Of a stretch of DNA of 64,000 bases, positions 1 through 64,000 are shown piece after piece. The stretch is from a bacterium (lineage in GTDB: Bacteria; Oederibacteriota; CAKKQC01): positions 107,214-171,213 of the forward strand of contig CAKKQC010000010.1 in NCBI GenBank assembly GCA_919901855.1, in the 5' to 3' direction. The notes under the pieces are model-generated. The model saw only the letters and a list, made by a program, of their open reading frames with translations. It ran no database searches and had not been told where the DNA came from. Positions within the stretch are counted from its first letter, which is position 1; every line of letters begins with the position of its first letter. A program made the translations under genes and the position numbers.

Positions 1-779
1 GCTGCGAACGCGACGCTCCAGGCCGTCGTCTCCAGTCCCAGCGCCTTGACCGCCGCCGACGAGGGCGGACCACCGCCCGCGCGCAAGGCGGCGTCGCGGG
101 CGCGCAGCCGCCACCACATGCGGCCGGCCAGGAGGGCGAATGCCGCGGCGACGATGGGCGATCCCGATGCGGTGGCCGCGATGACGAGCGCCGCGAAGGG
201 AGCAAGGGGGGCGTAGAAGACGGAGGGCCGGGCGGGCGCGGACCTCAGGATCGTGTGGATGAAGACCGTCGTGGCGACCGCGTAGCCGGCCGGCCACGCC
301 CACCACGCGGCCACGCGCCAAGGGGCTCCGGGCCAGGCCAGCACGCCGGCGAGCAGGGCGGGCACCGTGGGCGCGAGGCTGGCCGGCGCGAGCAGCGCCA
401 GGTCGAGGGGCGGGAGCGCGGTGCGCAGGGCGAGGACGGCGCAGCCGCCCGCGGCGGCGAGCGCGACCGCGATCGCCCAGCTCCCGGCCGCCGCGGGAGG
501 GGTGGCGGCGGCGACGCAGGCGGCCCCGGCCGCCGCGAGGGTCCAGCCCAGGGGGGAGCGCCAGTCGGACCGGCCCCGCCGGGGGGATCCCAGGATTGCC
601 GCCGCGAGAGAGTGCATCCAGTCTTCGGCGGCCAGCCAGCACAGGAGTCCGGCCGCGAGGGCGGTCACGCGCCACACGGGCACGCCCGCGAGCGCGTCGA
701 GCGCCGCGCCGCCGGCCAGGCACGTCAGGAACATGGCCCACGCGCCGTGTTCGCGCGGAAGCCGGAAGGTTGTCGACAT
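1..779 (-). CDS. YwiC-like integral membrane protein (3' end beyond window)
   Basis: The frame is open from an ATG at 779 down to base 1, so at least 259 residues are visible and the C-terminus lies outside the window. The N-terminus carries the motif LPREHGAWAMF, which is characteristic of the YwiC-like family, followed by long Ala/Leu/Val-rich stretches expected of a polytopic membrane protein. The visible length is close to the family's usual size, so little is probably missing. The family has no established biochemical function; some members sit near nitrate metabolism genes, but nothing here supports that. It is transcribed away from the divergent oxidoreductase gene at 830, leaving about 50 bases between them. 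Confidence 0.8.
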   Translation of the reverse strand, partial: MSTTFRLPREHGAWAMFLTCLAGGAALDALAGVPVWRVTALAAGLLCWLAAEDWMHSLAAAILGSPRRGRSDWRSPLGWTLAAAGAACVAAATPPAAAGSWAIAVALAAAGGCAVLALRTALPPLDLALLAPASLAPTVPALLAGVLAWPGAPWRVAAWWAWPAGYAVATTVFIHTILRSAPARPSVFYAPLAPFAALVIAATASGSPIVAAAFALLAGRMWWRLRARDAALRAGGGPPSSAAVKALGLETTAWSVAFA

Positions 780-815
780 GCTTCCAGAGTAGCCGTTCCG
801 GGCTCGGGGGGCCAG

Positions 816-821
816 TATAAT
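816..821 (+). promoter_or_regulatory. Perfect -10 box (TATAAT), probable leaderless promoter
   Basis: TATAAT ends 8 bases before the ATG at 830. Transcription would start at or next to the start codon, so the message is probably leaderless. No convincing -35 element is visible 17 bases upstream. It belongs to a recurrent pattern in this window. Confidence 0.6.
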
Positions 822-829
822 GCCCGGAC

Positions 830-1969
830 ATGGGCATCAAGCTCGGTCTCGTCGGGGTCGGCGCCTTCGGCCGTGGGTTCGCCGGACTGTACCGGCGGCA
901 CCCGCTGGTGTCCCGGCTGGCGCTGTGCGATCTTGACCCGAAGCGGCTTGCCGACTGTGCGCGCGACCACGGCATCACGGAGACCTATCCCAGCCTCGAC
1001 GCGATCTGCCGCACGGACCTCGACGCCCTCGTCATCATCACCCAGCCCTGGCTCCACGCGCCCCAGGCGGTCCAGGCGATGGAGGCCGGGAAGCACGTGT
1101 ACAGCGCTGTGCCCATGGCGTCCGACGCCGACGGGAACCGGATGCTCGAGTGGTGCGACCGGATCATCGAGACCTCGCGGCGGACCGGCCGGTTCTACAT
1201 GATGGGCGAGACGTCGTATTTCCGGCCCGAGGCCATGTATGCCCGGCGCCGCCGGGCGGACTTCGGGACGTTCGTGCACGCGGAAGGCATGTACTTCCAC
1301 GACGTGGACCTGCCCGCATGCAGCCTGCGCGACGTCGCGAAGGCGCGCTGGGGCCGGGCCTGGACGCCGGCCAAGGCGGGCGGGATCCCGATGCACTACC
1401 CCACGCACTCGCTGGGGGGATTCGTGTCCGTCATGCGGGCCCGCGTCACGGAGGTGGCCGCGTTCGGGTTCCATTTTCCCGGCGACGACTGGCACCGCTC
1501 CGACACGGAGGACGGCAACGTGCTCGCCAACGAGACCGCCCTGATGAAGATGAGCAACGGGGCCACGGCCGAGATCAAGGAGTACCGGCGCGTGGGCGCG
1601 TTCGGCCACGAGGGGTTCAGCCTCTACGGGACGAAGGCGTCGCTCGTGGACAGCTTCGGACGGGTCCGGTGGATGACCTGGGAAGCGGAGGCGGACCTGA
1701 CGCCCGAGGCGATGCGGGACCCCCTGCCGCCGGACGTCGCGGCGGCGTTCCGCGACGAGTCGGGCGAGACCGGGTACGGCGGCCACGGCGGATCCCACGC
1801 GTACCTCGTCGACGAGTTCGTCCAGGCGCTCTACGCCCGCCGGCAGCCGGCGATCAACGCGTGGGAGGCGGTCCGGTACCTCGCGCCCGGCATCGTCGCG
1901 CACCAGTCGGCGCTCCGCGGGGGCGAGCTCCTGAAGGTTCCCGACTGGGGTGCCCCCCCCGCAAGTTAA
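830..1969 (+). CDS. Gfo/Idh/MocA family NAD(P)-dependent oxidoreductase
   Basis: This 379-residue protein begins with a Rossmann nucleotide-binding motif (GLVGVGAFGRG, residues 6-16), an acidic residue at the end of beta strand 2 (CDLDP), and then the family segment around EAGKHVYSAVPMA near residues 86-98. In typical Gfo/Idh/MocA enzymes this is a Glu-Lys-Pro catalytic motif; here Lys-Pro is replaced by Val-Pro, so ordinary sugar dehydrogenase chemistry is not assured. The length is normal for the family and the substrate cannot be deduced. The start is supported by the TATAAT box just upstream. It converges with the DUF11 protein gene, and the two stop codons overlap at 1966-1969. Confidence 0.85.
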   Translation: MGIKLGLVGVGAFGRGFAGLYRRHPLVSRLALCDLDPKRLADCARDHGITETYPSLDAICRTDLDALVIITQPWLHAPQAVQAMEAGKHVYSAVPMASDADGNRMLEWCDRIIETSRRTGRFYMMGETSYFRPEAMYARRRRADFGTFVHAEGMYFHDVDLPACSLRDVAKARWGRAWTPAKAGGIPMHYPTHSLGGFVSVMRARVTEVAAFGFHFPGDDWHRSDTEDGNVLANETALMKMSNGATAEIKEYRRVGAFGHEGFSLYGTKASLVDSFGRVRWMTWEAEADLTPEAMRDPLPPDVAAAFRDESGETGYGGHGGSHAYLVDEFVQALYARRQPAINAWEAVRYLAPGIVAHQSALRGGELLKVPDWGAPPAS

Positions 1970-4900
1970 TTAATCGTGATGCGGTAGCAGCCGCAGCCCG
2001 TGGTGTTGACGCCCGTGTAGGGCACGGTCCACCGGAGCCACCGCGTACCCGCGATCGGGTTGCCTGTGGTGAAGGAGGCCGCCGGCGGCATCGTCGCCGA
2101 GGCCGCGGTCGTGTAGGCCACCGTCAGGTTCAGGCCGTTCGTGTTGCCGCAACTCAGGGCGGCCGTCGAGGCCTCGGGCACGAAGGTGGTCCCGACCGGG
2201 AGCGCGTCGGTGATGACGAACGTGAACGCGCTCCCCGAGGAGAAGTTACTCCAGCACACCTTGAACTGGACGGTGTCGCCGGAGGCGGCCACGGTGAGTT
2301 TCGGGGTCTTCTGGAGCTTGACGTCGGCGGCGACCACGAGGATGGCGGTCAGCCCGTTGACGGACCCGTCTCCCGTGTCCATGCCCACGATCGTCTGCAT
2401 GCCCATCCGGACGAGCGTGACGCCCAGGAATATCTTGATTCCGTCCTCGTCGGGCGCCGAAGTGCAGGCCGCCTTGCTGGACCAGGTGAAATTGTAGAGG
2501 TCCATCCCCGTGCCCCCGATCGCGGCGGCGGGATCGGTAGAGGTGAAGCTGGTGGTGCCGCAGTAGTCCGTTTTCGTCGTGCCGCTGGTATCCTTGACGA
2601 TGACCGTGATCCAGAAGGTCTGGCCCGAGAACACGACCGGCGGGGCGATGAATTCGTAGTGGACGCCCTCCTGCAGGAACGGCGCCGTGTAGCCCTTCTC
2701 GGAGCCCGTCTCCGCGATGAACTGGGTCACGACGTTCCCCTGGAAAGCGTTGGGCAGGACCGTGATCTTGTAGTTGTACGGCGGGGTCACGGGCCACTGG
2801 GCGATCTGGAGGAACGCCACGCACTGGTCGGGTCCCGTCGTCGTGAAACTCGTGGTCAGCCCGGCGCCCGAGGTCATGTTGACGACCATGCCCTTCTTGG
2901 GGCAGAAGACGTCGATGGAGTAGATGTCCCTCACGCCGCTCTTGTCGGCGCTGCCCTCGTCCAGCCTGTAGTGGAGCCAGTACTCGATGCCGGTCTGGTT
3001 GCCGTCGGCGGCGTGCATGACCGCGCCGCCCGACCAGAGGGAGTACACGCGGATGCCGGCCAAGACCTGGATGGGTCCGCCCGAGATCAGCTCGACCTTG
3101 GAGAGCACGAGGCTGCTCGTGCCGACGTTGAAGAACGCGCCGTCGAGCGGGTAGATCCGGGGGTTGTTGGCGGCGGCGATCCCCGCCGGCGCCGTGTGCG
3201 TTCCCTGCAACTGCCACGTCCCGGAAGTTCCGTTCAGGTACGCGCACATGGGGGGAGTGGGGACGAGGTTGTCCGGGATGTAGCGCCAGACCCGGTATAC
3301 GGCGTCCGCGACTCCGAGGTTGCCGATGACCACCTTGTTGGCCTGGGCCGCGGACTGGTGGATGCCGTAGAAGTTCGCCGTCTGGCCGGGCTTCGAGACG
3401 ACGTTGCCGGTTTCCCGCGTCGGGAAGAACGCGGCCTCGTTGTCCGAGTGGCCCCCCTGGTTCAACTGGGGGTTTGTGAGCAGGCCCTGGTTGATGATGA
3501 GCTGGCCCTGCGACGACACGCTGCGGTAGGGGCCCACGTCCGCGAGCGCGGTCGTCGTGTCGTACGCCTGGCTCTCGGGCGCCAGGTCGTACGTCGCCCA
3601 GATGTCCCAGGACAGCGTGCCGTAATCCCACTTGAAGAGGTATACGGACGTGTCGAGGGTCGGGATGTGCACGCCGTAGGGGTCCATGCTCGTGTTGATC
3701 AGCGAGAGGCCGTCACCCCACCCGTTGCTCCACTCGGGTCCCGCGTAGCGTTTCCACATGTAGTGCATGAGTCCGGTGTAGGACAGCGTGGTCGCGGGGG
3801 CGTAGGTGTGGTTGTCCTGGTCGTGCGACGTGCAGTAGGTCAGGCACTGCCAGAGAGTGGGGGCGTTCGACGTAAGCTTGTGGATCCAGTGCAGGGGGAA
3901 GATGAGCGCCGGGCATTGCCGCGTCTGGAGGCCCATGATGGCCGACGGGTCCGCGACGTTGGTCGGGTCGAAGAGGGCGGGCACGCGTTCCGCCTTGCAT
4001 CCCGCGATTCCGCCGAGGGGGAAGCCGGTGAGACAGGATCCCCAGTAATCCCCGATGGACGCGCTGACGCCCCCCGCGTTCGCCCAGCCCGCTCCCACGT
4101 AGTAGAGGCCGCGCAGCTCGAACTGGGTCTTCTTGTTCAGGGGCTCGAAGAAGAGGAAGTACCCGGGGCAGTTGGCCGCCCCCATGCCGTACCCGACGTA
4201 GCTCGTGTACATGGTGGGGAGGACGATGGGCGCCAGGTGCGCGAAGTTTCGCGGCTGTCCGGAGTAGCCCGTGCCGTTTGCGATGCCCGACCGGCCGTAT
4301 TCGAGCACGCTCACGATGTTGACGACCGTGCCGCGCGCCTGCGCGACCGGGCTGACCTTCGCCTTCCACCGGAGCTGGAGGGTCATCTGCGGCGGCATGT
4401 CCAGCCGCCACGTGATGATCGTATTCCCGCCGGTCTTGACCACGCCCGGCGTGGCGGCGGCGCATCCCGTCGGGGTCATCGTCCACCCGGCGCACGGGTC
4501 CTCGAGCCCGGTGTCCGGCGCCCAGACGTCGAGGTCGGCCGGCACCGTGTCCCACATGTGCACGTCCCACCAGGTCTTGGTCGTGGAGAGGTTCTTGATG
4601 AAGATGGAGTAGATCATCTCGTCCGGCGGCTGGCCGTAGGTCGGCGAGAAGAGGATGTCGTTGTCGCCGAGGCTCCAGAACCAGAACCGCTTGACCACCG
4701 TCGACACCGGCGGGTTGACGGCGGAACCGGGACAGCCGGCGGAGATGCCGTTGAAGAAGACCTGGGCCGTGTTGTTGAGCCGCAGGCCTTCCGGCGCGGC
4801 GACATCGCCGGACCCCGGCTCGAAGCCCTCCCCGTTCCCCCAGTCCACCGACAGCGCGAACCGGATCTCGTTCGTCGGGCCCCACGCCGGGACGTTGCCG

Positions 4901-5775
4901 GGCACCGGGTTGATCGTCCACCGGAGGATGTCGGGCGGTCCGATGAGCGGATCATAGCCGATGTCGGGGGCGTTGCCGGAGCCGACGACGTAGTGCGTGT
5001 AGGGCGGCTGGGAGTCCACGATCTGGATCGAGGTGAGCGGGTTGGTCCCCGGCTTGCCGTAGAAGATCGTGTACATGATCGTTTCGCCCGGGACGATCGT
5101 GGTCTGGTTCGACTTCTTGTAAGCCCACGCGATCGTGCTGAGGTCCGAGCCCATGTCGTACCAGGGCACGATACAGTCCGCGTTGTCGGTGATGGACCCG
5201 AACCCTCCGCTGGTCGGGAATCCCATGCTGACCGTCTCCATGTTCCCCGGGCACGGGGTGATGTCTATGTAGATGTCGATCGTGAAATAGGCGCCGCACG
5301 CGGGGGCGCCGCACAGGTCCGCGCACCCGCTTACATCGGGTCCCGAGCCCTTCCAGGTCCAGGCGTTGTAGGGGCCGGAGTCCTCGGTGTAGAGACCGGC
5401 GAACGTCATCGGGAAGAACCCGGAGTTCACGCTGGAGCACCGGACCTTCCATTGGACGTTCGTGATGTCGGTGGGACCGGCCGTGCCGAAGTTGACGAGG
5501 GTCAGGCCCGTGAGGTTCTCCGTCGGCACCCAGTTGCAGCCGTCCACCGCCGCGCACATCCACATGTCGAAGGACCCGGCGTAGACCATCTTCCAGTTCG
5601 GGAAGAGCATGGTGGCCGCCGTAGCATTGCCGTTGGGCCAGGAGTCGATCATGCACACGTCGGCTCGGGCGGGGGGGGATGCCAGTATCCCCCCGGCCAC
5701 CACGGCCACCCGAAGGGCACGCGACAGCCGCACGCCCCGGGGCCACCCGAGTCGGTTCAGCACAGAATCGAACAT
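1966..5775 (-). CDS. Large secreted protein with DUF11-type repeats
   Basis: The predicted 1269-residue product has a signal peptide (basic N-terminus, hydrophobic core, cleavage near ARA-DV at about residue 38). At least three segments resemble DUF11/conserved-repeat domains: they contain phrases such as PGETIMYTIFY, IVDSQPP and GDTVQFKVCWSN followed by VITDALPVGTTF, which recur in bacterial surface proteins with Ig-like folds. The chain is rich in Trp, Pro, Gly, Thr and in scattered Cys. The ATG at 5775 was chosen because it places the signal peptide at the N-terminus and has GGGAGGAG upstream; the frame stays open further upstream, to 5916. No anchor or sorting tail was recognised. It is divergent from the AraC-type regulator, which may control it. 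Confidence 0.8.
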   Translation of the reverse strand: MFDSVLNRLGWPRGVRLSRALRVAVVAGGILASPPARADVCMIDSWPNGNATAATMLFPNWKMVYAGSFDMWMCAAVDGCNWVPTENLTGLTLVNFGTAGPTDITNVQWKVRCSSVNSGFFPMTFAGLYTEDSGPYNAWTWKGSGPDVSGCADLCGAPACGAYFTIDIYIDITPCPGNMETVSMGFPTSGGFGSITDNADCIVPWYDMGSDLSTIAWAYKKSNQTTIVPGETIMYTIFYGKPGTNPLTSIQIVDSQPPYTHYVVGSGNAPDIGYDPLIGPPDILRWTINPVPGNVPAWGPTNEIRFALSVDWGNGEGFEPGSGDVAAPEGLRLNNTAQVFFNGISAGCPGSAVNPPVSTVVKRFWFWSLGDNDILFSPTYGQPPDEMIYSIFIKNLSTTKTWWDVHMWDTVPADLDVWAPDTGLEDPCAGWTMTPTGCAAATPGVVKTGGNTIITWRLDMPPQMTLQLRWKAKVSPVAQARGTVVNIVSVLEYGRSGIANGTGYSGQPRNFAHLAPIVLPTMYTSYVGYGMGAANCPGYFLFFEPLNKKTQFELRGLYYVGAGWANAGGVSASIGDYWGSCLTGFPLGGIAGCKAERVPALFDPTNVADPSAIMGLQTRQCPALIFPLHWIHKLTSNAPTLWQCLTYCTSHDQDNHTYAPATTLSYTGLMHYMWKRYAGPEWSNGWGDGLSLINTSMDPYGVHIPTLDTSVYLFKWDYGTLSWDIWATYDLAPESQAYDTTTALADVGPYRSVSSQGQLIINQGLLTNPQLNQGGHSDNEAAFFPTRETGNVVSKPGQTANFYGIHQSAAQANKVVIGNLGVADAVYRVWRYIPDNLVPTPPMCAYLNGTSGTWQLQGTHTAPAGIAAANNPRIYPLDGAFFNVGTSSLVLSKVELISGGPIQVLAGIRVYSLWSGGAVMHAADGNQTGIEYWLHYRLDEGSADKSGVRDIYSIDVFCPKKGMVVNMTSGAGLTTSFTTTGPDQCVAFLQIAQWPVTPPYNYKITVLPNAFQGNVVTQFIAETGSEKGYTAPFLQEGVHYEFIAPPVVFSGQTFWITVIVKDTSGTTKTDYCGTTSFTSTDPAAAIGGTGMDLYNFTWSSKAACTSAPDEDGIKIFLGVTLVRMGMQTIVGMDTGDGSVNGLTAILVVAADVKLQKTPKLTVAASGDTVQFKVCWSNFSSGSAFTFVITDALPVGTTFVPEASTAALSCGNTNGLNLTVAYTTAASATMPPAASFTTGNPIAGTRWLRWTVPYTGVNTTGCGCYRITIN

Positions 5776-5909
5776 ACCCGTCCGGCCTTCTCCTCCCGTT
5801 GGTCCAGCCCCCCCCGTTGCCCCCTGATTACAACCCGTTGCCCGTGATCCGTCTTTGAGTATTTCGCTCAGATAATTACGTTCTTGCTTGTATAGTATAC
5901 GCATCCCGC
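5776..5909. promoter_or_regulatory. AT-rich divergent promoter region with small dyads
   Basis: This 134-base spacer separates the divergent secreted-protein and AraC-type genes and is unusually AT-rich for the window. It holds an inverted repeat GTATA-G-TATAC at 5890-5900, which overlaps -10-like boxes in both directions, and a looser dyad TGAG-N7-CTCA near 5856-5870. These are plausible binding sites for the adjacent regulator; that is inference. Confidence 0.4.
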
Positions 5910-7544
5910 ATGGCAAGTGACAGATTGGACCCCCGGCTCGTGGCGTTGCTGGACGATGCCTGCTGGCTCATCTACCGGCTTTTCGGGGTGAGCGCAAGGC
6001 CCCGGCTGCGCCGCATCGACCCGCGTGATGCCTCGTGGGAGTCCATGCATCCCTGGATCTGCCACTTCGCCCATACCGGCGAGGCTTGGCAGCCCGCCGA
6101 GCCGGCGCACCGGCGGGACGCGGAGCGCCCGGTCTGCCGGCTGGCGGCCTCCCGGGACACCCCCGCGGGTCTGCCGCCGCGGGGCACCTGCGTGACGGGG
6201 CTTTCCTGGCTGAGCGTGCCGCTCGACCTCGGGCGCGGAGCCGAGGGTTCCCTCGTGCTGGGGCCGTTCCTGTCCCATCCGCCCACCGAGCGGGGGTTTC
6301 GCGCCCTCTGCGTACGGCTCAAGATTCCCCGGTGGGCCCACATGCGATGGGCGTACATGCAGAGCCCGGTTCTGTCCCCCGCGCGAGAGGGCCCGCTCCT
6401 GGAATTCTGCCGTAGCGTGTTCGGCCTCGTGCGCCAGCGGTACGCGGTCCTCCTCCGCGGCGGCACCTGGGAGGACGCGACCCGGTCGGGGCCGGACGCG
6501 CCCGAATCCGCGTACCCGGCCCTGCGGCTCGCCGAGGACCTGCCGATCCGGATCTACGGCGTCTTCGTGAACTACCGCGAGCTCGGCGCCGAGGAGGCCC
6601 GGCCCGTCCGGATCGACACCTGCGCGCTCGAGTACGTGGACGGCGGCCGGTGCCGGACGACGGTGAACGACCGCGCCCTGGACCTCGGGCACGGCCAGAT
6701 GGTCCTCCTGCTGCCCGGGGACCGGGTCGCGATGGCGCCGGCCCCGGGGCTGGACCGGTGCGAGTTGATCACGATCACGTTCGTCGCCACGGCGTCCCTG
6801 CTCGCGCCGTTCGCCGGGACGGCGCACACCCTCGACGCTTTCCAGCTCACCCTCCTGTCGCGGATGACGGACCTCGCGGCCGCCCTCGGGGACTCCGCCC
6901 ACCGGTCCTCGGAGATGAAGCTCATGCTGGCCCAGTTGATCCTGGGGACGCGCGAGCCCCCGGCGCCCGCCCGGATCGTCCAGCCGGTCGCGTCCGCGCG
7001 CGCGCGGGCGGCCCACAGCCCGACGGTCCGGGAGATCCTGCGGTACCTCGAGGACACGGTCGAGGAGCGGATCCGGTTCCCGGAGCTGGCTCGCCGGTTC
7101 CGCATGAGCACGCCCACCCTCCGCCGGATTTTCAGGGCGGAGGTGGGGATGTCGCCCAGGGCCTACCGCCAGCAGCAGGTCATCACGCGGGCGAAACTGC
7201 TCCTGCACCGGGGCAACCTGTCCGTGACCGAGGTGGCCCGGCGGCTCGGGTTCTGCTCGGTCGCCTACTTCTCCCACGCGTTCACGAAGGCGGCGAAGGT
7301 GAACCCGCGGGAGTACGCGAAGTCCCTCCAGCCGACCGTGCGCCAGATCGAGCAGGCGAGGGTCCTCCTCCAGGCGGGCGACCTGGCCCCCGCCGAGATC
7401 GCGACGCGCATGGGGTTCACCTCGGTTCACAGCTTCGCCCAGGCCTTTAAACAGCAGGTGGGTATCTCGCCGACGAAGTATCCCGGGACGGCGGGCCCTG
7501 CGGCGGGACCCCCGCCCCGCCGCGGCCGGGAGGGGAAGCCCTGA
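5910..7544 (+). CDS. AraC-family regulator with three helix-turn-helix units
   Basis: The 544-residue protein has an N-terminal region of about 190 residues of unrecognised type, perhaps a PocR-like sensor. A cupin-like sensory segment follows (about 210-300). The C-terminus has AraC-type DNA-binding units: HTH1 near 387-411 (RIRFPELARRFRMSTPTLRR), HTH2 near 437-463 (SVTEVARRLGFCSVAYFSHA), and a third unit near 492-516 (APAEIATRMGFTSVHSFAQA) that resembles HTH2. Standard AraC/XylS proteins carry two. The ATG at 5910 lies 13 bases after TATAGT. It is divergent from the large secreted protein gene, its likeliest local target. The inducer is unknown. Confidence 0.85.
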   Translation: MASDRLDPRLVALLDDACWLIYRLFGVSARPRLRRIDPRDASWESMHPWICHFAHTGEAWQPAEPAHRRDAERPVCRLAASRDTPAGLPPRGTCVTGLSWLSVPLDLGRGAEGSLVLGPFLSHPPTERGFRALCVRLKIPRWAHMRWAYMQSPVLSPAREGPLLEFCRSVFGLVRQRYAVLLRGGTWEDATRSGPDAPESAYPALRLAEDLPIRIYGVFVNYRELGAEEARPVRIDTCALEYVDGGRCRTTVNDRALDLGHGQMVLLLPGDRVAMAPAPGLDRCELITITFVATASLLAPFAGTAHTLDAFQLTLLSRMTDLAAALGDSAHRSSEMKLMLAQLILGTREPPAPARIVQPVASARARAAHSPTVREILRYLEDTVEERIRFPELARRFRMSTPTLRRIFRAEVGMSPRAYRQQQVITRAKLLLHRGNLSVTEVARRLGFCSVAYFSHAFTKAAKVNPREYAKSLQPTVRQIEQARVLLQAGDLAPAEIATRMGFTSVHSFAQAFKQQVGISPTKYPGTAGPAAGPPPRRGREGKP

Positions 7545-7550
7545 ACGCGA

Positions 7551-7556
7551 TACAAT
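7551..7556 (+). promoter_or_regulatory. -10 box (TACAAT) for tRNA-Ser
   Basis: TACAAT ends 7 bases before the first base of the tRNA-Ser gene at 7564, the expected distance from a -10 box to the transcription start. It therefore calibrates the -10 motif of this genome against a gene whose 5' end is known. Confidence 0.6.
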
Positions 7557-7563
7557 CGATGGC

Positions 7564-7653
7564 GGAGAGGTGTCCGAGCGGTTGAAGGAGCGCGCCTGGA
7601 GAGCGCGTAGACGCCCAAACAGTGTCTCCCGGGTTCGAATCCCGGCCTCTCCG
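7564..7653 (+). tRNA. tRNA-Ser (anticodon GGA)
   Basis: The acceptor arms GGAGAGG (7564-7570) and CCTCTCC (7646-7652) pair, with discriminator G at 7653. The anticodon arm reads GCGCG-CCTGGAG-AGCGCG with anticodon GGA. The long variable arm and the T-loop GGTTCGAATCC are typical of tRNA-Ser. CCA is not encoded: the next bases are CCC. It converges with tadA, which is read from the other strand and ends at 7668. Confidence 0.95.
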
Positions 7654-7667
7654 CCCTCATACATAGC

Positions 7668-10098
<2,431 letters not shown>

Positions 10099-10111
10099 TT
10101 GGGATGAAGTC

Positions 10112-10185
10112 CGCGCCCTGAGGGAGTCGAACCCCCGGCCTTCTGGTTCGTAGCCAGACGCTCTATCCAGCTGAGCTAAGGGCGC
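10112..10185 (-). tRNA. tRNA-Arg (anticodon ACG)
   Basis: On the minus strand the gene begins GCGCCCTTAGCTCAGCTGGA. Acceptor arms GCGCCCT and AGGGCGC pair, the anticodon arm CTGG-CTACGAA-CCAG gives ACG, and the T arm contains GGTTCGACTCC. Discriminator G; CCA is not encoded. A34 of this anticodon is the usual substrate of TadA, encoded 2 kb away. The sulfatase gene starts 13 bases downstream. Confidence 0.95.
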
Positions 10186-10253
10186 GTATGGGTTCCATAT
10201 TAGCGCATGCCCGGAGTCTCCCGCACTCGCGCCTTGCCGCAGCCTGACGTGGG

Positions 10254-10799
10254 CTAATCTTCCACTGCCGGGAGTTTGCGCTCCCAGACCGCATGGCCAC
10301 TCTGCAGCTTGTTGGGCAGGTCCGCGAATCCGAGCTTGTCGAGGAAGGAGGCGGCGTCCGTGTGCCGCGGGTGCAGGCGGACGCGCACGAAGTTGATGCC
10401 CTGCGGCCGGGCCCAGTCGTAGAGCCCGGTGAAGAACTCGCGTCCGTACCCCTTGCGCTGGTTCTCCTCCGCGATCATGAGCAGGCCGACGAAGATGACC
10501 GTCTCGGCGGGGAAGCCCAGAACGAACTGGCCGGTGCCGATGAACCCGGATTGGCCCTTGAGCGCGAGCCCGAACGGGAACAGGGAGGCGCGCGTTACCC
10601 CCGGCGGGGGCTCGCCCGCGACCAGGCCGGCGAGCAGTTCGGCGACGAAGTCCGGGTCCGGAGGCGCCCCGAACTCGGCCTCCACGAACTTCGGAGACCC
10701 GAGTACGGCCTTCCCGGCCTCCGCGGCGTTGTCGGGGGAGAGGAAGACGATATCAAGCCGGTCGGTGGAGAAGACCGCGACGGCTTCGGCGGTCGCCAC
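10254..10799 (-). CDS. GNAT-family N-acetyltransferase
   Basis: The 181-residue product has the GNAT acetyl-CoA-binding signature EENQRKGYGREFFTGLYDWA (Q/R-x-x-G-x-G/A in motif A), followed by a beta strand with VRVRLHP and the motif B-like stretch TDAASFLDKLGF. It resembles the RimJ/RimL-type single-domain acetyltransferases, but the acceptor substrate cannot be told from sequence. It starts 3 bases after the stop of the Do-like protease gene on the same strand, so the two are probably co-transcribed. Confidence 0.8.
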   Translation of the reverse strand: MATAEAVAVFSTDRLDIVFLSPDNAAEAGKAVLGSPKFVEAEFGAPPDPDFVAELLAGLVAGEPPPGVTRASLFPFGLALKGQSGFIGTGQFVLGFPAETVIFVGLLMIAEENQRKGYGREFFTGLYDWARPQGINFVRVRLHPRHTDAASFLDKLGFADLPNKLQSGHAVWERKLPAVED

Positions 10800-10802
10800 G
10801 GC

Positions 10803-12350
10803 CTAAGGCTTGCTCTCGCGCTCGACGACGATGTACATGACCGATCCGCGGCGCTCGACGAGCACGAGGATGCCGTCCTTGTCGCCCAGCCGCCGGCTGA
10901 CCTCCTCGAATTCCTTGAGGTCGTGCACGGCCTGCTGTTCGATCTCGCGGATGATGTCGCCGCGCTGGATACCCGAGGTCTGGGCGCGGGAATCCGCCGC
11001 CACGCGCGTCACCAGGACGCCTTCCGTGTTCTGGGTCTCGAGCTGGCGGGCCAGGTCGTCGGTCAGGTCCTGGACGGTCATGCCGAGCCACGACCGCTCA
11101 TCGCCCGGCGCCTTCCTGGTCTCCTTCGGGCCCGACTCCGGGGTCTCGCGCTGGGATTCCTTGAGGATCACCTCGAGCTTGAGCCGGGCGTTCCTTCGGA
11201 AGACCTCGAGTATGAGCCGTTCCCCGACCTTGTGCTGGAGCACGGCGCTCCGGAGCTCCTCCTGGTCCTTGAGCGGCTTGCCGTCGACGGTGAGGATGAT
11301 ATCCCCCGCCTTCAGCCCCGCCCGGTCGGCGGCGGTGCCGGGGAACACCTGGGAGACCTCCATCCCCGTGCCGGCCGGGAGCTTGAGCTTCTTCGCGACC
11401 TCGGGGGCGACGGGCCGGTACGCGACCCCGAGCTGGGGCCGGACGATCTTGCCCTCCTTGATGAGGCTGTCCATCACGGTCTTGGCGATGTTCACCGGGA
11501 TGGCGAACCCGATCCCGACCGACCCGCCGGAGGGGGAATAGATCATGGTATTGATCCCGATCACCTCGCCCCGGATGTTGAGCAGCGGGCCGCCCGAGTT
11601 TCCGCGGTTGATCGAGGCGTCGGTCTGGATGAACCCCGTGAACCGGGCGGTGCGTCCGCCGCTGGATTCGTCGAGCCGGCGGCCCTTGGCGCTGATCACG
11701 CCCACGGTGACCGTGTTCTCGAGCCCGAAGGGATTGCCGATCGCGATGGCCCACGACCCCACCCGGATGCGGTCGGAGTCGCCCAGCGGCGCGGCGACCA
11801 GCGGGCCGTCCGCCTTGATCCGGAGCACGCAGATGTCCGTGTCCGCGTCCATCCCGACTATCGTCGCCTTGTACTCGCGCTTGTCCAGCAGCTTGACCGA
11901 GACGTTCTTGGCCCGGCCGACGACGTGCGCGTTCGTGAGGATGTAGCCGTCGCGCGAGACGATGACCCCCGAGCCCGCGCTGACCACGGGCTCCTGCATC
12001 TCGCGCTGGGGGGGCGCCCCGAAGAACTGCCCGAAGAGGTCGTCCAGCCTCTCGTCGCCCCACGGCGAGAACCGGTGGACTACGGTGTAGGAGGACACGA
12101 TCGAGACGACGGCGGGGCCGGCGCGGTCCGAGATGTCCGTGAAGGCGCTCTCGAGCCGGAGGGCCTCGTCCGACGGGGCGGCCGCCGTCACGAGCTGGAG
12201 CGGGGGGCGGGCGGCCGGGGCGGCGTCCCCGCCGACGCGGGCGGCCACGGGAGACGCGCCCAGGATGACGCCCAGCACGGCGCCAAGCGCCACGCCGCGC
12301 GCGGCGCCAGGCGCTGATGCAGGCGTCCGGCGGGGCCACGATTGGGTCAC
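10803..12350 (-). CDS. Do-like (DegP/HtrA) periplasmic serine protease
   Basis: The 515-residue protein is an envelope quality-control protease. An N-terminal signal sequence (about residues 17-37) is followed by a trypsin-like domain with the triad His142 (TNAHVV), Asp172 (ADTDICVL) and Ser252 (GNSGGPLL). Two PDZ domains follow, the first near residues 290-390 (PGTAADRAGLKAGDIILTVD) and the second near 415-505 (SRAQTSGIQRGDIIREIE). Length and layout are typical of DegP/DegQ/MucD. A linker rich in Glu/Pro/Lys separates the PDZ domains. It is divergent from livH with about 60 bases between them and is followed 3 bases later by the GNAT gene. Confidence 0.93.
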   Translation of the reverse strand: MTQSWPRRTPASAPGAARGVALGAVLGVILGASPVAARVGGDAAPAARPPLQLVTAAAPSDEALRLESAFTDISDRAGPAVVSIVSSYTVVHRFSPWGDERLDDLFGQFFGAPPQREMQEPVVSAGSGVIVSRDGYILTNAHVVGRAKNVSVKLLDKREYKATIVGMDADTDICVLRIKADGPLVAAPLGDSDRIRVGSWAIAIGNPFGLENTVTVGVISAKGRRLDESSGGRTARFTGFIQTDASINRGNSGGPLLNIRGEVIGINTMIYSPSGGSVGIGFAIPVNIAKTVMDSLIKEGKIVRPQLGVAYRPVAPEVAKKLKLPAGTGMEVSQVFPGTAADRAGLKAGDIILTVDGKPLKDQEELRSAVLQHKVGERLILEVFRRNARLKLEVILKESQRETPESGPKETRKAPGDERSWLGMTVQDLTDDLARQLETQNTEGVLVTRVAADSRAQTSGIQRGDIIREIEQQAVHDLKEFEEVSRRLGDKDGILVLVERRGSVMYIVVERESKP

Positions 12351-12411
12351 TGGCGCAACTCCTTGATGGCTAGAGGTCCCCCTTCAAGGCCATGCTAACA
12401 TACGCCAAACC

Positions 12412-13323
12412 GTGAGCTCAACGGATTTTGCCCTACAGCAGCTGATTAACGGCGTAACCCAGGGGATGGTGTACGCCCTCATCGCCCTCGGTTACACGAT
12501 GGTCTACGGCATCATCGAGCTGATCAACTTCGCCCACGGCGAGGTCTTCATGGTCGGGTCCTTCGCCGGGCTCCTGGCCGCGGGTGCGCTTTCCGGGCTC
12601 CCCGGTCTGCCGATCCCGCTCAGATTCGCCCTCGCCCTGAGCGCCGCCATGGCGGCGTGCGCCGCCCTCGGGCTCGGGCTCGAGCGGGTCGCGTACCGCC
12701 CCTTGCGGCGCGCGCCGCGGCTGGCGCCGCTGATCACGGCGATCGGGGCGTCCTACTTCCTCCAGAACGCGGTCATGCTCTCGCTGGGCTCATCACAGCA
12801 CCCGTACCCCGACCTCGTTCCCGATATTTCGTTCGCGGTCGGGGGGGCCCGGATCTCGCTGATCCAGGTTCTCATCGTCGTGGTGGCTAGCGCCCTGATG
12901 GCCGGGCTCACGCTCTTCATCGGGCGGACCCGCACGGGGCGCGCCATGCGCGCCTGCGCCCAGGATCGCGAAGCGGCCTGGCTCATGGGCGTCAACGTCG
13001 ACCGGATCATCGCCACGACATTCGTGCTGGGGTCCCTGCTGGCGGGCGCCGGCGGCGTCCTCTACGGCCTGCGTTACGGGACGATCGACTTCTTCATGGG
13101 CTACATCGTCGGGATCAAGGCCTTCACCGCGGCCGTGCTCGGGGGGATCGGCAACGTGCCGGGCGCCATGCTCGGGGGCCTCCTGCTGGGCGTGATCGAG
13201 GCGCTGGCGGCGGGCTGGGGGGCGTCGGAATGGAAGGACGTGATCGCGTTCGGCGTCCTCGTGGCCGTGCTCCTGGTCCGCCCGGCCGGGCTGCTGGGGC
13301 CGCGCGTGGCGGACAAGGTATGA
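12412..13323 (+). CDS. livH: Branched-chain amino acid ABC transporter permease LivH
   Basis: This 303-residue membrane protein matches LivH: an N-terminal helix with NGVTQGMVYALIALGYTMVY, the conserved NFAHGEVFM segment, and the EAA-like loop GSLLAGAGGVLYGLRYG. It forms the inner-membrane channel with LivM for uptake of branched-chain amino acids or related amides. Translation starts at GTG 12412, ten bases after TAACAT, and the gene overlaps livM by ATGA. No periplasmic binding protein or ATPase genes (livK, livG, livF) are adjacent, so the transporter must be completed from elsewhere or is incomplete. Confidence 0.92.
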   Translation: MSSTDFALQQLINGVTQGMVYALIALGYTMVYGIIELINFAHGEVFMVGSFAGLLAAGALSGLPGLPIPLRFALALSAAMAACAALGLGLERVAYRPLRRAPRLAPLITAIGASYFLQNAVMLSLGSSQHPYPDLVPDISFAVGGARISLIQVLIVVVASALMAGLTLFIGRTRTGRAMRACAQDREAAWLMGVNVDRIIATTFVLGSLLAGAGGVLYGLRYGTIDFFMGYIVGIKAFTAAVLGGIGNVPGAMLGGLLLGVIEALAAGWGASEWKDVIAFGVLVAVLLVRPAGLLGPRVADKV

Positions 13324-14297
13324 CGACGTTCGACCGGCTGGCGGACCTCGTCCGGCGGGTTCCCGGCGGGGGGCGCACCTTCGGCGCAGCCGCGATCCTG
13401 CTCCTCGCGGCCCTGCCGTGGCTGGTGCAGAACGACGCCGTCCTCGACATCCTCACGGTCGCGGGCCTCTACGTGACGCTGGCCCTGTCCCTCAACGTCA
13501 TCGTCGGGTACGCGGGACTCCTGAACCTCGGGCACGCGGCCTTCTACGCCGTCGGAGCGTACACGTATGCGCTCCTCGCGTCCCCGCAGCACGGGATCCA
13601 CATCTCCCCGTGGCTCCTCTTCCCGCTATCGGGGCTGACGGCGGGGGCGGCGGGGTTCTGCCTCGGGCTCCCGGTCCTGCGGCTGGGCGGGGACTACCTC
13701 GCGATCGTGACGCTCGGGTTCGGCGAGATCGCGCGGATCACGCTCAACAACCTCGGGAGCTTCACGAACGGCCCGAACGGGATCGCGAACGTGGACCACC
13801 CGAGCCTCTTCGGCCGCGACTTCGGCGTGGAGGGCGCACCGTACTTCTGGCTCGTCTGGACGCTGGCCGTGCTCGCGATCCTGGCGATGCGCCGGCTCGA
13901 GGACTCCCGTATCGGGCGGGCCTGGAAGGCGATCCGCGAGGACGAGCTGGCGGCGGCCGCCCAGGGGATCCCGGTGACACGGCTCAAGCTCCAGGCGTTC
14001 GCGCTCGGCGCGGGGCTGGCCGGCGTCTGCGGCGCCTGTTACGCGGCCAAGCAGGGGCACGTCGCGCCCGAGTCGTTCACGTTCATGGAGTCGGTCACGA
14101 TGCTCGCGATGGTCGTGCTCGGCGGGCTGGGCACGGTGGCGGGCCCCGTCGTCGGGGCGGTCACGCTGTCGGTCCTGCCCTTCCTCCTGCTCGGGTTCGA
14201 GACCTGGCGCATGCTCCTCTTCGGCGCCGCGCTCGTGGTCATGATGCTCCTGAGGCCGCAGGGCCTCCTGGGCCGCCGCGGGGGCTTGGCGGCGTAG
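13320..14297 (+). CDS. livM: Branched-chain amino acid ABC transporter permease LivM
   Basis: The 325-residue product is the LivM partner of LivH, with about ten membrane segments. Family hallmarks are VTLALSLNVIVGYAGLLNLG, the LPVLRLGGDYLAIVTLGFGE segment, and the cytoplasmic loop GRAWKAIREDELAAAAQGI that contacts the ATPase. The ATG at 13320 overlaps the livH stop (ATGA), which favours translational coupling; the frame is open to 13230 but that would overlap livH by 94 bases. Instead of livG and livF, it is followed by hairpins and then by the convergent toxin gene. Confidence 0.92.
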   Translation: MTTFDRLADLVRRVPGGGRTFGAAAILLLAALPWLVQNDAVLDILTVAGLYVTLALSLNVIVGYAGLLNLGHAAFYAVGAYTYALLASPQHGIHISPWLLFPLSGLTAGAAGFCLGLPVLRLGGDYLAIVTLGFGEIARITLNNLGSFTNGPNGIANVDHPSLFGRDFGVEGAPYFWLVWTLAVLAILAMRRLEDSRIGRAWKAIREDELAAAAQGIPVTRLKLQAFALGAGLAGVCGACYAAKQGHVAPESFTFMESVTMLAMVVLGGLGTVAGPVVGAVTLSVLPFLLLGFETWRMLLFGAALVVMMLLRPQGLLGRRGGLAA

Positions 14298-14325
14298 GCC
14301 GGTATTCCGGCTCCGCGCAGACGTA

Positions 14326-14348
14326 CTCGGAAGCCATCGTCTTCCGAG
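14326..14348. terminator. Hairpin between livM and the convergent toxin gene
   Basis: CTCGGAAG-CCATCGT-CTTCCGAG is a perfect 8-bp stem with a 7-base loop, 29 bases after the livM stop. No T-run follows, so termination is inferred from position only. Confidence 0.45.
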
Positions 14349-14427
14349 CCGCTTCCGAGTGCTTCGCCCCGGTCCGCGTCAGTCCGCGATGAACCCCCCG
14401 GAATCGGGCGGACATCATGCGAAGAGT

Positions 14428-14446
14428 GGAGAGGGAGACCCTCTCC
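14428..14446. terminator. Hairpin at the end of the PIN toxin gene
   Basis: GGAGAGGG-AGA-CCCTCTCC is a perfect 8-bp stem with a 3-base loop that abuts the stop codon of the minus-strand toxin gene. Together with the hairpin at 14326 it may separate the two convergent units. Confidence 0.4.
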
Positions 14447-14868
14447 TAGCCCGATGTCTGCTTCAGGAACTGACGCGGGGTCACGATCTTGAGCCGGCCC
14501 AGGGAGATTCGGTCGAGTTGCTCATGCTCGATGGAAAGCAGGTCCTTGTCCCCCGTGACGAGGAAGTCCGCTCCGATCGCCTTCGCAAGCGAAAGATACG
14601 GATCGTCATCACGGTCCCGGCTGAGTCTCACAGGTTCCTTCACGCTCCCCCTGTGTACCGAGGACAGGAAGGATCCGAGGTTGGCCTTCCACTCGAGGAG
14701 TTGGGCGGGCTTCATGATCCGGGAGAGTCTGTCGGTCAGTCCGAGCAGCTCCTCTTCGGTATCGGCGGAGACCCAGAGTTCCTCGCGGAGAGCTCGGTTC
14801 AACGCCAGCCTGGGGATACCGCCGAACACCGCCGAAACGAGGACGTTGGCGTCAAGAACGACCTTCAC
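14446..14868 (-). CDS. PIN-domain ribonuclease toxin (VapC-like)
   Basis: The 140-residue product has the PIN-domain fold. It begins MKVVLDANVLVSAVFGG with the first catalytic Asp, and the later acidic residues fall in RDRDDDPYLSLAKA and VTGDKDLL. These bind Mg2+ in sequence-specific RNases of type II toxin-antitoxin systems. The PIN subtype resembles the group annotated as putative toxin-antitoxin system toxin component, PIN family. Its start overlaps the antitoxin gene by 17 bases, the usual antitoxin-first arrangement, so expression is coupled. Confidence 0.85.
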   Translation of the reverse strand: MKVVLDANVLVSAVFGGIPRLALNRALREELWVSADTEEELLGLTDRLSRIMKPAQLLEWKANLGSFLSSVHRGSVKEPVRLSRDRDDDPYLSLAKAIGADFLVTGDKDLLSIEHEQLDRISLGRLKIVTPRQFLKQTSG

Positions 14869-15094
14869 GTCGTCCCGCTCGGACCTCTCCCAGCATCTTG
14901 AGCGCCATGGTTTTCGTGATACCGGCTCCCGCGAGCGCGCGCCGCATGCCGCGCAGGTACTGGTCCGCTGACCGCGCCGTCACCGGCGTCAGCACCGCGA
15001 TCGGCGCCCCGCTGCGGGTCACGACAACGTCCTCCCTGCCGCCCAGGTAGCGGGAGGTGTTGGTCTTGAACTCGCGTTCAGTTGCGACTTTCAT
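14852..15094 (-). CDS. Phd/YefM-type antitoxin
   Basis: This 80-residue protein has the N-terminal Phd/YefM signature: MKVATEREFKTNTSRYLGG, then VVVTRSGAPIAVLTPV, a segment that folds into the dimeric DNA-binding core. The C-terminal part is basic and probably wraps the toxin. Its partner is the PIN toxin encoded just downstream. Phd proteins commonly repress their own promoter; a 13-base palindrome at 15107-15119 lies 13 bases upstream of the start codon and is a good candidate operator. Confidence 0.8.
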   Translation of the reverse strand: MKVATEREFKTNTSRYLGGREDVVVTRSGAPIAVLTPVTARSADQYLRGMRRALAGAGITKTMALKMLGEVRAGRREGRS

Positions 15095-15106
15095 AAGTCG
15101 TATGGT

Positions 15107-15119
15107 AACACGTCGTGTT
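15107..15119. promoter_or_regulatory. Palindromic operator candidate of the toxin-antitoxin locus
   Basis: AACACG-T-CGTGTT is a perfect dyad. Read on the minus strand, a -10-like TACCAT lies between it and the antitoxin start at 15094. The position suits autorepression by the Phd-type antitoxin; that is inference. Confidence 0.5.
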
Positions 15120-15179
15120 CTTGGGCGGCCGCCTCCTGGAACTTGACCCCGGCTTTGGGTCTCAGGCGCGTGGCCGCGG

Positions 15180-15185
15180 TAAGAT
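15180..15185 (+). promoter_or_regulatory. -10 box (TAAGAT) in front of argD
   Basis: GGTAAGAT ends 7 bases before the ATG at 15193. The spacing matches the tRNA-Ser promoter of this window, suggesting a leaderless argD message and favouring the start at 15193 over the ATG at 15184, which overlaps the box. Confidence 0.5.
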
Positions 15186-15192
15186 GTACCAC

Positions 15193-16401
15193 ATGGGAGC
15201 CAACGCGCGGATCGCGGCGAAGTTCGGACGGTACGTCCTCGGGAACTACTCGCGGACGCCGCCGGCGTTCGTGCGGGGAAAGGGTTCGTGGCTCTGGGAC
15301 GTCGAGGGGAACCGGTATCTCGACTTCTTCCCCGGTTGGGCCGCCGGGGCGATGGGGCACTGTCATCCCGCCGTCGTGCGGGCGATCCGCGCCCAGGCGG
15401 GCCGGCTCATCATGGTCCCGAACAATGTCATGCATCCGTGGCAGGCCGAGCTCGCCCGGCGGCTCCTGCAGGCGGCCCGGTTCCGGGGCCGGGTCTTCTT
15501 CTGCAACTCGGGCGCGGAGGCCAACGAGGCGGCGATCAAGCTTGCGCGGCGGTACTGGCAGGTCGCGCGGGGGAAGATGAAGACCCGGATCGTGACGGTC
15601 CGGGGCTCGTTCCACGGCCGGACGCTTGGCGCGCTCGCGGCGACGGGGCAGTCCGTGTACCACCGGGGGTTCAGGCCGATGCCCGGAGGCTTTGTCCACG
15701 TGCCGCTCAACGATCTCAAGGCCGCCGCACGGGCGATCGATAGCCGGACGGCCGCGTTCCTGATCGAGCCGATCCTGGGCGAGGGCGGGATCCAGATGCC
15801 TTCGCCCGCGTATCTCCGGGGGCTGCGGGCGCTGACGCGGAAGCGGGGCGCACTTCTCATCTTCGACGAGGTCCAGACCGGGTGCGGACGGACCGGCGAC
15901 TACTACGCGTTCCAGGGCACCGGCGTCGTCCCCGACGCGGTCACGCTGGCGAAGCCGCTCGCGGGCGGGTTGCCGATGGGCGCGCTCGTCGTCGCGGAGC
16001 GGTTCGCGGGCGGGCTGCCACCGGGCTCCCACGCGTCGACCTTCGGCGGGTCGCCGCTGGTCTGCGCGGCCGGGATCGCGGCGATCAAGGTCGCCGCCGC
16101 TCCCGCCACCCTCGCCCGGGTCCGGCGGATGGGCCGGGTGCTCCGGGCCGGTCTGGAGCGGCTCCGGGCGCGGCACCCGGAAAGGATCGTCGAGATCCGG
16201 GGGCGGGGCCTCATGCTCGGCACCCAGCTCAGCGGTCCGGGCGTCGAACTCGTCGTACGGTGCCGGGCGCTGGGCCTGCTCGTCAACTGCACCCACGGGA
16301 CCGTGATCCGGACGATGCCCGCCATCACGGTCACGGAGGCCGAGATCCGGCTCGCCTGCGCGATCCTTGACAAGGCTCTTTCGGAGACCGCGCCGCGCTG
16401 A
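15193..16401 (+). CDS. argD: Acetylornithine/succinylornithine-type aminotransferase
   Basis: This 402-residue class III PLP enzyme transfers an amino group in arginine biosynthesis (N-acetylornithine formation). Visible hallmarks are VEGNRYLDFFPGWAAGAMGH, the phosphate-binding NSGAEANEAAIKLAR, GSFHGRTLGALAATGQ, the PLP-ring Asp in LLIFDEVQTGCGRTG, and the Schiff-base Lys in TLAKPLAGGLPMGA. The start at 15193 is favoured by the -10 box; 15184 is an in-frame alternative. Together with argF and argG downstream it marks an arginine pathway cluster, although a membrane protein gene intervenes. Other class III transaminases share these motifs, so the substrate call rests partly on context. Confidence 0.88.
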   Translation: MGANARIAAKFGRYVLGNYSRTPPAFVRGKGSWLWDVEGNRYLDFFPGWAAGAMGHCHPAVVRAIRAQAGRLIMVPNNVMHPWQAELARRLLQAARFRGRVFFCNSGAEANEAAIKLARRYWQVARGKMKTRIVTVRGSFHGRTLGALAATGQSVYHRGFRPMPGGFVHVPLNDLKAAARAIDSRTAAFLIEPILGEGGIQMPSPAYLRGLRALTRKRGALLIFDEVQTGCGRTGDYYAFQGTGVVPDAVTLAKPLAGGLPMGALVVAERFAGGLPPGSHASTFGGSPLVCAAGIAAIKVAAAPATLARVRRMGRVLRAGLERLRARHPERIVEIRGRGLMLGTQLSGPGVELVVRCRALGLLVNCTHGTVIRTMPAITVTEAEIRLACAILDKALSETAPR

Positions 16402-16405
16402 TTCC

Positions 16406-19057
16406 GTGGCCGACCTGCCCGGGGCCGCGTCCGTGAATCCGTCCCTCGCCGTTCGCCGCCGCCTCGCCCTGGGCTGGACGGTCCTCGTCCTCGCGGGATT
16501 CTTGACCAAGGCCTGGCCCGGCTGGCGGGAGACGGCGTCCTCCTGGCTCGCCGATCTCGGCCGGGGCGAGGCCTGGCGCGCGGCCGCGATCCTCCCCGTC
16601 CTTCCCGGCCACCTCGCGAGCGCCGGCGGGCTCGTCGCGCTCCTGGCCGGCTGGCTCGCGGCGGGTCTTCCGTGCGCGCGGTGGCTTGCGCCGCGCGTGA
16701 TAGGCGGGGACCGGCTCGTGCTCGCCCTCGTCCTCGGGGCGGGGACGACCAGCCTGCTCGTCCAGGGGGCGGGACTCGCCGGCCTGCTGTTCGTTCCATT
16801 CCTTCTGGCGGGAGCCGTGGCCTTCGCGGCGGCCGGCCTCCGGGCGGCAATTCGCGGCCGTGCCTGGGAGGTATTCCGGCCGGAGGGGCCGGACGCGCAG
16901 CTTCCCGCCGCGCTCTGCGGCGTGGCGGTGGCGGCCGGCTGGCTCCTCTCTCGCCTCCCCGACTTCTACGAGGACACGGCCGTCCAGCACTTCGCGATCC
17001 CCGAGCAGTGCGCGGCCGTCCACCGGCTGTTCTCGGAGGCGTCGAACACGCTCTGGCATCTCTCGCTGGGGGGCGAGATGCTCTATCTGCCGCTGTGGGT
17101 GCTTGGCGGGATCACGGCGGCCAAGCTCGCGAACGTGGCCGTGGCCGCGATCCTCCTGCTCGTGACGCGCCGGCTCGCCGGTGCGTTGGGAGCGGACCGG
17201 GCCGCGTCGTGGTGGGCGGCCGTGGGGTTGGGCTCGGTCGCGTTTCTGCCCGGGTCCTGCTGGGCGGGGAAGAACGACCTCGTCGCCGTCCTGTTCTTCG
17301 TCGCGAGTGTCTGGGGGGTCGCGTCCGCTCGGGACGGGGGGGCGGCGTGGTGGGGCGTGGCGGGCTGGTGCCTGGGGCTGGCCGGAGGGGTGAAGTACAC
17401 GGTCGCGTACCTCGTTCCCGGACTGCTCGCGGCGGCATGGTGGCCCGGGGGCGTGAAGCCCGCCCGCCGCGCCTTCGTCCCGGTCGCGGGACTGGCCGTG
17501 TTACCCGTCGCCGGATGGTTCGTCCGGAACTGGCTCACGATCGGCAACCCGTTCCACCCCGTGCTCTCGGGAGTCTTCCCGGAGCCCTTCTGGTCGCCCT
17601 TCCATGCCCACGCGATGGCCGCGGGTCGGCACGCCTTCTCGTCGGCCGAGGTGAAGTCCGCCTGGTACCCGCTGTTCGCGCCCTGGGATGTCGCGCTCGA
17701 TCCGCAGTTCGGGTCGCCCCTGATCGCGATCGTCCTGCCCGGCGCGTTGATCCTGTCGCCCGGACCGGCCGCGTGGCGCGTGCTGCTCGGGGTCGGGTAC
17801 GGGTGCTGGGCGTGCAGCGAGCGGTTCGGCCGGTATCTCGCTCCGCTCCTGCCCATCGTTGCCGCCGCCGGCGCCCCCGCGGTCCTGCGCCTGGCGGTCG
17901 GCCGCAGCGCCGCGTGGGCGCGAGGGTTCGCCGCCGGGCTCGTCGTCTGGACGGTGGTGGCCAGTGCCGCGGCGCGCCTCGCGCCCTCGGGGTGGCGCGT
18001 GGTCCTGGGCCAGACGACGCCCGCCGCCTACCTGCGCGCGCGATACACGACGTGGGATGATGCGCGCCGGTGGGCCGCGGCGCGGACTACCCTCCGGGAA
18101 CGGCTCCTGCTGACCGGCGACGAACGTCGCCTCTGGTTCGGGGGACGGGTCCTGACCTCCGGCGGGGTCGCGGAACCGATGTGGCGCCTCACGCTCGAGT
18201 CCGCATCGCCGGCCGACCTGCGCCGGCGCCTCCGCGAGTTGGGGCTGCGGTTCCTCCTGCACAACCACGTGCAGGCGGCGTATCGGAGCCTGACGTGGAT
18301 CGCGTCGCCCGAATGGTCGCCGCGCCAGCTCGTCGTGTACCGGGACTTCATGCGGCGGTACGCCCGTCCGGTCTACTTCCAATCCAGGGTCGACTTCGCG
18401 AACGGCGGGTTCGCGGGCTGGATCTTCGAGACGCTGCCGGGGTTCCCCGGATTCGCCGTCTCGTGCCTGCCGCAGGCCGAGGGGCGCTTCCGCGGCACGC
18501 TCGAGCGGATCGCCGCCGGCCGGGCGGAGGAGGCGCTGGGCGAGGCCCGCCGCGTCGGCGTGCCGGGCGGCGCTGTCCTGGTGGAGGACGAGATCCTCGG
18601 CTACTGCGAGATGGCCGTCGGCCGGGTGGACCGGGCGAGGCGGGTGTTCAGGGAGGGCCTCGACACCGGGTTCGCGATGCGCGGGGCGTACAGCGGCTAC
18701 GCGAGTTGTCTCGCGGCGGCCGGCGATCTGGACGGCGCGATCCGCTGGAAGGCGCGCGAGTGGCTCTACCTCGAGCTGGACGAGACCCTCGGGGAGCTGG
18801 CCCGGCTGCTCTCCGCACGGGCGCAGGAGCGGCACCTGCCGCAGGGCCGCTGGGGGCCGGCGGCGCGGGACCTGGGCCGGGTGGCCACGCTCCGGCCCGG
18901 CGACTGGCGCTCCTTGGGCCTCGCGGCGGCCGCGCTGGAACGGCTCGGGCGCCGCGGGGAGGCCTGCTGGTATGCCCGTCGCGCGCTGGCTCTGGCTCCC
19001 GGCGCGCCCGGCCTCGCGGAGCTTGCAGGGCGTCTGGAGGGTACAATAACGAAATGA
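16406..19057 (+). CDS. Polytopic membrane protein, glycosyltransferase-39-like, with TPR tail
   Basis: The 883-residue product has roughly eleven hydrophobic helices in its first 560 residues. An acidic motif with LPDFYEDTAVQHFAIPEQ and a later CWAGKNDLVAVLFF segment recall the loops of GT39/ArnT-type lipid-linked sugar transferases. The C-terminal 250 residues have Ala/Arg-rich helical repeats (YCEMAVGRVDRARRVFREGL and others) consistent with TPR units. It may glycosylate envelope molecules, but the substrate is unknown. The start is uncertain: GTG 16406 avoids overlap with argD, while TTG 16367 is possible. It splits argD from argF, overlaps argF by 4 bases, and its end contains the probable argF promoter. 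Confidence 0.65.
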   Translation: MADLPGAASVNPSLAVRRRLALGWTVLVLAGFLTKAWPGWRETASSWLADLGRGEAWRAAAILPVLPGHLASAGGLVALLAGWLAAGLPCARWLAPRVIGGDRLVLALVLGAGTTSLLVQGAGLAGLLFVPFLLAGAVAFAAAGLRAAIRGRAWEVFRPEGPDAQLPAALCGVAVAAGWLLSRLPDFYEDTAVQHFAIPEQCAAVHRLFSEASNTLWHLSLGGEMLYLPLWVLGGITAAKLANVAVAAILLLVTRRLAGALGADRAASWWAAVGLGSVAFLPGSCWAGKNDLVAVLFFVASVWGVASARDGGAAWWGVAGWCLGLAGGVKYTVAYLVPGLLAAAWWPGGVKPARRAFVPVAGLAVLPVAGWFVRNWLTIGNPFHPVLSGVFPEPFWSPFHAHAMAAGRHAFSSAEVKSAWYPLFAPWDVALDPQFGSPLIAIVLPGALILSPGPAAWRVLLGVGYGCWACSERFGRYLAPLLPIVAAAGAPAVLRLAVGRSAAWARGFAAGLVVWTVVASAAARLAPSGWRVVLGQTTPAAYLRARYTTWDDARRWAAARTTLRERLLLTGDERRLWFGGRVLTSGGVAEPMWRLTLESASPADLRRRLRELGLRFLLHNHVQAAYRSLTWIASPEWSPRQLVVYRDFMRRYARPVYFQSRVDFANGGFAGWIFETLPGFPGFAVSCLPQAEGRFRGTLERIAAGRAEEALGEARRVGVPGGAVLVEDEILGYCEMAVGRVDRARRVFREGLDTGFAMRGAYSGYASCLAAAGDLDGAIRWKAREWLYLELDETLGELARLLSARAQERHLPQGRWGPAARDLGRVATLRPGDWRSLGLAAAALERLGRRGEACWYARRALALAPGAPGLAELAGRLEGTITK
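19042..19047 (+). promoter_or_regulatory. -10 box (TACAAT) in front of argF
   Basis: GGGTACAAT ends 6 bases before the argF ATG at 19054 and lies inside the end of the preceding gene. It suggests that argF-argG can be transcribed separately as a leaderless message. Confidence 0.5.
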
Positions 19058-19983
19058 TCCGTCACCTGCTGTCGATCTCGGACCTGACCGCCCGGGACAT
19101 CGAGGGGCTCCTGGCCCTCACGGCACGGTGCAAGGGGAACGGAGCGTCCTTCGGCCGGGCGCTGGCGGGGAAGGCCGTGGCGCTCATTTTCGAGAAGTCC
19201 TCGACCCGGACCCGGCTCGCCTGCGAGGTCGCGGTCGGGCGGCTCGGCGGCCGGCCGGTCACGATCGCGGGAACGGACCTCCAGGTCGGCCGGGGCGAGA
19301 CCCTCGAGGACACCGCCCGGATCTTCTCCCGGTTCGTCGACGCCGTCTGCTGGCGGACGACCGGGCACGACCGGCTGGAAGCCTTCGCCAAGGTGGCCAC
19401 CATTCCGGTCATCAACACGCTGTCCGACGCCGAGCACCCGTGCCAGATTCTGGCCGACCTCTTCACGATCCGGGAGCGGTTCGGCCGGGGCCGGTGGCCG
19501 TCGGTGGCCTTCGTCGGGGACGCCGGCAACAACGTTGCCCACTCCTGGCTCCTGGCCGCCGGAACCCTGGGGATGGACCTGCGGCTCGCCTACCCGTCCC
19601 GGCACCAGCCGGACCTCGCGGTCCGGACCGCGGCGGCGAAGCTCGCGAAGGCCTCGGGGGCGAAGCTGACCTTCACGAACGACCCGGCCGAGGCGGCGAA
19701 GGGGGCAGACGTCCTCTACACCGACGTCTGGGTGAGCATGGGGCAGGAGGCCGAGCGCGGCGAGCGGCTGAAGCTCTTCCGGCCCTACCAGATCGGCGCC
19801 AAGCTCATGAAGCTGGCGTCCGTGCGGGCCGTGGTCATGCACTGCCTGCCCGCGCACCGAGGAGAGGAACTGACGGCCGAAGTCATGGACTCGGAAAAGT
19901 CGATCGTCTTCGACCAGGCAGAGAACCGCCTCTACAACGCGATGGCGGCCCTGCTGTGGTGTACCGGAGGAGGCAAGTCATGA
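19054..19983 (+). CDS. argF: Ornithine carbamoyltransferase
   Basis: This 309-residue cytosolic enzyme makes citrulline from ornithine and carbamoyl phosphate. The carbamoyl-phosphate motif appears as EKSSTRTRLACEVA (canonical STRT), followed by DAVCWRTTGHDRLEAFA, the HPCQILADL motif, the ornithine-binding VWVSMGQE segment (usual SMG loop), and the HCLPAHRGEE motif with catalytic Cys. Length and motif order are standard. It overlaps argG by ATGA, and both probably share a promoter at 19042. Confidence 0.95.
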   Translation: MIRHLLSISDLTARDIEGLLALTARCKGNGASFGRALAGKAVALIFEKSSTRTRLACEVAVGRLGGRPVTIAGTDLQVGRGETLEDTARIFSRFVDAVCWRTTGHDRLEAFAKVATIPVINTLSDAEHPCQILADLFTIRERFGRGRWPSVAFVGDAGNNVAHSWLLAAGTLGMDLRLAYPSRHQPDLAVRTAAAKLAKASGAKLTFTNDPAEAAKGADVLYTDVWVSMGQEAERGERLKLFRPYQIGAKLMKLASVRAVVMHCLPAHRGEELTAEVMDSEKSIVFDQAENRLYNAMAALLWCTGGGKS

Positions 19984-21161
19984 AGGTGGTACTGGCATAC
20001 TCGGGCGGTCTGGACACGTCGGTCATGATTCCTTGGATCAAGGAACGGTACGGTTGCGAGGTGGTCGCGTTCGTGGCCGATGTCGGCCAGGGCGACGACA
20101 TGGGGAAGGTGAAGGCCAAGGCGATCCGGACGGGCGCGTCGAAGTGCGTGGTCCGGGACCTCCAGGCGGAGTTCCTCCGGGACTTCGCGTTTCCCGCCCT
20201 CCGGGCGGGCGCGGTCTACGAGGGCAAGTACCTGCTCGGGACCGCGATCGCGCGGCCGTGCATCGCGAAGGCCCAGGTCGAGGTCGCGCTGGCCGAGCGG
20301 GCGGACGCGGTGGCGCACGGGGCGACGGGGAAGGGCAACGACCAGGTCCGGTTCGAGATGGCGTACATGGCCCTCGCGCCGTCGCTGAAGGTCATCGCGC
20401 CGTGGCGGGAGTGGGACCTCAAGTCCCGGTCGGACGAGTTCGCCTACGCGGAGGCGCGGGGCATCCCGGTCCCGGTGACCCGGAAGTCGCCGTACTCGAT
20501 GGACACGAACCTGTGGCACAACTCGATCGAGGGCGGCGAGCTCGAGGAGCTTTCCCGGGTTCTGCCCGACTCGGCGCTCCGGGTCGTGACGCCCCCGGCG
20601 CGGTGCCCGGCCCGGGGGGCGACCGTCCGGATCGGGTTCCTGCGGGGGATTCCGGTGTCGGTCAACGGCCGGAAGACTTCCCCCGTGCCCCTGGTGCAGG
20701 CGCTCAACCGGCTCGGGGCCGCGCACGGGATCGGGGTCGTGGACTGCGTCGAGAACCGGCTGGTGGGGATGAAGTCCCGGGGCGTATATGAGACGCCGGG
20801 GGGCACGCTCCTGCACGCCGCCCTGAACGAACTCGTGGCCGTCTGTCTCGACCGGGAGACGGCGCGGGTGCGGCAGACGCTCGCGCTCAAGTACGCGGAG
20901 ATGGTCTACTACGGCCAGTGGTTCACTCCCCTGCGGGATGCGCTCGATGCGTTCATGGCCGCTTCGGCGCGGCCGCTGACGGGCGAGGTGACCCTCGGCG
21001 TGGGCCGGGGGTTGATCCGGATCCTCAAGCGGGCCTCGCCCTTCGCCCGGTACCGGGCCTCGTTGGCGACATTCGAGGAAGGGGAGGCCTACAACCACGG
21101 CCACGCCGAGGGGTTCATCCGGCTCTTCGGGCTGCCCTTCCGGGGAGGAAGCCGGGCGTGA
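19980..21161 (+). CDS. argG: Argininosuccinate synthase
   Basis: The 393-residue protein ligates citrulline and aspartate with ATP hydrolysis. The N-terminal PP-loop AYSGGLDTSV is intact, followed by VADVGQGDD, the citrulline/Asp-binding GTAIARPCIAK and AHGATGKGNDQVRFE segments, and DTNLWHNSIEGGELE. Length is normal for ArgG. It is translationally coupled to argF by a 4-base overlap, and the next gene begins inside its stop codon (GTGA). argH is not present in the window. Confidence 0.96.
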   Translation: MKVVLAYSGGLDTSVMIPWIKERYGCEVVAFVADVGQGDDMGKVKAKAIRTGASKCVVRDLQAEFLRDFAFPALRAGAVYEGKYLLGTAIARPCIAKAQVEVALAERADAVAHGATGKGNDQVRFEMAYMALAPSLKVIAPWREWDLKSRSDEFAYAEARGIPVPVTRKSPYSMDTNLWHNSIEGGELEELSRVLPDSALRVVTPPARCPARGATVRIGFLRGIPVSVNGRKTSPVPLVQALNRLGAAHGIGVVDCVENRLVGMKSRGVYETPGGTLLHAALNELVAVCLDRETARVRQTLALKYAEMVYYGQWFTPLRDALDAFMAASARPLTGEVTLGVGRGLIRILKRASPFARYRASLATFEEGEAYNHGHAEGFIRLFGLPFRGGSRA

Positions 21162-22330
21162 ATTCGAGGGCGCTCTCCGCGCTCGCCTTGGCTCTGATGC
21201 TGGCGGAGGCGTCTTCCGCCGCGAACTCGGCACCGCCGGTGCGGGCGACTAGCCCGGTGCCGGCTGCGGTGCCGTCTCAACCCGAGGGGCCGGCTACCGC
21301 GGCTGAGATCGAGGCGGGCATCAGCCGGGCGGTGGAGCTCCGCGTGGGGAAGGGCTACGACGAGGCGCTCGCCCAGCTCGCCGCCGTGGAGACCCGGCTC
21401 GCGGGACTGGACCGGTCCGACCCGTCCGCCGCGGACGCGCGCGCCGAGGTCGGGTACCAGCGCGGCCTCGTGCTCCAGGAGGCGGGGCGGCTGGCGGACG
21501 CGGCGGGAGCCTTCGACGGCGTGGCCCGGCACCTGCCGTCCACGTCGGTGGCCGGGCACGCCCGCTTGAGTCTGGCGGAGGTCCAGATCCGGCTGGAACG
21601 GCCCGACGACGCGGCCGAGACCTACCGCAGTGTGCTGCGCGAGAACCCCAAGCTCGCGGGCGCGGCCCTGCTCGGGCTGGCGGGCCTGGAGGAATCGCGG
21701 GGACATGTGGTCGAGGCGGCCCGCGCCTACCGGAACATCGTGAGGAACTTCCCGTCCGCGGCCGAGACGCCTTCGGCGAAGAAGTCCCTGGAGGCCGTCT
21801 GCGGTCGCCTGCTCGAGGGTAAGCCGAGCACGACGATGCTGGAGGAGATCGTGGCGCGGGGGGACTGCCTCATGGACGCCAATCGCGCTCCGGAGGCGGA
21901 AGCCCTCTACCAGGCCACGCTAAAGCGGCGCATGCCGCCCGAAGAGCGGGTGAGCCTGCTCATGGCGCTCGGACAGGCGCTCGACGCGCAGGACCGGACC
22001 GCCGCGTCCGAGCGCGTGTACCGGCAGGTCGTGAAGCTGACCCCGGGGACGCCGGAGGCGGCCTGGGCCCAGATGACGATCGTCCAGGGCTTCCTCGACC
22101 GCGGCCGTTTGAGCGAGGCGGTGCGCGAGCTCGAGCGGATCGTGAAGGCCTACCCCGGCACCCCGGCCCAGGCCCAGGCGCAGTTCGAGGCGGGGTCCGT
22201 CTACGAGGCGCTGAGGAATCCGAAGAAGGCCGAGGAGGCGTATCGCAAGGTGCTCGAGCTCGCGCCGCAATCGCCCTGGGGGCTCGAGGCCCAGTCGTGC
22301 CTCGTGCGCATGGTGGAGCAGAAGCCCTGA
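21158..22330 (+). CDS. Secreted tetratricopeptide-repeat protein
   Basis: Starting at GTG 21158, which overlaps the argG stop, the 390-residue product has a signal peptide (NSRALSALALALMLAEASSA) and then TPR-like units over most of its length, for example GYQRGLVLQEAGRLADAAGA, AEVQIRLERPDDAAETYRSV and GSVYEALRNPKKAEEAYRKV. The layout recalls YbgF/CpoB- and BamD-like periplasmic scaffolds. A short linker, SPVPAAVPS, is encoded by 25 bases found identically in the gene at 33748. It begins a run of coupled envelope genes continuing to 24245. The partner is unknown. Confidence 0.75.
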   Translation: MNSRALSALALALMLAEASSAANSAPPVRATSPVPAAVPSQPEGPATAAEIEAGISRAVELRVGKGYDEALAQLAAVETRLAGLDRSDPSAADARAEVGYQRGLVLQEAGRLADAAGAFDGVARHLPSTSVAGHARLSLAEVQIRLERPDDAAETYRSVLRENPKLAGAALLGLAGLEESRGHVVEAARAYRNIVRNFPSAAETPSAKKSLEAVCGRLLEGKPSTTMLEEIVARGDCLMDANRAPEAEALYQATLKRRMPPEERVSLLMALGQALDAQDRTAASERVYRQVVKLTPGTPEAAWAQMTIVQGFLDRGRLSEAVRELERIVKAYPGTPAQAQAQFEAGSVYEALRNPKKAEEAYRKVLELAPQSPWGLEAQSCLVRMVEQKP

Positions 22331-23799
22331 CGTCCCGCTCGACGCTCCTCGCCGCCCTCTCGATCGTGGCCCTGTCCGGCGCCGCCGTGACGGCGACAGC
22401 CGAGACGGCATCACAGCCGGCCATGGGCTCATCGGCTGCACCGGCGATGCCGACGGTGCCGCCGTTGCCGCCGTTGCCGCCGTTGCAGGCCCGGGATCTC
22501 CTGCCCAGGATCCTGTGGTCGCGCTCCCTGCCGGACTCGCCGGCCGGCGGCCCCGCCGCGGGCGGCGGGCTCGTTTACGTGGCCTTCGTGGACGATACCC
22601 TGCGGGCGTACCACATGGCGGATGGGGCCGAGGCGTGGAAGCGCGCCCTGGGCAGCTCGGCGCAGACCGGGCCCGCGTACGTCAAGGGCCTCGTCATCCT
22701 CGCCGACACGTCGAGGCGCCTGCGCGCGTTCGACGCGGCGACGGGGGAGCCGAAGTGGGAGGCGTCGCTCGCGGCGCAGGCGACCTCCGAAATCGGCGTG
22801 AGCGAGACGCTCCTGTGTCTGGGTGAGGGCAACCGGACCTGCGCGGCCTACGGCACCGCCGACGGGAAGCCGCTCTGGCGGGTGACCATGCGGGGCGACG
22901 TCGTGGGCGCCCCGTTCATCGGCGACTCGTCGGTCGTGTTCGGGGACACGGGACATGCCCTGTACGCCGTCGCGAAGCTCTCGGGAGAGGTCTCCCGGCA
23001 GATCATCCTTTCCGGCGAGGTGTACGGCCGGGTGGGCGGCGAGCCGGGCGGGGCGTCCCGCTCCCTCGTGGCTGTCGGCACGCACGACGGCCGCGTGCAC
23101 GGGATCACGGCCGTCTGGGACCGGCACTGGGCGGCCCGGGTTCGGGGCATCGTCCGGGGCGCGCCGCTCGTGCGGCCCGAGGCCGTCTACGCCGGGAGCG
23201 ACGAGAGCGTGGTCTACGAGATCGACAAGGGGGACGGCACGGTCCGCTGGGCGGCCGGCGTGGGCGGCCCCGTGGTCGAACGGATATCGCTCCAGCCGTG
23301 GGGGCTCATGGTGCCGGCGGGCGGGGCCGTCAGCGTGCTCGAGCCGAAGTCCGGTAGACTTATCGAGGACCTGCCGGTCGGTGGCACGATCGTCGGGATG
23401 GCGGAAGAGGCCGGGACGATCGTGGTGGCGACGTCGAACGGAAAGCTGGCCGCTGCGGGCGTCCGGGTGCCCGAGAAGGTCGAAGCTCCGAAGAAGCCGG
23501 CCGGCCTCGTGTCCGTGATCGTGGATCCGACGATCGTGGTGCCGAAGAAGGGCCTGGGGACCGTGGTCACGTTCTCGCTGACCGAGCCGCGGTCGCTGGT
23601 CGTCGATGTGGCGGACGCGCGTGGCCGTAGGGTCCGGTTGCTCGCGAACCGGGATCGCGCGTGGCCGGATACGTACCGGTACGAATGGGATGGCATGACC
23701 GAGGGGAAAAAGCCGGCGGTGCCGGGTGTCTACCGCGTCCGGGTTGTGGCCGGAGAGGAGGAAGTCAGCGTGGGGATCGAAGTGGCGGGGCCGCGATGA
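22297..23799 (+). CDS. Secreted PQQ-like beta-propeller protein with FlgD-like tail
   Basis: The predicted 500-residue protein has a signal sequence (LLAALSIVALSGAAVTATA), a short Pro/Leu linker encoded by three 9-base repeats at 22461-22486, and about six PQQ/WD-like blades, as in VYVAFVDDTLRAYHMADGAE and RLRAFDAATGEPKWEA. Its last 90 residues (VVTFSLTEPRSLVVDVADAR through VPGVYRVRVVAGEEE) resemble the FlgD Ig-like domain. GTG 22297 is the nearest canonical start but overlaps the TPR gene by 34 bases; a CTG at 22327 would give a better signal peptide and a CTGA overlap with the upstream stop. It could be a BamB-like assembly factor, which is a guess. Confidence 0.7.
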   Translation: MPRAHGGAEALTSRSTLLAALSIVALSGAAVTATAETASQPAMGSSAAPAMPTVPPLPPLPPLQARDLLPRILWSRSLPDSPAGGPAAGGGLVYVAFVDDTLRAYHMADGAEAWKRALGSSAQTGPAYVKGLVILADTSRRLRAFDAATGEPKWEASLAAQATSEIGVSETLLCLGEGNRTCAAYGTADGKPLWRVTMRGDVVGAPFIGDSSVVFGDTGHALYAVAKLSGEVSRQIILSGEVYGRVGGEPGGASRSLVAVGTHDGRVHGITAVWDRHWAARVRGIVRGAPLVRPEAVYAGSDESVVYEIDKGDGTVRWAAGVGGPVVERISLQPWGLMVPAGGAVSVLEPKSGRLIEDLPVGGTIVGMAEEAGTIVVATSNGKLAAAGVRVPEKVEAPKKPAGLVSVIVDPTIVVPKKGLGTVVTFSLTEPRSLVVDVADARGRRVRLLANRDRAWPDTYRYEWDGMTEGKKPAVPGVYRVRVVAGEEEVSVGIEVAGPR

Positions 23800-24245
23800 C
23801 GGCGTTGAGCGAGGTGACGGGGGAAGCGGGAACACTCCTGGCGGGTCTGCGGGAGGAGGTAGTGATCTACGGGAGCGTCCTGGCCATCTCGGGCGAGGAG
23901 CTCAAGCTCGTTAAGGATGCCGAGCTGGAGCAGGCGACGCAGATGCTGACGAAGAAACAGCAGATGCTCGAGGACATCGCGAACATCGAGAGCCGGGTCA
24001 AGCCGATGAAGGAGAAGTGGCCCTCGATCCGCGCGTCCCTCCCCGCGCCGGCGCAGGGTCAGTTCGCGGACGTGCTCCGGAACCTCTCCGACCTGCTCGA
24101 GCGCCTGATTTCGATCGAGCGCGAGACGGAGGAGATCCTCGCGCGCCAGATCGCGATCGTGAAGAAGGGCGCGGGAGCGGCCGCCGCCGAGGACCGGGCG
24201 AAGAAGGCCTACGGCGCGCAGAAGGACCGGGAAGGCAAGAAGTAA
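23796..24245 (+). CDS. Small helical protein, FlgN-like
   Basis: The 149-residue product is almost entirely helical and charged, with heptad-like Leu spacing in LREEVVIYGSVLAISGEELK and a segment EQATQMLTKKQQMLEDI that resembles the Lys-containing core of FlgN-type export chaperones. It has no signal peptide or membrane segment. ATG 23796 overlaps the previous stop by ATGA, so it is coupled to the propeller protein. No flagellar genes are visible, so a flagellar role is not supported; it might chaperone one of the neighbouring secreted proteins. Confidence 0.5.
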   Translation: MTALSEVTGEAGTLLAGLREEVVIYGSVLAISGEELKLVKDAELEQATQMLTKKQQMLEDIANIESRVKPMKEKWPSIRASLPAPAQGQFADVLRNLSDLLERLISIERETEEILARQIAIVKKGAGAAAAEDRAKKAYGAQKDREGKK

Positions 24246-24246
24246 G

Positions 24247-25215
24247 ATCGACAACCTGACCCATTCCCTCGTCGGGGCGGCCATCGCCGAGGCCGGCCCC
24301 CGCCGCCGGTGGGGCGGTGCCGCGTTCTGGCTGCTCGTGATCGCCTCCAACCTTCCGGACCTCGACGCCGTCACGTTCCTCGGGGGCTACGACTACATGG
24401 TGTTCGGCCGCCGGACCATTACCCACTCGGTCCTGATCATGCCGTTCCTCGCCCTCGGGCTCGCGCTCGCCTTCCGCCGCTGGACCTCGTTAAAGGATCC
24501 CGGCCCCCTGATCGGCCTCTCCCTGCTCGGCGTGTTCCTGCACACCGGGCTGGACCTTTTCAATTCCTGGGGTGTCGAGGTGTTTGCGCCGCTCTCGGCC
24601 GCCCGGTTCGGCATCGGCTGGCTCGGCATCGTCGATCCATGGATCTGGGCCATCCTGGGCGTGGGGCTGATCGCCGGACTGATCCGCCCCGTCTGGTCGC
24701 TTGCGGCCAACCGGATCGCCCTCGGTCTGCTCGTTCCGTGGATCATGTTCTGCGGGGCCGGCCACGGACTCGCCATCGCGCACTTCCGCGAGTCGATCAG
24801 CCGGCTTCGCGTGCGGCCCGACCGCATCGAGGCGTACGCCCAGCTCATGGAGCCGCTGCGCTGGTCCGTGGTCGCCTCGACGCCCGCCGCCTACTACCAG
24901 GGAGACGTGCACGCGCTGGCGGGGCTCCAGGGCCGGGTCCGCGTCTTCTTCCGCACCGAGATCCCGGAGCCGCTGCGGGGCCCGTTCACGGCGTCGTACT
25001 TCGCGTGGGCTTCCGCGCCGCTCGTCCGGCCGCTCTCGGCCGACCAGGGCGGCGGCCTTGCCCTCGTGGACCTCCGGTTCGTGAACCGGATCGGCGGCAT
25101 GCCCTTCGTCGCCCGGCTCTACACGGACCCCCTGGGCCGGCCCGCGCACACGTGGCTGGCCTGGCAGCTCACGGCGCCCGCGGCCGACCAGGAGTACGAG
25201 CTCCCGCGGCTGTGA
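24247..25215 (+). CDS. DUF457/YdjM-type membrane-bound metal-dependent hydrolase
   Basis: The 322-residue product begins with family-typical IDNLTHSLVGAAIAEA, followed by VIASNLPDLDAVTF, FGRRTITHSVLI and HTGLDLFNSWGVEVF, the His/Asp motifs that bind metal in the DUF457 (YdjM/LexA-regulated inner membrane) family. Three or four membrane helices follow. The conserved N-terminus starts at ATC 24247, one base after the preceding stop, and I see no ATG, GTG or TTG in frame before GTG 24337, which would cut off the first conserved His. Either a non-standard start codon or a base error is implied. The downstream gene overlaps by GTGA. Confidence 0.75.
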   Translation: MDNLTHSLVGAAIAEAGPRRRWGGAAFWLLVIASNLPDLDAVTFLGGYDYMVFGRRTITHSVLIMPFLALGLALAFRRWTSLKDPGPLIGLSLLGVFLHTGLDLFNSWGVEVFAPLSAARFGIGWLGIVDPWIWAILGVGLIAGLIRPVWSLAANRIALGLLVPWIMFCGAGHGLAIAHFRESISRLRVRPDRIEAYAQLMEPLRWSVVASTPAAYYQGDVHALAGLQGRVRVFFRTEIPEPLRGPFTASYFAWASAPLVRPLSADQGGGLALVDLRFVNRIGGMPFVARLYTDPLGRPAHTWLAWQLTAPAADQEYELPRL

Positions 25216-26066
25216 TCAGCTCCCGGGTGGCCGTCATCGGACATCGGGGGGCGTCGTTCTGGGCCCCCGAGGAGACCGCGCCAGCGTTCCTGCTCGCGCG
25301 CGAACTGGGGGCGGACTGGCTCGAGATGGACATCCAGCGGACGAAGGACGGTGTCCTCATCGCGCACCACGACGGCGACCTTGCCCGGACCACGGACTGC
25401 GCTACGGTCTTCCCGGGCCGGGAGCGGGACGGGGTGCACACTTTCACGTGGGACGAGGTCCGGCGGCTCGACGCTGGGAGCTGGTTCAACGCCAAGCAAC
25501 GGGACCGGGCCCGGGAGTCGTTCCGGGGTCTGGTAATCCAGCGGCTGGAGGACGTGATCGGGATCGGGGAGAAGGGCGCGCCGGCGCAGGGCCTCTATAT
25601 TGAGACCAAGCTGGCATCCCGGTTCCCGGGCATCGAGGAGGAACTCGTCGGCCTGTTGCGGAATCGCGGCTGGTTCGGCCGGACGCATTTCCAGTCGTTC
25701 GAGCCCGACAGCCTCGAGCGGCTTCGGGAGCTGGCGCCCGGCGTGCCCTCGACATATCTGATCAGGGCGTCCATGGTGCGGCAGCAAGGGTGGCGGCGGC
25801 TCCTGCACGACGCCTGCCGGATCGCGACCGTTATCGGCCCGGATCTCGGGTGCATGGTCCGCCGGCACTGGGTCGTGGGGGAGGCGCACCGCCTCGGGCT
25901 TGAGGTCCATCCCTGGACCGTGGACCCAAAATGGATGATGCGGCTGGCGCTGGGGCTGGGCGCCGACGGGCTCTTCACGAACCGGTGCGACGTCATGCTG
26001 AAACACGTGGGCCGGCCGGGCCCGGCCGTCGATTCGCTCTGGGAGCGGATCGGCTACAAGCGGTAG
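25212..26066 (+). CDS. Glycerophosphodiester phosphodiesterase family protein
   Basis: The 284-residue GDPD-type enzyme is expected to split glycerophosphodiesters into an alcohol and glycerol-3-phosphate. The catalytic signature is clear: VIGHRGASFWAPEETAPAF, DWLEMDIQRTKDGVLIAHHD with metal-binding Glu/Asp and the second catalytic His, then YIETKL and VHPWTVDPKWMMRLALGLGADGLFTNR. No signal peptide is seen, so it is probably cytosolic. GTG 25212 overlaps the upstream stop. The last codons overlap the -10 box of tyrS. Confidence 0.9.
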   Translation: MISSRVAVIGHRGASFWAPEETAPAFLLARELGADWLEMDIQRTKDGVLIAHHDGDLARTTDCATVFPGRERDGVHTFTWDEVRRLDAGSWFNAKQRDRARESFRGLVIQRLEDVIGIGEKGAPAQGLYIETKLASRFPGIEEELVGLLRNRGWFGRTHFQSFEPDSLERLRELAPGVPSTYLIRASMVRQQGWRRLLHDACRIATVIGPDLGCMVRRHWVVGEAHRLGLEVHPWTVDPKWMMRLALGLGADGLFTNRCDVMLKHVGRPGPAVDSLWERIGYKR

Positions 26067-26069
26067 AAT
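26064..26069 (+). promoter_or_regulatory. -10 box (TAGAAT) in front of tyrS
   Basis: CGGTAGAAT ends 6 bases before the tyrS ATG at 26076 and overlaps the preceding stop codon. It is another member of the short-spaced -10 pattern, implying a leaderless tyrS message. Confidence 0.5.
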
Positions 26070-26075
26070 CGTCAT

Positions 26076-27287
26076 ATGGCCGGACTGCATTCGATTACGA
26101 TCGACGAGGAGCTCGCGATCCTGCGGCGCGGCGTCGCCCACGAGATCCCCAAGGACTCGCTCCGGGAGAAGCTCGAGCTGTCCCGGCGGGAGAAGCGGCC
26201 CATGCGCATCAAGTTCGGCGTGGACCCGAGCGCGCCCGACCTCCACCTCGGCCACACGGTGCCCCTCCGAAAACTCCGGCAGTTCCAGGAGCTCGGGCAC
26301 ACGGTCATCTTCCTCATCGGCGACTTCACGGCGAGGATCGGCGACCCCACGGGAGTGTCCGTAACCCGGCCCCAGCTCAACGAGGCGCAGGTCAAGGCCT
26401 ACGCGCAGACGTACCTCGACCAGGTATGGAGGGTCCTGGACCAGGCGAAGACCGAGGTCCGGTACAACAGCGAGTGGGCCGGGAAGATGACGTTCGCCGA
26501 CGTGATCCGGCTGGCCGGGAAATATACGGTCGCCCAGATCCTCGAGCGCGACGACTTCGCGAAGCGGTATGGCGAGAAGAAGCCCATCGGCGTCCACGAG
26601 TTCCTCTACCCGCTCGTGCAGGGGTATGACTCCGTGGCCCTCCGGGACGACATCGAGATGTGCTCGACGGACCAGATCTTCAACTGCCATGTCGGCCGCG
26701 TGCTCCAGCAGGACGCCGGGATGCCGGGGCAGTCGATCCTGGCCATGCCGCTTATCGAGGGCACCGACGGGGTGGCCAAGATGAGCAAGTCCAAGGGCAA
26801 CGCGATCGGGATCACGGAGAAGCCCGAAGACATGTACGGCAAGGTCCTGTCCCTGCCCGATGTCCTGATCGAGAAGTTCGCGCTCCTGCTGCTCGACGAG
26901 CCCCTGCCGGCCGGGCTGACGCCGCGCGACGCCAAGCACGCGCTCGCCAAGGCCCTCGTGACCGCATACCACGGCGCAGCAGCGGCCGAGGCGGCGGCAA
27001 CCGGGTTCGACAAGGTCTTCGTCAAGCACCAGGTGCCCGATGACGCGCCCGAGTTCCGGCTGGCCCCCGGCCTCGTCAAGGACGGGCGGGCCTGGGTCGT
27101 CCGCCTGCTGACCGAAACGGGGCTCGCGCCGTCCAAGAACGAGGCGAACCGGCTTGTCGACCAGCGCGCGGTCGAGGTCGACGGGACCCTCGTCACCGAC
27201 CCCAAGTCCGACGTCCCCGTGCACGACGGGTCGATCCTCAAGGTCGGGAAGCGCCGCTTCGCACGGCTGCGGGTACCCGAGGACTGA
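26076..27287 (+). CDS. tyrS: Tyrosyl-tRNA synthetase
   Basis: This 403-residue class I synthetase charges tRNA-Tyr. It has the HIGH-type motif HLGH (57-60), KMSKS (235-239) and a C-terminal S4-like RNA-binding domain (SKNEANRLVDQRAVEVDG onward). It belongs to the HLGH subgroup of TyrRS. In the tyrosine/ATP pocket the usual GGTDQ appears as CSTDQ (196-200): the two glycines are replaced by Cys-Ser while Thr, Asp and Gln are kept. Transcription probably begins at the -10 box at 26064. Two inverted repeats follow the stop codon. Confidence 0.93.
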   Translation: MAGLHSITIDEELAILRRGVAHEIPKDSLREKLELSRREKRPMRIKFGVDPSAPDLHLGHTVPLRKLRQFQELGHTVIFLIGDFTARIGDPTGVSVTRPQLNEAQVKAYAQTYLDQVWRVLDQAKTEVRYNSEWAGKMTFADVIRLAGKYTVAQILERDDFAKRYGEKKPIGVHEFLYPLVQGYDSVALRDDIEMCSTDQIFNCHVGRVLQQDAGMPGQSILAMPLIEGTDGVAKMSKSKGNAIGITEKPEDMYGKVLSLPDVLIEKFALLLLDEPLPAGLTPRDAKHALAKALVTAYHGAAAAEAAATGFDKVFVKHQVPDDAPEFRLAPGLVKDGRAWVVRLLTETGLAPSKNEANRLVDQRAVEVDGTLVTDPKSDVPVHDGSILKVGKRRFARLRVPED

Positions 27288-27310
27288 GCGATGAAGGATC
27301 GAGCAGAAAG

Positions 27311-27351
27311 TTGACGCGCCGCGTCAAGTATCCGGCGCAGCGCGTCGGATA
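27311..27351. terminator. Two adjacent inverted repeats after tyrS
   Basis: The first is TTGACGC-GCC-GCGTCAA (27311-27327). The second has arms TATCCG and CGGATA (27329-27334 and 27346-27351). They lie about 25 bases after the tyrS stop. Neither is followed by a T-run, so termination or mRNA 3'-end protection is inferred from position. Confidence 0.4.
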
Positions 27352-27421
27352 TCGTCACAACCCCATGAACGATCCTGCACGCCGGAAGCGCCATGGGAGC
27401 GGAGGATGACCCCGCGCTGAG

Positions 27422-27814
27422 TTAGGCTGACGTCCCTCCTGGTTGTCCCCGCCAGCCGGCGAGGATCATGGGCAGGGGCTTGAGCTCCCGCCGCAGGGGA
27501 TCGAGGGCCAGGCCGAGCGCTTCGAGGGTGAACGCGCCGAGGAGGTTGCTGTCCCCCTCCTCTCCGAAAATGACGTCCGCTCCGCCGATCTTGTCCCCGA
27601 GGCGGAAGAGGGCGACGCCCTTGTGCCGCTTGATGAGATCGCCGTTGGCCAGCCGGAACTCCTGGAAGGCGATTGACTTGATGCCCAGCCGGTCGAGGAC
27701 GGCCTTGGGCACGACCGAGTAAATGGCCCCGGAATCGACGAGGAAGTCCATGGCTTCCATCCGCGAGGGGTCGGCGGGATTCCCGATCTCGACGCTGACT
27801 ACGGTGAGACCCAT
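27422..27814 (-). CDS. Retropepsin-like aspartic protease domain protein
   Basis: The 130-residue protein matches the single-domain bacterial retropepsin-like (clan AA) family. The catalytic motif is FLVDSGA with Asp27, followed by a flap-like region, and LLGAFTLEALGLALDP, which corresponds to the conserved C-terminal ILG-type motif with Gly. Such proteins act as homodimers; most have no known substrate. No signal peptide or membrane segment is visible. It is a single gene flanked by repeats, with an 18-base perfect palindrome 22 bases upstream of its start. Confidence 0.8.
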   Translation of the reverse strand: MGLTVVSVEIGNPADPSRMEAMDFLVDSGAIYSVVPKAVLDRLGIKSIAFQEFRLANGDLIKRHKGVALFRLGDKIGGADVIFGEEGDSNLLGAFTLEALGLALDPLRRELKPLPMILAGWRGQPGGTSA

Positions 27815-27830
27815 GCCGTCATCCTACCAA

Positions 27831-27942
27831 CCGGGGACGGCCCATGGGCCGTCGGACGCAAGCGAGAATCCAATGATCCAAAGACCGTCCCCGCGGGTCG
27901 GGGGTGTCAAACGACTGACACCCCGGCTAAGATAGGGGTGTC
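27831..27942. repeat. Composite of inverted repeats between the retropepsin and uvrC genes
   Basis: Three elements are stacked. A perfect 18-base palindrome GACGGCCCATGGGCCGTC lies at 27836-27853. Long-range arms CGGGGACGG (27832-27840) and CCGTCCCCG (27885-27893) are complementary. A hairpin GGGGTGTC-AAACGACT-GACACCCC lies at 27901-27924. A further GGGGTGTC copy abuts the uvrC start (27935-27942). The look is that of a REP/BIME-like dispersed element. Confidence 0.55.
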
Positions 27943-29640
27943 ATGAACGCCGAGAGCTACGCAGGGTACCTGGGGGCGATGTCTGAGGAGCCCGGCGTCT
28001 ACCTATTCAAGGACGTCGACGGCCGGGTGATCTACGTGGGGAAGGCGGTGTCGCTGAAAGACCGGCTCCGGTCCTATAGCCCTCCGGGCTCTATCCCGAA
28101 GCAGGGCGAGATCGTGGCGGCGGCGGCGAGCGTCGAAACGATCGTCACCCGCTCCGACCTCGAGGCGTTCATGCTCGAGGCCACCCTGATCCAGAAGCAC
28201 CACCCGCACTTCAACGTGAGCTGGCGCGACGACAAGAGCTACCCGTTCCTCGAGATCACTTTGCGTGATCCCTTTCCCCGCATCTACTTCTCCCGGCGCC
28301 GGGCGCGCAAGGGCGGCAAGCTCTATGGGCCGTACGCGGCCGGTGTGGCCCGCCACCTCCAGCGTGTGATCAACCAGTATTTCCGCGTGCCGTCGTGCAC
28401 GGTCGACCTCGATGGCAAGCAGACGCCGTGCCTCTATCATTATCTCCACTGGTGCGACGCGCCGTGCGCGGGGAAGATCGACGAGTCCGCCTACGCGAAG
28501 CTCGTCGGCCAGGTCCGCATGTTCCTCGAGGGGCGGACGAAGGAGCTCGTGGCCCAGCTTGACCGCGAGATGGGGGAGGCTTCCGAGCACGAGGACTTCG
28601 AGCTCGCGGGGATGCTCCGGGACCGGGTCCATGCGGTGGGCTCCCTGCACGAGGACCAGGCCGTCATCGCGCCCGACGAGCGGCACGCGGACGTCCTCGG
28701 GATCTCGCGAAGCGGGTCGTACGGCTGTCTTGTGCTCCTCGCCGTCCGCGAGGGCAAGCTCATCGGTAAGCAGGAGTTCACGGTGCGGCGGGCCCACGAC
28801 GTGCCCGACGCCGAGCTCGTGAGCGCCTTCCTCGAACAGCACTACGCCGTGGCCACGCCGCCCGCGCGGATCCTCCTTCCGTGCGAACTGGAAAACCGGG
28901 ACCTGATCGAGCGCTGGCTCGCGGGCCGCCGCGAGGGGGGGACGGAACTGCGCTCGCCGCGGAGCGGGCTCAACCGCGAGCTGCTCGACCTGGCCGAGGC
29001 GAACGCGAAGGCGTCGCTCGTGAGCCGGGGCCGCGTCGGCGTCGACGAGGCTACGGAGCAGCTCGCGTGCGCGACGCAGGTGCTGGAACTGTCCCGCCCG
29101 CCCTCGCGGCTCGAAGCCGTGGACCTCTCGCACCTGCACGGCGAGGAGGCCGTCGGAGCCGTCGTCGTCTTCCGCGAGGGCCTCCCGTCGAACCGCGAGC
29201 ACCGGCGCTACCTGATCAAGACCGCGCGCGGCGGCGACGACTACGCGAGCATGCACGAGGTGGTCCTGCGCCGGCTCAGGCGGCTCAAGGAGGAGGGCAC
29301 TTCCCTGCCGGATCTCATGCTCCTCGACGGCGGGGCGGGCCAGCTCAAGGCGGCGACGGAGGCCTGCCGGGAGGCCGGGGTCGAGGTGCCGCTGGCCGCG
29401 CTCGCCAAGCGGGAAGAACTGCTGTACCTTCCCGGCCGCGAGCTTCCGGTAACCCTGCCGAGCGATTCGCCCGCCCTGCACCTGCTCCAGCGCGCGCGGG
29501 ACGAGGCGCACCGGTACGTGAACGCGTACCAGCGGCGGCGTAGGGCGATGGTCCTGCGCGACGGGGCGCAGAGCGCCAAGCGGGCGATGAAGCGGGTGGC
29601 GACGGCCGCAAGGCCGGCCGCCGCGACGGGGCATCCCTGA
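27943..29640 (+). CDS. uvrC: Excinuclease ABC subunit C lacking the C-terminal HhH domain
   Basis: UvrC makes the dual incisions in nucleotide excision repair. The N-terminal GIY-YIG nuclease (PGVYLFKDVDGRVIYVGKA, about residues 17-35), the UVR domain (about 205-235) and the RNase H-like endonuclease (LEAVDLSHLHGEEAVGAVVV; PDLMLLDGGAGQL) are all present. The 565-residue protein stops soon after the RNase H fold with a short basic tail (SAKRAMKRVATAARPAAA). I see no tandem helix-hairpin-helix region, with its usual PGVGPKR-type segment, that normally ends UvrC at about 600 or more residues. The start is preceded by hairpin repeats and TAAGAT. It overlaps the kinase gene by one base. Confidence 0.9.
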   Translation: MNAESYAGYLGAMSEEPGVYLFKDVDGRVIYVGKAVSLKDRLRSYSPPGSIPKQGEIVAAAASVETIVTRSDLEAFMLEATLIQKHHPHFNVSWRDDKSYPFLEITLRDPFPRIYFSRRRARKGGKLYGPYAAGVARHLQRVINQYFRVPSCTVDLDGKQTPCLYHYLHWCDAPCAGKIDESAYAKLVGQVRMFLEGRTKELVAQLDREMGEASEHEDFELAGMLRDRVHAVGSLHEDQAVIAPDERHADVLGISRSGSYGCLVLLAVREGKLIGKQEFTVRRAHDVPDAELVSAFLEQHYAVATPPARILLPCELENRDLIERWLAGRREGGTELRSPRSGLNRELLDLAEANAKASLVSRGRVGVDEATEQLACATQVLELSRPPSRLEAVDLSHLHGEEAVGAVVVFREGLPSNREHRRYLIKTARGGDDYASMHEVVLRRLRRLKEEGTSLPDLMLLDGGAGQLKAATEACREAGVEVPLAALAKREELLYLPGRELPVTLPSDSPALHLLQRARDEAHRYVNAYQRRRRAMVLRDGAQSAKRAMKRVATAARPAAATGHP

Positions 29641-31436
29641 TGCGCCCGCGCTGGCTCGTGAACCCCGGGCTGGCGACCCGGCTGGCGATCGCGTTCGTCG
29701 GGATCTCGGGGCTGGTGATCATCGCGTTCGCTTGGCTCACGTCCCGCCGGGCCCAGATGGTGCTCCGCGACGAGCTCGGGGAGAAGTTGTCCTCCATCGC
29801 GGAACTGGCTTCGCAGGACGAGAAGGTGCGGGCACTGCCGTACGCGATGCGGGCCGGGGCGGACGGCGGCGAGATCGTGCGCGCGGCCCGGGTCCGGCTC
29901 CGGGAGATGCAGAAAGGCACGGCGATCGAGAACCTGACCGTGTTCGACCCGAAGTACCTCGTCCTAGCCGACGCGCGGGGGCAGTACCAGTTCCGCGATC
30001 CCAACATGCTGCTCCGGCTGGATCGCACGGAGCTCGCGAAGGTCTGGCGGGGGCAACTGGCCTACTCGCCCGTCTACGAAGGCCAGGACGGCAGCCTCTA
30101 CCTCTCCGCGTATGCGCCCGTCCGGGTCGGTGGCGAGGTTCGGCTGGCGGTCGGGGCCGAGGCGTCGGCCAAGTTCCTCCAGCGCGTCTGGCAGTTGCGC
30201 AAGTACTACACCATCGCCGGCCTGGTCATGATCCTGCTCTCGGGTCTCCTCGGCTGGCTGACCGCGCGAACGATCACGCGGCCCCTGCGCCAGCTCCGCG
30301 TGGCGGCCGAGCGTCTCGAGCGCGGCGAGTACGGCGCCACCGCGAACGTCCAGTCCGGCTACGAGGTCGGGGAACTGGCCCGCGCGTTCAACCGGATGGC
30401 CAAGATGATCAACGTGCGCCGCGAGCTCCTCCTCGAGAACATGAGCAACGGGCTGGTGGCCGTGGACCAGCACGGCGTCGTGACCGAGGTGAACCGGGCC
30501 GCCGAGGAACTGCTGGGCATCAAGCGGGACGCGCTCGAGGGGCGGCCGTTCCGCGGCCTGCTCCCGGCGGAGCTGGTCCAGGCCCTTGAAGAGACACTGG
30601 CCGGCGACGAGCCCCTGCGCGGCGAGAAAGTCGACGTGGCCGCGCGGACCTTCCAGGTGTCGACTTCGCCGCTCACGGACCCCGATGGGACGAATGTGGG
30701 TGCCGAGGTCTCGTTCCTGGACGTGACCGAGATCGAGCGGCTCACGGCGGCGTTCGAGACCCAGCGCCGGTTCGCCGCGATCGGCGAGATGGCGGCCGAG
30801 GTCGCGCACCAGATCCGGAACCCGCTGGCCGCGATCCAGGGATTCGCCGATCTACTGCGCGCCGAGTCGCACGGCCGGGGCAAGTCGACGGAGTACCTCG
30901 AGGACCTGCTCAAGGAGGTCAAGTCCACGGAGAAGATCGTCGGGAGCTTCCTCCAGTACGCCCGGCCGTCGCACCTCGAGCTCGGGAACGTGGATGCGGG
31001 CGAGGTCGTGCGGACACTGGGGCGCGCGTTGCGCCCCGAGTTCGACGCGGCGGGGGTCTCGCTCGGCGTGAACCCCGGTCCGGGTGTCCCGGTCATACGC
31101 GCGGACGCGAAGTTCGTGGCGCAGGCCCTCACGAACCTTGCCCGCAACGCCCTCGAAGCCTGCGGACGCTCCGGTCACGTGGTCATCTCCGTCGCGGCAG
31201 CGGACGGGGGCGTTCGGATGACCGTCGAGGACGACGGAGCCGGGATCCCGCCCGGGATCTACCCCAAACTCTTCACGCCCTTCGTGACGAGCAAGGCGAA
31301 GGGCACGGGGCTGGGGCTGTCGCTGGCCAAGAAGTTCGTCGAGGCGCACGGGGGAACGATCACGCTGGCATCCCTGCCGAAGGGCACGCGGGCCGAGATC
31401 CGCCTGCCGGGCGCGCCTCCGGCGGGGGTGGCGTGA
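29640..31436 (+). CDS. Membrane sensor histidine kinase (NtrB/AtoS-like)
   Basis: The 598-residue kinase has two membrane helices (about 12-34 and 190-208) flanking a periplasmic sensor domain, then HAMP (TARTITRPLRQLRVAAERLE), PAS (about 260-370), a dimerisation domain with phospho-acceptor His390 (AAEVAHQIRNPLAAI), and an HATPase with the N box (QALTNLARNALEA), G1 (VEDDGAGIP) and G2 (KGTGLGLSLAKKF). This matches kinases that pair with sigma-54 activators, and such a regulator is encoded 55 bases downstream. The ATG overlaps the uvrC stop by one base. The ligand is unknown. Confidence 0.92.
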   Translation: MRPRWLVNPGLATRLAIAFVGISGLVIIAFAWLTSRRAQMVLRDELGEKLSSIAELASQDEKVRALPYAMRAGADGGEIVRAARVRLREMQKGTAIENLTVFDPKYLVLADARGQYQFRDPNMLLRLDRTELAKVWRGQLAYSPVYEGQDGSLYLSAYAPVRVGGEVRLAVGAEASAKFLQRVWQLRKYYTIAGLVMILLSGLLGWLTARTITRPLRQLRVAAERLERGEYGATANVQSGYEVGELARAFNRMAKMINVRRELLLENMSNGLVAVDQHGVVTEVNRAAEELLGIKRDALEGRPFRGLLPAELVQALEETLAGDEPLRGEKVDVAARTFQVSTSPLTDPDGTNVGAEVSFLDVTEIERLTAAFETQRRFAAIGEMAAEVAHQIRNPLAAIQGFADLLRAESHGRGKSTEYLEDLLKEVKSTEKIVGSFLQYARPSHLELGNVDAGEVVRTLGRALRPEFDAAGVSLGVNPGPGVPVIRADAKFVAQALTNLARNALEACGRSGHVVISVAAADGGVRMTVEDDGAGIPPGIYPKLFTPFVTSKAKGTGLGLSLAKKFVEAHGGTITLASLPKGTRAEIRLPGAPPAGVA

Positions 31437-31491
31437 GATGGACGCGGGAGACGTTGTGCCGGGCGCCCGTGCCGGGGGAGGATAGATAATC

Positions 31492-32859
31492 ATGGCATCC
31501 GTGCTGATCGCCGAGGACCAGGAGGGCCTGCGCAAGGTCGTCCGCGAGTACCTCCTGCGGGAGTCCTTCGAGGTCGAGGACGTCGGGAGCGCCGACGAGG
31601 CGCTCGCCCTGCTGGCGAACCGGCATTTCGACCTGCTGGTGACGGACGTCCGGATGCCGGGGACGGGCGGGGACCGGGCCGGGCTGGAGCTCCTCAAGCG
31701 CGTGAAGGCGACCGACCCCGACACGATCGTGATCCTCATGACGGCGTACAAGGACGTGGACGTCGCGGTCGAGGCGATGAAGGTGGGGGCGTTCGACTTC
31801 ATGACCAAGGGCGAGGACTTCTCCGCGCCCGCGCTCGTGGCCCGGGTGAAGAAGGCGATCGAGGGCGCGCAGATGCTGAAGGACAACCGCATCCTGCGCA
31901 CAAACCTCTCGCTTCACTACGATCCCTCCCGCATCATCTGGCGCTCACCGAAGATGGCGGAGGTCATGGAGCTCGTCAAGAAGGTCGCGGCGACCAACTC
32001 GACGGTGCTCATCGAAGGGGACAGCGGAACCGGCAAGGAGCTCGTCGCGCACGCGATCCACGCCCAGTCGGAGCGCGCGACCCGGCCGCTCGTCAAGGTC
32101 CACTGCGGGATGCTCTCCGAGGGCGTGCTCGAAAGCGAGCTGTTCGGGCACGAGAAAGGCTCGTTCACGGGCGCGCACGCGCGCAAGCAGGGGCGGTTCG
32201 AGCTCGCCGACGGCGGGAGCATCTTCCTCGACGAGATCGCGGACACCCCGCCGCTGGTGCAGATGAAGCTCCTGCGCGTCCTCCAGGAACGCGAGTTCGA
32301 GCGCGTCGGCGGCACCGTGGCCGTCCGCGTGGACGTCCGGGTCATCGCCGCGACGAAGTACGCGCTCAAGGAGCTGGCGAAGACGCCGAAGTTCCGCGAG
32401 GACCTCTACTTCCGGCTCAACGTCGTGAACATCCGGATCCCGAACCTCCGGGAACGCAAGGAGGACGTCCCCGTGCTCGCCCAGTATTTCGTCGAGCGGT
32501 ACCGGGCCGACGCGCGGCGGGACGTCCGGGGCATGAGTCCGGCGGCGCTCGACCTGCTCCAGCAGTACCCGTGGCCGGGGAACGTGCGGGAGCTGGAGAA
32601 CGTCGTGCAGCGCTCGCTCGTGCTGTCGGACGGCGAGTGGATCGAGCCGCGGGACCTTCCGGCGGACGTCAGGCTCGGCGACGAGGCGCTGTCGCTGTCG
32701 GGCGCCGAACTGGCGAAGAGCCGGGAGGAGCAGGAGCGCGCCGCGATCGTGGAGGCCCTCACCCTGGAGCGGGGCAACCGGTCGCGCGCCGCGGCGCGGC
32801 TCAATCTCAACCGGACGACCCTGCTGTACAAAATGAAGAAATATGGGCTGATTGGATGA
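31492..32859 (+). CDS. Sigma-54-dependent response regulator (NtrC family)
   Basis: The 455-residue protein has a receiver domain with phospho-acceptor Asp52, an AAA+ domain with Walker A GDSGTGKE (175-182), the sigma-54 contact loop as GSFTGA (223-228; usually GAFTGA) and Walker B GSIFLDE, and a Fis-type HTH at the C-terminus (RGNRSRAAARLNLNRTTLLY). It would activate sigma-54 promoters after phosphorylation by the adjacent kinase. The receiver has a small insertion after VRMPGTGG. Likely local targets are the envelope genes that follow, but I found no convincing -24/-12 promoter there. Confidence 0.92.
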   Translation: MASVLIAEDQEGLRKVVREYLLRESFEVEDVGSADEALALLANRHFDLLVTDVRMPGTGGDRAGLELLKRVKATDPDTIVILMTAYKDVDVAVEAMKVGAFDFMTKGEDFSAPALVARVKKAIEGAQMLKDNRILRTNLSLHYDPSRIIWRSPKMAEVMELVKKVAATNSTVLIEGDSGTGKELVAHAIHAQSERATRPLVKVHCGMLSEGVLESELFGHEKGSFTGAHARKQGRFELADGGSIFLDEIADTPPLVQMKLLRVLQEREFERVGGTVAVRVDVRVIAATKYALKELAKTPKFREDLYFRLNVVNIRIPNLRERKEDVPVLAQYFVERYRADARRDVRGMSPAALDLLQQYPWPGNVRELENVVQRSLVLSDGEWIEPRDLPADVRLGDEALSLSGAELAKSREEQERAAIVEALTLERGNRSRAAARLNLNRTTLLYKMKKYGLIG

Positions 32860-32889
32860 GGCGGGCTGTCGAATGCTGAACCCCCACGG

Positions 32890-32895
32890 TACAAT
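32890..32895 (+). promoter_or_regulatory. -10 box (TACAAT) for the coiled-coil protein gene
   Basis: CGGTACAAT ends 7 bases before GTG 32903. The spacing fits the leaderless pattern and argues that translation starts at this GTG rather than at ATG 32873. Confidence 0.45.
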
Positions 32896-32902
32896 ATCCA
32901 GC

Positions 32903-33742
32903 GTGCTGCTCGCACTGATGCTGGCCGGGGGAAGCGCCGCTTCGGCTCCCGCGGCAGGCCCGGTCGAGTTGACCCGCGACCAGAAACTCCGGCGAGTGGA
33001 GGAACTCAGGACGTTCCTCACGGGCCGGGAACGGGAGCTGGCGCGCCTGGTGGCCGCACACCGGGAGAAGACGAAGGAGGCTGAGACCCTGGGCAGGCAG
33101 GTGGACGCGCTCAAAGCGAAGCCGAACCGGAGCTGGATGGAGCAGCGGGATCTCGAGAAGCTGCTCGCCGGCGGCCGGGTCCGGCTCGAGGAGATCGAGC
33201 GGCTGGCGGAGCAGGAGACCGGGACGCGGGACGAGGCCTTCGCCGCCGCCGCGGCGCTCGTCGCCGAATACGAGTCCTTCATGCAGGAGGACCTCGTGCG
33301 TCTCCGCGACCTCGCCGGGCCGGTCTCCGCCACCCCGCTCTCGGCGTCGGCGTCCGCCGAGCGCCGGGCGCTGACGGATCGCGTCCTCGTCTACGAGCGG
33401 GAGCGCAGGATCTTTCAGGGGAAGATGAACGCCCTGACTCCGGCCAATCCGATGCCCATCGAGATTCCGCGCTCGGCGAAGTGGACCAAGGAGATGATAG
33501 AGGACCAGCGGCGCGCGTGGGAGGCGGCCATCGCCCGGCTTCAGGCGGACCGCAACCAACTCGTGCAGGAGCAGGGGCTCCGCCGCGCCCTGGCGGAGGC
33601 CCTGCCCGGCGCCACGGTGACGGCGGATTCGGCCGCGGCGGACAGCCGGTTGGCCGCGCGCGTCGAGGACCTGGACCGCAAGATCGCCCTGTACCGGGAC
33701 AAGCTCGCCCGGCTCAGCGGCGGCTCGCGGGGGAGGAACTAG
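32903..33742 (+). CDS. Secreted coiled-coil protein, unknown function
   Basis: From GTG 32903 the product has 279 residues. It starts with a short hydrophobic leader (LLALMLAGGSAASA) and continues with long amphipathic helices rich in Glu, Arg, Leu and Ala, such as RRVEELRTFLTGRERELARL and RLEEIERLAEQETG. These predict coiled coils over residues 25-130 and near the C-terminus (VEDLDRKIALYRDKLARL). No enzymatic motif is seen. An alternative ATG at 32873 adds ten residues. It heads a set of three packed envelope genes after the NtrBC-type pair. Its role could be structural; the family is not recognised. Confidence 0.6.
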   Translation: MLLALMLAGGSAASAPAAGPVELTRDQKLRRVEELRTFLTGRERELARLVAAHREKTKEAETLGRQVDALKAKPNRSWMEQRDLEKLLAGGRVRLEEIERLAEQETGTRDEAFAAAAALVAEYESFMQEDLVRLRDLAGPVSATPLSASASAERRALTDRVLVYERERRIFQGKMNALTPANPMPIEIPRSAKWTKEMIEDQRRAWEAAIARLQADRNQLVQEQGLRRALAEALPGATVTADSAAADSRLAARVEDLDRKIALYRDKLARLSGGSRGRN

Positions 33743-33747
33743 CGGTC

Positions 33748-34521
33748 GTGGCGACCGAGAAGTTCTCCGAGGATGAGCTCCTCCAGATTTTCCAGAGCAT
33801 GATGGCGCCGCAGCCCGGTGCGGCACCGTCGGCACCGCCGGTGTTGCCGGTGAGTCCGGTGCCGGCTGCGGTGCCGTCTCCACCGTCGCTCGCGGCTGCT
33901 CCGCCGCCGCTGGCCGCTGCTCCATCGCCGCCGCCCCCGGTCGCGCCGCCGCCGCCTCCTATCGCCGCGCCATCCCCGGTGCCGTCGGTACCGGCTCCCG
34001 TGCCTATGGCCGCGCCGGTGGCTCCGCCTCCTCCGCCGACGGCTCCGACGCTTCCGGCGTCACCGACCGCCGCCGCGTCTGCTCCACCCGTACCGGCGGC
34101 ACCGGCAGTACCGGCAGCGGTTCCGATCACCCCCGAGGATCTCAAGGCCGTGGACGATCTCGGACATCAATTCGAGATCGGTCGCGTGCGGATGGAGCAG
34201 GTCCTGGCCCCGTTCATCGGCGAGAAGAACGTCAAGAAGGTGCTGGCCTGGTCGCTCGACCGGGCGCAGAAGACGCACCCCATCCTCAAGAACACGCACT
34301 GGAGTCCTTCGAATGACCTCCTCGACAACGGCGAGATTGAGGTCACCCGGCTGGTCAAGAACGTCGAGGCGTTCGCGGGTCATCCCGTCGTCCAGCTCGT
34401 GAAGCTCGCCCTGTCCGACCTTCTCGTGATCCGGCTCGAAGCCGTCGAGAAGGGGCTCGGTCCGTCGATGAAGCAGGCGGTCGACAAGGAAGTGGCCAGG
34501 CTGAGGGACATCCTGAAGTGA
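33748..34521 (+). CDS. Proline/alanine-rich protein with a conserved C-terminal helical domain
   Basis: The 257-residue product, starting at GTG 33748 five bases after the previous stop, has a short N-terminal helix (EKFSEDELLQIFQSMM). A low-complexity Pro/Ala/Val segment of about 95 residues follows, encoded by degenerate CCGGTGCCG-like repeats. Then comes a compact helical domain of about 125 residues (GHQFEIGRVRMEQVLAPFIG, ALSDLLVIRLEAVEKGLG). No signal peptide is visible. The Pro-rich region recalls envelope-spanning or cytoplasmic linker proteins. The family is not recognised. It overlaps the following lipoprotein gene by 4 bases. Confidence 0.55.
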   Translation: MATEKFSEDELLQIFQSMMAPQPGAAPSAPPVLPVSPVPAAVPSPPSLAAAPPPLAAAPSPPPPVAPPPPPIAAPSPVPSVPAPVPMAAPVAPPPPPTAPTLPASPTAAASAPPVPAAPAVPAAVPITPEDLKAVDDLGHQFEIGRVRMEQVLAPFIGEKNVKKVLAWSLDRAQKTHPILKNTHWSPSNDLLDNGEIEVTRLVKNVEAFAGHPVVQLVKLALSDLLVIRLEAVEKGLGPSMKQAVDKEVARLRDILK

Positions 34522-35975
34522 ACGCGACGTCCCGGCTCCGCATGCTCGCGGTCGTTGCGATGCTCGCGGGGTGTGCGCTGATCTGGCCCGCCAAGTACAA
34601 GTTCGAGGCGGCGGAAGAGCTGGAGCAGCAGGGGAAGTACCCGGAAGCCGTCGCGCTCTACGAGGAGGTTTTCACCCGGTACCCGAAGAAGCGCGAGGCC
34701 CTGGACGCGCTCCTGCGCGCCGCCGCGATCTACGAGGAGCGGCTGAACAACTGGCAGAAGGCGGCGGCCTACCTGCAGGACCTCCGGTCACGCACGGAAG
34801 GGAAGCCCCAGTACGCGTCCGTGCTCCTGCGGCTCGGCCGCGTCCTCGAGCACGCCGGCTCGCCGTTCAGGGATTCGATCGAGACGTACGGGGTGCTCTG
34901 CCGAAACTGCGCGTCGGCGCCCGAGGCGGTGAGTGCGCTGGTGGCGAAAGGGCGCCTTCACGAGTCCATGCAGGATTGGGCGGCCGCGAAGGGCGTCTAC
35001 GAGGACGCGCTTGCGAGGTACGGCAAGAGCGCGGAGGCTCCGACCATCCGGGTGCGGCTGGAGGCGGTCTGGCAGTTCGAGGCCATGGGCCTCTACTACG
35101 CCGGCGAGGTCGAGCACGGCGTCACGCTGGCCCAGGAGGCGATGAAGAAGGGCATCACCGTGGATGAGGTGCGCAACGGCCTGGAGGCGCTCCTCGGGCG
35201 GTACAAGAAGGCCATGGATCTGTGGCGGGCCGAGGCCGCTTCCGTGATCCGGGAGGCGGCGACGGTGACCGACCAGCCCGCCCCCGGCCACTTCGTTCAC
35301 CGGTATGAGCGCGGCGCCCCGGCGGCCGCCCCGGCGGGCTGGACCACGGCCTGGGACGCGAAGAAGACGACGCTCACCGTTACGGAAGCTCCGCCGGAGG
35401 AGGTCTCCGCGACGCCGATGGAATCCGCGCAGCCGGCGCTGGCGGGGAAGCCTGCGGCCAAACCGAAGGCCGCGCCGAAGCGGAAACCCCTCCCCAAGCC
35501 CTGGTCGTGGAAGAGTCCCGCGGGCGTCCAGGTCCTCGGGTACTGGTTTTCCCCCGATGGCCGGAAGCTGGGCTGGATCGGGAAGTCACGCTCGGGGAGC
35601 AAGCGGTCCCTGAACCTCGTCGACCTGGGGAGCCGCAAGGGCTGGGTCGTGATGACGGATCCCACGGGAACCGTGCTCGGCGACGTCATCGCGTTCCTGC
35701 CCCACGCCGACAAGGTCATATTTCCCTACGAAAATTACGTGATGGTTTCCGATCTCCGCGGTGGGAACCGGACGAGCTTTCCGCTCGAGAGCGGCCGGGG
35801 ACCCCGGGTAGCCTTCAGGGGGCGCCAGGTGGACTCCCTCGCCACGACGTCCGACGGGCTCGAACTGCTTCTGGTCACGGTTCCGCCGCCCCCGAAGAAG
35901 GGGAAGGCTTCCGCCGGCGAGGCGGCGTCCCCGCACGTGTACTGGCAGGTCGGTCTCGGAGTGGGGAGCTTCTAG
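34518..35975 (+). CDS. TPR lipoprotein with C-terminal propeller-like segment
   Basis: The 485-residue protein has a lipoprotein signal peptide with lipobox MLAGC (Cys19). TPR-like repeats follow in the first 250 residues, for example YKFEAAEELEQQGKYPEAVA and GRLHESMQDWAAAKGVYEDA. After a Pro/Lys/Ala linker (about 295-325) the C-terminal 150 residues contain short beta-rich motifs such as GYWFSPDGRKLGWIGKS, reminiscent of TolB/WD40-like blades. It is probably anchored to the outer or inner membrane facing the periplasm. GTG 34518 overlaps the previous stop. A stable hairpin overlaps its stop codon, suggesting the end of the unit. Confidence 0.7.
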   Translation: MNATSRLRMLAVVAMLAGCALIWPAKYKFEAAEELEQQGKYPEAVALYEEVFTRYPKKREALDALLRAAAIYEERLNNWQKAAAYLQDLRSRTEGKPQYASVLLRLGRVLEHAGSPFRDSIETYGVLCRNCASAPEAVSALVAKGRLHESMQDWAAAKGVYEDALARYGKSAEAPTIRVRLEAVWQFEAMGLYYAGEVEHGVTLAQEAMKKGITVDEVRNGLEALLGRYKKAMDLWRAEAASVIREAATVTDQPAPGHFVHRYERGAPAAAPAGWTTAWDAKKTTLTVTEAPPEEVSATPMESAQPALAGKPAAKPKAAPKRKPLPKPWSWKSPAGVQVLGYWFSPDGRKLGWIGKSRSGSKRSLNLVDLGSRKGWVVMTDPTGTVLGDVIAFLPHADKVIFPYENYVMVSDLRGGNRTSFPLESGRGPRVAFRGRQVDSLATTSDGLELLLVTVPPPPKKGKASAGEAASPHVYWQVGLGVGSF

Positions 35976-36003
35976 AGGCCGTTGTGAAACCCCAACGGCC
36001 TCT
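35974..36003 (+). terminator. Stable hairpin at the end of the lipoprotein gene
   Basis: AGAGGCCGTTG (35974-35984) and CAACGGCCTCT (35993-36003) form a perfect 11-bp stem with an 8-base loop. The stem includes part of the TAG stop codon. No T-run follows. Confidence 0.55.
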
Positions 36004-36033
36004 GGAAGCAGCGGATGGATTTCGGGTTCTGCT

Positions 36034-36666
36034 ATGTGGCTTCTAAGGGCGTTGGGGATGGCGAGTCGATTCCCTCCCCATTCCGAAGTGGAGGCCCGCC
36101 TCTGGGCCGTAATCCTCGTGGGATGCGCGGGGGCCGCGGCGGGGGAGATCTACAACGCCCTCAGCCCCCGCGGCGTCTTTGCCCCGGTCGCGGTATCGAA
36201 TCCCGCCACCCCCGCAGCTCTTCCGACATTCCCGCCCACCAGGCCTTCCGCGCGACCGCACCAGGTGAAGACCACCCCCGTCAAGCCCGTTGAGGATGCG
36301 ACGGTCCGGAAGCCGGCGGGTCCGCCCCGGGTCGTCGACCTGGCGGAGGTGCGGTCGCTCGTCGAGAAGAAGGCGGCGGCGTTCGTGGACGCCCGTTCCG
36401 CCCTGCGATTCGCCTCGGGCCACATCCCCGGCGCGGTGAACATTCCGTCGACGGACTTCGAGGCATCTTTCGCGCGGCTGAAGGCCGTCCTGCGGCCGGA
36501 CTGGGCGACCGTCGTCTACTGCGAGTCCGCGGACTGCGACGAGTCCGACCTCGTGCTCGAGCAGCTCGTGAAGCGCGGCTACGTCAAACTCCTGCACTTC
36601 AAGGCCGGATGGCAGGTCTGGGAGGACGCCGGCCTGCCGCAGGAGCAGGGCGCTGCCTCGCCGTGA
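36034..36666 (+). CDS. Membrane-anchored rhodanese-like protein
   Basis: The 210-residue product has an N-terminal membrane segment (LWAVILVGCAGAAAGEIY, about 23-40), a Pro/Thr-rich spacer, and a rhodanese domain from about residue 97: FVDARSALRFASGHIPGAVN, and the active-site loop VYCESADCDESD with a likely catalytic Cys. Rhodaneses transfer sulfane sulfur; the domain is likely periplasmic here. The ATG at 36034 is the longest reasonable start; ATG 36058 is an alternative. It overlaps the MauE-like gene by GTGA. Rhodanese plus MauE-type pairs suggest thiol-disulfide or sulfur handling in the envelope, which is inference. Confidence 0.8.
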   Translation: MWLLRALGMASRFPPHSEVEARLWAVILVGCAGAAAGEIYNALSPRGVFAPVAVSNPATPAALPTFPPTRPSARPHQVKTTPVKPVEDATVRKPAGPPRVVDLAEVRSLVEKKAAAFVDARSALRFASGHIPGAVNIPSTDFEASFARLKAVLRPDWATVVYCESADCDESDLVLEQLVKRGYVKLLHFKAGWQVWEDAGLPQEQGAASP

Positions 36667-37133
36667 CCGCCCTGTGCCGCCTGATCCTCTCCGCGATCTT
36701 CGCGCTCGCCGCCCTGGGCGGGCTCGAGCATCCGAAGACCTTCATGCGCTCCGTCGGGGACTACCAGCTCCTTCCGCCGGGCCTGGTGCCGCTGGCCGGG
36801 GCCACTCTGCCGGGGGTGGAGGCGCTGGCGGCGCTCGTCCTGCTGCTGGCCGTCTTCCGCGTCCCGGAGACGCCGGGCCGGTGGCGGGCGGCGGTGGAGG
36901 GGTCGGAGCTGATCGTCACGGGCCTCCTCGTGGTGTACACCGTCGGGATCGCGAGCGCCCTGCTACGCGGGTTCCAGTTGGACTGCGGCTGTTTCGACTT
37001 CCTCGGCGAGCACCTGCCGTTCTACAAGCCTTCGAAAGCGACCTGGTGGACGGTCGTCCGCGACCTCGTGATGATGGTCCCGGGCGTGTGGCTGGTCAGC
37101 CGCCAGCGATGGGCCGGGGCGGGCGACCGATGA
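36663..37133 (+). CDS. MauE/DoxX-family membrane protein
   Basis: The 156-residue protein has four membrane helices and the characteristic segment GFQLDCGCFDFLG in the last loop, which in MauE-type proteins carries a Cys-Gly-Cys pair thought to take part in disulfide exchange (MauE is needed for methylamine dehydrogenase maturation). The N-terminal helix LCRLILSAIFALAALGGLEH matches the family. GTG 36663 overlaps the rhodanese stop, and the next gene overlaps by ATGA, so the three are probably one unit. No methylamine dehydrogenase genes are nearby. Confidence 0.8.
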   Translation: MTALCRLILSAIFALAALGGLEHPKTFMRSVGDYQLLPPGLVPLAGATLPGVEALAALVLLLAVFRVPETPGRWRAAVEGSELIVTGLLVVYTVGIASALLRGFQLDCGCFDFLGEHLPFYKPSKATWWTVVRDLVMMVPGVWLVSRQRWAGAGDR

Positions 37134-37984
37134 GGCGGGCCGTGCTCGTGTGCGCCGCCTGGCTTGCGGCGGTTCCGGCGCCGGCGCAGCCGGCGCCGAC
37201 GCCGCAGCCCGCCGGCGTGCCGCCGGACACCTACGCGCAGCAGTTGAGCGTCCGCCTCTACGGGGCGGCGGCCCAGCCGGATCTCTACGCGGCACGGGTG
37301 GCGATCCACGACGAGAATCCCGCCGTTCGGGGCGCGGGCTGGACCGGCTCGATCAGCGAGTCGTCGCTTCGGCACGCGCTCGGCGGTGGGCTCGAGGTCA
37401 GTTATGGATTCCTGGACGACGTGAAGTTCCTTTTCGATCTTGGGGGATTCGGGAGCGCGGCGGAGGGCACATTCACCGGGTATGGGGCCAACAGCGTGGT
37501 GGACCCCGTGCTCGGCCGGCTGTCCCAGCGTCTGCATCGCGTCAACCGGTATCCCGTTTTTGCCCAGACCCTGGGAGCGACCCTGCTCCTCCGGTCATTC
37601 GAGTGGTGCCGGTTCGGCCTGACCCTGCGGGTCGGGGTGTGCGAGTTGGCGGGGGCGACAGAGCGCGCCGAATCCTCGGGTCCGCTGGGGACCTCGTGGA
37701 CGAGCCGGAAGCTCACGGGGACGGCCCCGGCGGCGTTCGTCGGCTTCGAGTGGGAGTGGCTGTCCACGGCGGCGGCGCTCGGTCTTCCCATGGCCGGGTA
37801 CGCGATGCTCGGGTACCGCCAGCTTCAGTTCACGTCGGTGACCGCCGGGACCACGGACTCGACGGGTCTGAGCCTCACCGGAGACTACCTGAACGACGAC
37901 GGGACGCGCCGCACGCTCGACCTGTCCGGCCCCGAGGTCCGCATCGGCGTCCAGTTCGCGATCTCCTACGCCCTCACGCCCTGA
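37130..37984 (+). CDS. Predicted outer-membrane beta-barrel protein
   Basis: The 284-residue product has a signal peptide (MRRAVLVCAAWLAAVPAPAQ) and a body of alternating hydrophobic/polar strands with Gly and aromatic residues, for example GLEVSYGFLDDVKFLFDLGG, and a C-terminal strand VRIGVQFAISYALTP. That pattern is typical of small outer-membrane barrels. The specific family is not recognised. ATG 37130 overlaps the MauE-like stop. It is probably co-translated with the rhodanese/MauE pair. Confidence 0.6.
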   Translation: MRRAVLVCAAWLAAVPAPAQPAPTPQPAGVPPDTYAQQLSVRLYGAAAQPDLYAARVAIHDENPAVRGAGWTGSISESSLRHALGGGLEVSYGFLDDVKFLFDLGGFGSAAEGTFTGYGANSVVDPVLGRLSQRLHRVNRYPVFAQTLGATLLLRSFEWCRFGLTLRVGVCELAGATERAESSGPLGTSWTSRKLTGTAPAAFVGFEWEWLSTAAALGLPMAGYAMLGYRQLQFTSVTAGTTDSTGLSLTGDYLNDDGTRRTLDLSGPEVRIGVQFAISYALTP

Positions 37985-38883
37985 AACATCAGGAACCCGG
38001 GAGTCCATCCACGCCTATCCTCGACGACCTCTCCGTCCACCTGCCCGACCTCACCACGCTCGTCAACCGCGAGCTCGCCGTCGTGCCGCCGGGATGGACG
38101 CTGGCTCCGGGGCAGGTTGCGTCTTGGCTCGGGGGCCCGTCGTCATGGCGGATCCATTACCCCGATCAGCCCCGGCTCGGAAAGCGGGACCTCGGGGTGA
38201 CGGCAGACGGGCGGCTCCTGGCCGCCGGGCAGTACATGATCGACGGGACGTCCTGCCTCGTCTCGTGGCTGGCGGCCGATCCCGGGGAGCCGGGCGCGCT
38301 CGAGGAATGGATCGGGGCGCTGGAGGATCTGGCCCGTGACCGCGGGTGCACGGCGGTCGTGCAGTCCCGGAACGAGCTCGGGATCGGGTGGTTCGGCACG
38401 CCCCTCGTCTGGGATCACGTGGTCCGCGGCCTCCGCGAAGCGGGGTACGAGCCGATCGAGCGGTGGGTGATCATGGCCGGGGACCTCGGGTCCGTGCCTC
38501 CTCCGCCCAAGCCGCCGTACCGGTCCCTGCGGGTCGAACACCGGGACGATCCGGCGGCGCTGGAACGCGCGACCCACGTCTGGGTCGGGGCCGTGCCGGC
38601 CGCGGACTGCACCTTCTGGGGCGCGCCTTCGGTGTTTCGCGACTGCCCCGGGTATGCCGCGTGGATGACGCTCGAGGCGATCGATGTCGAGGAGCCATTC
38701 CATCGGCAGGGGATCGCGCGGTACCTGCTGACGTCCGAGATGGCCCGGCTGGCGGAGCAGGGCATCCGGCACGTCCTGCTCTTCACCGAGGTTGGAAACC
38801 TTCCCGCGCGCCGCCTGTTCGAATCCCTGGGATTCGCGGCCGGTCCCGAATGCTGGTGTCTGGGTCATACCCTCGGTTGTTAG
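37981..38883 (+). CDS. GNAT-family acetyltransferase, start codon unclear
   Basis: The C-terminal half has a clear GNAT domain: LEAIDVEEPFHRQGIARYLL with the R/Q-x-x-G-x-A acetyl-CoA loop, then EQGIRHVLLFTEVGNLPARRLFESLGF. The N-terminal half (LVNRELAVVPPGWTLAPGQV) looks like a second, degenerate GNAT fold. The conserved N-terminus extends above the first canonical start (GTG 38083), and the only suitable earlier codons are CTG 37981, forming CTGA with the upstream stop, or ATC 38017. I give the CTG; a standard annotation would use 38083. Substrate unknown. Confidence 0.7.
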   Translation: MKHQEPGSPSTPILDDLSVHLPDLTTLVNRELAVVPPGWTLAPGQVASWLGGPSSWRIHYPDQPRLGKRDLGVTADGRLLAAGQYMIDGTSCLVSWLAADPGEPGALEEWIGALEDLARDRGCTAVVQSRNELGIGWFGTPLVWDHVVRGLREAGYEPIERWVIMAGDLGSVPPPPKPPYRSLRVEHRDDPAALERATHVWVGAVPAADCTFWGAPSVFRDCPGYAAWMTLEAIDVEEPFHRQGIARYLLTSEMARLAEQGIRHVLLFTEVGNLPARRLFESLGFAAGPECWCLGHTLGC

Positions 38884-38912
38884 TTGACAAAACGCCTCCG
38901 GGGAACAAGAAT
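38884..38912 (+). promoter_or_regulatory. Promoter of the FNR-like regulator gene
   Basis: A perfect -35 hexamer TTGACA (38884-38889) is followed after 17 bases by AAGAAT (38907-38912), four of six matches to the -10 consensus. Transcription would start near 38919, inside the FNR-like dyad at 38915. Confidence 0.6.
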
Positions 38913-38914
38913 AC

Positions 38915-38928
38915 TTGACCGTGGTCAG
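38915..38928. promoter_or_regulatory. FNR-like operator A (TTGAC-CGTG-GTCAG)
   Basis: This dyad overlaps the expected transcription start of the FNR-like regulator gene, a position suited to autorepression. It shares the central CGTG and right arm with operator B at 39718. A second inverted repeat, TTCCGG-ATGA-CCGGAA, follows at 38931-38946. Confidence 0.6.
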
Positions 38929-38973
38929 CTTTCCGGATGACCGGAACCGGCCGAGCTTGAGGAGGGTTTACCT

Positions 38974-39690
38974 TTGCAGATGACCAAGGTCAGCGGCGCC
39001 GAGTGCGATCTGTGCAAGTCGCGCGGCTCCTGCTTTTTCGCCGATCTCAAGGGCGGGGATTTCCAGGAGTTCCGCGACAGCCGCATCTCGAACGTCTACA
39101 AGAAGCGTCAGGTCGTCTTCTACGAGGGTCACAAGCCGCACGGGATCTTCGTCGTGTGCCGCGGCCGGGTCAAGATCTACAAGACGGACGACAAGGGGCA
39201 CCAGCTCACGACGCGGATCGCCGACCAGGGGAACATACTCGGATACCGGTCCCTCCTGTCGGGGGAACCGTACGCCGCGACCGCCGAAGCCCTGGAGGAA
39301 TCCTGCCTCGCGTATGTCGACGAAGGGCGGTTCAAGGCGCTCCTGGGCCGCAACCAGGCCATGGCCCTGCGCATGATCCTCCAGTTGGCGAAGGACGTCC
39401 GTATCGCGGAAGACAAGGCGCGGGACATGGCGATGAAGTCCAGCCGGGAGCGGCTGGCCGAACTCCTGCTCATGCTCCGGGCGACCTACGGGAAGACCGA
39501 GAAGCCGGGCGCGGGCCTCAAGCTGCCGTTCACCCGGCAGGATCTGGCGGACCTCGCGGGCCTGGCGCAGGAGACCGTCATCCGGCTGCTCAGCGAGCTG
39601 GAGGAGAAGAAGGTGATCTCCATCAACGGACGGAACCTCACCATCCTGAACGAGCGGGCGCTCGAGAAGTTCTCCGCGACCATAACCTGA
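38974..39690 (+). CDS. Crp/Fnr-family regulator with FNR-type cysteines
   Basis: The 238-residue protein has a cNMP-like beta-roll (about 25-130), a long dimer helix (ALRMILQLAKDVRIAED) and a C-terminal winged HTH (FTRQDLADLAGLAQETVIRLLSELE). Cys11, Cys14 and Cys20 form C-x2-C-x5-C, and Cys111 lies 91 residues further on; E. coli FNR has the same first spacing and a 93-residue gap, so an oxygen-labile [4Fe-4S] cluster is likely. In the recognition helix Glu and Arg (QETVIRLL) match the ExxxR of FNR (SRxxxxR in CRP differs). TTG 38974 has GAGGAGG at ideal spacing; ATG 38980 is the alternative. Confidence 0.88.
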   Translation: MQMTKVSGAECDLCKSRGSCFFADLKGGDFQEFRDSRISNVYKKRQVVFYEGHKPHGIFVVCRGRVKIYKTDDKGHQLTTRIADQGNILGYRSLLSGEPYAATAEALEESCLAYVDEGRFKALLGRNQAMALRMILQLAKDVRIAEDKARDMAMKSSRERLAELLLMLRATYGKTEKPGAGLKLPFTRQDLADLAGLAQETVIRLLSELEEKKVISINGRNLTILNERALEKFSATIT

Positions 39691-39717
39691 GCGGGGTCTG
39701 CCGTCCCTCTTCTTTAC

Positions 39718-39731
39718 CTGATCGTGGTCAG
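39718..39731. promoter_or_regulatory. FNR-like operator B (CTGAT-CGTG-GTCAG)
   Basis: It lies in the spacer after the regulator gene and 62 bases before the radical SAM gene, the head of the first cytochrome unit. It matches operator A at 12 of 14 positions, and both are followed by CTTTCCGG or a near copy. Confidence 0.6.
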
Positions 39732-39793
39732 GCTTTCCGGGAGCTGACCGTCATGGCCTTCCCGGGGTCTTGGCCGCAAAGTCAACATGCACC

Positions 39794-40909
39794 ATGGCAC
39801 CCCTGACACCCCAACTGCGCCTGGTCTTCTGGGAGACGACGGCGGGCTGCAACCTCCGTTGCGTCCATTGCCGCCGCATCGACGTCATGGAGACGGTTTC
39901 GAAGGAGGATCTCACGCCCGCCGAAGGCCTGGACCTGGTCGATCAGGTGGCCGGCCTCGGACGGCCGATCCTGGTGCTTTCGGGCGGAGAACCCCTCATG
40001 CGGCCGGACATCTTCGACCTCGCGGACCGGGCGAAGTCGCGCGGCCTGCGGGTGGCCCTGGCGACTAACGGCACGCTCATCGACGCGCCGCAAGCCCGGC
40101 GCATCCGGCAGGCCGGGTTCGACCGGGTCGCGATCTCGCTGGACGGGGCGACGCCCGCGACGCACGACGCGTTCCGCGGCATCCCCGGGTCGCACGTAAA
40201 GGCCGTGAGCGCGCTCCGCGCCCTGCACGCCCTCGGCGTCGGGACGCAGGTCAACTTCACGGTGGCGCGCCACAACGTGGCCGAGGTCCCCGCCATCTAC
40301 GACCTGGCCATCGAGCTGGGCGCGGACGCGCTCCACTTCTTCATGCTCGTGCCCGTCGGGTGCGGCGTGGCCATCGCGGACCGCGAGATGCTTCCCGCGG
40401 CCGAGTACGAGCGCTGGCTGGCCTGGCTCTGGGACCGGGAGCAGGAGGGGAAGATCGAGCTCAAGGCGACCTGCGCGCCGCACTACTTCCGTGTCATGCG
40501 CCAGGGAGGCCGCCGACCCGCGGCAAGTCATCACCGGCAGGGCCCGACCGAGGCCGCCGGCCGCCCGTCCCTGCACCAGACCACCCGGGGATGCCTGGCC
40601 GGAGTCGGGGTCTGCTTCGTGTCGCATCGGGGCCAGGTTTTTCCGTGCGGCTACCTGCCGGTGCCGGCGGGCGACCTCCGGCGCCAGCCCCTGAAGGAGA
40701 TATGGGACGGCTCGGGCGTGTTCGGGAAGCTCCGCGACCCCGGTCTCCTCAAGGGCAAGTGCGGCGGGTGCGAGTTCAAGACCGTGTGCGGCGGCTGCCG
40801 CGCCCGGGCTTTCGGCATGGCCGGCGACTGGCTGGGGGAGGAGCCCTTCTGCACCTGGATCCCGGGCTCCCGCAAGTCCCTGACGGAGGCGAAGGCGGGT
40901 CATGAGTGA
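39794..40909 (+). CDS. Radical SAM protein, AhbD-like heme b synthase
   Basis: The 371-residue product has the radical SAM cluster motif CNLRCVHC (Cys19, 23, 26), GGEPLMRPD, and a C-terminal SPASM-like region with CLAGVGVC, FPCGYLPV and KCGGCEFKTVCGGCRARAFG. This pattern matches AhbD, which decarboxylates Fe-coproporphyrin III to heme b in the siroheme-dependent pathway; NirJ and AhbC are close relatives. Its place at the head of a large heme-protein operon fits heme supply. The other ahb genes are not in the window. ATG 39794 was chosen; TTG 39770 is possible. An inserted Arg/His/Gln-rich stretch (GGRRPAASHHRQGPTEAAGR) interrupts the C-terminal part. Confidence 0.8.
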   Translation: MAPLTPQLRLVFWETTAGCNLRCVHCRRIDVMETVSKEDLTPAEGLDLVDQVAGLGRPILVLSGGEPLMRPDIFDLADRAKSRGLRVALATNGTLIDAPQARRIRQAGFDRVAISLDGATPATHDAFRGIPGSHVKAVSALRALHALGVGTQVNFTVARHNVAEVPAIYDLAIELGADALHFFMLVPVGCGVAIADREMLPAAEYERWLAWLWDREQEGKIELKATCAPHYFRVMRQGGRRPAASHHRQGPTEAAGRPSLHQTTRGCLAGVGVCFVSHRGQVFPCGYLPVPAGDLRRQPLKEIWDGSGVFGKLRDPGLLKGKCGGCEFKTVCGGCRARAFGMAGDWLGEEPFCTWIPGSRKSLTEAKAGHE

Positions 40910-41324
40910 ACCGGCGGGGACCTGGGGCCGGTATCCGTGGGCGAAATCCGGCCAGCGCCGGGCCCTCGCGGCGCTCGTCGCGCCGGTGGCCGGGAAGTCG
41001 GTTGTGTCGCTGGCGGAGCGGTTCGCCACGAACATCTACCGCCCGGGCGCCGTGATCTTCTACCGGAGCCATGTGCCCCTGGCCTGCTACCTTCTGCGAC
41101 ACGGCAGCGTCGTGCTCGAGTTCGGCCACGGGAACCGGGCGGCGCGCGGTATCGTGGTCGAGGGGCCCGCGATCCTCGGCCACTGGCATGCGGTGAACGC
41201 CGCCGCGTATCCGGTCACGGCCCGGGCGATCACGGCCGCCGTCGTGGCTCTCATCCCCCGGGCGGACAGCGGGCGGCTGAAGTTCGGGGCCTCCGGGGAG
41301 CTGTCGACCATTGGGCGGGTCTGA
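40902..41324 (+). CDS. Stand-alone cyclic-nucleotide-binding-like (Crp N-terminal) domain
   Basis: The 140-residue product consists of a single Crp/Fnr-type beta-roll: RFATNIYRPGAVIFYRSHVP, CYLLRHGSVVLEFGHG, VVEGPAILGHWHAVNAAAYP, and then a strand with AVVALIPRA. It stops without a dimer helix or DNA-binding HTH, so it is not a transcription factor. There is no phosphate-binding RxS motif and no Fe-S cysteine set. It overlaps the AhbD-like gene by 8 bases and precedes the large cytochrome, so it may be a sensor or assembly partner of that unit, which is a guess. Confidence 0.6.
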   Translation: MSEPAGTWGRYPWAKSGQRRALAALVAPVAGKSVVSLAERFATNIYRPGAVIFYRSHVPLACYLLRHGSVVLEFGHGNRAARGIVVEGPAILGHWHAVNAAAYPVTARAITAAVVALIPRADSGRLKFGASGELSTIGRV

Positions 41325-41354
41325 AGTGGCCGGACATCCGGAGGTCAATCGGGG

Positions 41355-43076
41355 ATGAAGCGGATCTGGCGCATCCTCGAATTGACGGGCATCGAGCGCG
41401 GCCCCGGGGATGGGATCCATTTCCGGCTGACCCGCAGGTTCTTCGTGATCATGGCCGGGCTGGCGGTATCGAGTCTCCTGGGCCTGGGGGGACTCTCGAT
41501 CTACTCCACGAGCCCGAGCTTCTGCCATTCGTGCCACATCATGGAGCCCTACTACCAGGGATGGAAGCACTCGAAGCACAAGAACGTTCCGTGCGTCGAG
41601 TGCCACTACCCCCCCGAGTCCCCCCGGAGCCACCTGTGGAGGAAATTCCAGGCGATGTCCCAGGTCGTGAAATACGTGACCCGGACCTACTCGTCGAAGC
41701 CGTTCGCCGAGGTCGACGACAAGTCGTGCCTCCGGTCCGGTTGCCATTCCAGCCGGCTCCTCGAGGGGCGGCTCGTGACGCCCCGGGGCATCCGTTTCGA
41801 CCACCGGCCGCACCTGACCCAGGTGCGCCGGGGGCGGCAGTTGCGGTGCGTTTCCTGCCACTCCCAGGTCGTCGTCGGCAAGCATATCGAGGTCACCTAC
41901 GACACCTGCTATCTGTGCCATTTCCGGGACATGGCGCAGGGGCGCTCTACCGAGCCTATCGGCGGATGCCTGGGCTGCCACGATCTGCCGGCCAAGAGCT
42001 TCCGGCTCGGGAACATGACCTACAACCACAAGGATTTCGTCACCAAGCGCGGGATCAGTTGTCAGAATTGCCACCTCGGTGTCATCCAGGGCAAGGGCGA
42101 GGTGCCGCGGGACCGCTGCCTGACGTGCCACAACCAGCCCGAGAAGATCGCCCGTTTCGCTGAGGACGCGTTCATCCACGAAAACCACGTGACGAAGCAC
42201 AATATCGCGTGCTTCCACTGCCACGAGGAGCTCCGCCACGGCTTCCGTGAGGCGCCGGCGATTCCTCCGCCCGCGACGGCCGAGGCGATTCCCAAAGCGG
42301 TGCCGGCGACGGCGTCCGCCTCGCACGTGCGGACCGTGAACTTCGATTGCTCGTTCTGCCACGACCGGCTGCACACGGGGCAACTCGAGCTCTACGCGGG
42401 GAAGGTGGCCGGGCTGGGCCTGCCCGAGATCCCGAGCCCGATGTTCGTCGCGCGCGTGGACTGCGTCGGCTGCCACTACGCGGAGAAGGCCGGCCCCGCG
42501 GCGGAGTTCCGGGGCCAGACGCACCGCGCCTCCGAAAAGGCCTGCGAGAAGTGCCACGGGGAGCGATTTGCGGGCATCCTCGACGAGACCCTCTCCGAGC
42601 TGAAAACGACGCTGGATCGGGGCAGGGCGAAGCTCGGGGCGGCCCGGGCGGCGCTCGCCGCCGCGGGGCTGGACGAGCCGGAACGCCGGCGGCTGGGAGG
42701 GCGCCTGGATGCGGCGGACCGCTGGCAGCGGCTGGTCGAGTCCGGAAAAGGCGTCCACAACGTCTATCTCGCGTCCGTGGCGCTGCGGCGGGCCGACACC
42801 GCGGTTTCGGCGGTCGGCGAGGCCGCCGGCGCCAAGCTCGAGGACCTTTCCGGGTTGCCCTTGCTTTCCGGTGGATTCTGCGCGACGATGTGTCATCCGC
42901 GAATCGGAGTCAAGGTGCCTCCGGACACGGTGCGAGCGTTCGGCAAGGAGATGCCCCATGGAATGCATGCGTCGCAGAACGGGTGCGTGACGTGTCACGA
43001 AATCGGCGGGCACAAGATGGTGCCGCTGAAACCCGGCGTGCGGAAGACGGTCTGCGCGGGATGCCATCCGGAATGA
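41355..43076 (+). CDS. NapC/NirT-type multiheme cytochrome c, 13 to 15 hemes
   Basis: The 573-residue protein starts with a membrane anchor (RFFVIMAGLAVSSLLGLGGL) and a NapC/NirT domain: SPSFCHSCHIMEPYYQGW and HKNVPCVECHYPPE. I count 13 CXXCH motifs (among them CVSCH, CYLCH, CLGCH, CQNCH, CLTCH, CFHCH, CSFCH, CVGCH, CEKCH, CVTCH, CAGCH), plus one CX4CH (CLRSGCH) and one CX3CH (CATMCH) that may also bind heme. A heme-free helical stretch of about 100 residues (roughly 415-510) lies before the last group. A quinol-oxidising, periplasm-facing role is expected. It resembles large inner-membrane cytochromes of metal reducers. Confidence 0.88.
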   Translation: MKRIWRILELTGIERGPGDGIHFRLTRRFFVIMAGLAVSSLLGLGGLSIYSTSPSFCHSCHIMEPYYQGWKHSKHKNVPCVECHYPPESPRSHLWRKFQAMSQVVKYVTRTYSSKPFAEVDDKSCLRSGCHSSRLLEGRLVTPRGIRFDHRPHLTQVRRGRQLRCVSCHSQVVVGKHIEVTYDTCYLCHFRDMAQGRSTEPIGGCLGCHDLPAKSFRLGNMTYNHKDFVTKRGISCQNCHLGVIQGKGEVPRDRCLTCHNQPEKIARFAEDAFIHENHVTKHNIACFHCHEELRHGFREAPAIPPPATAEAIPKAVPATASASHVRTVNFDCSFCHDRLHTGQLELYAGKVAGLGLPEIPSPMFVARVDCVGCHYAEKAGPAAEFRGQTHRASEKACEKCHGERFAGILDETLSELKTTLDRGRAKLGAARAALAAAGLDEPERRRLGGRLDAADRWQRLVESGKGVHNVYLASVALRRADTAVSAVGEAAGAKLEDLSGLPLLSGGFCATMCHPRIGVKVPPDTVRAFGKEMPHGMHASQNGCVTCHEIGGHKMVPLKPGVRKTVCAGCHPE

Positions 43077-43101
43077 CGATTGATACGGGGGAGACCGGCG
43101 C

Positions 43102-43566
43102 ATGAAGGACCTCGACCACCTTCTCCGGGTCGCGGCCACGTTCGTGGTCGTGACGGTCGGATTCCTGGTAGTCAGGGGCTTCCTGATTCCCCCGACGTTC
43201 GGGAAGCTCGGCCACTACCGGGCCGCCGCGGTCGACGACGTGAAGGCGATGCCGGTCAGGTACGCGGGGCGGGCGGCGAGGGATGCCTGCGCCAGGTGCC
43301 ACGCCGGGCCCGTCCGGGACCGGGCTTCGTCCAGTCACCGGGGTGTCTGGTGCGAGACCTGCCATGGGGCGGCCGGGGCCCACGCGGCGGATCCGAAGTC
43401 CGTGAAGCCCGGGCGGCCGGCGAAGGGGGAGATGCGCGCGTTCTGCGGCCGCTGTCACGCCTCGAACATCACGCGACCCCGCGGGTTTCCGCAGGTCAAC
43501 CTCTCCGTCCACAATCCGGGAGCGGCATGCACCGAGTGCCACGACTCCCACAAGCCGAAGCTATGA
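43102..43566 (+). CDS. Membrane-anchored tetraheme cytochrome c
   Basis: The 154-residue product has one N-terminal membrane helix (RVAATFVVVTVGFLVVRGFL) and four CXXCH motifs: CARCH, CETCH, CGRCH and CTECH, followed by DSHKPKL at the end. With the FeS and NrfD proteins encoded next it forms the tetraheme/FeS/NrfD arrangement described for Geobacter Cbc4 (CbcSTU, from memory). It would take electrons from the quinol site of NrfD through the FeS subunit. It overlaps the FeS gene by ATGA. Confidence 0.85.
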   Translation: MKDLDHLLRVAATFVVVTVGFLVVRGFLIPPTFGKLGHYRAAAVDDVKAMPVRYAGRAARDACARCHAGPVRDRASSSHRGVWCETCHGAAGAHAADPKSVKPGRPAKGEMRAFCGRCHASNITRPRGFPQVNLSVHNPGAACTECHDSHKPKL

Positions 43567-44324
43567 GGCGTCTGGATCGCCGCCGGTTCCTCCGGACCGC
43601 GCTCGGGGCGGTGGTGGCCTACGCCGCGTCCTGCCTCGCCGCGCCGCTCGCGAGGGCGCAGCGGTTCTTCCGCGCGCCGCCGTGGAAGATCAGGACCCCC
43701 TACTGGGGCTTCGCCGTGGACATCACGAAGTGCATCGGATGCGGCAAGTGCGTGGATGCCTGCAAGACGGAGAACGACGTGCCCCGGGAGCCGTTTTACT
43801 TCCGCACGTGGGTGGAGCGGTACGCGATTCGCAAGTCCGGGGAGGTCACCGTGGATTCCCCCAACGGCGGGCTGGACGGGTTCGAGCCCATGCGTGACGA
43901 GGACAGCATCGTCAAGGCCTTCTTCGTGCCGAAGCTGTGCAACCTCTGCGAGAACTCCCCGTGCATCCAGGTCTGCCCGGTCGGGGCGACGTTCAAGACC
44001 GAGGACGGCGTGGTCCTGATCGACCGCAAGTACTGCATCGGGTGCCGGTACTGCATCCAGGCCTGTCCCTACGGCACGCGGTACTACCATCCGACGCTCA
44101 AGGTGGCGGACAAGTGCTCGCTGTGCTACCACCGGATCAAGCGGGGTCTCAATCCGGCGTGCGTCGAGGTCTGTCCGACCGACGCCCGGATCTTCGGGGA
44201 CCTCTCCGACCCCCGCAGTCCGCTGAGCCGGTTCATCGCGGAGAATCCAGTCCAGGTGCTCAAGCCCGCGATGGGGACGCAGCCGAAGCTCGCCTACAAG
44301 GGCCTGGACCGGGAGGTGCGCTGA
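43563..44324 (+). CDS. Periplasmic four-cluster ferredoxin-type subunit (NrfC/PsrB-like)
   Basis: The 253-residue protein has a Tat signal (RRRFLRTALGAVVAYAAS) and binding motifs for four [4Fe-4S] clusters: CIGCGKCVDAC, CNLCENSPCIQVCP, CIGCRYCIQACP, and CSLCYHRIKRG with ACVEVCP. It is the electron-transfer subunit of the CISM type, sitting between the NrfD membrane protein and the cytochrome. No molybdopterin catalytic subunit is encoded in this unit, so electrons probably pass to the tetraheme cytochrome. ATG 43563 overlaps the preceding stop; its TGA overlaps the next ATG. Confidence 0.92.
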   Translation: MRRLDRRRFLRTALGAVVAYAASCLAAPLARAQRFFRAPPWKIRTPYWGFAVDITKCIGCGKCVDACKTENDVPREPFYFRTWVERYAIRKSGEVTVDSPNGGLDGFEPMRDEDSIVKAFFVPKLCNLCENSPCIQVCPVGATFKTEDGVVLIDRKYCIGCRYCIQACPYGTRYYHPTLKVADKCSLCYHRIKRGLNPACVEVCPTDARIFGDLSDPRSPLSRFIAENPVQVLKPAMGTQPKLAYKGLDREVR

Positions 44325-45550
44325 TGGACCCCATGATCGAGCACCTGCGCGACGCCCTCGAGAAGGTCGTCGGATTCATCTATCCCAACGAACTGGAGCT
44401 CCAGTGGAGCATCCTGATCGTCATGTACCCGTACGTGACGGGGCTGGTGGCCGGCGCGTTCATCCTGGCGTCCCTGGAGCGCGTCTTCAACGTCGAGTCG
44501 GTCAAGCCTACGTACCGGCTCTCCCTGTTGAGCGCCCTGGCCTTCCTGATCGTGGCGCCGTTGCCGCTGCAACTGCACCTGGGGCACCCGTTCCGCGGCA
44601 TCGAGATCTTCCTGACGCCGAACACCTCCTCCGCGATGGCCATGTTCGGGTTCATCTACGCGTGGTACCTCATGGCCGTGATCCTGATGGAGATCTGGCT
44701 CGACTACCGCGCCGAGATCGTGGGCTGGTCGAAGACGGAGCCCTGGGCGCCGAAGCGCATGTTCTACAAGGTCCTGACCTTCGGCGTCACCACCGTCACG
44801 CCGGGCTCGCGCCGGATCGACGACGTGCTGGGCCGGGCGATCACGGTCATCGGCCTGCCGTCCGCCGTCCTCCTGCACGGGTACGTGGGGTTCATCTTCG
44901 GCTCCGTGAAGGCCAACCCGTGGTGGTCCACGCCGCTCATGCCGGTCATCTTCCTCTTCTCGGCGATGGCTTCGGGGATCGCCGCCGTCATGCTCCTCTA
45001 CATGTTCCTGACGTGGATGCGGAACCGGCCGCTCGACATGCGATGCCTCGACACGGTCGCGAAGTTCCTGCTTACGGCCATCATCGTGGCGTTCACGCTG
45101 GAGACGCTCGAGACCATCCAGAAGGCTTACGAGGCCGAGGAGCACTTCGACATCCTGGCACTGCTCGTGGAGGGCCAGTTGAGCTTCAGCCTCGTGTTTC
45201 TCCAGATCTTCCTCGGGAGCATCTGCCCCATCATCCTGCTTGGCCTGCCCCAGATCTTCGGGGTGTCCGACCAGGGACGAAAATCCCTGTACGCGGTCTC
45301 CGGCGTGCTGGCGCTCATCGGCATCTTCGCCATGCGGTGGAACGTCGTGATCGGGGGCCAGTTCTTCTCCAAGAGCCTCCGGGGCTTTACGACCTACAAG
45401 CTGCAGTTCATCGGCCGCGAGGGGCTCGTGGCCGCCATCGGCGTGCTGGTGCTGGCTTTCGCGATTCTCGCCGTGCTGATCCGGCTCCTGCCTCCCTGGA
45501 CGAAGGACGAGCCGGGCCGGGCGCCGGCCGCGGGCGGGCGGGCGTCATGA
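44324..45550 (+). CDS. NrfD/PsrC-family quinone-interacting membrane subunit
   Basis: The 408-residue protein has about ten membrane helices. Segments such as WSILIVMYPYVTGLVAGAFI, HLGHPFRGIEIF and SAVLLHGYVGFIFGSVKANP are typical of the NrfD/PsrC family, which oxidises or reduces menaquinone without a redox cofactor of its own. With the FeS and tetraheme subunits just upstream it should form an inner-membrane quinol module. It starts at ATG 44324, inside the previous stop codon, and overlaps the next cytochrome gene by ATGA. Confidence 0.92.
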   Translation: MDPMIEHLRDALEKVVGFIYPNELELQWSILIVMYPYVTGLVAGAFILASLERVFNVESVKPTYRLSLLSALAFLIVAPLPLQLHLGHPFRGIEIFLTPNTSSAMAMFGFIYAWYLMAVILMEIWLDYRAEIVGWSKTEPWAPKRMFYKVLTFGVTTVTPGSRRIDDVLGRAITVIGLPSAVLLHGYVGFIFGSVKANPWWSTPLMPVIFLFSAMASGIAAVMLLYMFLTWMRNRPLDMRCLDTVAKFLLTAIIVAFTLETLETIQKAYEAEEHFDILALLVEGQLSFSLVFLQIFLGSICPIILLGLPQIFGVSDQGRKSLYAVSGVLALIGIFAMRWNVVIGGQFFSKSLRGFTTYKLQFIGREGLVAAIGVLVLAFAILAVLIRLLPPWTKDEPGRAPAAGGRAS

Positions 45551-46299
45551 GCGTCCGGTGGATCTTCCTCGCCGCGTGCCTCGCGATCCTGCCGGCGGTT
45601 TCCGGTCCCGCCGCGGCCGGGAAAACCGCGGGGGGCGGCGGGTCGTGCGCGGAGTGCCACCGGGGCCTCAAGGGTCCGGACGACCTCAAGCACACGTATC
45701 CGGACTGGAAGCGGTCCGTCCATGCGGCGGCGGGCGTCGGGTGCGAGGCGTGCCACGGCGGTGACCCGGTCAAGACCGGCCGCGAGGCGGCGCACGCGGG
45801 AGTCCTGCCCTCCAGCCAGCCGGGAAGTCCCGTCTACTTCACCGTGATCCCGAAGACCTGCGGAGTCTGCCACGCGAAGGAGCTGGCGGCGTTCCGGCGC
45901 AGCGTCCACTACCGCGAGCTGCAGACGTCCGGCCGGGGCCCGAACTGCGTTACCTGCCACGGCGCGATGGCGAGCCGTGTGCTGGAACCGAAGACGATGG
46001 AGATGACTTGCACGCTCTGCCACCGGCGGCCGACGCAGGCCTACGCGGCGAGGATGTCCCTCACCCATTCGGCCGACCAAGTGCGTCGACTGGGCCGGGC
46101 CGTGGAGCGCGGACGCCAGGCCGGGGTGGATGTGACGGCCCAGGCGCGCGAACTGGCCGACCTCACGGCGCGGCAGGCGCGGGCCGTCGTCGACTGGCAT
46201 ACGTTCGACATGGCCGGCGTGCTCGGGGCGACGCAGGCGGTGTCCCGCCGCGCGGCCACGGCCACGAACGAGCTCAAGCTCAAGGGGGCCGGGGAATGA
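45547..46299 (+). CDS. Periplasmic pentaheme cytochrome c
   Basis: The 250-residue product has a signal peptide (RWIFLAACLAILPAVSGPAAA) and five CXXCH motifs: CAECH, CEACH, CGVCH, CVTCH and CTLCH. The last 80 residues are heme-free and helical (LTARQARAVVDWHTFDMAGV). It overlaps both neighbours by ATGA and links the NrfD module to the Rieske/cytochrome b genes, so it may carry electrons between them or be the exit subunit of the Rieske complex. Confidence 0.85.
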   Translation: MSVRWIFLAACLAILPAVSGPAAAGKTAGGGGSCAECHRGLKGPDDLKHTYPDWKRSVHAAAGVGCEACHGGDPVKTGREAAHAGVLPSSQPGSPVYFTVIPKTCGVCHAKELAAFRRSVHYRELQTSGRGPNCVTCHGAMASRVLEPKTMEMTCTLCHRRPTQAYAARMSLTHSADQVRRLGRAVERGRQAGVDVTAQARELADLTARQARAVVDWHTFDMAGVLGATQAVSRRAATATNELKLKGAGE

Positions 46300-46814
46300 G
46301 GACGCCGATCGTCGATCCCGAGCGCCGGCCGGGGTTAAGCCGGCGGGCCTTCCTGACCGGCGCCATCGCGGCGGTCGGCGGGCTGATCGGGGCGGTGCTG
46401 GGCGGCGGCGGGCTCGGCTACGTGCTCTCGCCCCTGTTCCGGCGGCACGGCGAGGAATGGGTGGACATCGGGCGTGCGGACGAGGTCAGTCCCGGCGCCC
46501 CGATCAAGGTCGATTTCACGGTCCGCAAGCGCGACGCATGGACGACGGTGGAGCGGCGGGCGAGCGCCTGGGTGCTGACTGCCGACGGGAAGCAGTTTAT
46601 CGTGTACGATCCCCGGTGCACGCACCTGGGCTGTCCGTACCGGTGGGACCGGGACCTGGGCCGGTTCCTGTGCCCGTGTCACACCGCGGTCTTCGGGGTG
46701 GACGGACGCGTGGTCATGGGACCCGCGCCACGGCCGTTGGACCGGTTTCCGGTCAAGATCGTGGGTGGCCGGATCATGATCCGGCCGGAGCCCGTGAAGT
46801 CGGAGCGATCGTGA
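46296..46814 (+). CDS. Rieske iron-sulfur protein
   Basis: The 172-residue protein has a Tat-like signal/anchor (SRRAFLTGAIAAVGGLIGAV) and a Rieske domain. Box 1 CTHLGC gives ligands Cys108 and His110; box 2 CPCH gives Cys126 and His129; Cys113 and Cys128 are the conserved disulfide pair. It is the high-potential subunit of a cytochrome bc/b6f-type complex with the cytochrome b genes that follow. It is coupled to both neighbours by 4-base overlaps. Confidence 0.95.
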   Translation: MRTPIVDPERRPGLSRRAFLTGAIAAVGGLIGAVLGGGGLGYVLSPLFRRHGEEWVDIGRADEVSPGAPIKVDFTVRKRDAWTTVERRASAWVLTADGKQFIVYDPRCTHLGCPYRWDRDLGRFLCPCHTAVFGVDGRVVMGPAPRPLDRFPVKIVGGRIMIRPEPVKSERS

Positions 46815-47491
46815 AACGAATCCTGGATTGGGTCGATGAGCGCCTCGGCGCGGGGCCGATCTGGAAGGCCCTTTTCGCGCGGCACGTGCCCGAGGCGAGT
46901 GGGCCCGCCGCGTGGTTCTACACGTTGGGAAGCGCCTCCCTGTTCGTGTTCACCATCCAGGTCGTGACCGGGATCCTGCTGGCGATGAACTACGTCCCCT
47001 CGGCGGACCACGCGCACGATTCGGTCCAATTCATCGAGACGCAGGTCGTGCTGGGAAGGTTCATCCGGGGTCTGCACCACTGGGGGGCGACGTTCATGGT
47101 CGTGCTCGTCCTCCTCCACATGCTGCGCGTCTTCTTCATGGGCGCCTACAAGTACCCGCGGGAGGTCACGTGGCTCGTGGGCGTGGGGATCTTCCTGCTG
47201 GTGATGGGGTTCAGCTTTACCGGCTATCTCCTGCCCTGGGATCAGAAGGCGTACTGGGCCACGGCGGTCGGGACGAACATCGCGCGGCAGGTTCCGGCGG
47301 CGGGAGAGGCGATCGGGCTGGTGCTCAAGGGGTCCGAGGAGTTGGGCATGGCGACGCTGGCCCGGTTCTACGCCATGCATGTGCTCCTCCTGCCGGCCCT
47401 GACCGCGGGCCTGCTGGCCGCGCACCTCTTCCTCGTCGTCTGGCACGGGATCTCGGAGCCACCGTCCCGGTCGGGGGGGCCTCCTCCATGA
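46811..47491 (+). CDS. Cytochrome b6-type subunit (N-terminal half of cytochrome b)
   Basis: The 226-residue product has four membrane helices and the heme-binding His pairs expected of cytochrome b: in GLHHWGATFMVVLVLLHMLR and in FYAMHVLLLPALT with AAHLFLVVWHGI. GYLLPWDQKAYWA is the conserved PWDQ-type Qo-side motif. The size matches split b6f-type cytochrome b6. Its partner, the subunit IV domain, is encoded in the next gene. Translation begins at GTG 46811, overlapping the Rieske stop. Confidence 0.93.
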   Translation: MKRILDWVDERLGAGPIWKALFARHVPEASGPAAWFYTLGSASLFVFTIQVVTGILLAMNYVPSADHAHDSVQFIETQVVLGRFIRGLHHWGATFMVVLVLLHMLRVFFMGAYKYPREVTWLVGVGIFLLVMGFSFTGYLLPWDQKAYWATAVGTNIARQVPAAGEAIGLVLKGSEELGMATLARFYAMHVLLLPALTAGLLAAHLFLVVWHGISEPPSRSGGPPP

Positions 47492-48987
47492 CCCAGTGGC
47501 ACGCGGCTTACCGGGAGCATTACGCGAAGCTCAAGCGCGAAGGGGTGCCGTTCTTTCCCGATGTCGTGTTCAAGGATGCGGTGGTGGTCGTGCTGCTCTT
47601 CGCGGCGCTGTGCACGCTGGCCGTCGTGAAGGGGGCGCCGCTGGAGGAACTGGCCGATCCGACCGACGCCATGTACAACCCCCGGCCGGAGTGGTATTTC
47701 CTGTTCCTGTTTCAGGCGTTGAAGTTCTTCCCAGGATACCTGGAGGCGGTTGCGGCGGTCGTCCTGCCCGGCGTCGGTATCGCGGCGCTCGTCCTCCTGC
47801 CATTCCTGGATCGCGGGCCGGAACGGCATCCCCTCGACCGCCCGGTGATGCTGGCCGGGGGGCTCGCGGTGCTGGCGGGGATCGCTTGGCTGACCGTCGT
47901 GGGCGCGCGCGCGCCCTCGACGAACCCGGAGGCGGAACGAAATCCGCTGGTGGCCCAGGGTCAGCGCCTGTATGAGGAGTTGAAATGCGGAAACTGCCAT
48001 ACGATCCGCGGCCGTGGGGGCCTCGTCGGACCGGAACTCTCGACGATCGCGTCCTACCGCGATGCGGCCTGGCTCAAGCGACACTTCAGCCAGCCTTGGA
48101 AACTCGTTCCCGGCAGTGAAATGCCGGCCTACAACCTCCTTCCGGACGAGGCCGACGCCCTGGTGGCGCTCCTCCAGCATCTCGCCGGTGGAGGAGCCTA
48201 CACCCCACGGGCTCCCGTCCTCTTCGAAGCGAGCTGTGCGACGTGCCACGCACTGCATGGGAAGGGAGGAGGCGGTGGGCCGGACCTCTCGGAGGTCGGG
48301 AAATACCGAGAACTGGAGTGGGTTCGGGCGTACATCGCGGATCCGAAGACGAGGAATCCGGACGCCACGATGCCCGGGTTCAAAGGGGATCTCGCCGATT
48401 CCGCCATCGAGGACATCAGCCGGTATGTGACGTCCCAGCGGGGGATGAGCGGAGCGGCCGAGGGCAAGAGGCTATACGGTCGGTTGGGATGCGCCCACTG
48501 CCACGCCATCCGCGGGAACGGGGGGCGGGTCGGGCCGGACCTCGCCGCGGGGGCGGCTCGACGTGAGGTCGACTGGTTGAAGCGCCATTTCGAGAGACCC
48601 CGGGCGGTGGTGCCGGGAAGCCGCATGCCCAGTTTCAATCTCCAGCCCGGCCAAGTGGAGGCATTGGCGGACTATCTTCACAGCTTCGGCGGGTCGGGGG
48701 CGGTTTCCCCCCAGGCGCGCGAGCTGTTCGACCTCCACTGCGTGACCTGCCACAACCTGGACGGATCGGGCGGGAAGGCCGGTCCGGACCTGTCGGGCAT
48801 CGGTCTGCGGCGGGAGGTCATCTGGCTGACCGCGTATCTGGGCGATCCCAAGTACATCTATCCGACCACGGTCATGCCCTCGTTCAAGGGGACGCTGACC
48901 GCCCCCCAGATCGAGGATATCGCGCGATTCCTCTCGACTCAACGGAAGCCCTCCGTACGGAAGAGCGATGGCGGGCAGCCGGATTGA
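47488..48987 (+). CDS. Fusion of cytochrome b subunit IV with four c-type cytochrome domains
   Basis: The 499-residue protein begins with a subunit IV-like segment: FFPDVVFKDAVVVVLLFAAL, then YNPRPEWYFLFLFQALKFFP, the PEWYF (PEWY) motif of the Qo site, and three membrane helices (to about residue 150). The rest consists of four cytochrome c domains with CGNCH, CATCH, CAHCH and CVTCH, alternating between two sequence types with Met ligand candidates (SEMPAYNL, ATMPGFKG, SRMPSFNL, TVMPSFKG). It therefore supplies both the C-terminal half of cytochrome b and a tetraheme c1 equivalent. It ends the unit begun at 39794. Confidence 0.93.
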   Translation: MTQWHAAYREHYAKLKREGVPFFPDVVFKDAVVVVLLFAALCTLAVVKGAPLEELADPTDAMYNPRPEWYFLFLFQALKFFPGYLEAVAAVVLPGVGIAALVLLPFLDRGPERHPLDRPVMLAGGLAVLAGIAWLTVVGARAPSTNPEAERNPLVAQGQRLYEELKCGNCHTIRGRGGLVGPELSTIASYRDAAWLKRHFSQPWKLVPGSEMPAYNLLPDEADALVALLQHLAGGGAYTPRAPVLFEASCATCHALHGKGGGGGPDLSEVGKYRELEWVRAYIADPKTRNPDATMPGFKGDLADSAIEDISRYVTSQRGMSGAAEGKRLYGRLGCAHCHAIRGNGGRVGPDLAAGAARREVDWLKRHFERPRAVVPGSRMPSFNLQPGQVEALADYLHSFGGSGAVSPQARELFDLHCVTCHNLDGSGGKAGPDLSGIGLRREVIWLTAYLGDPKYIYPTTVMPSFKGTLTAPQIEDIARFLSTQRKPSVRKSDGGQPD

Positions 48988-49000
48988 TCAGGTGAAATGG

Positions 49001-49014
49001 CTGATGGCCGTCAT
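49001..49014. promoter_or_regulatory. FNR-like operator F (CTGAT-GGCC-GTCAT)
   Basis: This dyad lies just after the cytochrome b fusion gene and upstream of the monoheme cytochrome unit. Its half-sites are identical to those of operator E at 62111. It is 74 bases, about seven helical turns, from operator C. Confidence 0.5.
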
Positions 49015-49074
49015 GTTGTCGGATTGCGCTTTCTCATGATCCCTCCTTATGGCGATCTGGAAGACTTGACGCAC

Positions 49075-49090
49075 GATGATCTGTATCATC
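49075..49090. promoter_or_regulatory. FNR-like operator C (GATGAT-CTGT-ATCATC)
   Basis: A perfect 6-bp inverted repeat with a 4-base spacer; its TGAT-N4-ATCA core is the canonical FNR core. It is centred about 57 bases upstream of the start expected from the TACAAT box at 49127, which suits an activator site. Confidence 0.65.
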
Positions 49091-49126
49091 TGGAAGGGTG
49101 ATGGGCGTCACTCTGCCGGCAGTGGG

Positions 49127-49132
49127 TACAAT
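49127..49132 (+). promoter_or_regulatory. -10 box (TACAAT) for the monoheme cytochrome/Qrc unit
   Basis: GGGTACAAT lies downstream of operators F and C and about 66 bases upstream of the cytochrome start at 49199, leaving a leader with a ribosome-binding site. No good -35 hexamer is seen, as expected for an activator-dependent promoter. Confidence 0.45.
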
Positions 49133-49198
49133 TACGCTCTGATTCGCGGTCGCTTGAAGGGATACTCGGGAGACCAAAGCCACGTGAGGAGGAAGATC

Positions 49199-49654
49199 AT
49201 GAACATGATGGGGACGGAAGGGCTGGGGATAAGGCGCGTAATGCGGTGCTCCGTGGCGGTCTTGCTGGCAGGATGGGCGGCATGCGCGATGGCATCTGAT
49301 CAGGGAGCCGGGGACAAGCCGGCGAAGGCGGCCGGGAAGGCGCCTGCCGCGGCCGTCGCCGGTCCGGGGAAGAAGGTCTATGACGCCAAGTGCGCGTCGT
49401 GTCACCGCAAGGACGGCAAGGGCAATCCGGCAATGGCCAAGATGCTCAAGAAGAAACTCGAGGATCTGGACCTGACCGACAAGGATACCCAGGGCCGGTC
49501 CGACGCGGATCTCCTCGCGGCGATTACGGACGGCAAGCCGGCGGGGGATCCGAAGGCCTCGATGAAGGGCTGGAAGGGCAAGGTCACCGAGCAGGAGATC
49601 AAGGACTTGCTCGCGTACATTCGGTCGCTGGCGGCAGCGACCGGCAAACCGTAG
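49199..49654 (+). CDS. Small monoheme cytochrome c
   Basis: The 151-residue product has a signal peptide (RRVMRCSVAVLLAGWAACAM), an Ala/Lys/Pro spacer, and one class I cytochrome c domain with CASCH and a likely Met ligand in AMAKMLKKK or ASMKGW. It is probably a soluble or loosely bound periplasmic carrier. ATG 49199 was chosen for its GAGGAGGA ribosome-binding site; the frame is open to 49076. It heads the unit that includes the SPFH protein and the Qrc-like complex and could be the electron acceptor or donor of that complex. Confidence 0.85.
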   Translation: MNMMGTEGLGIRRVMRCSVAVLLAGWAACAMASDQGAGDKPAKAAGKAPAAAVAGPGKKVYDAKCASCHRKDGKGNPAMAKMLKKKLEDLDLTDKDTQGRSDADLLAAITDGKPAGDPKASMKGWKGKVTEQEIKDLLAYIRSLAAATGKP

Positions 49655-49673
49655 GCGGGGGAGGGATCGAGCC

Positions 49674-50570
49674 ATGGGGATTCATCCGATCACGATCGCG
49701 TTGTTTGCGCTCCTGGCCGGGGCCGGGGTGGCGCTCGGGGGATTGCTGGAGGCCCGGTGGATCGCCGTGGCCGGGGTGGCGGTTGGGCTGGGCGTGTTGG
49801 TAGCGCTGCGAATTGCCAGTCAGTGGCAGCGGGCCGTGCTGCTGCGCCTGGGCAAGTTCCGGATGATCCGCGGCCCCGGCATGTTCGTCGTGGTGCCGTT
49901 CGTGGACACGGTGCCGTACTGGATCGACCTTCGGACCATCACCACGCCGATCGTCGCGGAGCAGACGCTGACGAAGGACAGCGTGCCCGTGGACGTGGAC
50001 GCGGTCCTGTTCTGGCGCGTCGTGGACCCCATGAAGGCGGCGCTCGAGGTGGAGAACTATCAGGCCGCGGTCGCCTGGGCGGCCCAGACCGCGCTGCGGG
50101 ACGTGATCGGGGAAACCGATCTGGCCGAACTCCTGGTAGGCCGGCAGAAGATCGACAGCCGGCTGACCGAGATTATCGAGACGCGCACCGAAGCCTGGGG
50201 CGCGAAGGTAATCGCCGTGGAGCTCCGGGACGTCAAGATCCCGGCCAACCTCCAGAACGCCATGTCGCAGCAGGCCCAGGCTGAACGGGAGCGGCAGGCG
50301 CGGCTGATCCTGGGCGACTCCGAGTTGCAGGTGGCGAAGAAGTTCCAGGAAGCCGCCCGATCGTACCAGGAGAGTCCGGTGGCACTGCACCTCCGGGGGT
50401 TGAACATCCTGCTGGAAGGGATGAAGCAGAACTCCACCATCGTGATCGTGCCCTCGAGCGCGGTCGAAACGATGGGCATGGGATCGATGGCCGGAATTGC
50501 CGCGCTCGCCAGGGAGATGAAACCCGCCGGACGGCCGGTGGCCGGGGAAGGGGCGGGATCGAAGGGCTGA
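49674..50570 (+). CDS. SPFH/Band 7 (stomatin-like) membrane protein
   Basis: The 298-residue protein has two adjacent N-terminal membrane helices (about 5-45) and a prohibitin-homology domain: RAVLLRLGKFRMIRGPGMFV, RTITTPIVAEQTLTKDSVPV and WGAKVIAVELRDVKIPANLQ. A charged helical tail (QAQAERERQARLILGDSELQ) follows. It is close to the slipin/stomatin group, which forms membrane microdomains or cages and often partners an NfeD protein; no nfeD is present here. Its place between a cytochrome and the Qrc-like genes suggests it organises or protects the respiratory complex, which is inference. Confidence 0.9.
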   Translation: MGIHPITIALFALLAGAGVALGGLLEARWIAVAGVAVGLGVLVALRIASQWQRAVLLRLGKFRMIRGPGMFVVVPFVDTVPYWIDLRTITTPIVAEQTLTKDSVPVDVDAVLFWRVVDPMKAALEVENYQAAVAWAAQTALRDVIGETDLAELLVGRQKIDSRLTEIIETRTEAWGAKVIAVELRDVKIPANLQNAMSQQAQAERERQARLILGDSELQVAKKFQEAARSYQESPVALHLRGLNILLEGMKQNSTIVIVPSSAVETMGMGSMAGIAALAREMKPAGRPVAGEGAGSKG

Positions 50571-50597
50571 CGCGGCACCGGAACGGGGAGCTGACGA

Positions 50598-51143
50598 GTG
50601 AAGGAACGCATTCATGCGTTGCTCGGCTGGCTGCTCGTAGGCTTGGCCGTCGTGGGGGTGATCGGGTGGCTTCAGGCGACACCGGGCTCCGCCCAGCCGA
50701 TCGCGTTCGACCACCAGAAGCATGTGGAAGGTGCAGGCCTGGAATGCACGCTCTGCCATCCGGGGGCGCGGGAAGGCCGCCGTGCCGGGATCGTCGCGGC
50801 GGGAGAGTGCATGGGCTGTCATGCCGACGCGGCTGCGGAGTCGCCTGAAGTCAAGAAGCTGAAGGCCTTTGCCGACCGGGGACAGCAAATTCCCTGGGTT
50901 CAGGTATACAAGGCTCCGCCTGACGATTCCAACATGTTCTTCCGGCCCAACGCCGTCCGCATCAACTTCTCCCACCAGCGCCATGTGGAGGCGGGTGCGG
51001 TGGACTGCGCGGCCTGCCATGGGGCGGTCGGCCACCGTTCCAAGCCGGTGACCTCGCCCGAGCTGCCGATCCGGATGAGACGGTGTCTGGAGTGCCATCG
51101 CGCCCGCAAGATAACTACGGATTGTCTGGCATGCCACCGCTGA
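50598..51143 (+). CDS. Membrane-anchored pentaheme cytochrome c, QrcA-like
   Basis: The 181-residue product has an N-terminal membrane helix (LLGWLLVGLAVVGVIGWL) and five CXXCH motifs: CTLCH, CMGCH, CAACH, CLECH and CLACH, with extra His for axial ligation (FDHQKHVEGAG; FSHQRHVEAGA). It has the position and anchor expected of QrcA in the Desulfovibrio menaquinone reductase Qrc, although QrcA is described as hexaheme. GTG 50598 is the start. It overlaps the next small gene by 13 bases. Confidence 0.85.
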   Translation: MKERIHALLGWLLVGLAVVGVIGWLQATPGSAQPIAFDHQKHVEGAGLECTLCHPGAREGRRAGIVAAGECMGCHADAAAESPEVKKLKAFADRGQQIPWVQVYKAPPDDSNMFFRPNAVRINFSHQRHVEAGAVDCAACHGAVGHRSKPVTSPELPIRMRRCLECHRARKITTDCLACHR

Positions 51144-51325
51144 CGCCTACCGATGGCACCGGCGCGATCATGCGCGATCGCGGCGCGCGAAACCTGGTGG
51201 TCCTGGTGTGTTCGGTCTGCGTGTTCCTGATCATCTTCTTCCTGTTCCTGGCCGTGCAGGCCAGGATGTGGACTCCCTACTGGGCGGTTCATCCGACGAC
51301 GGCCGTCCCTGCGGAGAAGCCGTGA
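51131..51325 (+). CDS. Small single-span membrane protein within the Qrc-like operon
   Basis: This 64-residue protein, from ATG 51131, has one membrane segment (LVVLVCSVCVFLIIFFLFLA) preceded by a basic patch (MRDRGARN) and a short tail with RMWTPYWAVHP. A shorter form could start at ATG 51170. It overlaps the upstream cytochrome gene by 13 bases and the downstream subunit by GTGA, so it is translated within the complex's operon. It is probably an accessory subunit. The family is not recognised and no counterpart is part of classical QrcABCD. Confidence 0.6.
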   Translation: MPPLTPTDGTGAIMRDRGARNLVVLVCSVCVFLIIFFLFLAVQARMWTPYWAVHPTTAVPAEKP

Positions 51326-53433
51326 ATCCGACGATGACGCGCCGCACGCTGCTGAAGCTAGGCGCCTGGGGGGGATTGGGCGCGCTGATTCCCAGGATCG
51401 CGCGCGGGATGGTCCTTACGCCCCGGGAGCCCGCGCTTCCCCCGCTCGACGCGGAGGAGTTCGCCCCGGCGATCTGCAAGTTCTGCACCGCGCAATGCAT
51501 GGCCCGGATTCGGCTGGTACGGGGCGAACCGGTGGGAGTGTCCGGCATGCCCGGGCATCCGGTCAGCCGGGGGGCGCTCTGTGCCAAGGGGTTCATGCTC
51601 CTGCACGAACTCGATCACCCGGACCGGCTGACCACGCCGGTACGCCGCACCGGGCCACGCGGCAAGGGAGGCTGGAAGCCGGTCACGTGGGATGAGGCCC
51701 ATGCCACCCTGGCCGCGAGGCTCGGTGCCCTGCGCGGGCGTGGCCGGGCGGCGGCGTTCGGCATGGTGGCCGCGCCGGTGCGGGATGTCCGGCACGAGTT
51801 GCAGCGCCGGTTCGCAGCCGCGTATGGCACGCCGAACTATTGGGAGGGGGAGTGGCGGCCGGGCCAGCCGCCGTTCGACGCATTCCGGGACATTCACGGC
51901 GCCGGAACCTTGCCCGCCTACGACCTGGAGGAAACGAAGTTGCTGGTCGGATTCGGCTGGGATTGGCTCCAGCAGCTCCCCCGCCACGTGGACGCGCAGA
52001 GGCATTACGCGGTGCTGCGGCAACGCCAGCCCGGCGGGGGGAGAATCATCCAGCTTGAGCCGCGCCGGTCGATCACCGCCGTCAAATCGGACTTGTGGTT
52101 TCCCATCATGCCCGGGACGGAGGGGGTCGCTGCCCTGTGCATAGCGCGCGCGCTGCTGGCGGCCGGGCGGCACGACAGGGCGTTTTGCGATCGCCGCACC
52201 TCCGGGTTCGCCGAGTTTCGCGACCTTGTGCTGGCGGGGTATCCACCCGAGCGGGCGGAGCGCGAGTGCGGGCTTTCACGAAAAGCCGTGGAGCGGGTGG
52301 CGATGGACATGGCGGAGATCCGGCCGTGCCTGGCGGTGACGAGCCGGGCGAGCGCGTTCAACCAATCGGCGGTGCATGCGTTGAACCTGCTGACGGGGAG
52401 CGTGGGAATTCCCGGCGGGGTCCGCGAACCGGCGGGCTCGGGGCCGGCCCCGCTGCTTCCCGGGCCGCTCGACGGGCCGCGCGGCCGCCGCCTGGCCGAC
52501 CTGGACGGGCTGGCGCGCGCCCTACTGGGAGGCGCGAATTCCCCCCTTGATACGCTGTGGATCGAGCAGGTGAATCCCGTGTTCCTGGGACCGGACCTCC
52601 GGACATGGCCGGCGGCGCTGGCGCGCGTTCCGTTCACGGTATGCGTTTCGCCGATCCTGGACGAGACCGCTTCGCTCGCCGATCTGGTGCTGCCTCCGCA
52701 TGCGTCCCTTGAGACCTGGCAGGACGCAGCGGCTTCGGTGAACGAGGGATCGGAAGTTCGCAGCTTCGCCCCTCCGGTGGTGAAACCGCGGCTTCAGACC
52801 GGCGATCTGGGCGACCTCGTGCTGCGACTTGGCCGGTCGCTCTCGGGCGGGATGGTCGCGGCGCTCCCCTGGCGCTCCGTCGAATCCGCGTTGCAGGCGG
52901 CGGCGGAGCAGGCGGGCGCCGGCCGGGCTTGGCGCGTCGGGGGCTGGCGCGAAAGGGAATCGTCGCGCCGCGCGAATGGTGGAGCCGGCGGCCTCCTCCG
53001 GTTTCCGCCGACGCGTCCTCCAGCTCCGGCCGACGCCCGGGCTTTCCCCTTGCGGCTCCATACGTACGTTCCGCTGGCGTTCTCCGGAGGATCCGGCGCG
53101 CACCTTCCGTATCTGCTGAGCATGGCGGGATCGGAGCTGAGCGAGCAATGGGAGACCTGGATGGAGATCCATCCGCAAACGGCGAAGGAGCTCGGAATCG
53201 GGCATGGGGCACGGGTCCGGGTGCAGTCCGCCGCCGGCATGGTCCGTGCCCGGGCCAGATTGTCCGAGGACGTTCTGCCTGGCGTGGCGACGCTCCCGAT
53301 CGGGCTGGGCCACACGGCGATGGGGCGCTGGGCGGCGGGCGTGGGAGCCAACCCCATCGAACTGATCGGTTCGGGAGAATCGTGGCCGCAGGGCGAGCCG
53401 GTCACGGTCCTCGCCGAGGGGAGGCGGGGATGA
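51322..53433 (+). CDS. Molybdopterin-oxidoreductase-type subunit, QrcB-like
   Basis: The 703-residue protein has a Tat-type signal (TRRTLLKLGAWGG), an N-terminal [4Fe-4S] motif C-x2-C-x3-C-x27-C (ICKFCTAQC through ALCAKG), and a DMSO-reductase-family body (HALNLLTGSVGIPGGV, LWIEQVNPVF, ADLVLPPHASLETW). Where catalytic members usually have Cys, SeCys or Ser as molybdenum ligand, I see no clear equivalent: the region reads AFRDIHGAGTLPAYDLEETK. QrcB and ActB have this fold without molybdenum, acting structurally or in electron transfer. Gene order with the cytochrome, FeS and NrfD subunits supports a Qrc-like identity. GTG 51322 overlaps the preceding stop. Confidence 0.82.
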   Translation: MNPTMTRRTLLKLGAWGGLGALIPRIARGMVLTPREPALPPLDAEEFAPAICKFCTAQCMARIRLVRGEPVGVSGMPGHPVSRGALCAKGFMLLHELDHPDRLTTPVRRTGPRGKGGWKPVTWDEAHATLAARLGALRGRGRAAAFGMVAAPVRDVRHELQRRFAAAYGTPNYWEGEWRPGQPPFDAFRDIHGAGTLPAYDLEETKLLVGFGWDWLQQLPRHVDAQRHYAVLRQRQPGGGRIIQLEPRRSITAVKSDLWFPIMPGTEGVAALCIARALLAAGRHDRAFCDRRTSGFAEFRDLVLAGYPPERAERECGLSRKAVERVAMDMAEIRPCLAVTSRASAFNQSAVHALNLLTGSVGIPGGVREPAGSGPAPLLPGPLDGPRGRRLADLDGLARALLGGANSPLDTLWIEQVNPVFLGPDLRTWPAALARVPFTVCVSPILDETASLADLVLPPHASLETWQDAAASVNEGSEVRSFAPPVVKPRLQTGDLGDLVLRLGRSLSGGMVAALPWRSVESALQAAAEQAGAGRAWRVGGWRERESSRRANGGAGGLLRFPPTRPPAPADARAFPLRLHTYVPLAFSGGSGAHLPYLLSMAGSELSEQWETWMEIHPQTAKELGIGHGARVRVQSAAGMVRARARLSEDVLPGVATLPIGLGHTAMGRWAAGVGANPIELIGSGESWPQGEPVTVLAEGRRG

Positions 53434-54272
53434 GAAGTCCGGGGCCGTTGGTGGATACGCGGGCGGGCGACGGGACGCGGCGCGGATTCCTCAAGGCCGG
53501 TTTGGCCGCGCTGGCGGGGGGCTGGGCACTCCTCGTCCGGCCGGTGCGTGGCGCGGCCGCGTCAGAACCTGAGTCCCGAGCCGCAGAGGGTCTGCCGCGG
53601 TGGGGAATGGTCATCGACCTGGACCGTTGTACCGCGTGCCAGTCGTGCACGGCCGCCTGCGCGGTCGAGAACAACCAGAGCCTCGGCAGTGTTGCCGAGG
53701 CGGCCCGGGGACGGCTGAACCGGTGGATTCACATCGTGGCGGTCCCCGATGTCGGCGGAGAACGCGGCGGGGTCCGGCTGGTCCCGATTCCCTGCCAGCA
53801 CTGCGAGAATCCTCCGTGCGTCAAGGTCTGTCCGACGTCCGCGACATACATGAATCCCGAGGGGATCGTGGGGCAGGTCTATTCCCGGTGCATCGGATGC
53901 CGGTACTGCGTCAATGCGTGTCCATATACCTGCAAGTACTTCAACTGGAGCGAGCCCAAGTGGCCTGGAGACATGGCCGAATCCCATAATCCGGACGTGT
54001 CTCCGCGCGAGAAGGGCGTCGTGGAGAAGTGCCTGTTCTGCCACCACCGCCTCCAGCGGGCCCGGGACCGCGCCCGGGCCGAGGGCCGCAGGATCCGCGA
54101 GGCGGATTACGTCCCGGCTTGCGTGACCGCCTGCCCGACGGGCGCAATCGGGTTCGGCGATCTGAATGATCCGGAGAGCTCCGTGAGCCAGATGGCGGGC
54201 AGTCCGCGGGCCTTCCGTCTGCTGGAGGACCTGGGAACACGACCCAAGGTCGCATACCTGCGTGAGCGGTAA
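53430..54272 (+). CDS. Periplasmic FeS subunit, QrcC-like
   Basis: The 280-residue product has a Tat signal (TRRGFLKAGLAALAGGWALL) and four cluster motifs: CTACQSCTAAC, CQHCENPPCVKVCP, CIGCRYCVNACP, and CLFCHHRLQ with ACVTACP. It is the electron-transfer subunit between the QrcB-like and NrfD-like subunits. A loop with NWSEPKWPGDMAESHNPDV before the fourth cluster is typical of the Qrc/ACIII-type FeS proteins. ATG 53430 overlaps the upstream stop, and its end overlaps the next gene by 11 bases if GTG 54262 is used there. Confidence 0.92.
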   Translation: MRSPGPLVDTRAGDGTRRGFLKAGLAALAGGWALLVRPVRGAAASEPESRAAEGLPRWGMVIDLDRCTACQSCTAACAVENNQSLGSVAEAARGRLNRWIHIVAVPDVGGERGGVRLVPIPCQHCENPPCVKVCPTSATYMNPEGIVGQVYSRCIGCRYCVNACPYTCKYFNWSEPKWPGDMAESHNPDVSPREKGVVEKCLFCHHRLQRARDRARAEGRRIREADYVPACVTACPTGAIGFGDLNDPESSVSQMAGSPRAFRLLEDLGTRPKVAYLRER

Positions 54273-55596
54273 GATGACCGATCCCAGGGTCCTGGCCGCC
54301 GAGAAGGCCGCGATCGCGCCGCTCGAGTCGGCGCCCGGGCCTGGCGGGCTGGCTTTCGCGGGCGCGCTGGGCCTCCTGTTCGCCGGGGCGTTGGGGGCAT
54401 GGGGCTGGCAGCTCCTGAACGGCCTCGAGGTGACCGGGCTCAACTCACCGGTGTTCTGGGGAGTTTACATCACCGACTTCGTGTTCTTTGTCGGGGTGAG
54501 CCACGCCGGGACCCTGATCTCGGCGATTCTCCGCATCACGGACGCACGATGGCGCACGCCCTACACGCGCATGGCGGAGATGATCACGATCGCCAGTCTG
54601 CCGTTCGCCGCCACGTGCGTGATCGTGGATCTCGGCAGGCCGGAACGCGCATTGAACGTTATCCTGTACCCGCACCTCACCTCTCCGATTCTCTGGGATG
54701 TCGTGTGCATCTCGACGTACGTGACGTGCTCCTGCCTCTATTTCTACACCGCTCTGATCCCCGACCTGGCGTTCTGCCGGGACCGCTGGGCCACTCGGGC
54801 CGGCTGGCGGCACTGGCTGTACATGGTCGCCGCCCTGGAGTGGACCGATACACCCTTGCAGCGGCGGGTCCACAACCGGATCATGACCGGGATGTCCATC
54901 GCCCTGCTGGGGCTGGTAATCTCGGTGCACACCAACGTCGGGTTCATCTTCGGGATGACGATCAAGCCCGGCTGGCACACGGCGATCATCGGTCCCTATT
55001 TCGTGATCGGCGCCGCCCTGCAGGGCTTGGGTGGGCTGGGGCTGATCGGGGTCATCCTGCGGCGCGTCCTGCGTCTCGAGCCGTTCATCAACGAGCACCA
55101 TCTCAATCAGCTCCGGCGGTTCACGATCGCCCTGATCTGTTTCTGGACCTACTTCACCGTCGCGGAACTGCTCACGACCTATTACGGGGGCATTCCACCC
55201 GAAATGCTGGTGTTCTGGAGCAAGGTCACGGGGCCCTTCGCCTGGAGCTTCTGGGGCATGATCCTGGGCTGTGCCGTGATCCCGTTCATCCTCCTGGTGT
55301 TCCAGCCCGGCCGCCTCACGGCCATGCTCGCCTGGTCGGGTGCGTTGATCAACATCGGCATGTGGCTGGAGCGCTACACCATCGTGGTGCCGACGGCGGC
55401 CAGTCCGTTCATTCACACCCTGGCTCGCAGCTACGTGCCGAGCTGGGTGGAGGTCATGATCAGCGTGGGGTGGCTGGCCGGGTTCGCCCTGCTCCTGGCG
55501 TCGTTCATGCGCGTGTTTCCGGTGCTCACCCTGTGGGAGTTGCGGGAGGAAGTCGAGGAAGAGCACGCCGCGGAGCACGGCGCACCGGAATCCTGA
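54262..55596 (+). CDS. NrfD-type quinone-binding membrane subunit, QrcD-like
   Basis: The 444-residue protein has about ten membrane helices, with the conserved TGLNSPVFWGVYITDFVFFV, GVSHAGTLISAILR and HTNVGFIFGMTIKPGWHTAI segments of the long NrfD subgroup found in Qrc, Hme and alternative complex III. This subunit binds menaquinone at the membrane. GTG 54262 gives an 11-base overlap; ATG 54274 is equally plausible. It is the last gene of the unit, followed by 379 bases without a gene. Confidence 0.92.
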   Translation: MSGKMTDPRVLAAEKAAIAPLESAPGPGGLAFAGALGLLFAGALGAWGWQLLNGLEVTGLNSPVFWGVYITDFVFFVGVSHAGTLISAILRITDARWRTPYTRMAEMITIASLPFAATCVIVDLGRPERALNVILYPHLTSPILWDVVCISTYVTCSCLYFYTALIPDLAFCRDRWATRAGWRHWLYMVAALEWTDTPLQRRVHNRIMTGMSIALLGLVISVHTNVGFIFGMTIKPGWHTAIIGPYFVIGAALQGLGGLGLIGVILRRVLRLEPFINEHHLNQLRRFTIALICFWTYFTVAELLTTYYGGIPPEMLVFWSKVTGPFAWSFWGMILGCAVIPFILLVFQPGRLTAMLAWSGALINIGMWLERYTIVVPTAASPFIHTLARSYVPSWVEVMISVGWLAGFALLLASFMRVFPVLTLWELREEVEEEHAAEHGAPES

Positions 55597-55975
55597 TGGA
55601 TTTCGACCGGATCTCCAACTGACCCACTAGGCACTGACCGGGCACACTCGCTGCCATCCGGGCGGGGGGCCGCTTCCTCCCTGCCGGACGCGGTAAGGTC
55701 GGAAGCGCCTTCGGAGGTGGCCACTGCCGCCCTTGGATTGGGTGACCGCCGTCAAGATGCGGTCCTGTCGGCCGGCCATGAGCCGCGTCAGGGCGAGGCC
55801 TGCGGGGCCGCATTGTGCGTTCAGCGCCCGTCTGGGAAACTCCCTCCATTGCGTTGCGTCATAGCCGGGGCCGATACGGCATCATGCATATGATTGACGG
55901 AGGTCAGGGCGCGATCAGGCCGCGGTCATCGTCCCGTCGATGGGCGCGAAGGATTCAACAGGGAGGCACACGAAC
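55597..55975. other. 379-base gene-free region upstream of the outer-membrane conduit unit
   Basis: No plausible gene is seen. The region holds operator D at 55894, an overlapping inverted repeat ATCAT-GCAT-ATGAT at 55881-55894 with a -10-like TATGAT at 55889, and, at the end, a GGGAGG ribosome-binding site for the gene at 55976. No clear terminator for the Qrc-like unit was found. Confidence 0.6.
55894..55907. promoter_or_regulatory. FNR-like operator D (TTGAC-GGAG-GTCAG)
   Basis: Both half-sites are identical to operator A (TTGAC and GTCAG); only the spacer differs. It lies 68 bases before the first gene of the porin-cytochrome unit and directly after a possible -10 box (TATGAT, 55889-55894). 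Confidence 0.6.
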
Positions 55976-57631
55976 ATGAGAGCGAGTTCACTCATTTCCC
56001 GCGCGGTCGCGCTGGTCGGAGCCATGGTGATGCTGCCGGGGTGGGCCGGGGCTACGCTGACGGGCACGCTAACCGCGACGATCGCGGCGGGCCAACCGAT
56101 CCAACTGTCGCTGCTTGTGACGAACTCGGGGCTGACGGATGTCACGAACGTGGCGGCGCAGGCGTGGACGGCCGGGGCGGCGGCGATCAGCGCGCCGACG
56201 GCGTCGTCGACGTCGTACCTGACGCTGTACGCGGGGCAGGACGTGACGTTCGCGTGGACGGCGACGCCGAGTGCGGCGGGGGCGATCACGTTCACGGCGA
56301 GCGCGACGGGAGACGGGCCGGACTCGACTACGCCGGACACGGCGGGGGGTACGGTGGCGGCGGCGAACGCGGTGGGGCAGTTGACGTGGTCGCGGACGTA
56401 CGCGAACGTGGGGCAGGGGACGCAGGTGATGCTGACGGTGTCGAGCACGGGGGGGGCGACGCTGACGAACGTGATACCGCAGATTTCTGTTTTGGGACCG
56501 GCGGCGGTGTCGGTGCCGGTGCCTTTGACGTCCGCGGCGGTCGTGGCCGGGCAGCAGAAGACGTTCGTGTGGACGATCACGGCGACGGGTGCGGGTACGA
56601 TCGCGTACACGGCGAACGCGTCGGCGGACGGGCCGGTGGTGACGGTGCTGAATAACGGGTCGTTGAGCGCCTCGGCGTCGCCGCTGGCGGCCAAGGCGTT
56701 CCTGGCGACGCCTGGGGCGCTGTGGGCCGGGCAGACTACGGTGTTGTCGATGACGGTGTCGAACGTGGGAGGCGCGGCGGTGGGGAATCCGTCGGCGCGG
56801 GTGTGGGGGAACCTGAAGGCGACGGGTCTGCCGGGGGCGGGATTCTCGGCATCGGCGAAGGCGGTGACGTCGCTGGGGGTCAACGCGACGGTGGTGTTCA
56901 CGTGGACGATCACGCCGTCGGTTGCTGGTTTGCTGACGATCACGGGGACGCCGAGCGGGGACGGGGGGAGTTACGGTTCCGCGGTCAGCCTCACGGTGAC
57001 CGTGTACGCGGCGACGGCGATGCGGGCGCGGCTGGGGTGCGAGAAGCCCGGGGTGGCCGGTGCGCCGGTGCAGTTCCTGATGTCGCTTACGAACACCGGG
57101 GCGATGACGATCGTTAATCTGACGGCGGCGCTGTGGTCGGACTCGGTTGCGGCGGTGGGGGCGTCGACGCCGGCGACGGTGGCAACGCTGGTACCGGGGG
57201 CGCAGACGAGTTTCGTATGGACGGTGACGGCGTCGGATGCGCGGGCGATGAACTTCTACGCGGTGGCGAACGGGTTCACGACGAGCGCGACGGGGGCCGG
57301 GGTGGCGGCGGCGTCGAACGTGGCGGCGACGACGCTGGCGGGGATTCCGGCGCCGGGGGCGAAGGCCGCGTTCGTGTATCCGTCGCCGGCGCGTGACGCG
57401 GCGAACGTGGCGTACACGATGGCGGAAGCGGGGAAGGTCACGATTCGGGTGTACAGCGAGATCGGGGACCTGGTGGCGACGGTGGAGGAGGTCAAGACGG
57501 CGGGGGTGTGGTCGAGTCCGCTGACGACGTCCGGACTGGCGCCGGGGGTGTACTACCTGCTGGTGGAGAAGAAGTACGACTCGGGGACGAGCGAGAAGGC
57601 CGGCATGAAGAAGTTCGTGGTGGTGCACTGA
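55976..57631 (+). CDS. Secreted Ig-like repeat protein with T9SS-like sorting tail
   Basis: The 551-residue product has a signal peptide (SRAVALVGAMVMLPGWAGA) and about four Ig-like repeats of some 100 residues, each ending in a strand such as FAWTATPSAAGAITFTASAT, FVWTITATGAGTIAYTANAS or FTWTITPSVAGLLTITGTPS. The last 85 residues (FVYPSPARDAANVAYTMAEA, KVTIRVYSEIGDLVATVEEV, GLAPGVYYLLVEKK) look like a type IX secretion type A sorting or FlgD-like domain. It has no heme motifs. With the PorV-like protein encoded next, it may be exported to the cell surface. DNA and protein are strongly biased to Ala, Thr, Val and Gly. ATG 55976 has GGGAGG upstream. Confidence 0.78.
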   Translation: MRASSLISRAVALVGAMVMLPGWAGATLTGTLTATIAAGQPIQLSLLVTNSGLTDVTNVAAQAWTAGAAAISAPTASSTSYLTLYAGQDVTFAWTATPSAAGAITFTASATGDGPDSTTPDTAGGTVAAANAVGQLTWSRTYANVGQGTQVMLTVSSTGGATLTNVIPQISVLGPAAVSVPVPLTSAAVVAGQQKTFVWTITATGAGTIAYTANASADGPVVTVLNNGSLSASASPLAAKAFLATPGALWAGQTTVLSMTVSNVGGAAVGNPSARVWGNLKATGLPGAGFSASAKAVTSLGVNATVVFTWTITPSVAGLLTITGTPSGDGGSYGSAVSLTVTVYAATAMRARLGCEKPGVAGAPVQFLMSLTNTGAMTIVNLTAALWSDSVAAVGASTPATVATLVPGAQTSFVWTVTASDARAMNFYAVANGFTTSATGAGVAAASNVAATTLAGIPAPGAKAAFVYPSPARDAANVAYTMAEAGKVTIRVYSEIGDLVATVEEVKTAGVWSSPLTTSGLAPGVYYLLVEKKYDSGTSEKAGMKKFVVVH

Positions 57632-58623
57632 TGGAGGCCATGATGAACACCAAGACGGCGATGGGGCGGGGGATGCTGGCTGCGGGCGTGCTGGTGGCGC
57701 TGTCGGGCAGGGCCCAGGCGACGGAGACGCTGGAGGCGGTGGGCAAGCTCGCGATGCCCGGGACGTCACAGGTGGGAACGGCGCGGGTCATGGGGATGGA
57801 CGCGACGTGGGTGGGCGTGGCCGAGGGATCGGCGGCGCTGCAGGCGAATCCGGCGGGGCTGGGGGTGCTGGCGGGCGTGGAGACGGGCTGGCATCATGCG
57901 AGCCGGCTGGGGGGAGCGGTGGCGGAGACGATTCTCGCGGCGGTGCCGGTGGGCAAGCTGGGAGGGTTGGGTGTCTCGGTGGACTACGTGGATCACGGGA
58001 GCTTCGACAGCATGGATTCGTCGGGGAAGCTGACGGGGACGTACCGGGCGGGGTCGGTGGGCGGCAGCTTGGGGTGGGGATGTCCGGTGGTGGCGGACAT
58101 GTCGGTGGGGGTGGCGGTCCGGGGCGTGCAGCAGACGCTGGCGGACAGCGCGTACACGTCGGTGGCCGGGGACGTCGGGGTGTTGTGGAAGGGGATGCCG
58201 AACCTGACGGTGGGTGCGGCGGTGGCGAATATGGGTACGAGCGGGTCGGCGAGTGCGCTCGCGATGGTTCTGCGGGCGGGAGCGTCGTACACGATGGACC
58301 TGGGGACGATCAGCCGTCTGCTGATGGCGGCGGCGACGGAGGCACAGGCGGGCGGGGTTGCGCGCGTGGACGTGGGAGTGGAGGACACGCTGTTCTCCCG
58401 GTTGGCGGTGCGGGCGGGGTACCGGCTGAACCTGGCGACAACGAAGGTGACTGGGCTGACCGGGCTGACGGCGGGGTTGGGGGTCACGTTCGGGGCGCTG
58501 GCCTTGGACTACGCGTACCTGCCGATGGGTGAGCTGGGGAACTCGCAGCGGGTGAGTCTGACGTACCGGAAGGTTGGGGCCGCGAGCCATGAAGCTTCAT
58601 CTGAGCCGGGAGGTGCGCAATGA
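57631..58623 (+). CDS. PorV/PorQ-family outer-membrane protein
   Basis: The 330-residue protein has a signal peptide (GRGMLAAGVLVALSGRAQA) and the family's N-terminal signature: GTARVMGMDATWVGVAEGSA followed by ALQANPAGLG, matching the GARALGMG...NPAGL pattern of PorV/UPF0164 barrels. Alternating beta strands follow to a C-terminal QRVSLTYRKVG. PorV helps deliver cargo in type IX secretion, and the preceding gene encodes a protein with a matching sorting tail. It starts at ATG 57631 inside the upstream stop and overlaps the decaheme gene by ATGA. Confidence 0.82.
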   Translation: MEAMMNTKTAMGRGMLAAGVLVALSGRAQATETLEAVGKLAMPGTSQVGTARVMGMDATWVGVAEGSAALQANPAGLGVLAGVETGWHHASRLGGAVAETILAAVPVGKLGGLGVSVDYVDHGSFDSMDSSGKLTGTYRAGSVGGSLGWGCPVVADMSVGVAVRGVQQTLADSAYTSVAGDVGVLWKGMPNLTVGAAVANMGTSGSASALAMVLRAGASYTMDLGTISRLLMAAATEAQAGGVARVDVGVEDTLFSRLAVRAGYRLNLATTKVTGLTGLTAGLGVTFGALALDYAYLPMGELGNSQRVSLTYRKVGAASHEASSEPGGAQ

Positions 58624-59729
58624 GTCGGGCATGGAGGACGAGGTGGATGACGGCGGCGATGATCGCGGCCGTGGCGGGAATGCCGCGGTGGGCCGTTTCG
58701 GCCGAGGCTGGGGCCGAGCCGGACGCCCTTCCGGCGGCGGAAGAGCCGGCGACACCCGTCGCCACGCCGGCCGTGGAGGCGCCGAAGCCCGCGGAAGTCG
58801 CGAAGCCGGCGGAGGCCCCGAAGCCCGCGGAAGTCGCGAAGCCGGCGGAGGCCCCGAAGCCCGCAGCGGACGCCAGGCACGGCGAGGGTGAGTCGAAGGC
58901 GGAACCCGTGGGGGCGTCGACCTGCCTCGGGTGCCATGCGGCGCGCGAGGACTTCCGGGGGAACGTGCACGCGAAGGTGTGGCCCAAGGTGAAGGGCATC
59001 GATTTCGAGCATTCGTGCGAAGCATGCCACGGGAACGGTTCGGAGCACGCGGGGGCGGCGGGAGACAAGGCCAATCCCGGATACGCGACGGTCAAGCGGG
59101 CCAGCGAGGGTTCCGAGGCCTGCATGACCTGCCACAAAGGCCGGGGACGCATGCACTGGGAGGGCAGCGTGCACGAGACCCGCGGGGTCGGGTGCACGGG
59201 CTGCCATTCCGTACACAGCGGACACGGGGCAAAGAACCTCAGGACCGCCGATCCGAAGGACGTCTGCCTCGGGTGCCACCAGAACCTGAAGGGCGAGCTC
59301 CGGCGGCAGAGCCACCACCCGATTCTGGAGGGGCGGATCACCTGCGGGGACTGCCACAACCCGCACGGGTCGGCGGGACGGAAGCTCCTGGTCGGGGACT
59401 CGCTCAACCAGACCTGCTTCAAGTGCCATGCGGACAAGCGCGGGCCGTTCCTGTGGGAACACCGGCCGGTGTCCGAGGACTGCACGGTCTGCCACCTGAC
59501 CCACGGGTCGGTGCATGACAAGCTGCTCCGGCAGAAGTCTCCGATCCTGTGCCAGTCGTGCCACTCGGGGTCGCGGCATCCGGGTACACCCAACGCCGTG
59601 AATCCGAACACGCCGGGCGACAGCACGTACGAACGACTCCGGGTCCAGGTGTACTACCGCGGATGCCTGAACTGCCATCCGACCATCCACGGTAGCAACC
59701 ATCCGGCCGGCAACTTCTACCTGCGCTAA
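58620..59729 (+). CDS. DmsE/MtrA-type periplasmic decaheme cytochrome c
   Basis: The 369-residue product has a signal peptide, a Pro/Ala/Lys linker encoded by 36-base tandem repeats, and ten CXXCH motifs (CLGCH, CEACH, CMTCH, CTGCH, CLGCH, CGDCH, CFKCH, CTVCH, CQSCH, CLNCH). Segments such as CHNPHGSAG, ADKRGPFLWEHRPVSEDC and SPILCQSCH are hallmarks of the DmsE/MtrA/PioA family. These cytochromes sit inside an MtrB-type barrel and move electrons through the outer membrane. The MtrB/PioB-type gene follows directly. No DMSO reductase genes accompany it. The linker resembles extensions seen in PioA-like proteins. Confidence 0.93.
   Translation: MSRAWRTRWMTAAMIAAVAGMPRWAVSAEAGAEPDALPAAEEPATPVATPAVEAPKPAEVAKPAEAPKPAEVAKPAEAPKPAADARHGEGESKAEPVGASTCLGCHAAREDFRGNVHAKVWPKVKGIDFEHSCEACHGNGSEHAGAAGDKANPGYATVKRASEGSEACMTCHKGRGRMHWEGSVHETRGVGCTGCHSVHSGHGAKNLRTADPKDVCLGCHQNLKGELRRQSHHPILEGRITCGDCHNPHGSAGRKLLVGDSLNQTCFKCHADKRGPFLWEHRPVSEDCTVCHLTHGSVHDKLLRQKSPILCQSCHSGSRHPGTPNAVNPNTPGDSTYERLRVQVYYRGCLNCHPTIHGSNHPAGNFYLR
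58777..58864 (+). repeat. 36-base tandem repeat (two full copies and part of a third)
   Basis: The unit encodes the 12 residues EAPKPAEVAKPA. Copies lie at 58777-58812 and 58813-58848, with a partial third. It forms the flexible linker ahead of the decaheme domain; copy number may vary between strains. Confidence 0.85.
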
Positions 59730-59743
59730 GGGAGGTGAGAAAC

Positions 59744-61996
59744 ATGCGACGACTCATCGCGCTCCTGGTTCTTGGAATCATCGGGGGCACCCTGGCGCCC
59801 GCGTATGCGGCGGAAGGGCTCTCGGGCGACGTCAGCGTCGGCGGGGCCTACTCGGGCCCGGCGCCGGATAACGCGAAATACCGCGAGTTCTGGACTGGCA
59901 TGCACTCGGCGTTCGCGGTCATGCCGCAGGGCCGTGTGAGCTGGGAAACCAGGGTCGGGGACACTCCGCTCGAGGTCAACGGCGGGCTGAACGGCCGCTC
60001 GGGGCTCGAGGGGATCTCGCACGAGGGGGATGCGGGCCTCGACGTGGCGTCACTGGGGCTCTTCCGGTTCACGGGCTCGTACAAGCGGATCGGGCACAGC
60101 TTCGCCGTGGACGCCAAGTCGCTGTACAGCGGGATCGGGACGGGGGTGCTGACGTTCACTGACCCGACGCTCCAGCCGACGATGACGGCGGTGTCGGCGA
60201 CGAACTACAAGACGTCGACGCTGCAGAAGTACGTGGACTCGGCGGACCTCGTGAACCTGGGGCTGCGGCGGGACATCGTGAACCTCGGGGTCGAGGTGTC
60301 GGCGGCCGAGCCCCTGACGCTGGGCGTGGCCTTCATGGGCGAGCAGCGGCGGGGTTCGAGGCCGTTCTGGGCCTGCTTCGGGATGGGGAACTCGGTCGAG
60401 ATCGCGGAGCCCATCGACTACGACACGTTCGACGTGAGCACGAACGTCGGGTACGCGGAGACGGTTCCGTTGGCGGGCGGGATACCCGTTGTGGCGGAGG
60501 TGACGGCGGCGCACTCGGGGTTCCGGAACAACATCCCGAACCTCGTGTTCGGGAACCCGGGCGGGGCGGTGTCGATGTCGAACACGTACTCCGGCCTGCC
60601 GCTGGCGGGGAGCGTCTCGCTCGAGCCGAGCAACGCCGCGGACCGGGTGGGGGCGAGCGTATCGGCCATGCTGCCTCATCATGTCGGGGTGTCGGGGCAC
60701 GCGAGCGTCGCGCGGATGACCCAGAACATGGTCCTGCCGGCGATGTCGATCAACCCGGACCGGCCGTTCGCGCCGCCGTCGCAGTTGACGGCGGGCATGA
60801 AGGTCTACCAGAGCTTCTACGACACGTCGGTCGCCTACTCGCCCGTGCGCCGGGTGCATGTCAAGCTGCGCGCGAGCTATCGGCAACACGACAACCGGTC
60901 GCCGTCGTTCGTGCGGCCGGCGCCGTGGATCAACTACGACAGCTCGGTGAGCACGGTATCGGCAACGAGCCACGCCGTCAGCTCGATCGAACGCACGTAC
61001 GAGTTCGAGCAGGTCTTCGACGTGTCGCATCGCACGCGGATAACCTCGATCTTCGAGCACGAGCGCGCTTCGTTCATCAACGGATCCGCGGACGCGATGC
61101 GGACGAACGCGTTCAAGCTGGCGGTGGACACGCGGGTGGCCGACTGGGCGATGGTCCGGGCGAGCGGGCTGCACGCGGTCAGGGACAGCGCGTACCCGGA
61201 TTACAGGCTCGTGAACGCCGAGCTGCCGTGGGAGCGCAAGTACTACGCGGCGGACCGGGACCGGGACCAGCTGACGCTGATGGCGTCGGCGATGGCCTCG
61301 GAGGACCTCGACATCACGGTCGAGCACCGGGAAGGGCTGGACGACTACAAGCACTCGCTCTTCGGGATGTCCAGGGACCGGTCCCAGGCGTCGACCGTGG
61401 ACGTGACTTGGGGCGCGGGCGACGGAGTATCGGTGAACACGTTCGTTTCGCAGGAGCAATACGTGACGAACCAGCGGAGCCGGCAGTGGAACCCGGACAC
61501 CGCGACGGCACCGGGATCGGGGAACCCGTACAGCGCCTCGCCGACGCCCGAAGACCCCGGAAACTGGACGATCGAGTCCACGACCGTGGTGCGGACGATC
61601 GGAACGCGGACGGACCTGCAGCTCGTGCCGGAGACCCTGTCGATGCGGATCGAGGGCACGGCGTCGGTCGCGAACGGGAAGCTCGACTACGAGAGCCCGT
61701 TGTCGGCGACGTTGCCGCTGGACTCGAACATGTGGCTGCCGAACGACGTCAACGCGTCGGATGAGACCAAGTCGATCAACGCCGGGGTGAGCGTCCGGTA
61801 CCAGGTGACGAAGGCCATCTGGGCCTCGCTCGCGTACCGGTACGACCTCTGGCAGATCCGGGACGACAACCTGGACGGGTATTCGCCGGTGGCCGTGAAC
61901 TGGGCCAACGCGTACAACGGGATGGTCAACATGGACGCGCTGTGGAAGAACTACGAGGTCCACACGGTGCTTGCATCCGTGGGAATGAGTTTCTAA
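59744..61996 (+). CDS. MtrB/PioB-family outer-membrane porin of the decaheme conduit
   Basis: The 750-residue protein has a signal peptide (MRRLIALLVLGIIGGTLAPA) and a body of many amphipathic beta strands with long loops, ending in VLASVGMSF. N-terminal and barrel features (VSVGGAYSG, RLGHS-like IGHSFAVDAK, VKLRASYRQHDNRSP, VTVEHREG-like strands) fit MtrB/PioB, the barrel that encloses the decaheme cytochrome. The N-terminal CXXC motif known in Shewanella MtrB is absent; only one Cys is seen. ATG 59744 has GGGAGGTGAG at good spacing. A strong hairpin follows the gene. No MtrC-like surface cytochrome is encoded here. Confidence 0.88.
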   Translation: MRRLIALLVLGIIGGTLAPAYAAEGLSGDVSVGGAYSGPAPDNAKYREFWTGMHSAFAVMPQGRVSWETRVGDTPLEVNGGLNGRSGLEGISHEGDAGLDVASLGLFRFTGSYKRIGHSFAVDAKSLYSGIGTGVLTFTDPTLQPTMTAVSATNYKTSTLQKYVDSADLVNLGLRRDIVNLGVEVSAAEPLTLGVAFMGEQRRGSRPFWACFGMGNSVEIAEPIDYDTFDVSTNVGYAETVPLAGGIPVVAEVTAAHSGFRNNIPNLVFGNPGGAVSMSNTYSGLPLAGSVSLEPSNAADRVGASVSAMLPHHVGVSGHASVARMTQNMVLPAMSINPDRPFAPPSQLTAGMKVYQSFYDTSVAYSPVRRVHVKLRASYRQHDNRSPSFVRPAPWINYDSSVSTVSATSHAVSSIERTYEFEQVFDVSHRTRITSIFEHERASFINGSADAMRTNAFKLAVDTRVADWAMVRASGLHAVRDSAYPDYRLVNAELPWERKYYAADRDRDQLTLMASAMASEDLDITVEHREGLDDYKHSLFGMSRDRSQASTVDVTWGAGDGVSVNTFVSQEQYVTNQRSRQWNPDTATAPGSGNPYSASPTPEDPGNWTIESTTVVRTIGTRTDLQLVPETLSMRIEGTASVANGKLDYESPLSATLPLDSNMWLPNDVNASDETKSINAGVSVRYQVTKAIWASLAYRYDLWQIRDDNLDGYSPVAVNWANAYNGMVNMDALWKNYEVHTVLASVGMSF

Positions 61997-62020
61997 CCGC
62001 CCGGGGATTACCTGGTTCGC

Positions 62021-62063
62021 GACGCTCCCGCGGGCACGCCGAACGGTGTCCGCGGGAGCCGTC
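62021..62063 (+). terminator. Intrinsic terminator after the porin gene
   Basis: The arms CTCCCGCGG (62025-62033) and CCGCGGGAG (62050-62058), with flanking GACG and CGTC and further pairing toward the loop, form a long GC-rich hairpin followed by GTTTTC. It should end the unit that began at 55976. Confidence 0.75.
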
Positions 62064-62110
62064 GTTTTCGGGAGGGGTTGGCGCGGGGTCGGGCACCGTC
62101 ATGGGAACAT

Positions 62111-62124
62111 CTGATGAACGTCAT
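62111..62124. promoter_or_regulatory. FNR-like operator E (CTGAT-GAAC-GTCAT)
   Basis: It lies between the terminator at 62021 and the CbcL-like gene, 70 bases before that gene's start. Half-sites equal those of operator F. No clear -10 or -35 boxes were identified around it. Confidence 0.5.
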
Positions 62125-62194
62125 GGGGATCGGCAGGGGTATGCGCCATCATGGGTGAGCCGCCCGGGTGGCGGAGGCTGACAAGGAGGTCATC

Positions 62195-64000
62195 GTGGAC
62201 TGTGGCAGGCTGGGTGCGCTCATGTTCGCGGTCGCGGTCGCGGGGGCCGGGTCGGTGGCGACGGCGGCGGATGACGAGACCTGTGCCGCGTGCCACGGGC
62301 AGCGCGGCGGTGAGGCGCGGTTCGTCGATATGGAAGCATTCGGCGCGTCGATCCACGGCAAGAACCGGTGCGTCTCGTGCCATGCCGACGCGGTCGAGGT
62401 CCCCCACCCGGCGAAGCTGGTGCCCGTGTCCTGCAGCCGGTGCCACCGGGTGGAGAGCCAGATCTACCTCCAGTCCGACCACGGGCGCGCGGTCGCCCGG
62501 GGCCAGTCCGAGGCCGCCGCCTGCAAGGACTGCCACGGCCACACCCACACCCTACAGAACTCCCGGAAAGCGGCCTCCCCCGTCAACCGGCGCAACATCG
62601 AGCGCACGTGCGCGCGGTGCCACGAGAACGGCGCCATGATGTCGAAGTTCCAGCTCTCCGAACAACACCCGGTCGTCTCCTACGACCTGACCGTCCACGG
62701 CACGGCCGCCCGGCAGGGGCGGCTCAACTCCGCCGTCTGCACCGATTGTCACGGGTCGCACGATCTTCACGGGGCGTCGAACGGCGCCAGCCGCATCTTC
62801 TGGCGGAACACACCCGAGACTTGCGGCCGGTGCCACGCGAACGTCCTCTCCGTCTACAAGATGAGCATCCACGGGCAGGCCGCCGCGCAGGGCATCAAGG
62901 AGGCGCCCGTCTGCACCTCGTGCCACGGCGAGCACACGATCCGGCCGATGACGGACAAGAGCTCCCTGGTCTACCGCGGCGCCGTGACCAAGACTTGCGC
63001 CGGATGCCATGCCCAGGAGCGCGTGGCGCTGAAGTTCGGGCTGCCCGCGGACCGCCTGCCGTCGTACCTCGATACTTACCACGGATTGGCGGCCAAGCGC
63101 GGGGACCTCCGGGTCGCGAACTGTGCGTCCTGCCACGGGTTCCACGACATCCTGCCGTCTTCCGATCCGCGGTCCTCGATCAACCGCGTCAACCTGGCCG
63201 GCACCTGCGGCCGCTGCCACCCGGGGGCGAGCGAACGGCTGGCCAAGGGGTGGGTCCACGGTCCGCCGGGAAGCAAGCACTGGTCGCTCACGCTGGCCCG
63301 GTGGTTCTACCTGATCGTGATCCCCCTGACGATCGGGGGCATGGTCCTGCATAACCTCCTCGATCTCGTCCGGAAGGCCCAGCGTCCGTCCCACGTTCCC
63401 GCAGGGACGCCCGAGGGCCTGCGGCTCACGATCGGGGAGCGGTGGCAGCACGGGATCAACCTCGTCTGCTTCGTCGCGCTGGCCTATTCGGGGTTCGCGC
63501 TCAAGTACCCGGATTCGACGTGGCTCGCCCTGCTCGCCCCGCTGGGCGAGGCCGGGCGCCGGGGCCTGCACCGGTGGACCGCGCTCGCGTTCTGCCTGCT
63601 GGCCGTCTACCACCTCGGCTACCTGGCGCTGGCCGCGCGGGGGCGCAAGATCCTGCGCGAACTGCTGCCTGGTCCCGGGGACGTCCGGGAGGTGTTCGCG
63701 CGCCTTCGGTACTATCTCGGCGCCGGCCCGGCGCCCGAGCACGGCCACGGCCACTTCCACTACGCGGAGAAGGTCGAGTACTGGTCGCTCGTCTGGGGCT
63801 CCTTCGTCATGATCGTGACGGGCGTGATTCTGATCTTCAACAACGTCGCGATGCGGCACTTCGAGCCGTGGCTGCCGGACCTCGCGACGATCATCCACTT
63901 CTACGAGGCGATTCTGGCCTGCACCGCGATCGTAGTCTGGCATTTCTACCTCGTGATCTTCGATCCCGACATCTATCCGATGAACATGGCCTGGCTGACC
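62195..64000 (+). CDS. CbcL-like fusion of 11-heme cytochrome c and membrane cytochrome b (3' end beyond window)
   Basis: The frame is open from GTG 62195, preceded by AAGGAGGT, to the window end, so at least 602 residues are visible. After a signal peptide (LGALMFAVAVAGAGSVATAA) come eleven CXXCH motifs: CAACH, CVSCH, CSRCH, CKDCH, CARCH, CTDCH, CGRCH, CTSCH, CAGCH, CASCH, CGRCH. From about residue 368 membrane helices follow (WFYLIVIPLTIGGMVLHNLL, LVCFVALAYSGFALKY, WTALAFCLLAVYHLGYLALA, VWGSFVMIVTGVILIF, IIHFYEAILACTAIVVWHFY) with His pairs typical of b561/FdnI-type cytochrome b. Geobacter CbcL has the same order, with nine c-hemes, and oxidises menaquinol for low-potential metal reduction. 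Confidence 0.88.
   Translation, partial: MDCGRLGALMFAVAVAGAGSVATAADDETCAACHGQRGGEARFVDMEAFGASIHGKNRCVSCHADAVEVPHPAKLVPVSCSRCHRVESQIYLQSDHGRAVARGQSEAAACKDCHGHTHTLQNSRKAASPVNRRNIERTCARCHENGAMMSKFQLSEQHPVVSYDLTVHGTAARQGRLNSAVCTDCHGSHDLHGASNGASRIFWRNTPETCGRCHANVLSVYKMSIHGQAAAQGIKEAPVCTSCHGEHTIRPMTDKSSLVYRGAVTKTCAGCHAQERVALKFGLPADRLPSYLDTYHGLAAKRGDLRVANCASCHGFHDILPSSDPRSSINRVNLAGTCGRCHPGASERLAKGWVHGPPGSKHWSLTLARWFYLIVIPLTIGGMVLHNLLDLVRKAQRPSHVPAGTPEGLRLTIGERWQHGINLVCFVALAYSGFALKYPDSTWLALLAPLGEAGRRGLHRWTALAFCLLAVYHLGYLALAARGRKILRELLPGPGDVREVFARLRYYLGAGPAPEHGHGHFHYAEKVEYWSLVWGSFVMIVTGVILIFNNVAMRHFEPWLPDLATIIHFYEAILACTAIVVWHFYLVIFDPDIYPMNMAWLT

Follow-up and report, generated by a model that had tools for sequence, protein, structure and literature searches.

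A sorting-tail protein and a PorV-family barrel encoded in one unit with an MtrA/MtrB-type conduit in Coatesbacteria

Four consecutive genes of an uncultured member of candidate phylum Coatesbacteria (genome G000), labelled REP, PORV, DMSE and MTRB, encode a secreted Ig-repeat protein with a sorting tail, a PorV/PorQ-family barrel, and the decaheme cytochrome and outer-membrane sheath of an MtrA/MtrB-type electron conduit. The unit lies at 55976-61996 on the + strand of the window, i.e., the whole 64,000-nucleotide stretch of contig C10 that was analyzed, and another genus of the same family (G001, a Ca. Coatesbacteria MAG) has conserved it. We give about even chances to the reading that REP and PORV are a dedicated cargo-shuttle pair made together with the MtrA/MtrB wire, with REP acting as a surface binding or adhesion module and not as an electron carrier.

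Gene order, junctions and conservation of the unit

The unit and its neighbors comprise the following features (positions in the window):

50598-55596, + strand: Qrc-like menaquinone-reductase genes (QrcA-D-like), adjoining the unit upstream; matches to NF041781-NF041784 are all under the curated cut-offs
55976-57631, + strand: REP, secreted heme-free Ig-repeat protein of 551 aa with a Sec signal peptide
57344-57628, + strand: C-terminal sorting domain of REP (last ~95 aa, ending in KKFVVVH), a type A-like CTD
57631-58623, + strand: PORV, PorV/PorQ-family outer-membrane barrel, with a probable start at 57643
58620-59729, + strand: DMSE, decaheme c-type cytochrome of the DmsE/MtrA type with a Pro/Ala/Lys-rich N-terminal extension
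59744-61996, + strand: MTRB, MtrB/PioB-family outer-membrane barrel (PF11854 match), the conduit sheath
62168-64000, + strand, continuing past the window end: CYB, 11-heme c and b561-type membrane protein (626 aa in all)

All four genes of the unit were confirmed at these places and on this strand. The preliminary description had them coupled by overlapping stop and start codons, which holds for PORV and DMSE, where the ATGA overlap is real and kept in G001, but probably not for the other two junctions. A TGATG overlap between REP and PORV is present; the PORV start, however, is probably at 57643, 11 nt past the REP stop, because a GGAGG at 57634-57638 and the ATGAACACC that follows at 57643 are both conserved in G001. 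Comparison with G001 also indicates that MTRB probably starts at the ATG at 59744, leaving a gap of 14 nt, and not at the GTG at 59735.

The gene order in G001 is identical and the junctions are nearly so, while the proteins are 41-57% identical (REP 46%, PORV 52%). The upstream neighbors of the two genomes switch exactly at REP, and the Qrc-like genes are not found at this place in G001. Conservation at this level of identity with altered upstream neighbors would not be expected by chance, and the four-gene unit can be regarded as real. A MAG chimera was ruled out because the unit also occurs in an independently assembled MAG.

The combination of REP and PORV with the conduit is known from these two genomes only. 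A profile scan of the genome contigs gave 10 DmsE loci, among which G001 was the sole one with a PorV or sorting tail nearby; six-frame HMM searches of the other nine, and also of G032, G009 and G053, found neither, with positive controls. In a tree, PORV and its G001 orthologue form a clade (support 100/99) within a phylum-wide subfamily of such pairs, of which PORV is the only member among the PorV sequences of its own genome used in the tree. The REP sorting domain is conserved in the G001 orthologue and also in other families, among members of the subfamily. Many members of the phylum, including G003, G011 and G026, carry the REP-PORV subfamily without the conduit, with cargo bodies that are beta-propeller or carbohydrate-binding. 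Two others, G009 and G032, carry DmsE-MtrB without the REP-PORV pair; the preliminary description had named such relatives, together with a lack of type IX genes in the genome, as what would refute it, and this half was found. Because some relatives carry the pair without the conduit and others the conduit without the pair, the combination amounts to two modules that were joined within a single family and are now kept together.

This distribution bears on a reading in which REP and PORV form a general surface adhesin pair that is merely co-expressed with the conduit, e.g., during surface growth, and has no physical link to it. In other families, pairs of this subfamily stand alone, occur in tandem or adjoin an ECF sigma factor, with the beta-propeller or carbohydrate-binding cargo mentioned above, and G000 holds 51 such pairs in many contexts, all of which suits co-regulation. 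The tight junctions with DMSE, however, are kept in two genera despite the changed upstream neighbors, and we consider co-regulation alone possible but less probable than the dedicated role.

The conduit and nearby cytochromes

DMSE scored 249 bits against the DmsE family model TIGR03508 (cut-off 192), has 10 CXXCH motifs, and matched MtrA of the solved MtrCAB complex (6r2q_A) with an E value of 1.6e-79 in a profile search. MTRB scored 232.8 bits against the Pfam MtrB_PioB family PF11854 (cut-off 23) and matched MtrB (6r2q_B) with an E value of 9.2e-10; its score of 206 bits against TIGR03509 was short of the threshold of 240. CYB, found in full length at L038:9382-11262, contains Cytochrome_C7 and Ni_hydr_CYTB domains (Pfam), and a counterpart with 72% identity also lies 3' of MtrB in G001 (L033:604-2469). 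CYB is the probable quinol oxidoreductase that feeds the conduit.

No outer multiheme cytochrome or terminal reductase was found inside the unit. REP itself contains one Cys and one His, and its G001 orthologue has no Cys; because it has no hemes and only these two residues, REP is unable to relay electrons, and it was ruled out as an electron carrier. The preliminary description had stated that an MtrC-like surface cytochrome is missing, which is correct within the unit but not for the contig: two secreted 11-heme proteins are encoded ~15-23 kb past the MTRB end (C10:184387-185388 and C10:190441-192510), one of them with an above-threshold match to the MtrC/MtrF domain II/IV family. The gene at C10:190441-192510 adjoins those for NHL-like beta-propeller proteins.

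Either of these proteins might be the outer partner of the conduit, in which case REP would be at most its scaffold. Both are secreted, carry 11 hemes and belong to the same respiratory island, and the MtrC/MtrF score of the C10:190441-192510 product is 35.6 against a cut-off of 30. Their distance from MTRB speaks against this assignment, as does the finding that no sorting tail or lipobox was seen in either, and it appears a tentative alternative, on a par with co-regulation.

Type IX export and the PorV-cargo pairs

The body of REP consists of Ig repeats of the DUF7507, DUF11 and CARDB types (Pfam), and its N-terminus is hydrophobic, with a Sec signal. Its sorting tail was matched over residues 463-542, with 28.2 bits against Pfam Por_Secre_tail PF18962 (cut-off 27) and 22.5 bits against NCBIfam TIGR04183, which narrowly missed the cut-off of 23. 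An AlphaFold model of REP was all beta, with a pLDDT of ~80 in the tail and of 57 overall; the model is weak as a whole, and its Foldseek matches were generic Ig-repeat proteins. PORV matched the NCBIfam PorV family NF033709 with an E value of 1.5e-24 and 87.2 bits, slightly under the cut-off of 90, which is exceeded by at least 15 of its paralogues in G000. Neither PORV nor REP matched PorP/SprF or TIGR04131 (type B) in hmmscan searches; PorV/PorQ and type A-type tails were found instead. The AlphaFold model of PORV, built from a two-row alignment, had a mean pLDDT of 29 and was not used.

A gene for the translocon SprA/Sov is present in G000 on contig C23, which disposes of the reading that type IX genes are lacking. 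Its product (1951 aa) scored 263.5 bits against TIGR04189 (cut-off 200) and matched 6h3i_A with an E value of 8e-19. In G000 and G001 alike, the operon continues after the SprA gene with genes for a cargo and a PorV, and SprA matches were found in 39 of 44 genomes of the phylum at E <= 0.001, three of them above the cut-off. The search for type IX genes thus yielded the translocon but not the PorL/PorM motor. PorL/GldL and PorM/GldM (TIGR03517, TIGR03513) gave nothing in G000 or G001, with models built on Bacteroidota and a G000 genome that is 93% complete; sub-threshold matches (E 0.02-0.06) appeared in only one of 13 genomes. The PorU C25 sortase (PF01364) was absent from G000 and G001 but present in G002 and G011. 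Because the motor and PorU were undetected, the export route would differ from the type IX secretion systems (T9SS) studied so far.

G000 encodes ~61 PorV paralogues, 51 of which lie directly 3' of a cargo gene with a sorting tail. PorV distances correlated with those of the tails (Mantel r = 0.66, against at most 0.25 in 5,000 shuffles); for the part of the cargo directly ahead of the tail, r was 0.25. Such a correlation is expected for dedicated cargo-shuttle pairs, and it can also stem from duplication of the pairs as units. The differing cargo bodies on the same tail indicate display or binding roles. Considering that SprA is present and that PorV proteins, PORV among them, are paired one-to-one with sorting-tail cargo in a large set, surface display of REP by a type IX-like route, as proposed earlier from the letters alone, is likely.

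A reading in which PORV is a FadL-like transporter, the REP tail an ordinary FlgD/Ig-like domain and type IX export not at work here would suit the undetected motor and sortase, the weak UPF0164 matches of PORV (Pfam), the lack of any PDB match to PORV by sequence, and the similarity of CTDs to FlgD_ig domains. We regard it as unlikely in view of the above-cut-off SprA/Sov gene, whose operon also includes cargo and PorV genes, the spread of SprA in the phylum, the PorV-tail pairing and its correlation, and the REP score above the Pfam sorting-tail cut-off. Least probable is that one of the many pairs came to lie next to the conduit operon by accident and shares no function with it: with 51 pairs per genome, adjacency to some operon is common (for 18 of the 61 PorV genes the next gene downstream lies no more than 20 nt away), but for a given operon we estimate the likelihood of having a pair next to it at ~1%, and the order, overlap and short gaps retained in the second genus rule out chance as the sole cause.

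Proposed arrangement and comparison with known systems

In the dedicated-pair reading, REP would be secreted by Sec, and SprA/Sov would be the translocon through which its C-terminal domain reaches a dedicated PorV-type barrel, PORV, making REP export dependent on both. REP would then stay displayed at the surface; as the PorU sortase was not found, PORV probably continues to hold it there. DMSE and MTRB would form an MtrA/MtrB-type wire across the outer membrane, and CYB, the multiheme-cytochrome b protein, would supply it with electrons from menaquinol. With the four genes made together, the heme-free REP would be displayed when and where the wire is built, and the retention of the unit in a second genus suggests display where electrons leave the cell. 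REP may be the outer partner of the conduit, possibly in contact with it, and would most likely serve in adhesion or binding, whether to a mineral, to a cell or to a secreted cytochrome encoded elsewhere. A bolder version, which we hold to be rather doubtful, is that type IX-type export was recruited into an electron-transfer machine, where the PorV of REP places it next to MtrB and keeps it there as a heme-free docking or adhesion cap, in a phylum whose type IX route is motorless and gives nearly every surface protein its own PorV shuttle.

In the literature searched, we found no description of an MtrAB-type conduit combined with a sorting-tail cargo and its PorV, nor any paper naming Coatesbacteria together with type IX secretion. 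If true, the arrangement would be a second means to equip the outer face of a conduit, the first being outer cytochromes and reductases. The PorV-cargo pairing throughout a genome outside Bacteroidota may be the more important result: ~51 correlated pairs and SprA, with no detected motor or sortase, make both the coding of cargo-shuttle specificity and the minimal machinery of a type IX route testable.

As in MtrCAB, DmsEFAB, PioAB and MtoAB, a DmsE/MtrA-type decaheme cytochrome and an MtrB/PioB barrel are adjacent in one unit. Unlike MtrCAB and DmsEFAB, the unit has no MtrC-type cytochrome or terminal reductase, and the conduit genes are preceded by those for a sorting-tail protein without heme and for its shuttle. 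Because PioAB and MtoAB are not known to include an MtrC either, its absence alone is not new. In mtrCAB clusters the MtrAB core is conserved and the neighboring "passenger" genes are exchangeable, as appears true here; the accessory genes given in the accessible text of that source are cytochromes, quinol dehydrogenases and cytochrome-maturation genes, and sorting-tail cargo or PorV are not seen among them there (PMC8805035).

In the T9SS of Flavobacterium johnsoniae, a type B CTD cargo gene directly precedes its own PorP/SprF shuttle gene, in many pairs (PMC12618676, PMC9143113). The pairs described here resemble these Bacteroidota pairs in having cargo followed by its own shuttle, many pairs per genome and, as predicted here, surface display through SprA; they differ in the PorV-family shuttle, the type A-like tail, their number (~51), a host outside Bacteroidota, the undetected PorL/PorM and PorU, and the joining of one pair to a conduit. 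With the PorV-dependent type A secretion of P. gingivalis and F. johnsoniae they share SprA/Sov, a PorV-family barrel and a type A-like CTD, but in those systems a single PorV handles the entire type A cargo, whereas the cargo proteins described here tend to come with a PorV each.

The four-gene unit and its conservation

Four consecutive genes on the + strand of the window make up the unit, all arranged head to tail:

REP, 55976-57631, + strand: Ig-type repeat protein with a hydrophobic N-terminus and a type IX (T9SS-type) sorting tail
PORV, 57631-58623, + strand: barrel of the PorV/PorQ family (E 1.5e-24; 87.2 bits, below the cut-off of 90)
DMSE, + strand: decaheme MtrA/DmsE cytochrome with ten heme motifs, above the DmsE-family cut-off
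MTRB, + strand, ending at C10:169209 on the contig: MtrB barrel, above the MtrB/PioB cut-off

DMSE matches MtrA of a solved MtrCAB complex (E 1.6e-79), and MTRB matches MtrB of the same structure. The REP tail passes the Pfam type IX sorting domain (28.2; cut-off 27) and narrowly misses the NCBI sorting-domain model (22.5; cut-off 23). These family matches confirm the unit of sorting-tail protein, PorV-like barrel, decaheme cytochrome and porin proposed in the preliminary description, which also had the genes coupled by overlapping stop/start codons. The PORV/DMSE overlap is genuine in both the window and G001 (a MAG labelled Ca. Coatesbacteria, from a second genus of the same family), but the REP/PORV and MTRB junctions are probably gaps. 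In both genomes, GGAGG is followed by ATGAACACC at the PORV start and by ATGCGACG at the MTRB start. Because these sequences are conserved in G001, PORV probably starts at 57643, 11 nt past REP, and MTRB probably at 59744, after a gap of 14 nt. Taking ATG 59744 as the MTRB start, the gaps within the unit are at most 14 nt, while ~380 nt separate REP from the preceding gene and ~170 nt the unit from the downstream cytochrome gene.

G001, the sole same-family relative, retains all four genes in unchanged order with near-identical junctions (protein identities: REP 46%, PORV 52%, DMSE 57%, MTRB 41%). Going by the label of G001, the window very likely belongs to Coatesbacteria too. On a separate G001 contig, the MTRB C-terminus is followed by an 11-heme cytochrome b protein, as in the window. 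The upstream neighbours of REP are Qrc-like genes in the window versus a radical-SAM-like and a barrel-like gene in G001, both of which resemble genes near C10:194600-197760 of the window's own genome, G000, in tail sequences and lengths. REP is the first gene of the conserved block, and its combination with PORV and the conduit (DMSE and MTRB) is known from these two genomes only. A Pro/Ala/Lys-rich repeat extension (PAEAPKPAEVAKPAEAPKPA; 58700-58905), possibly a periplasmic tether, lies between the signal peptide and heme domain of DMSE; G001 DMSE has a similar stretch.

Origin of the conduit-linked pair

In a tree of 82 PorV sequences, including a subset of those of G000, the window and G001 PORVs form a clade (100/99) nested in a subfamily (100/100) whose remaining pairs belong to other families in the phylum. 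The window PORV is the only member of this subfamily among the G000 PorVs in the tree. The subfamily pair is a tandem triplicate in G003 and G026 and single in G011, and the cargos of these and of the sigma-factor-adjacent pairs described below carry beta-propellers (SBBP, NHL) or CBM9/PA14 modules with a tail of the same kind.

In several relatives, the subfamily pairs have as neighbours a sigma-factor-like gene and one for a protein of 200-300 aa (L122:6922-8176; also L120, L121, L123, L124, L126, L127, L131 and L132). At L122, the one such locus analysed, the neighbours proved to be a sigma factor of the ECF type and a protein ending in a FlgD-like Ig domain, the latter possibly an anti-sigma factor sensing export.

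No conduit was found beside the subfamily pairs of G003, G026, G011 or the sigma-factor-adjacent relatives, and neither PorV nor a sorting tail occurred near DmsE at nine loci from other phyla (0/9). The proposed co-occurrence holds in G001, but G009 and G032 have DmsE-MtrB and lack the pair. Pairs lacking a conduit and DmsE-MtrB lacking a pair argue that two known modules came together in the window's family to form the unit and were then retained. What is new here is the linking of a dedicated PorV-type cargo-shuttle pair with an MtrAB-type conduit; both kinds are known.

Type IX machinery and a model of the unit

The SprA/Sov gene of G000 (263.5 bits; cut-off 200; top PDB match SprA, 6h3i_A) is followed in its operon by genes for a sorting-tail cargo and a PorV (L068:3188-12100, C23). 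A similarly arranged SprA/Sov operon with cargo and PorV genes occurs in G001 (L129), and SprA was matched in 39 of the 44 phylum genomes. SprA, one of the type IX genes sought, is present; PorL and PorM, together with PorU, had no match in G000 or G001 with Bacteroidota-built models (genome 93% complete). Among open-licence PubMed Central papers, none combines 'Coatesbacteria' with 'type IX secretion'. Type IX genes had already been noted in several other FCB phyla (PMC11285876), so their occurrence beyond Bacteroidota is no novelty in itself.

The sequence-based part of our model comprises families, gene order, conservation, SprA and pairing. REP would reach the periplasm by Sec, its tail would go via SprA to PORV, and PORV would hold it on the cell surface. 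Electrons would pass from a quinol oxidoreductase, the downstream 11-heme cytochrome b protein, whose layout is like that of CbcL, through MTRB-DMSE to the outside. The earlier interpretation, in which surface-displayed REP serves as the outer partner of the conduit, is partly borne out: the unit is conserved, SprA is present and PorV-cargo pairing was found. Since REP contains one Cys and one His (G001 REP has no Cys), its role should be binding, docking or adhesion without electron conduction, and physical contact of REP or PORV with MtrB is hypothetical. Alternatively, secreted 11-heme proteins encoded farther along this contig, at C10:184387-185388 and C10:190441-192510, could be the true outer partner; the second matches an MtrC/MtrF domain (35.6; cut-off 30). 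Both lie about 15-23 kb beyond the MTRB end, or 23-31 kb if measured from REP.

The respiratory island extends beyond the window (L038:9382-16999 and L039:4387-12510; C10:169381-192509), where NHL-like proteins are encoded together with cytochromes of 8, 19 and 11 hemes and the secreted 11-heme protein with the MtrC/MtrF-type domain. Within the window, a respiratory cluster at 41355-48987 encodes 13-heme NrfH-like, 4-heme and 5-heme cytochromes, an FeS-like protein, an NrfD-type membrane protein, a probable Rieske protein and a split cytochrome b with four c-type hemes; together these resemble a quinol oxidase complex of an unusual kind.

PorV-cargo pairs across the genome

The genome-wide PorV-cargo pairing is possibly a bigger finding than the conduit-linked pair. 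After our own gene calling, 66 PorV-family matches in G000 gave 61 distinct genes, 52 of which have an upstream same-strand gene at most 60 nt away. Sorting tails were recognised on 51 upstream proteins by an HMM seeded with the REP tail, and no heme motif was found in the PorV-adjacent sorting-tail cargos of G000. Many cargo-PorV junctions overlap by 1 or 4 nt (e.g., L050, L068, L081 and L097). Two pairs at contig starts (L075 on C37, L085 on C12) have near-identical PorVs; this is a recent duplication, and the identical sequence perhaps broke the assembly. All 44 phylum genomes carry PorV genes, from several to dozens each.

PorV distances correlate with those of the neighbouring tails (Mantel r 0.66; best of 5,000 shuffles 0.25), as dedicated cargo-shuttle pairs predict. 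Pairs duplicating as units would yield part of this signal; for the 150 residues immediately before the tail, the Mantel value was 0.25. In studied Bacteroidota, type A tails are all served by one PorV, and it is for type B tails, which use PorP/SprF, that a cargo gene preceding the gene of its dedicated shuttle has been described (PMC12618676). The G000 pairs share this cargo-then-own-shuttle order with the type B systems, but their shuttles belong to the PorV family instead.
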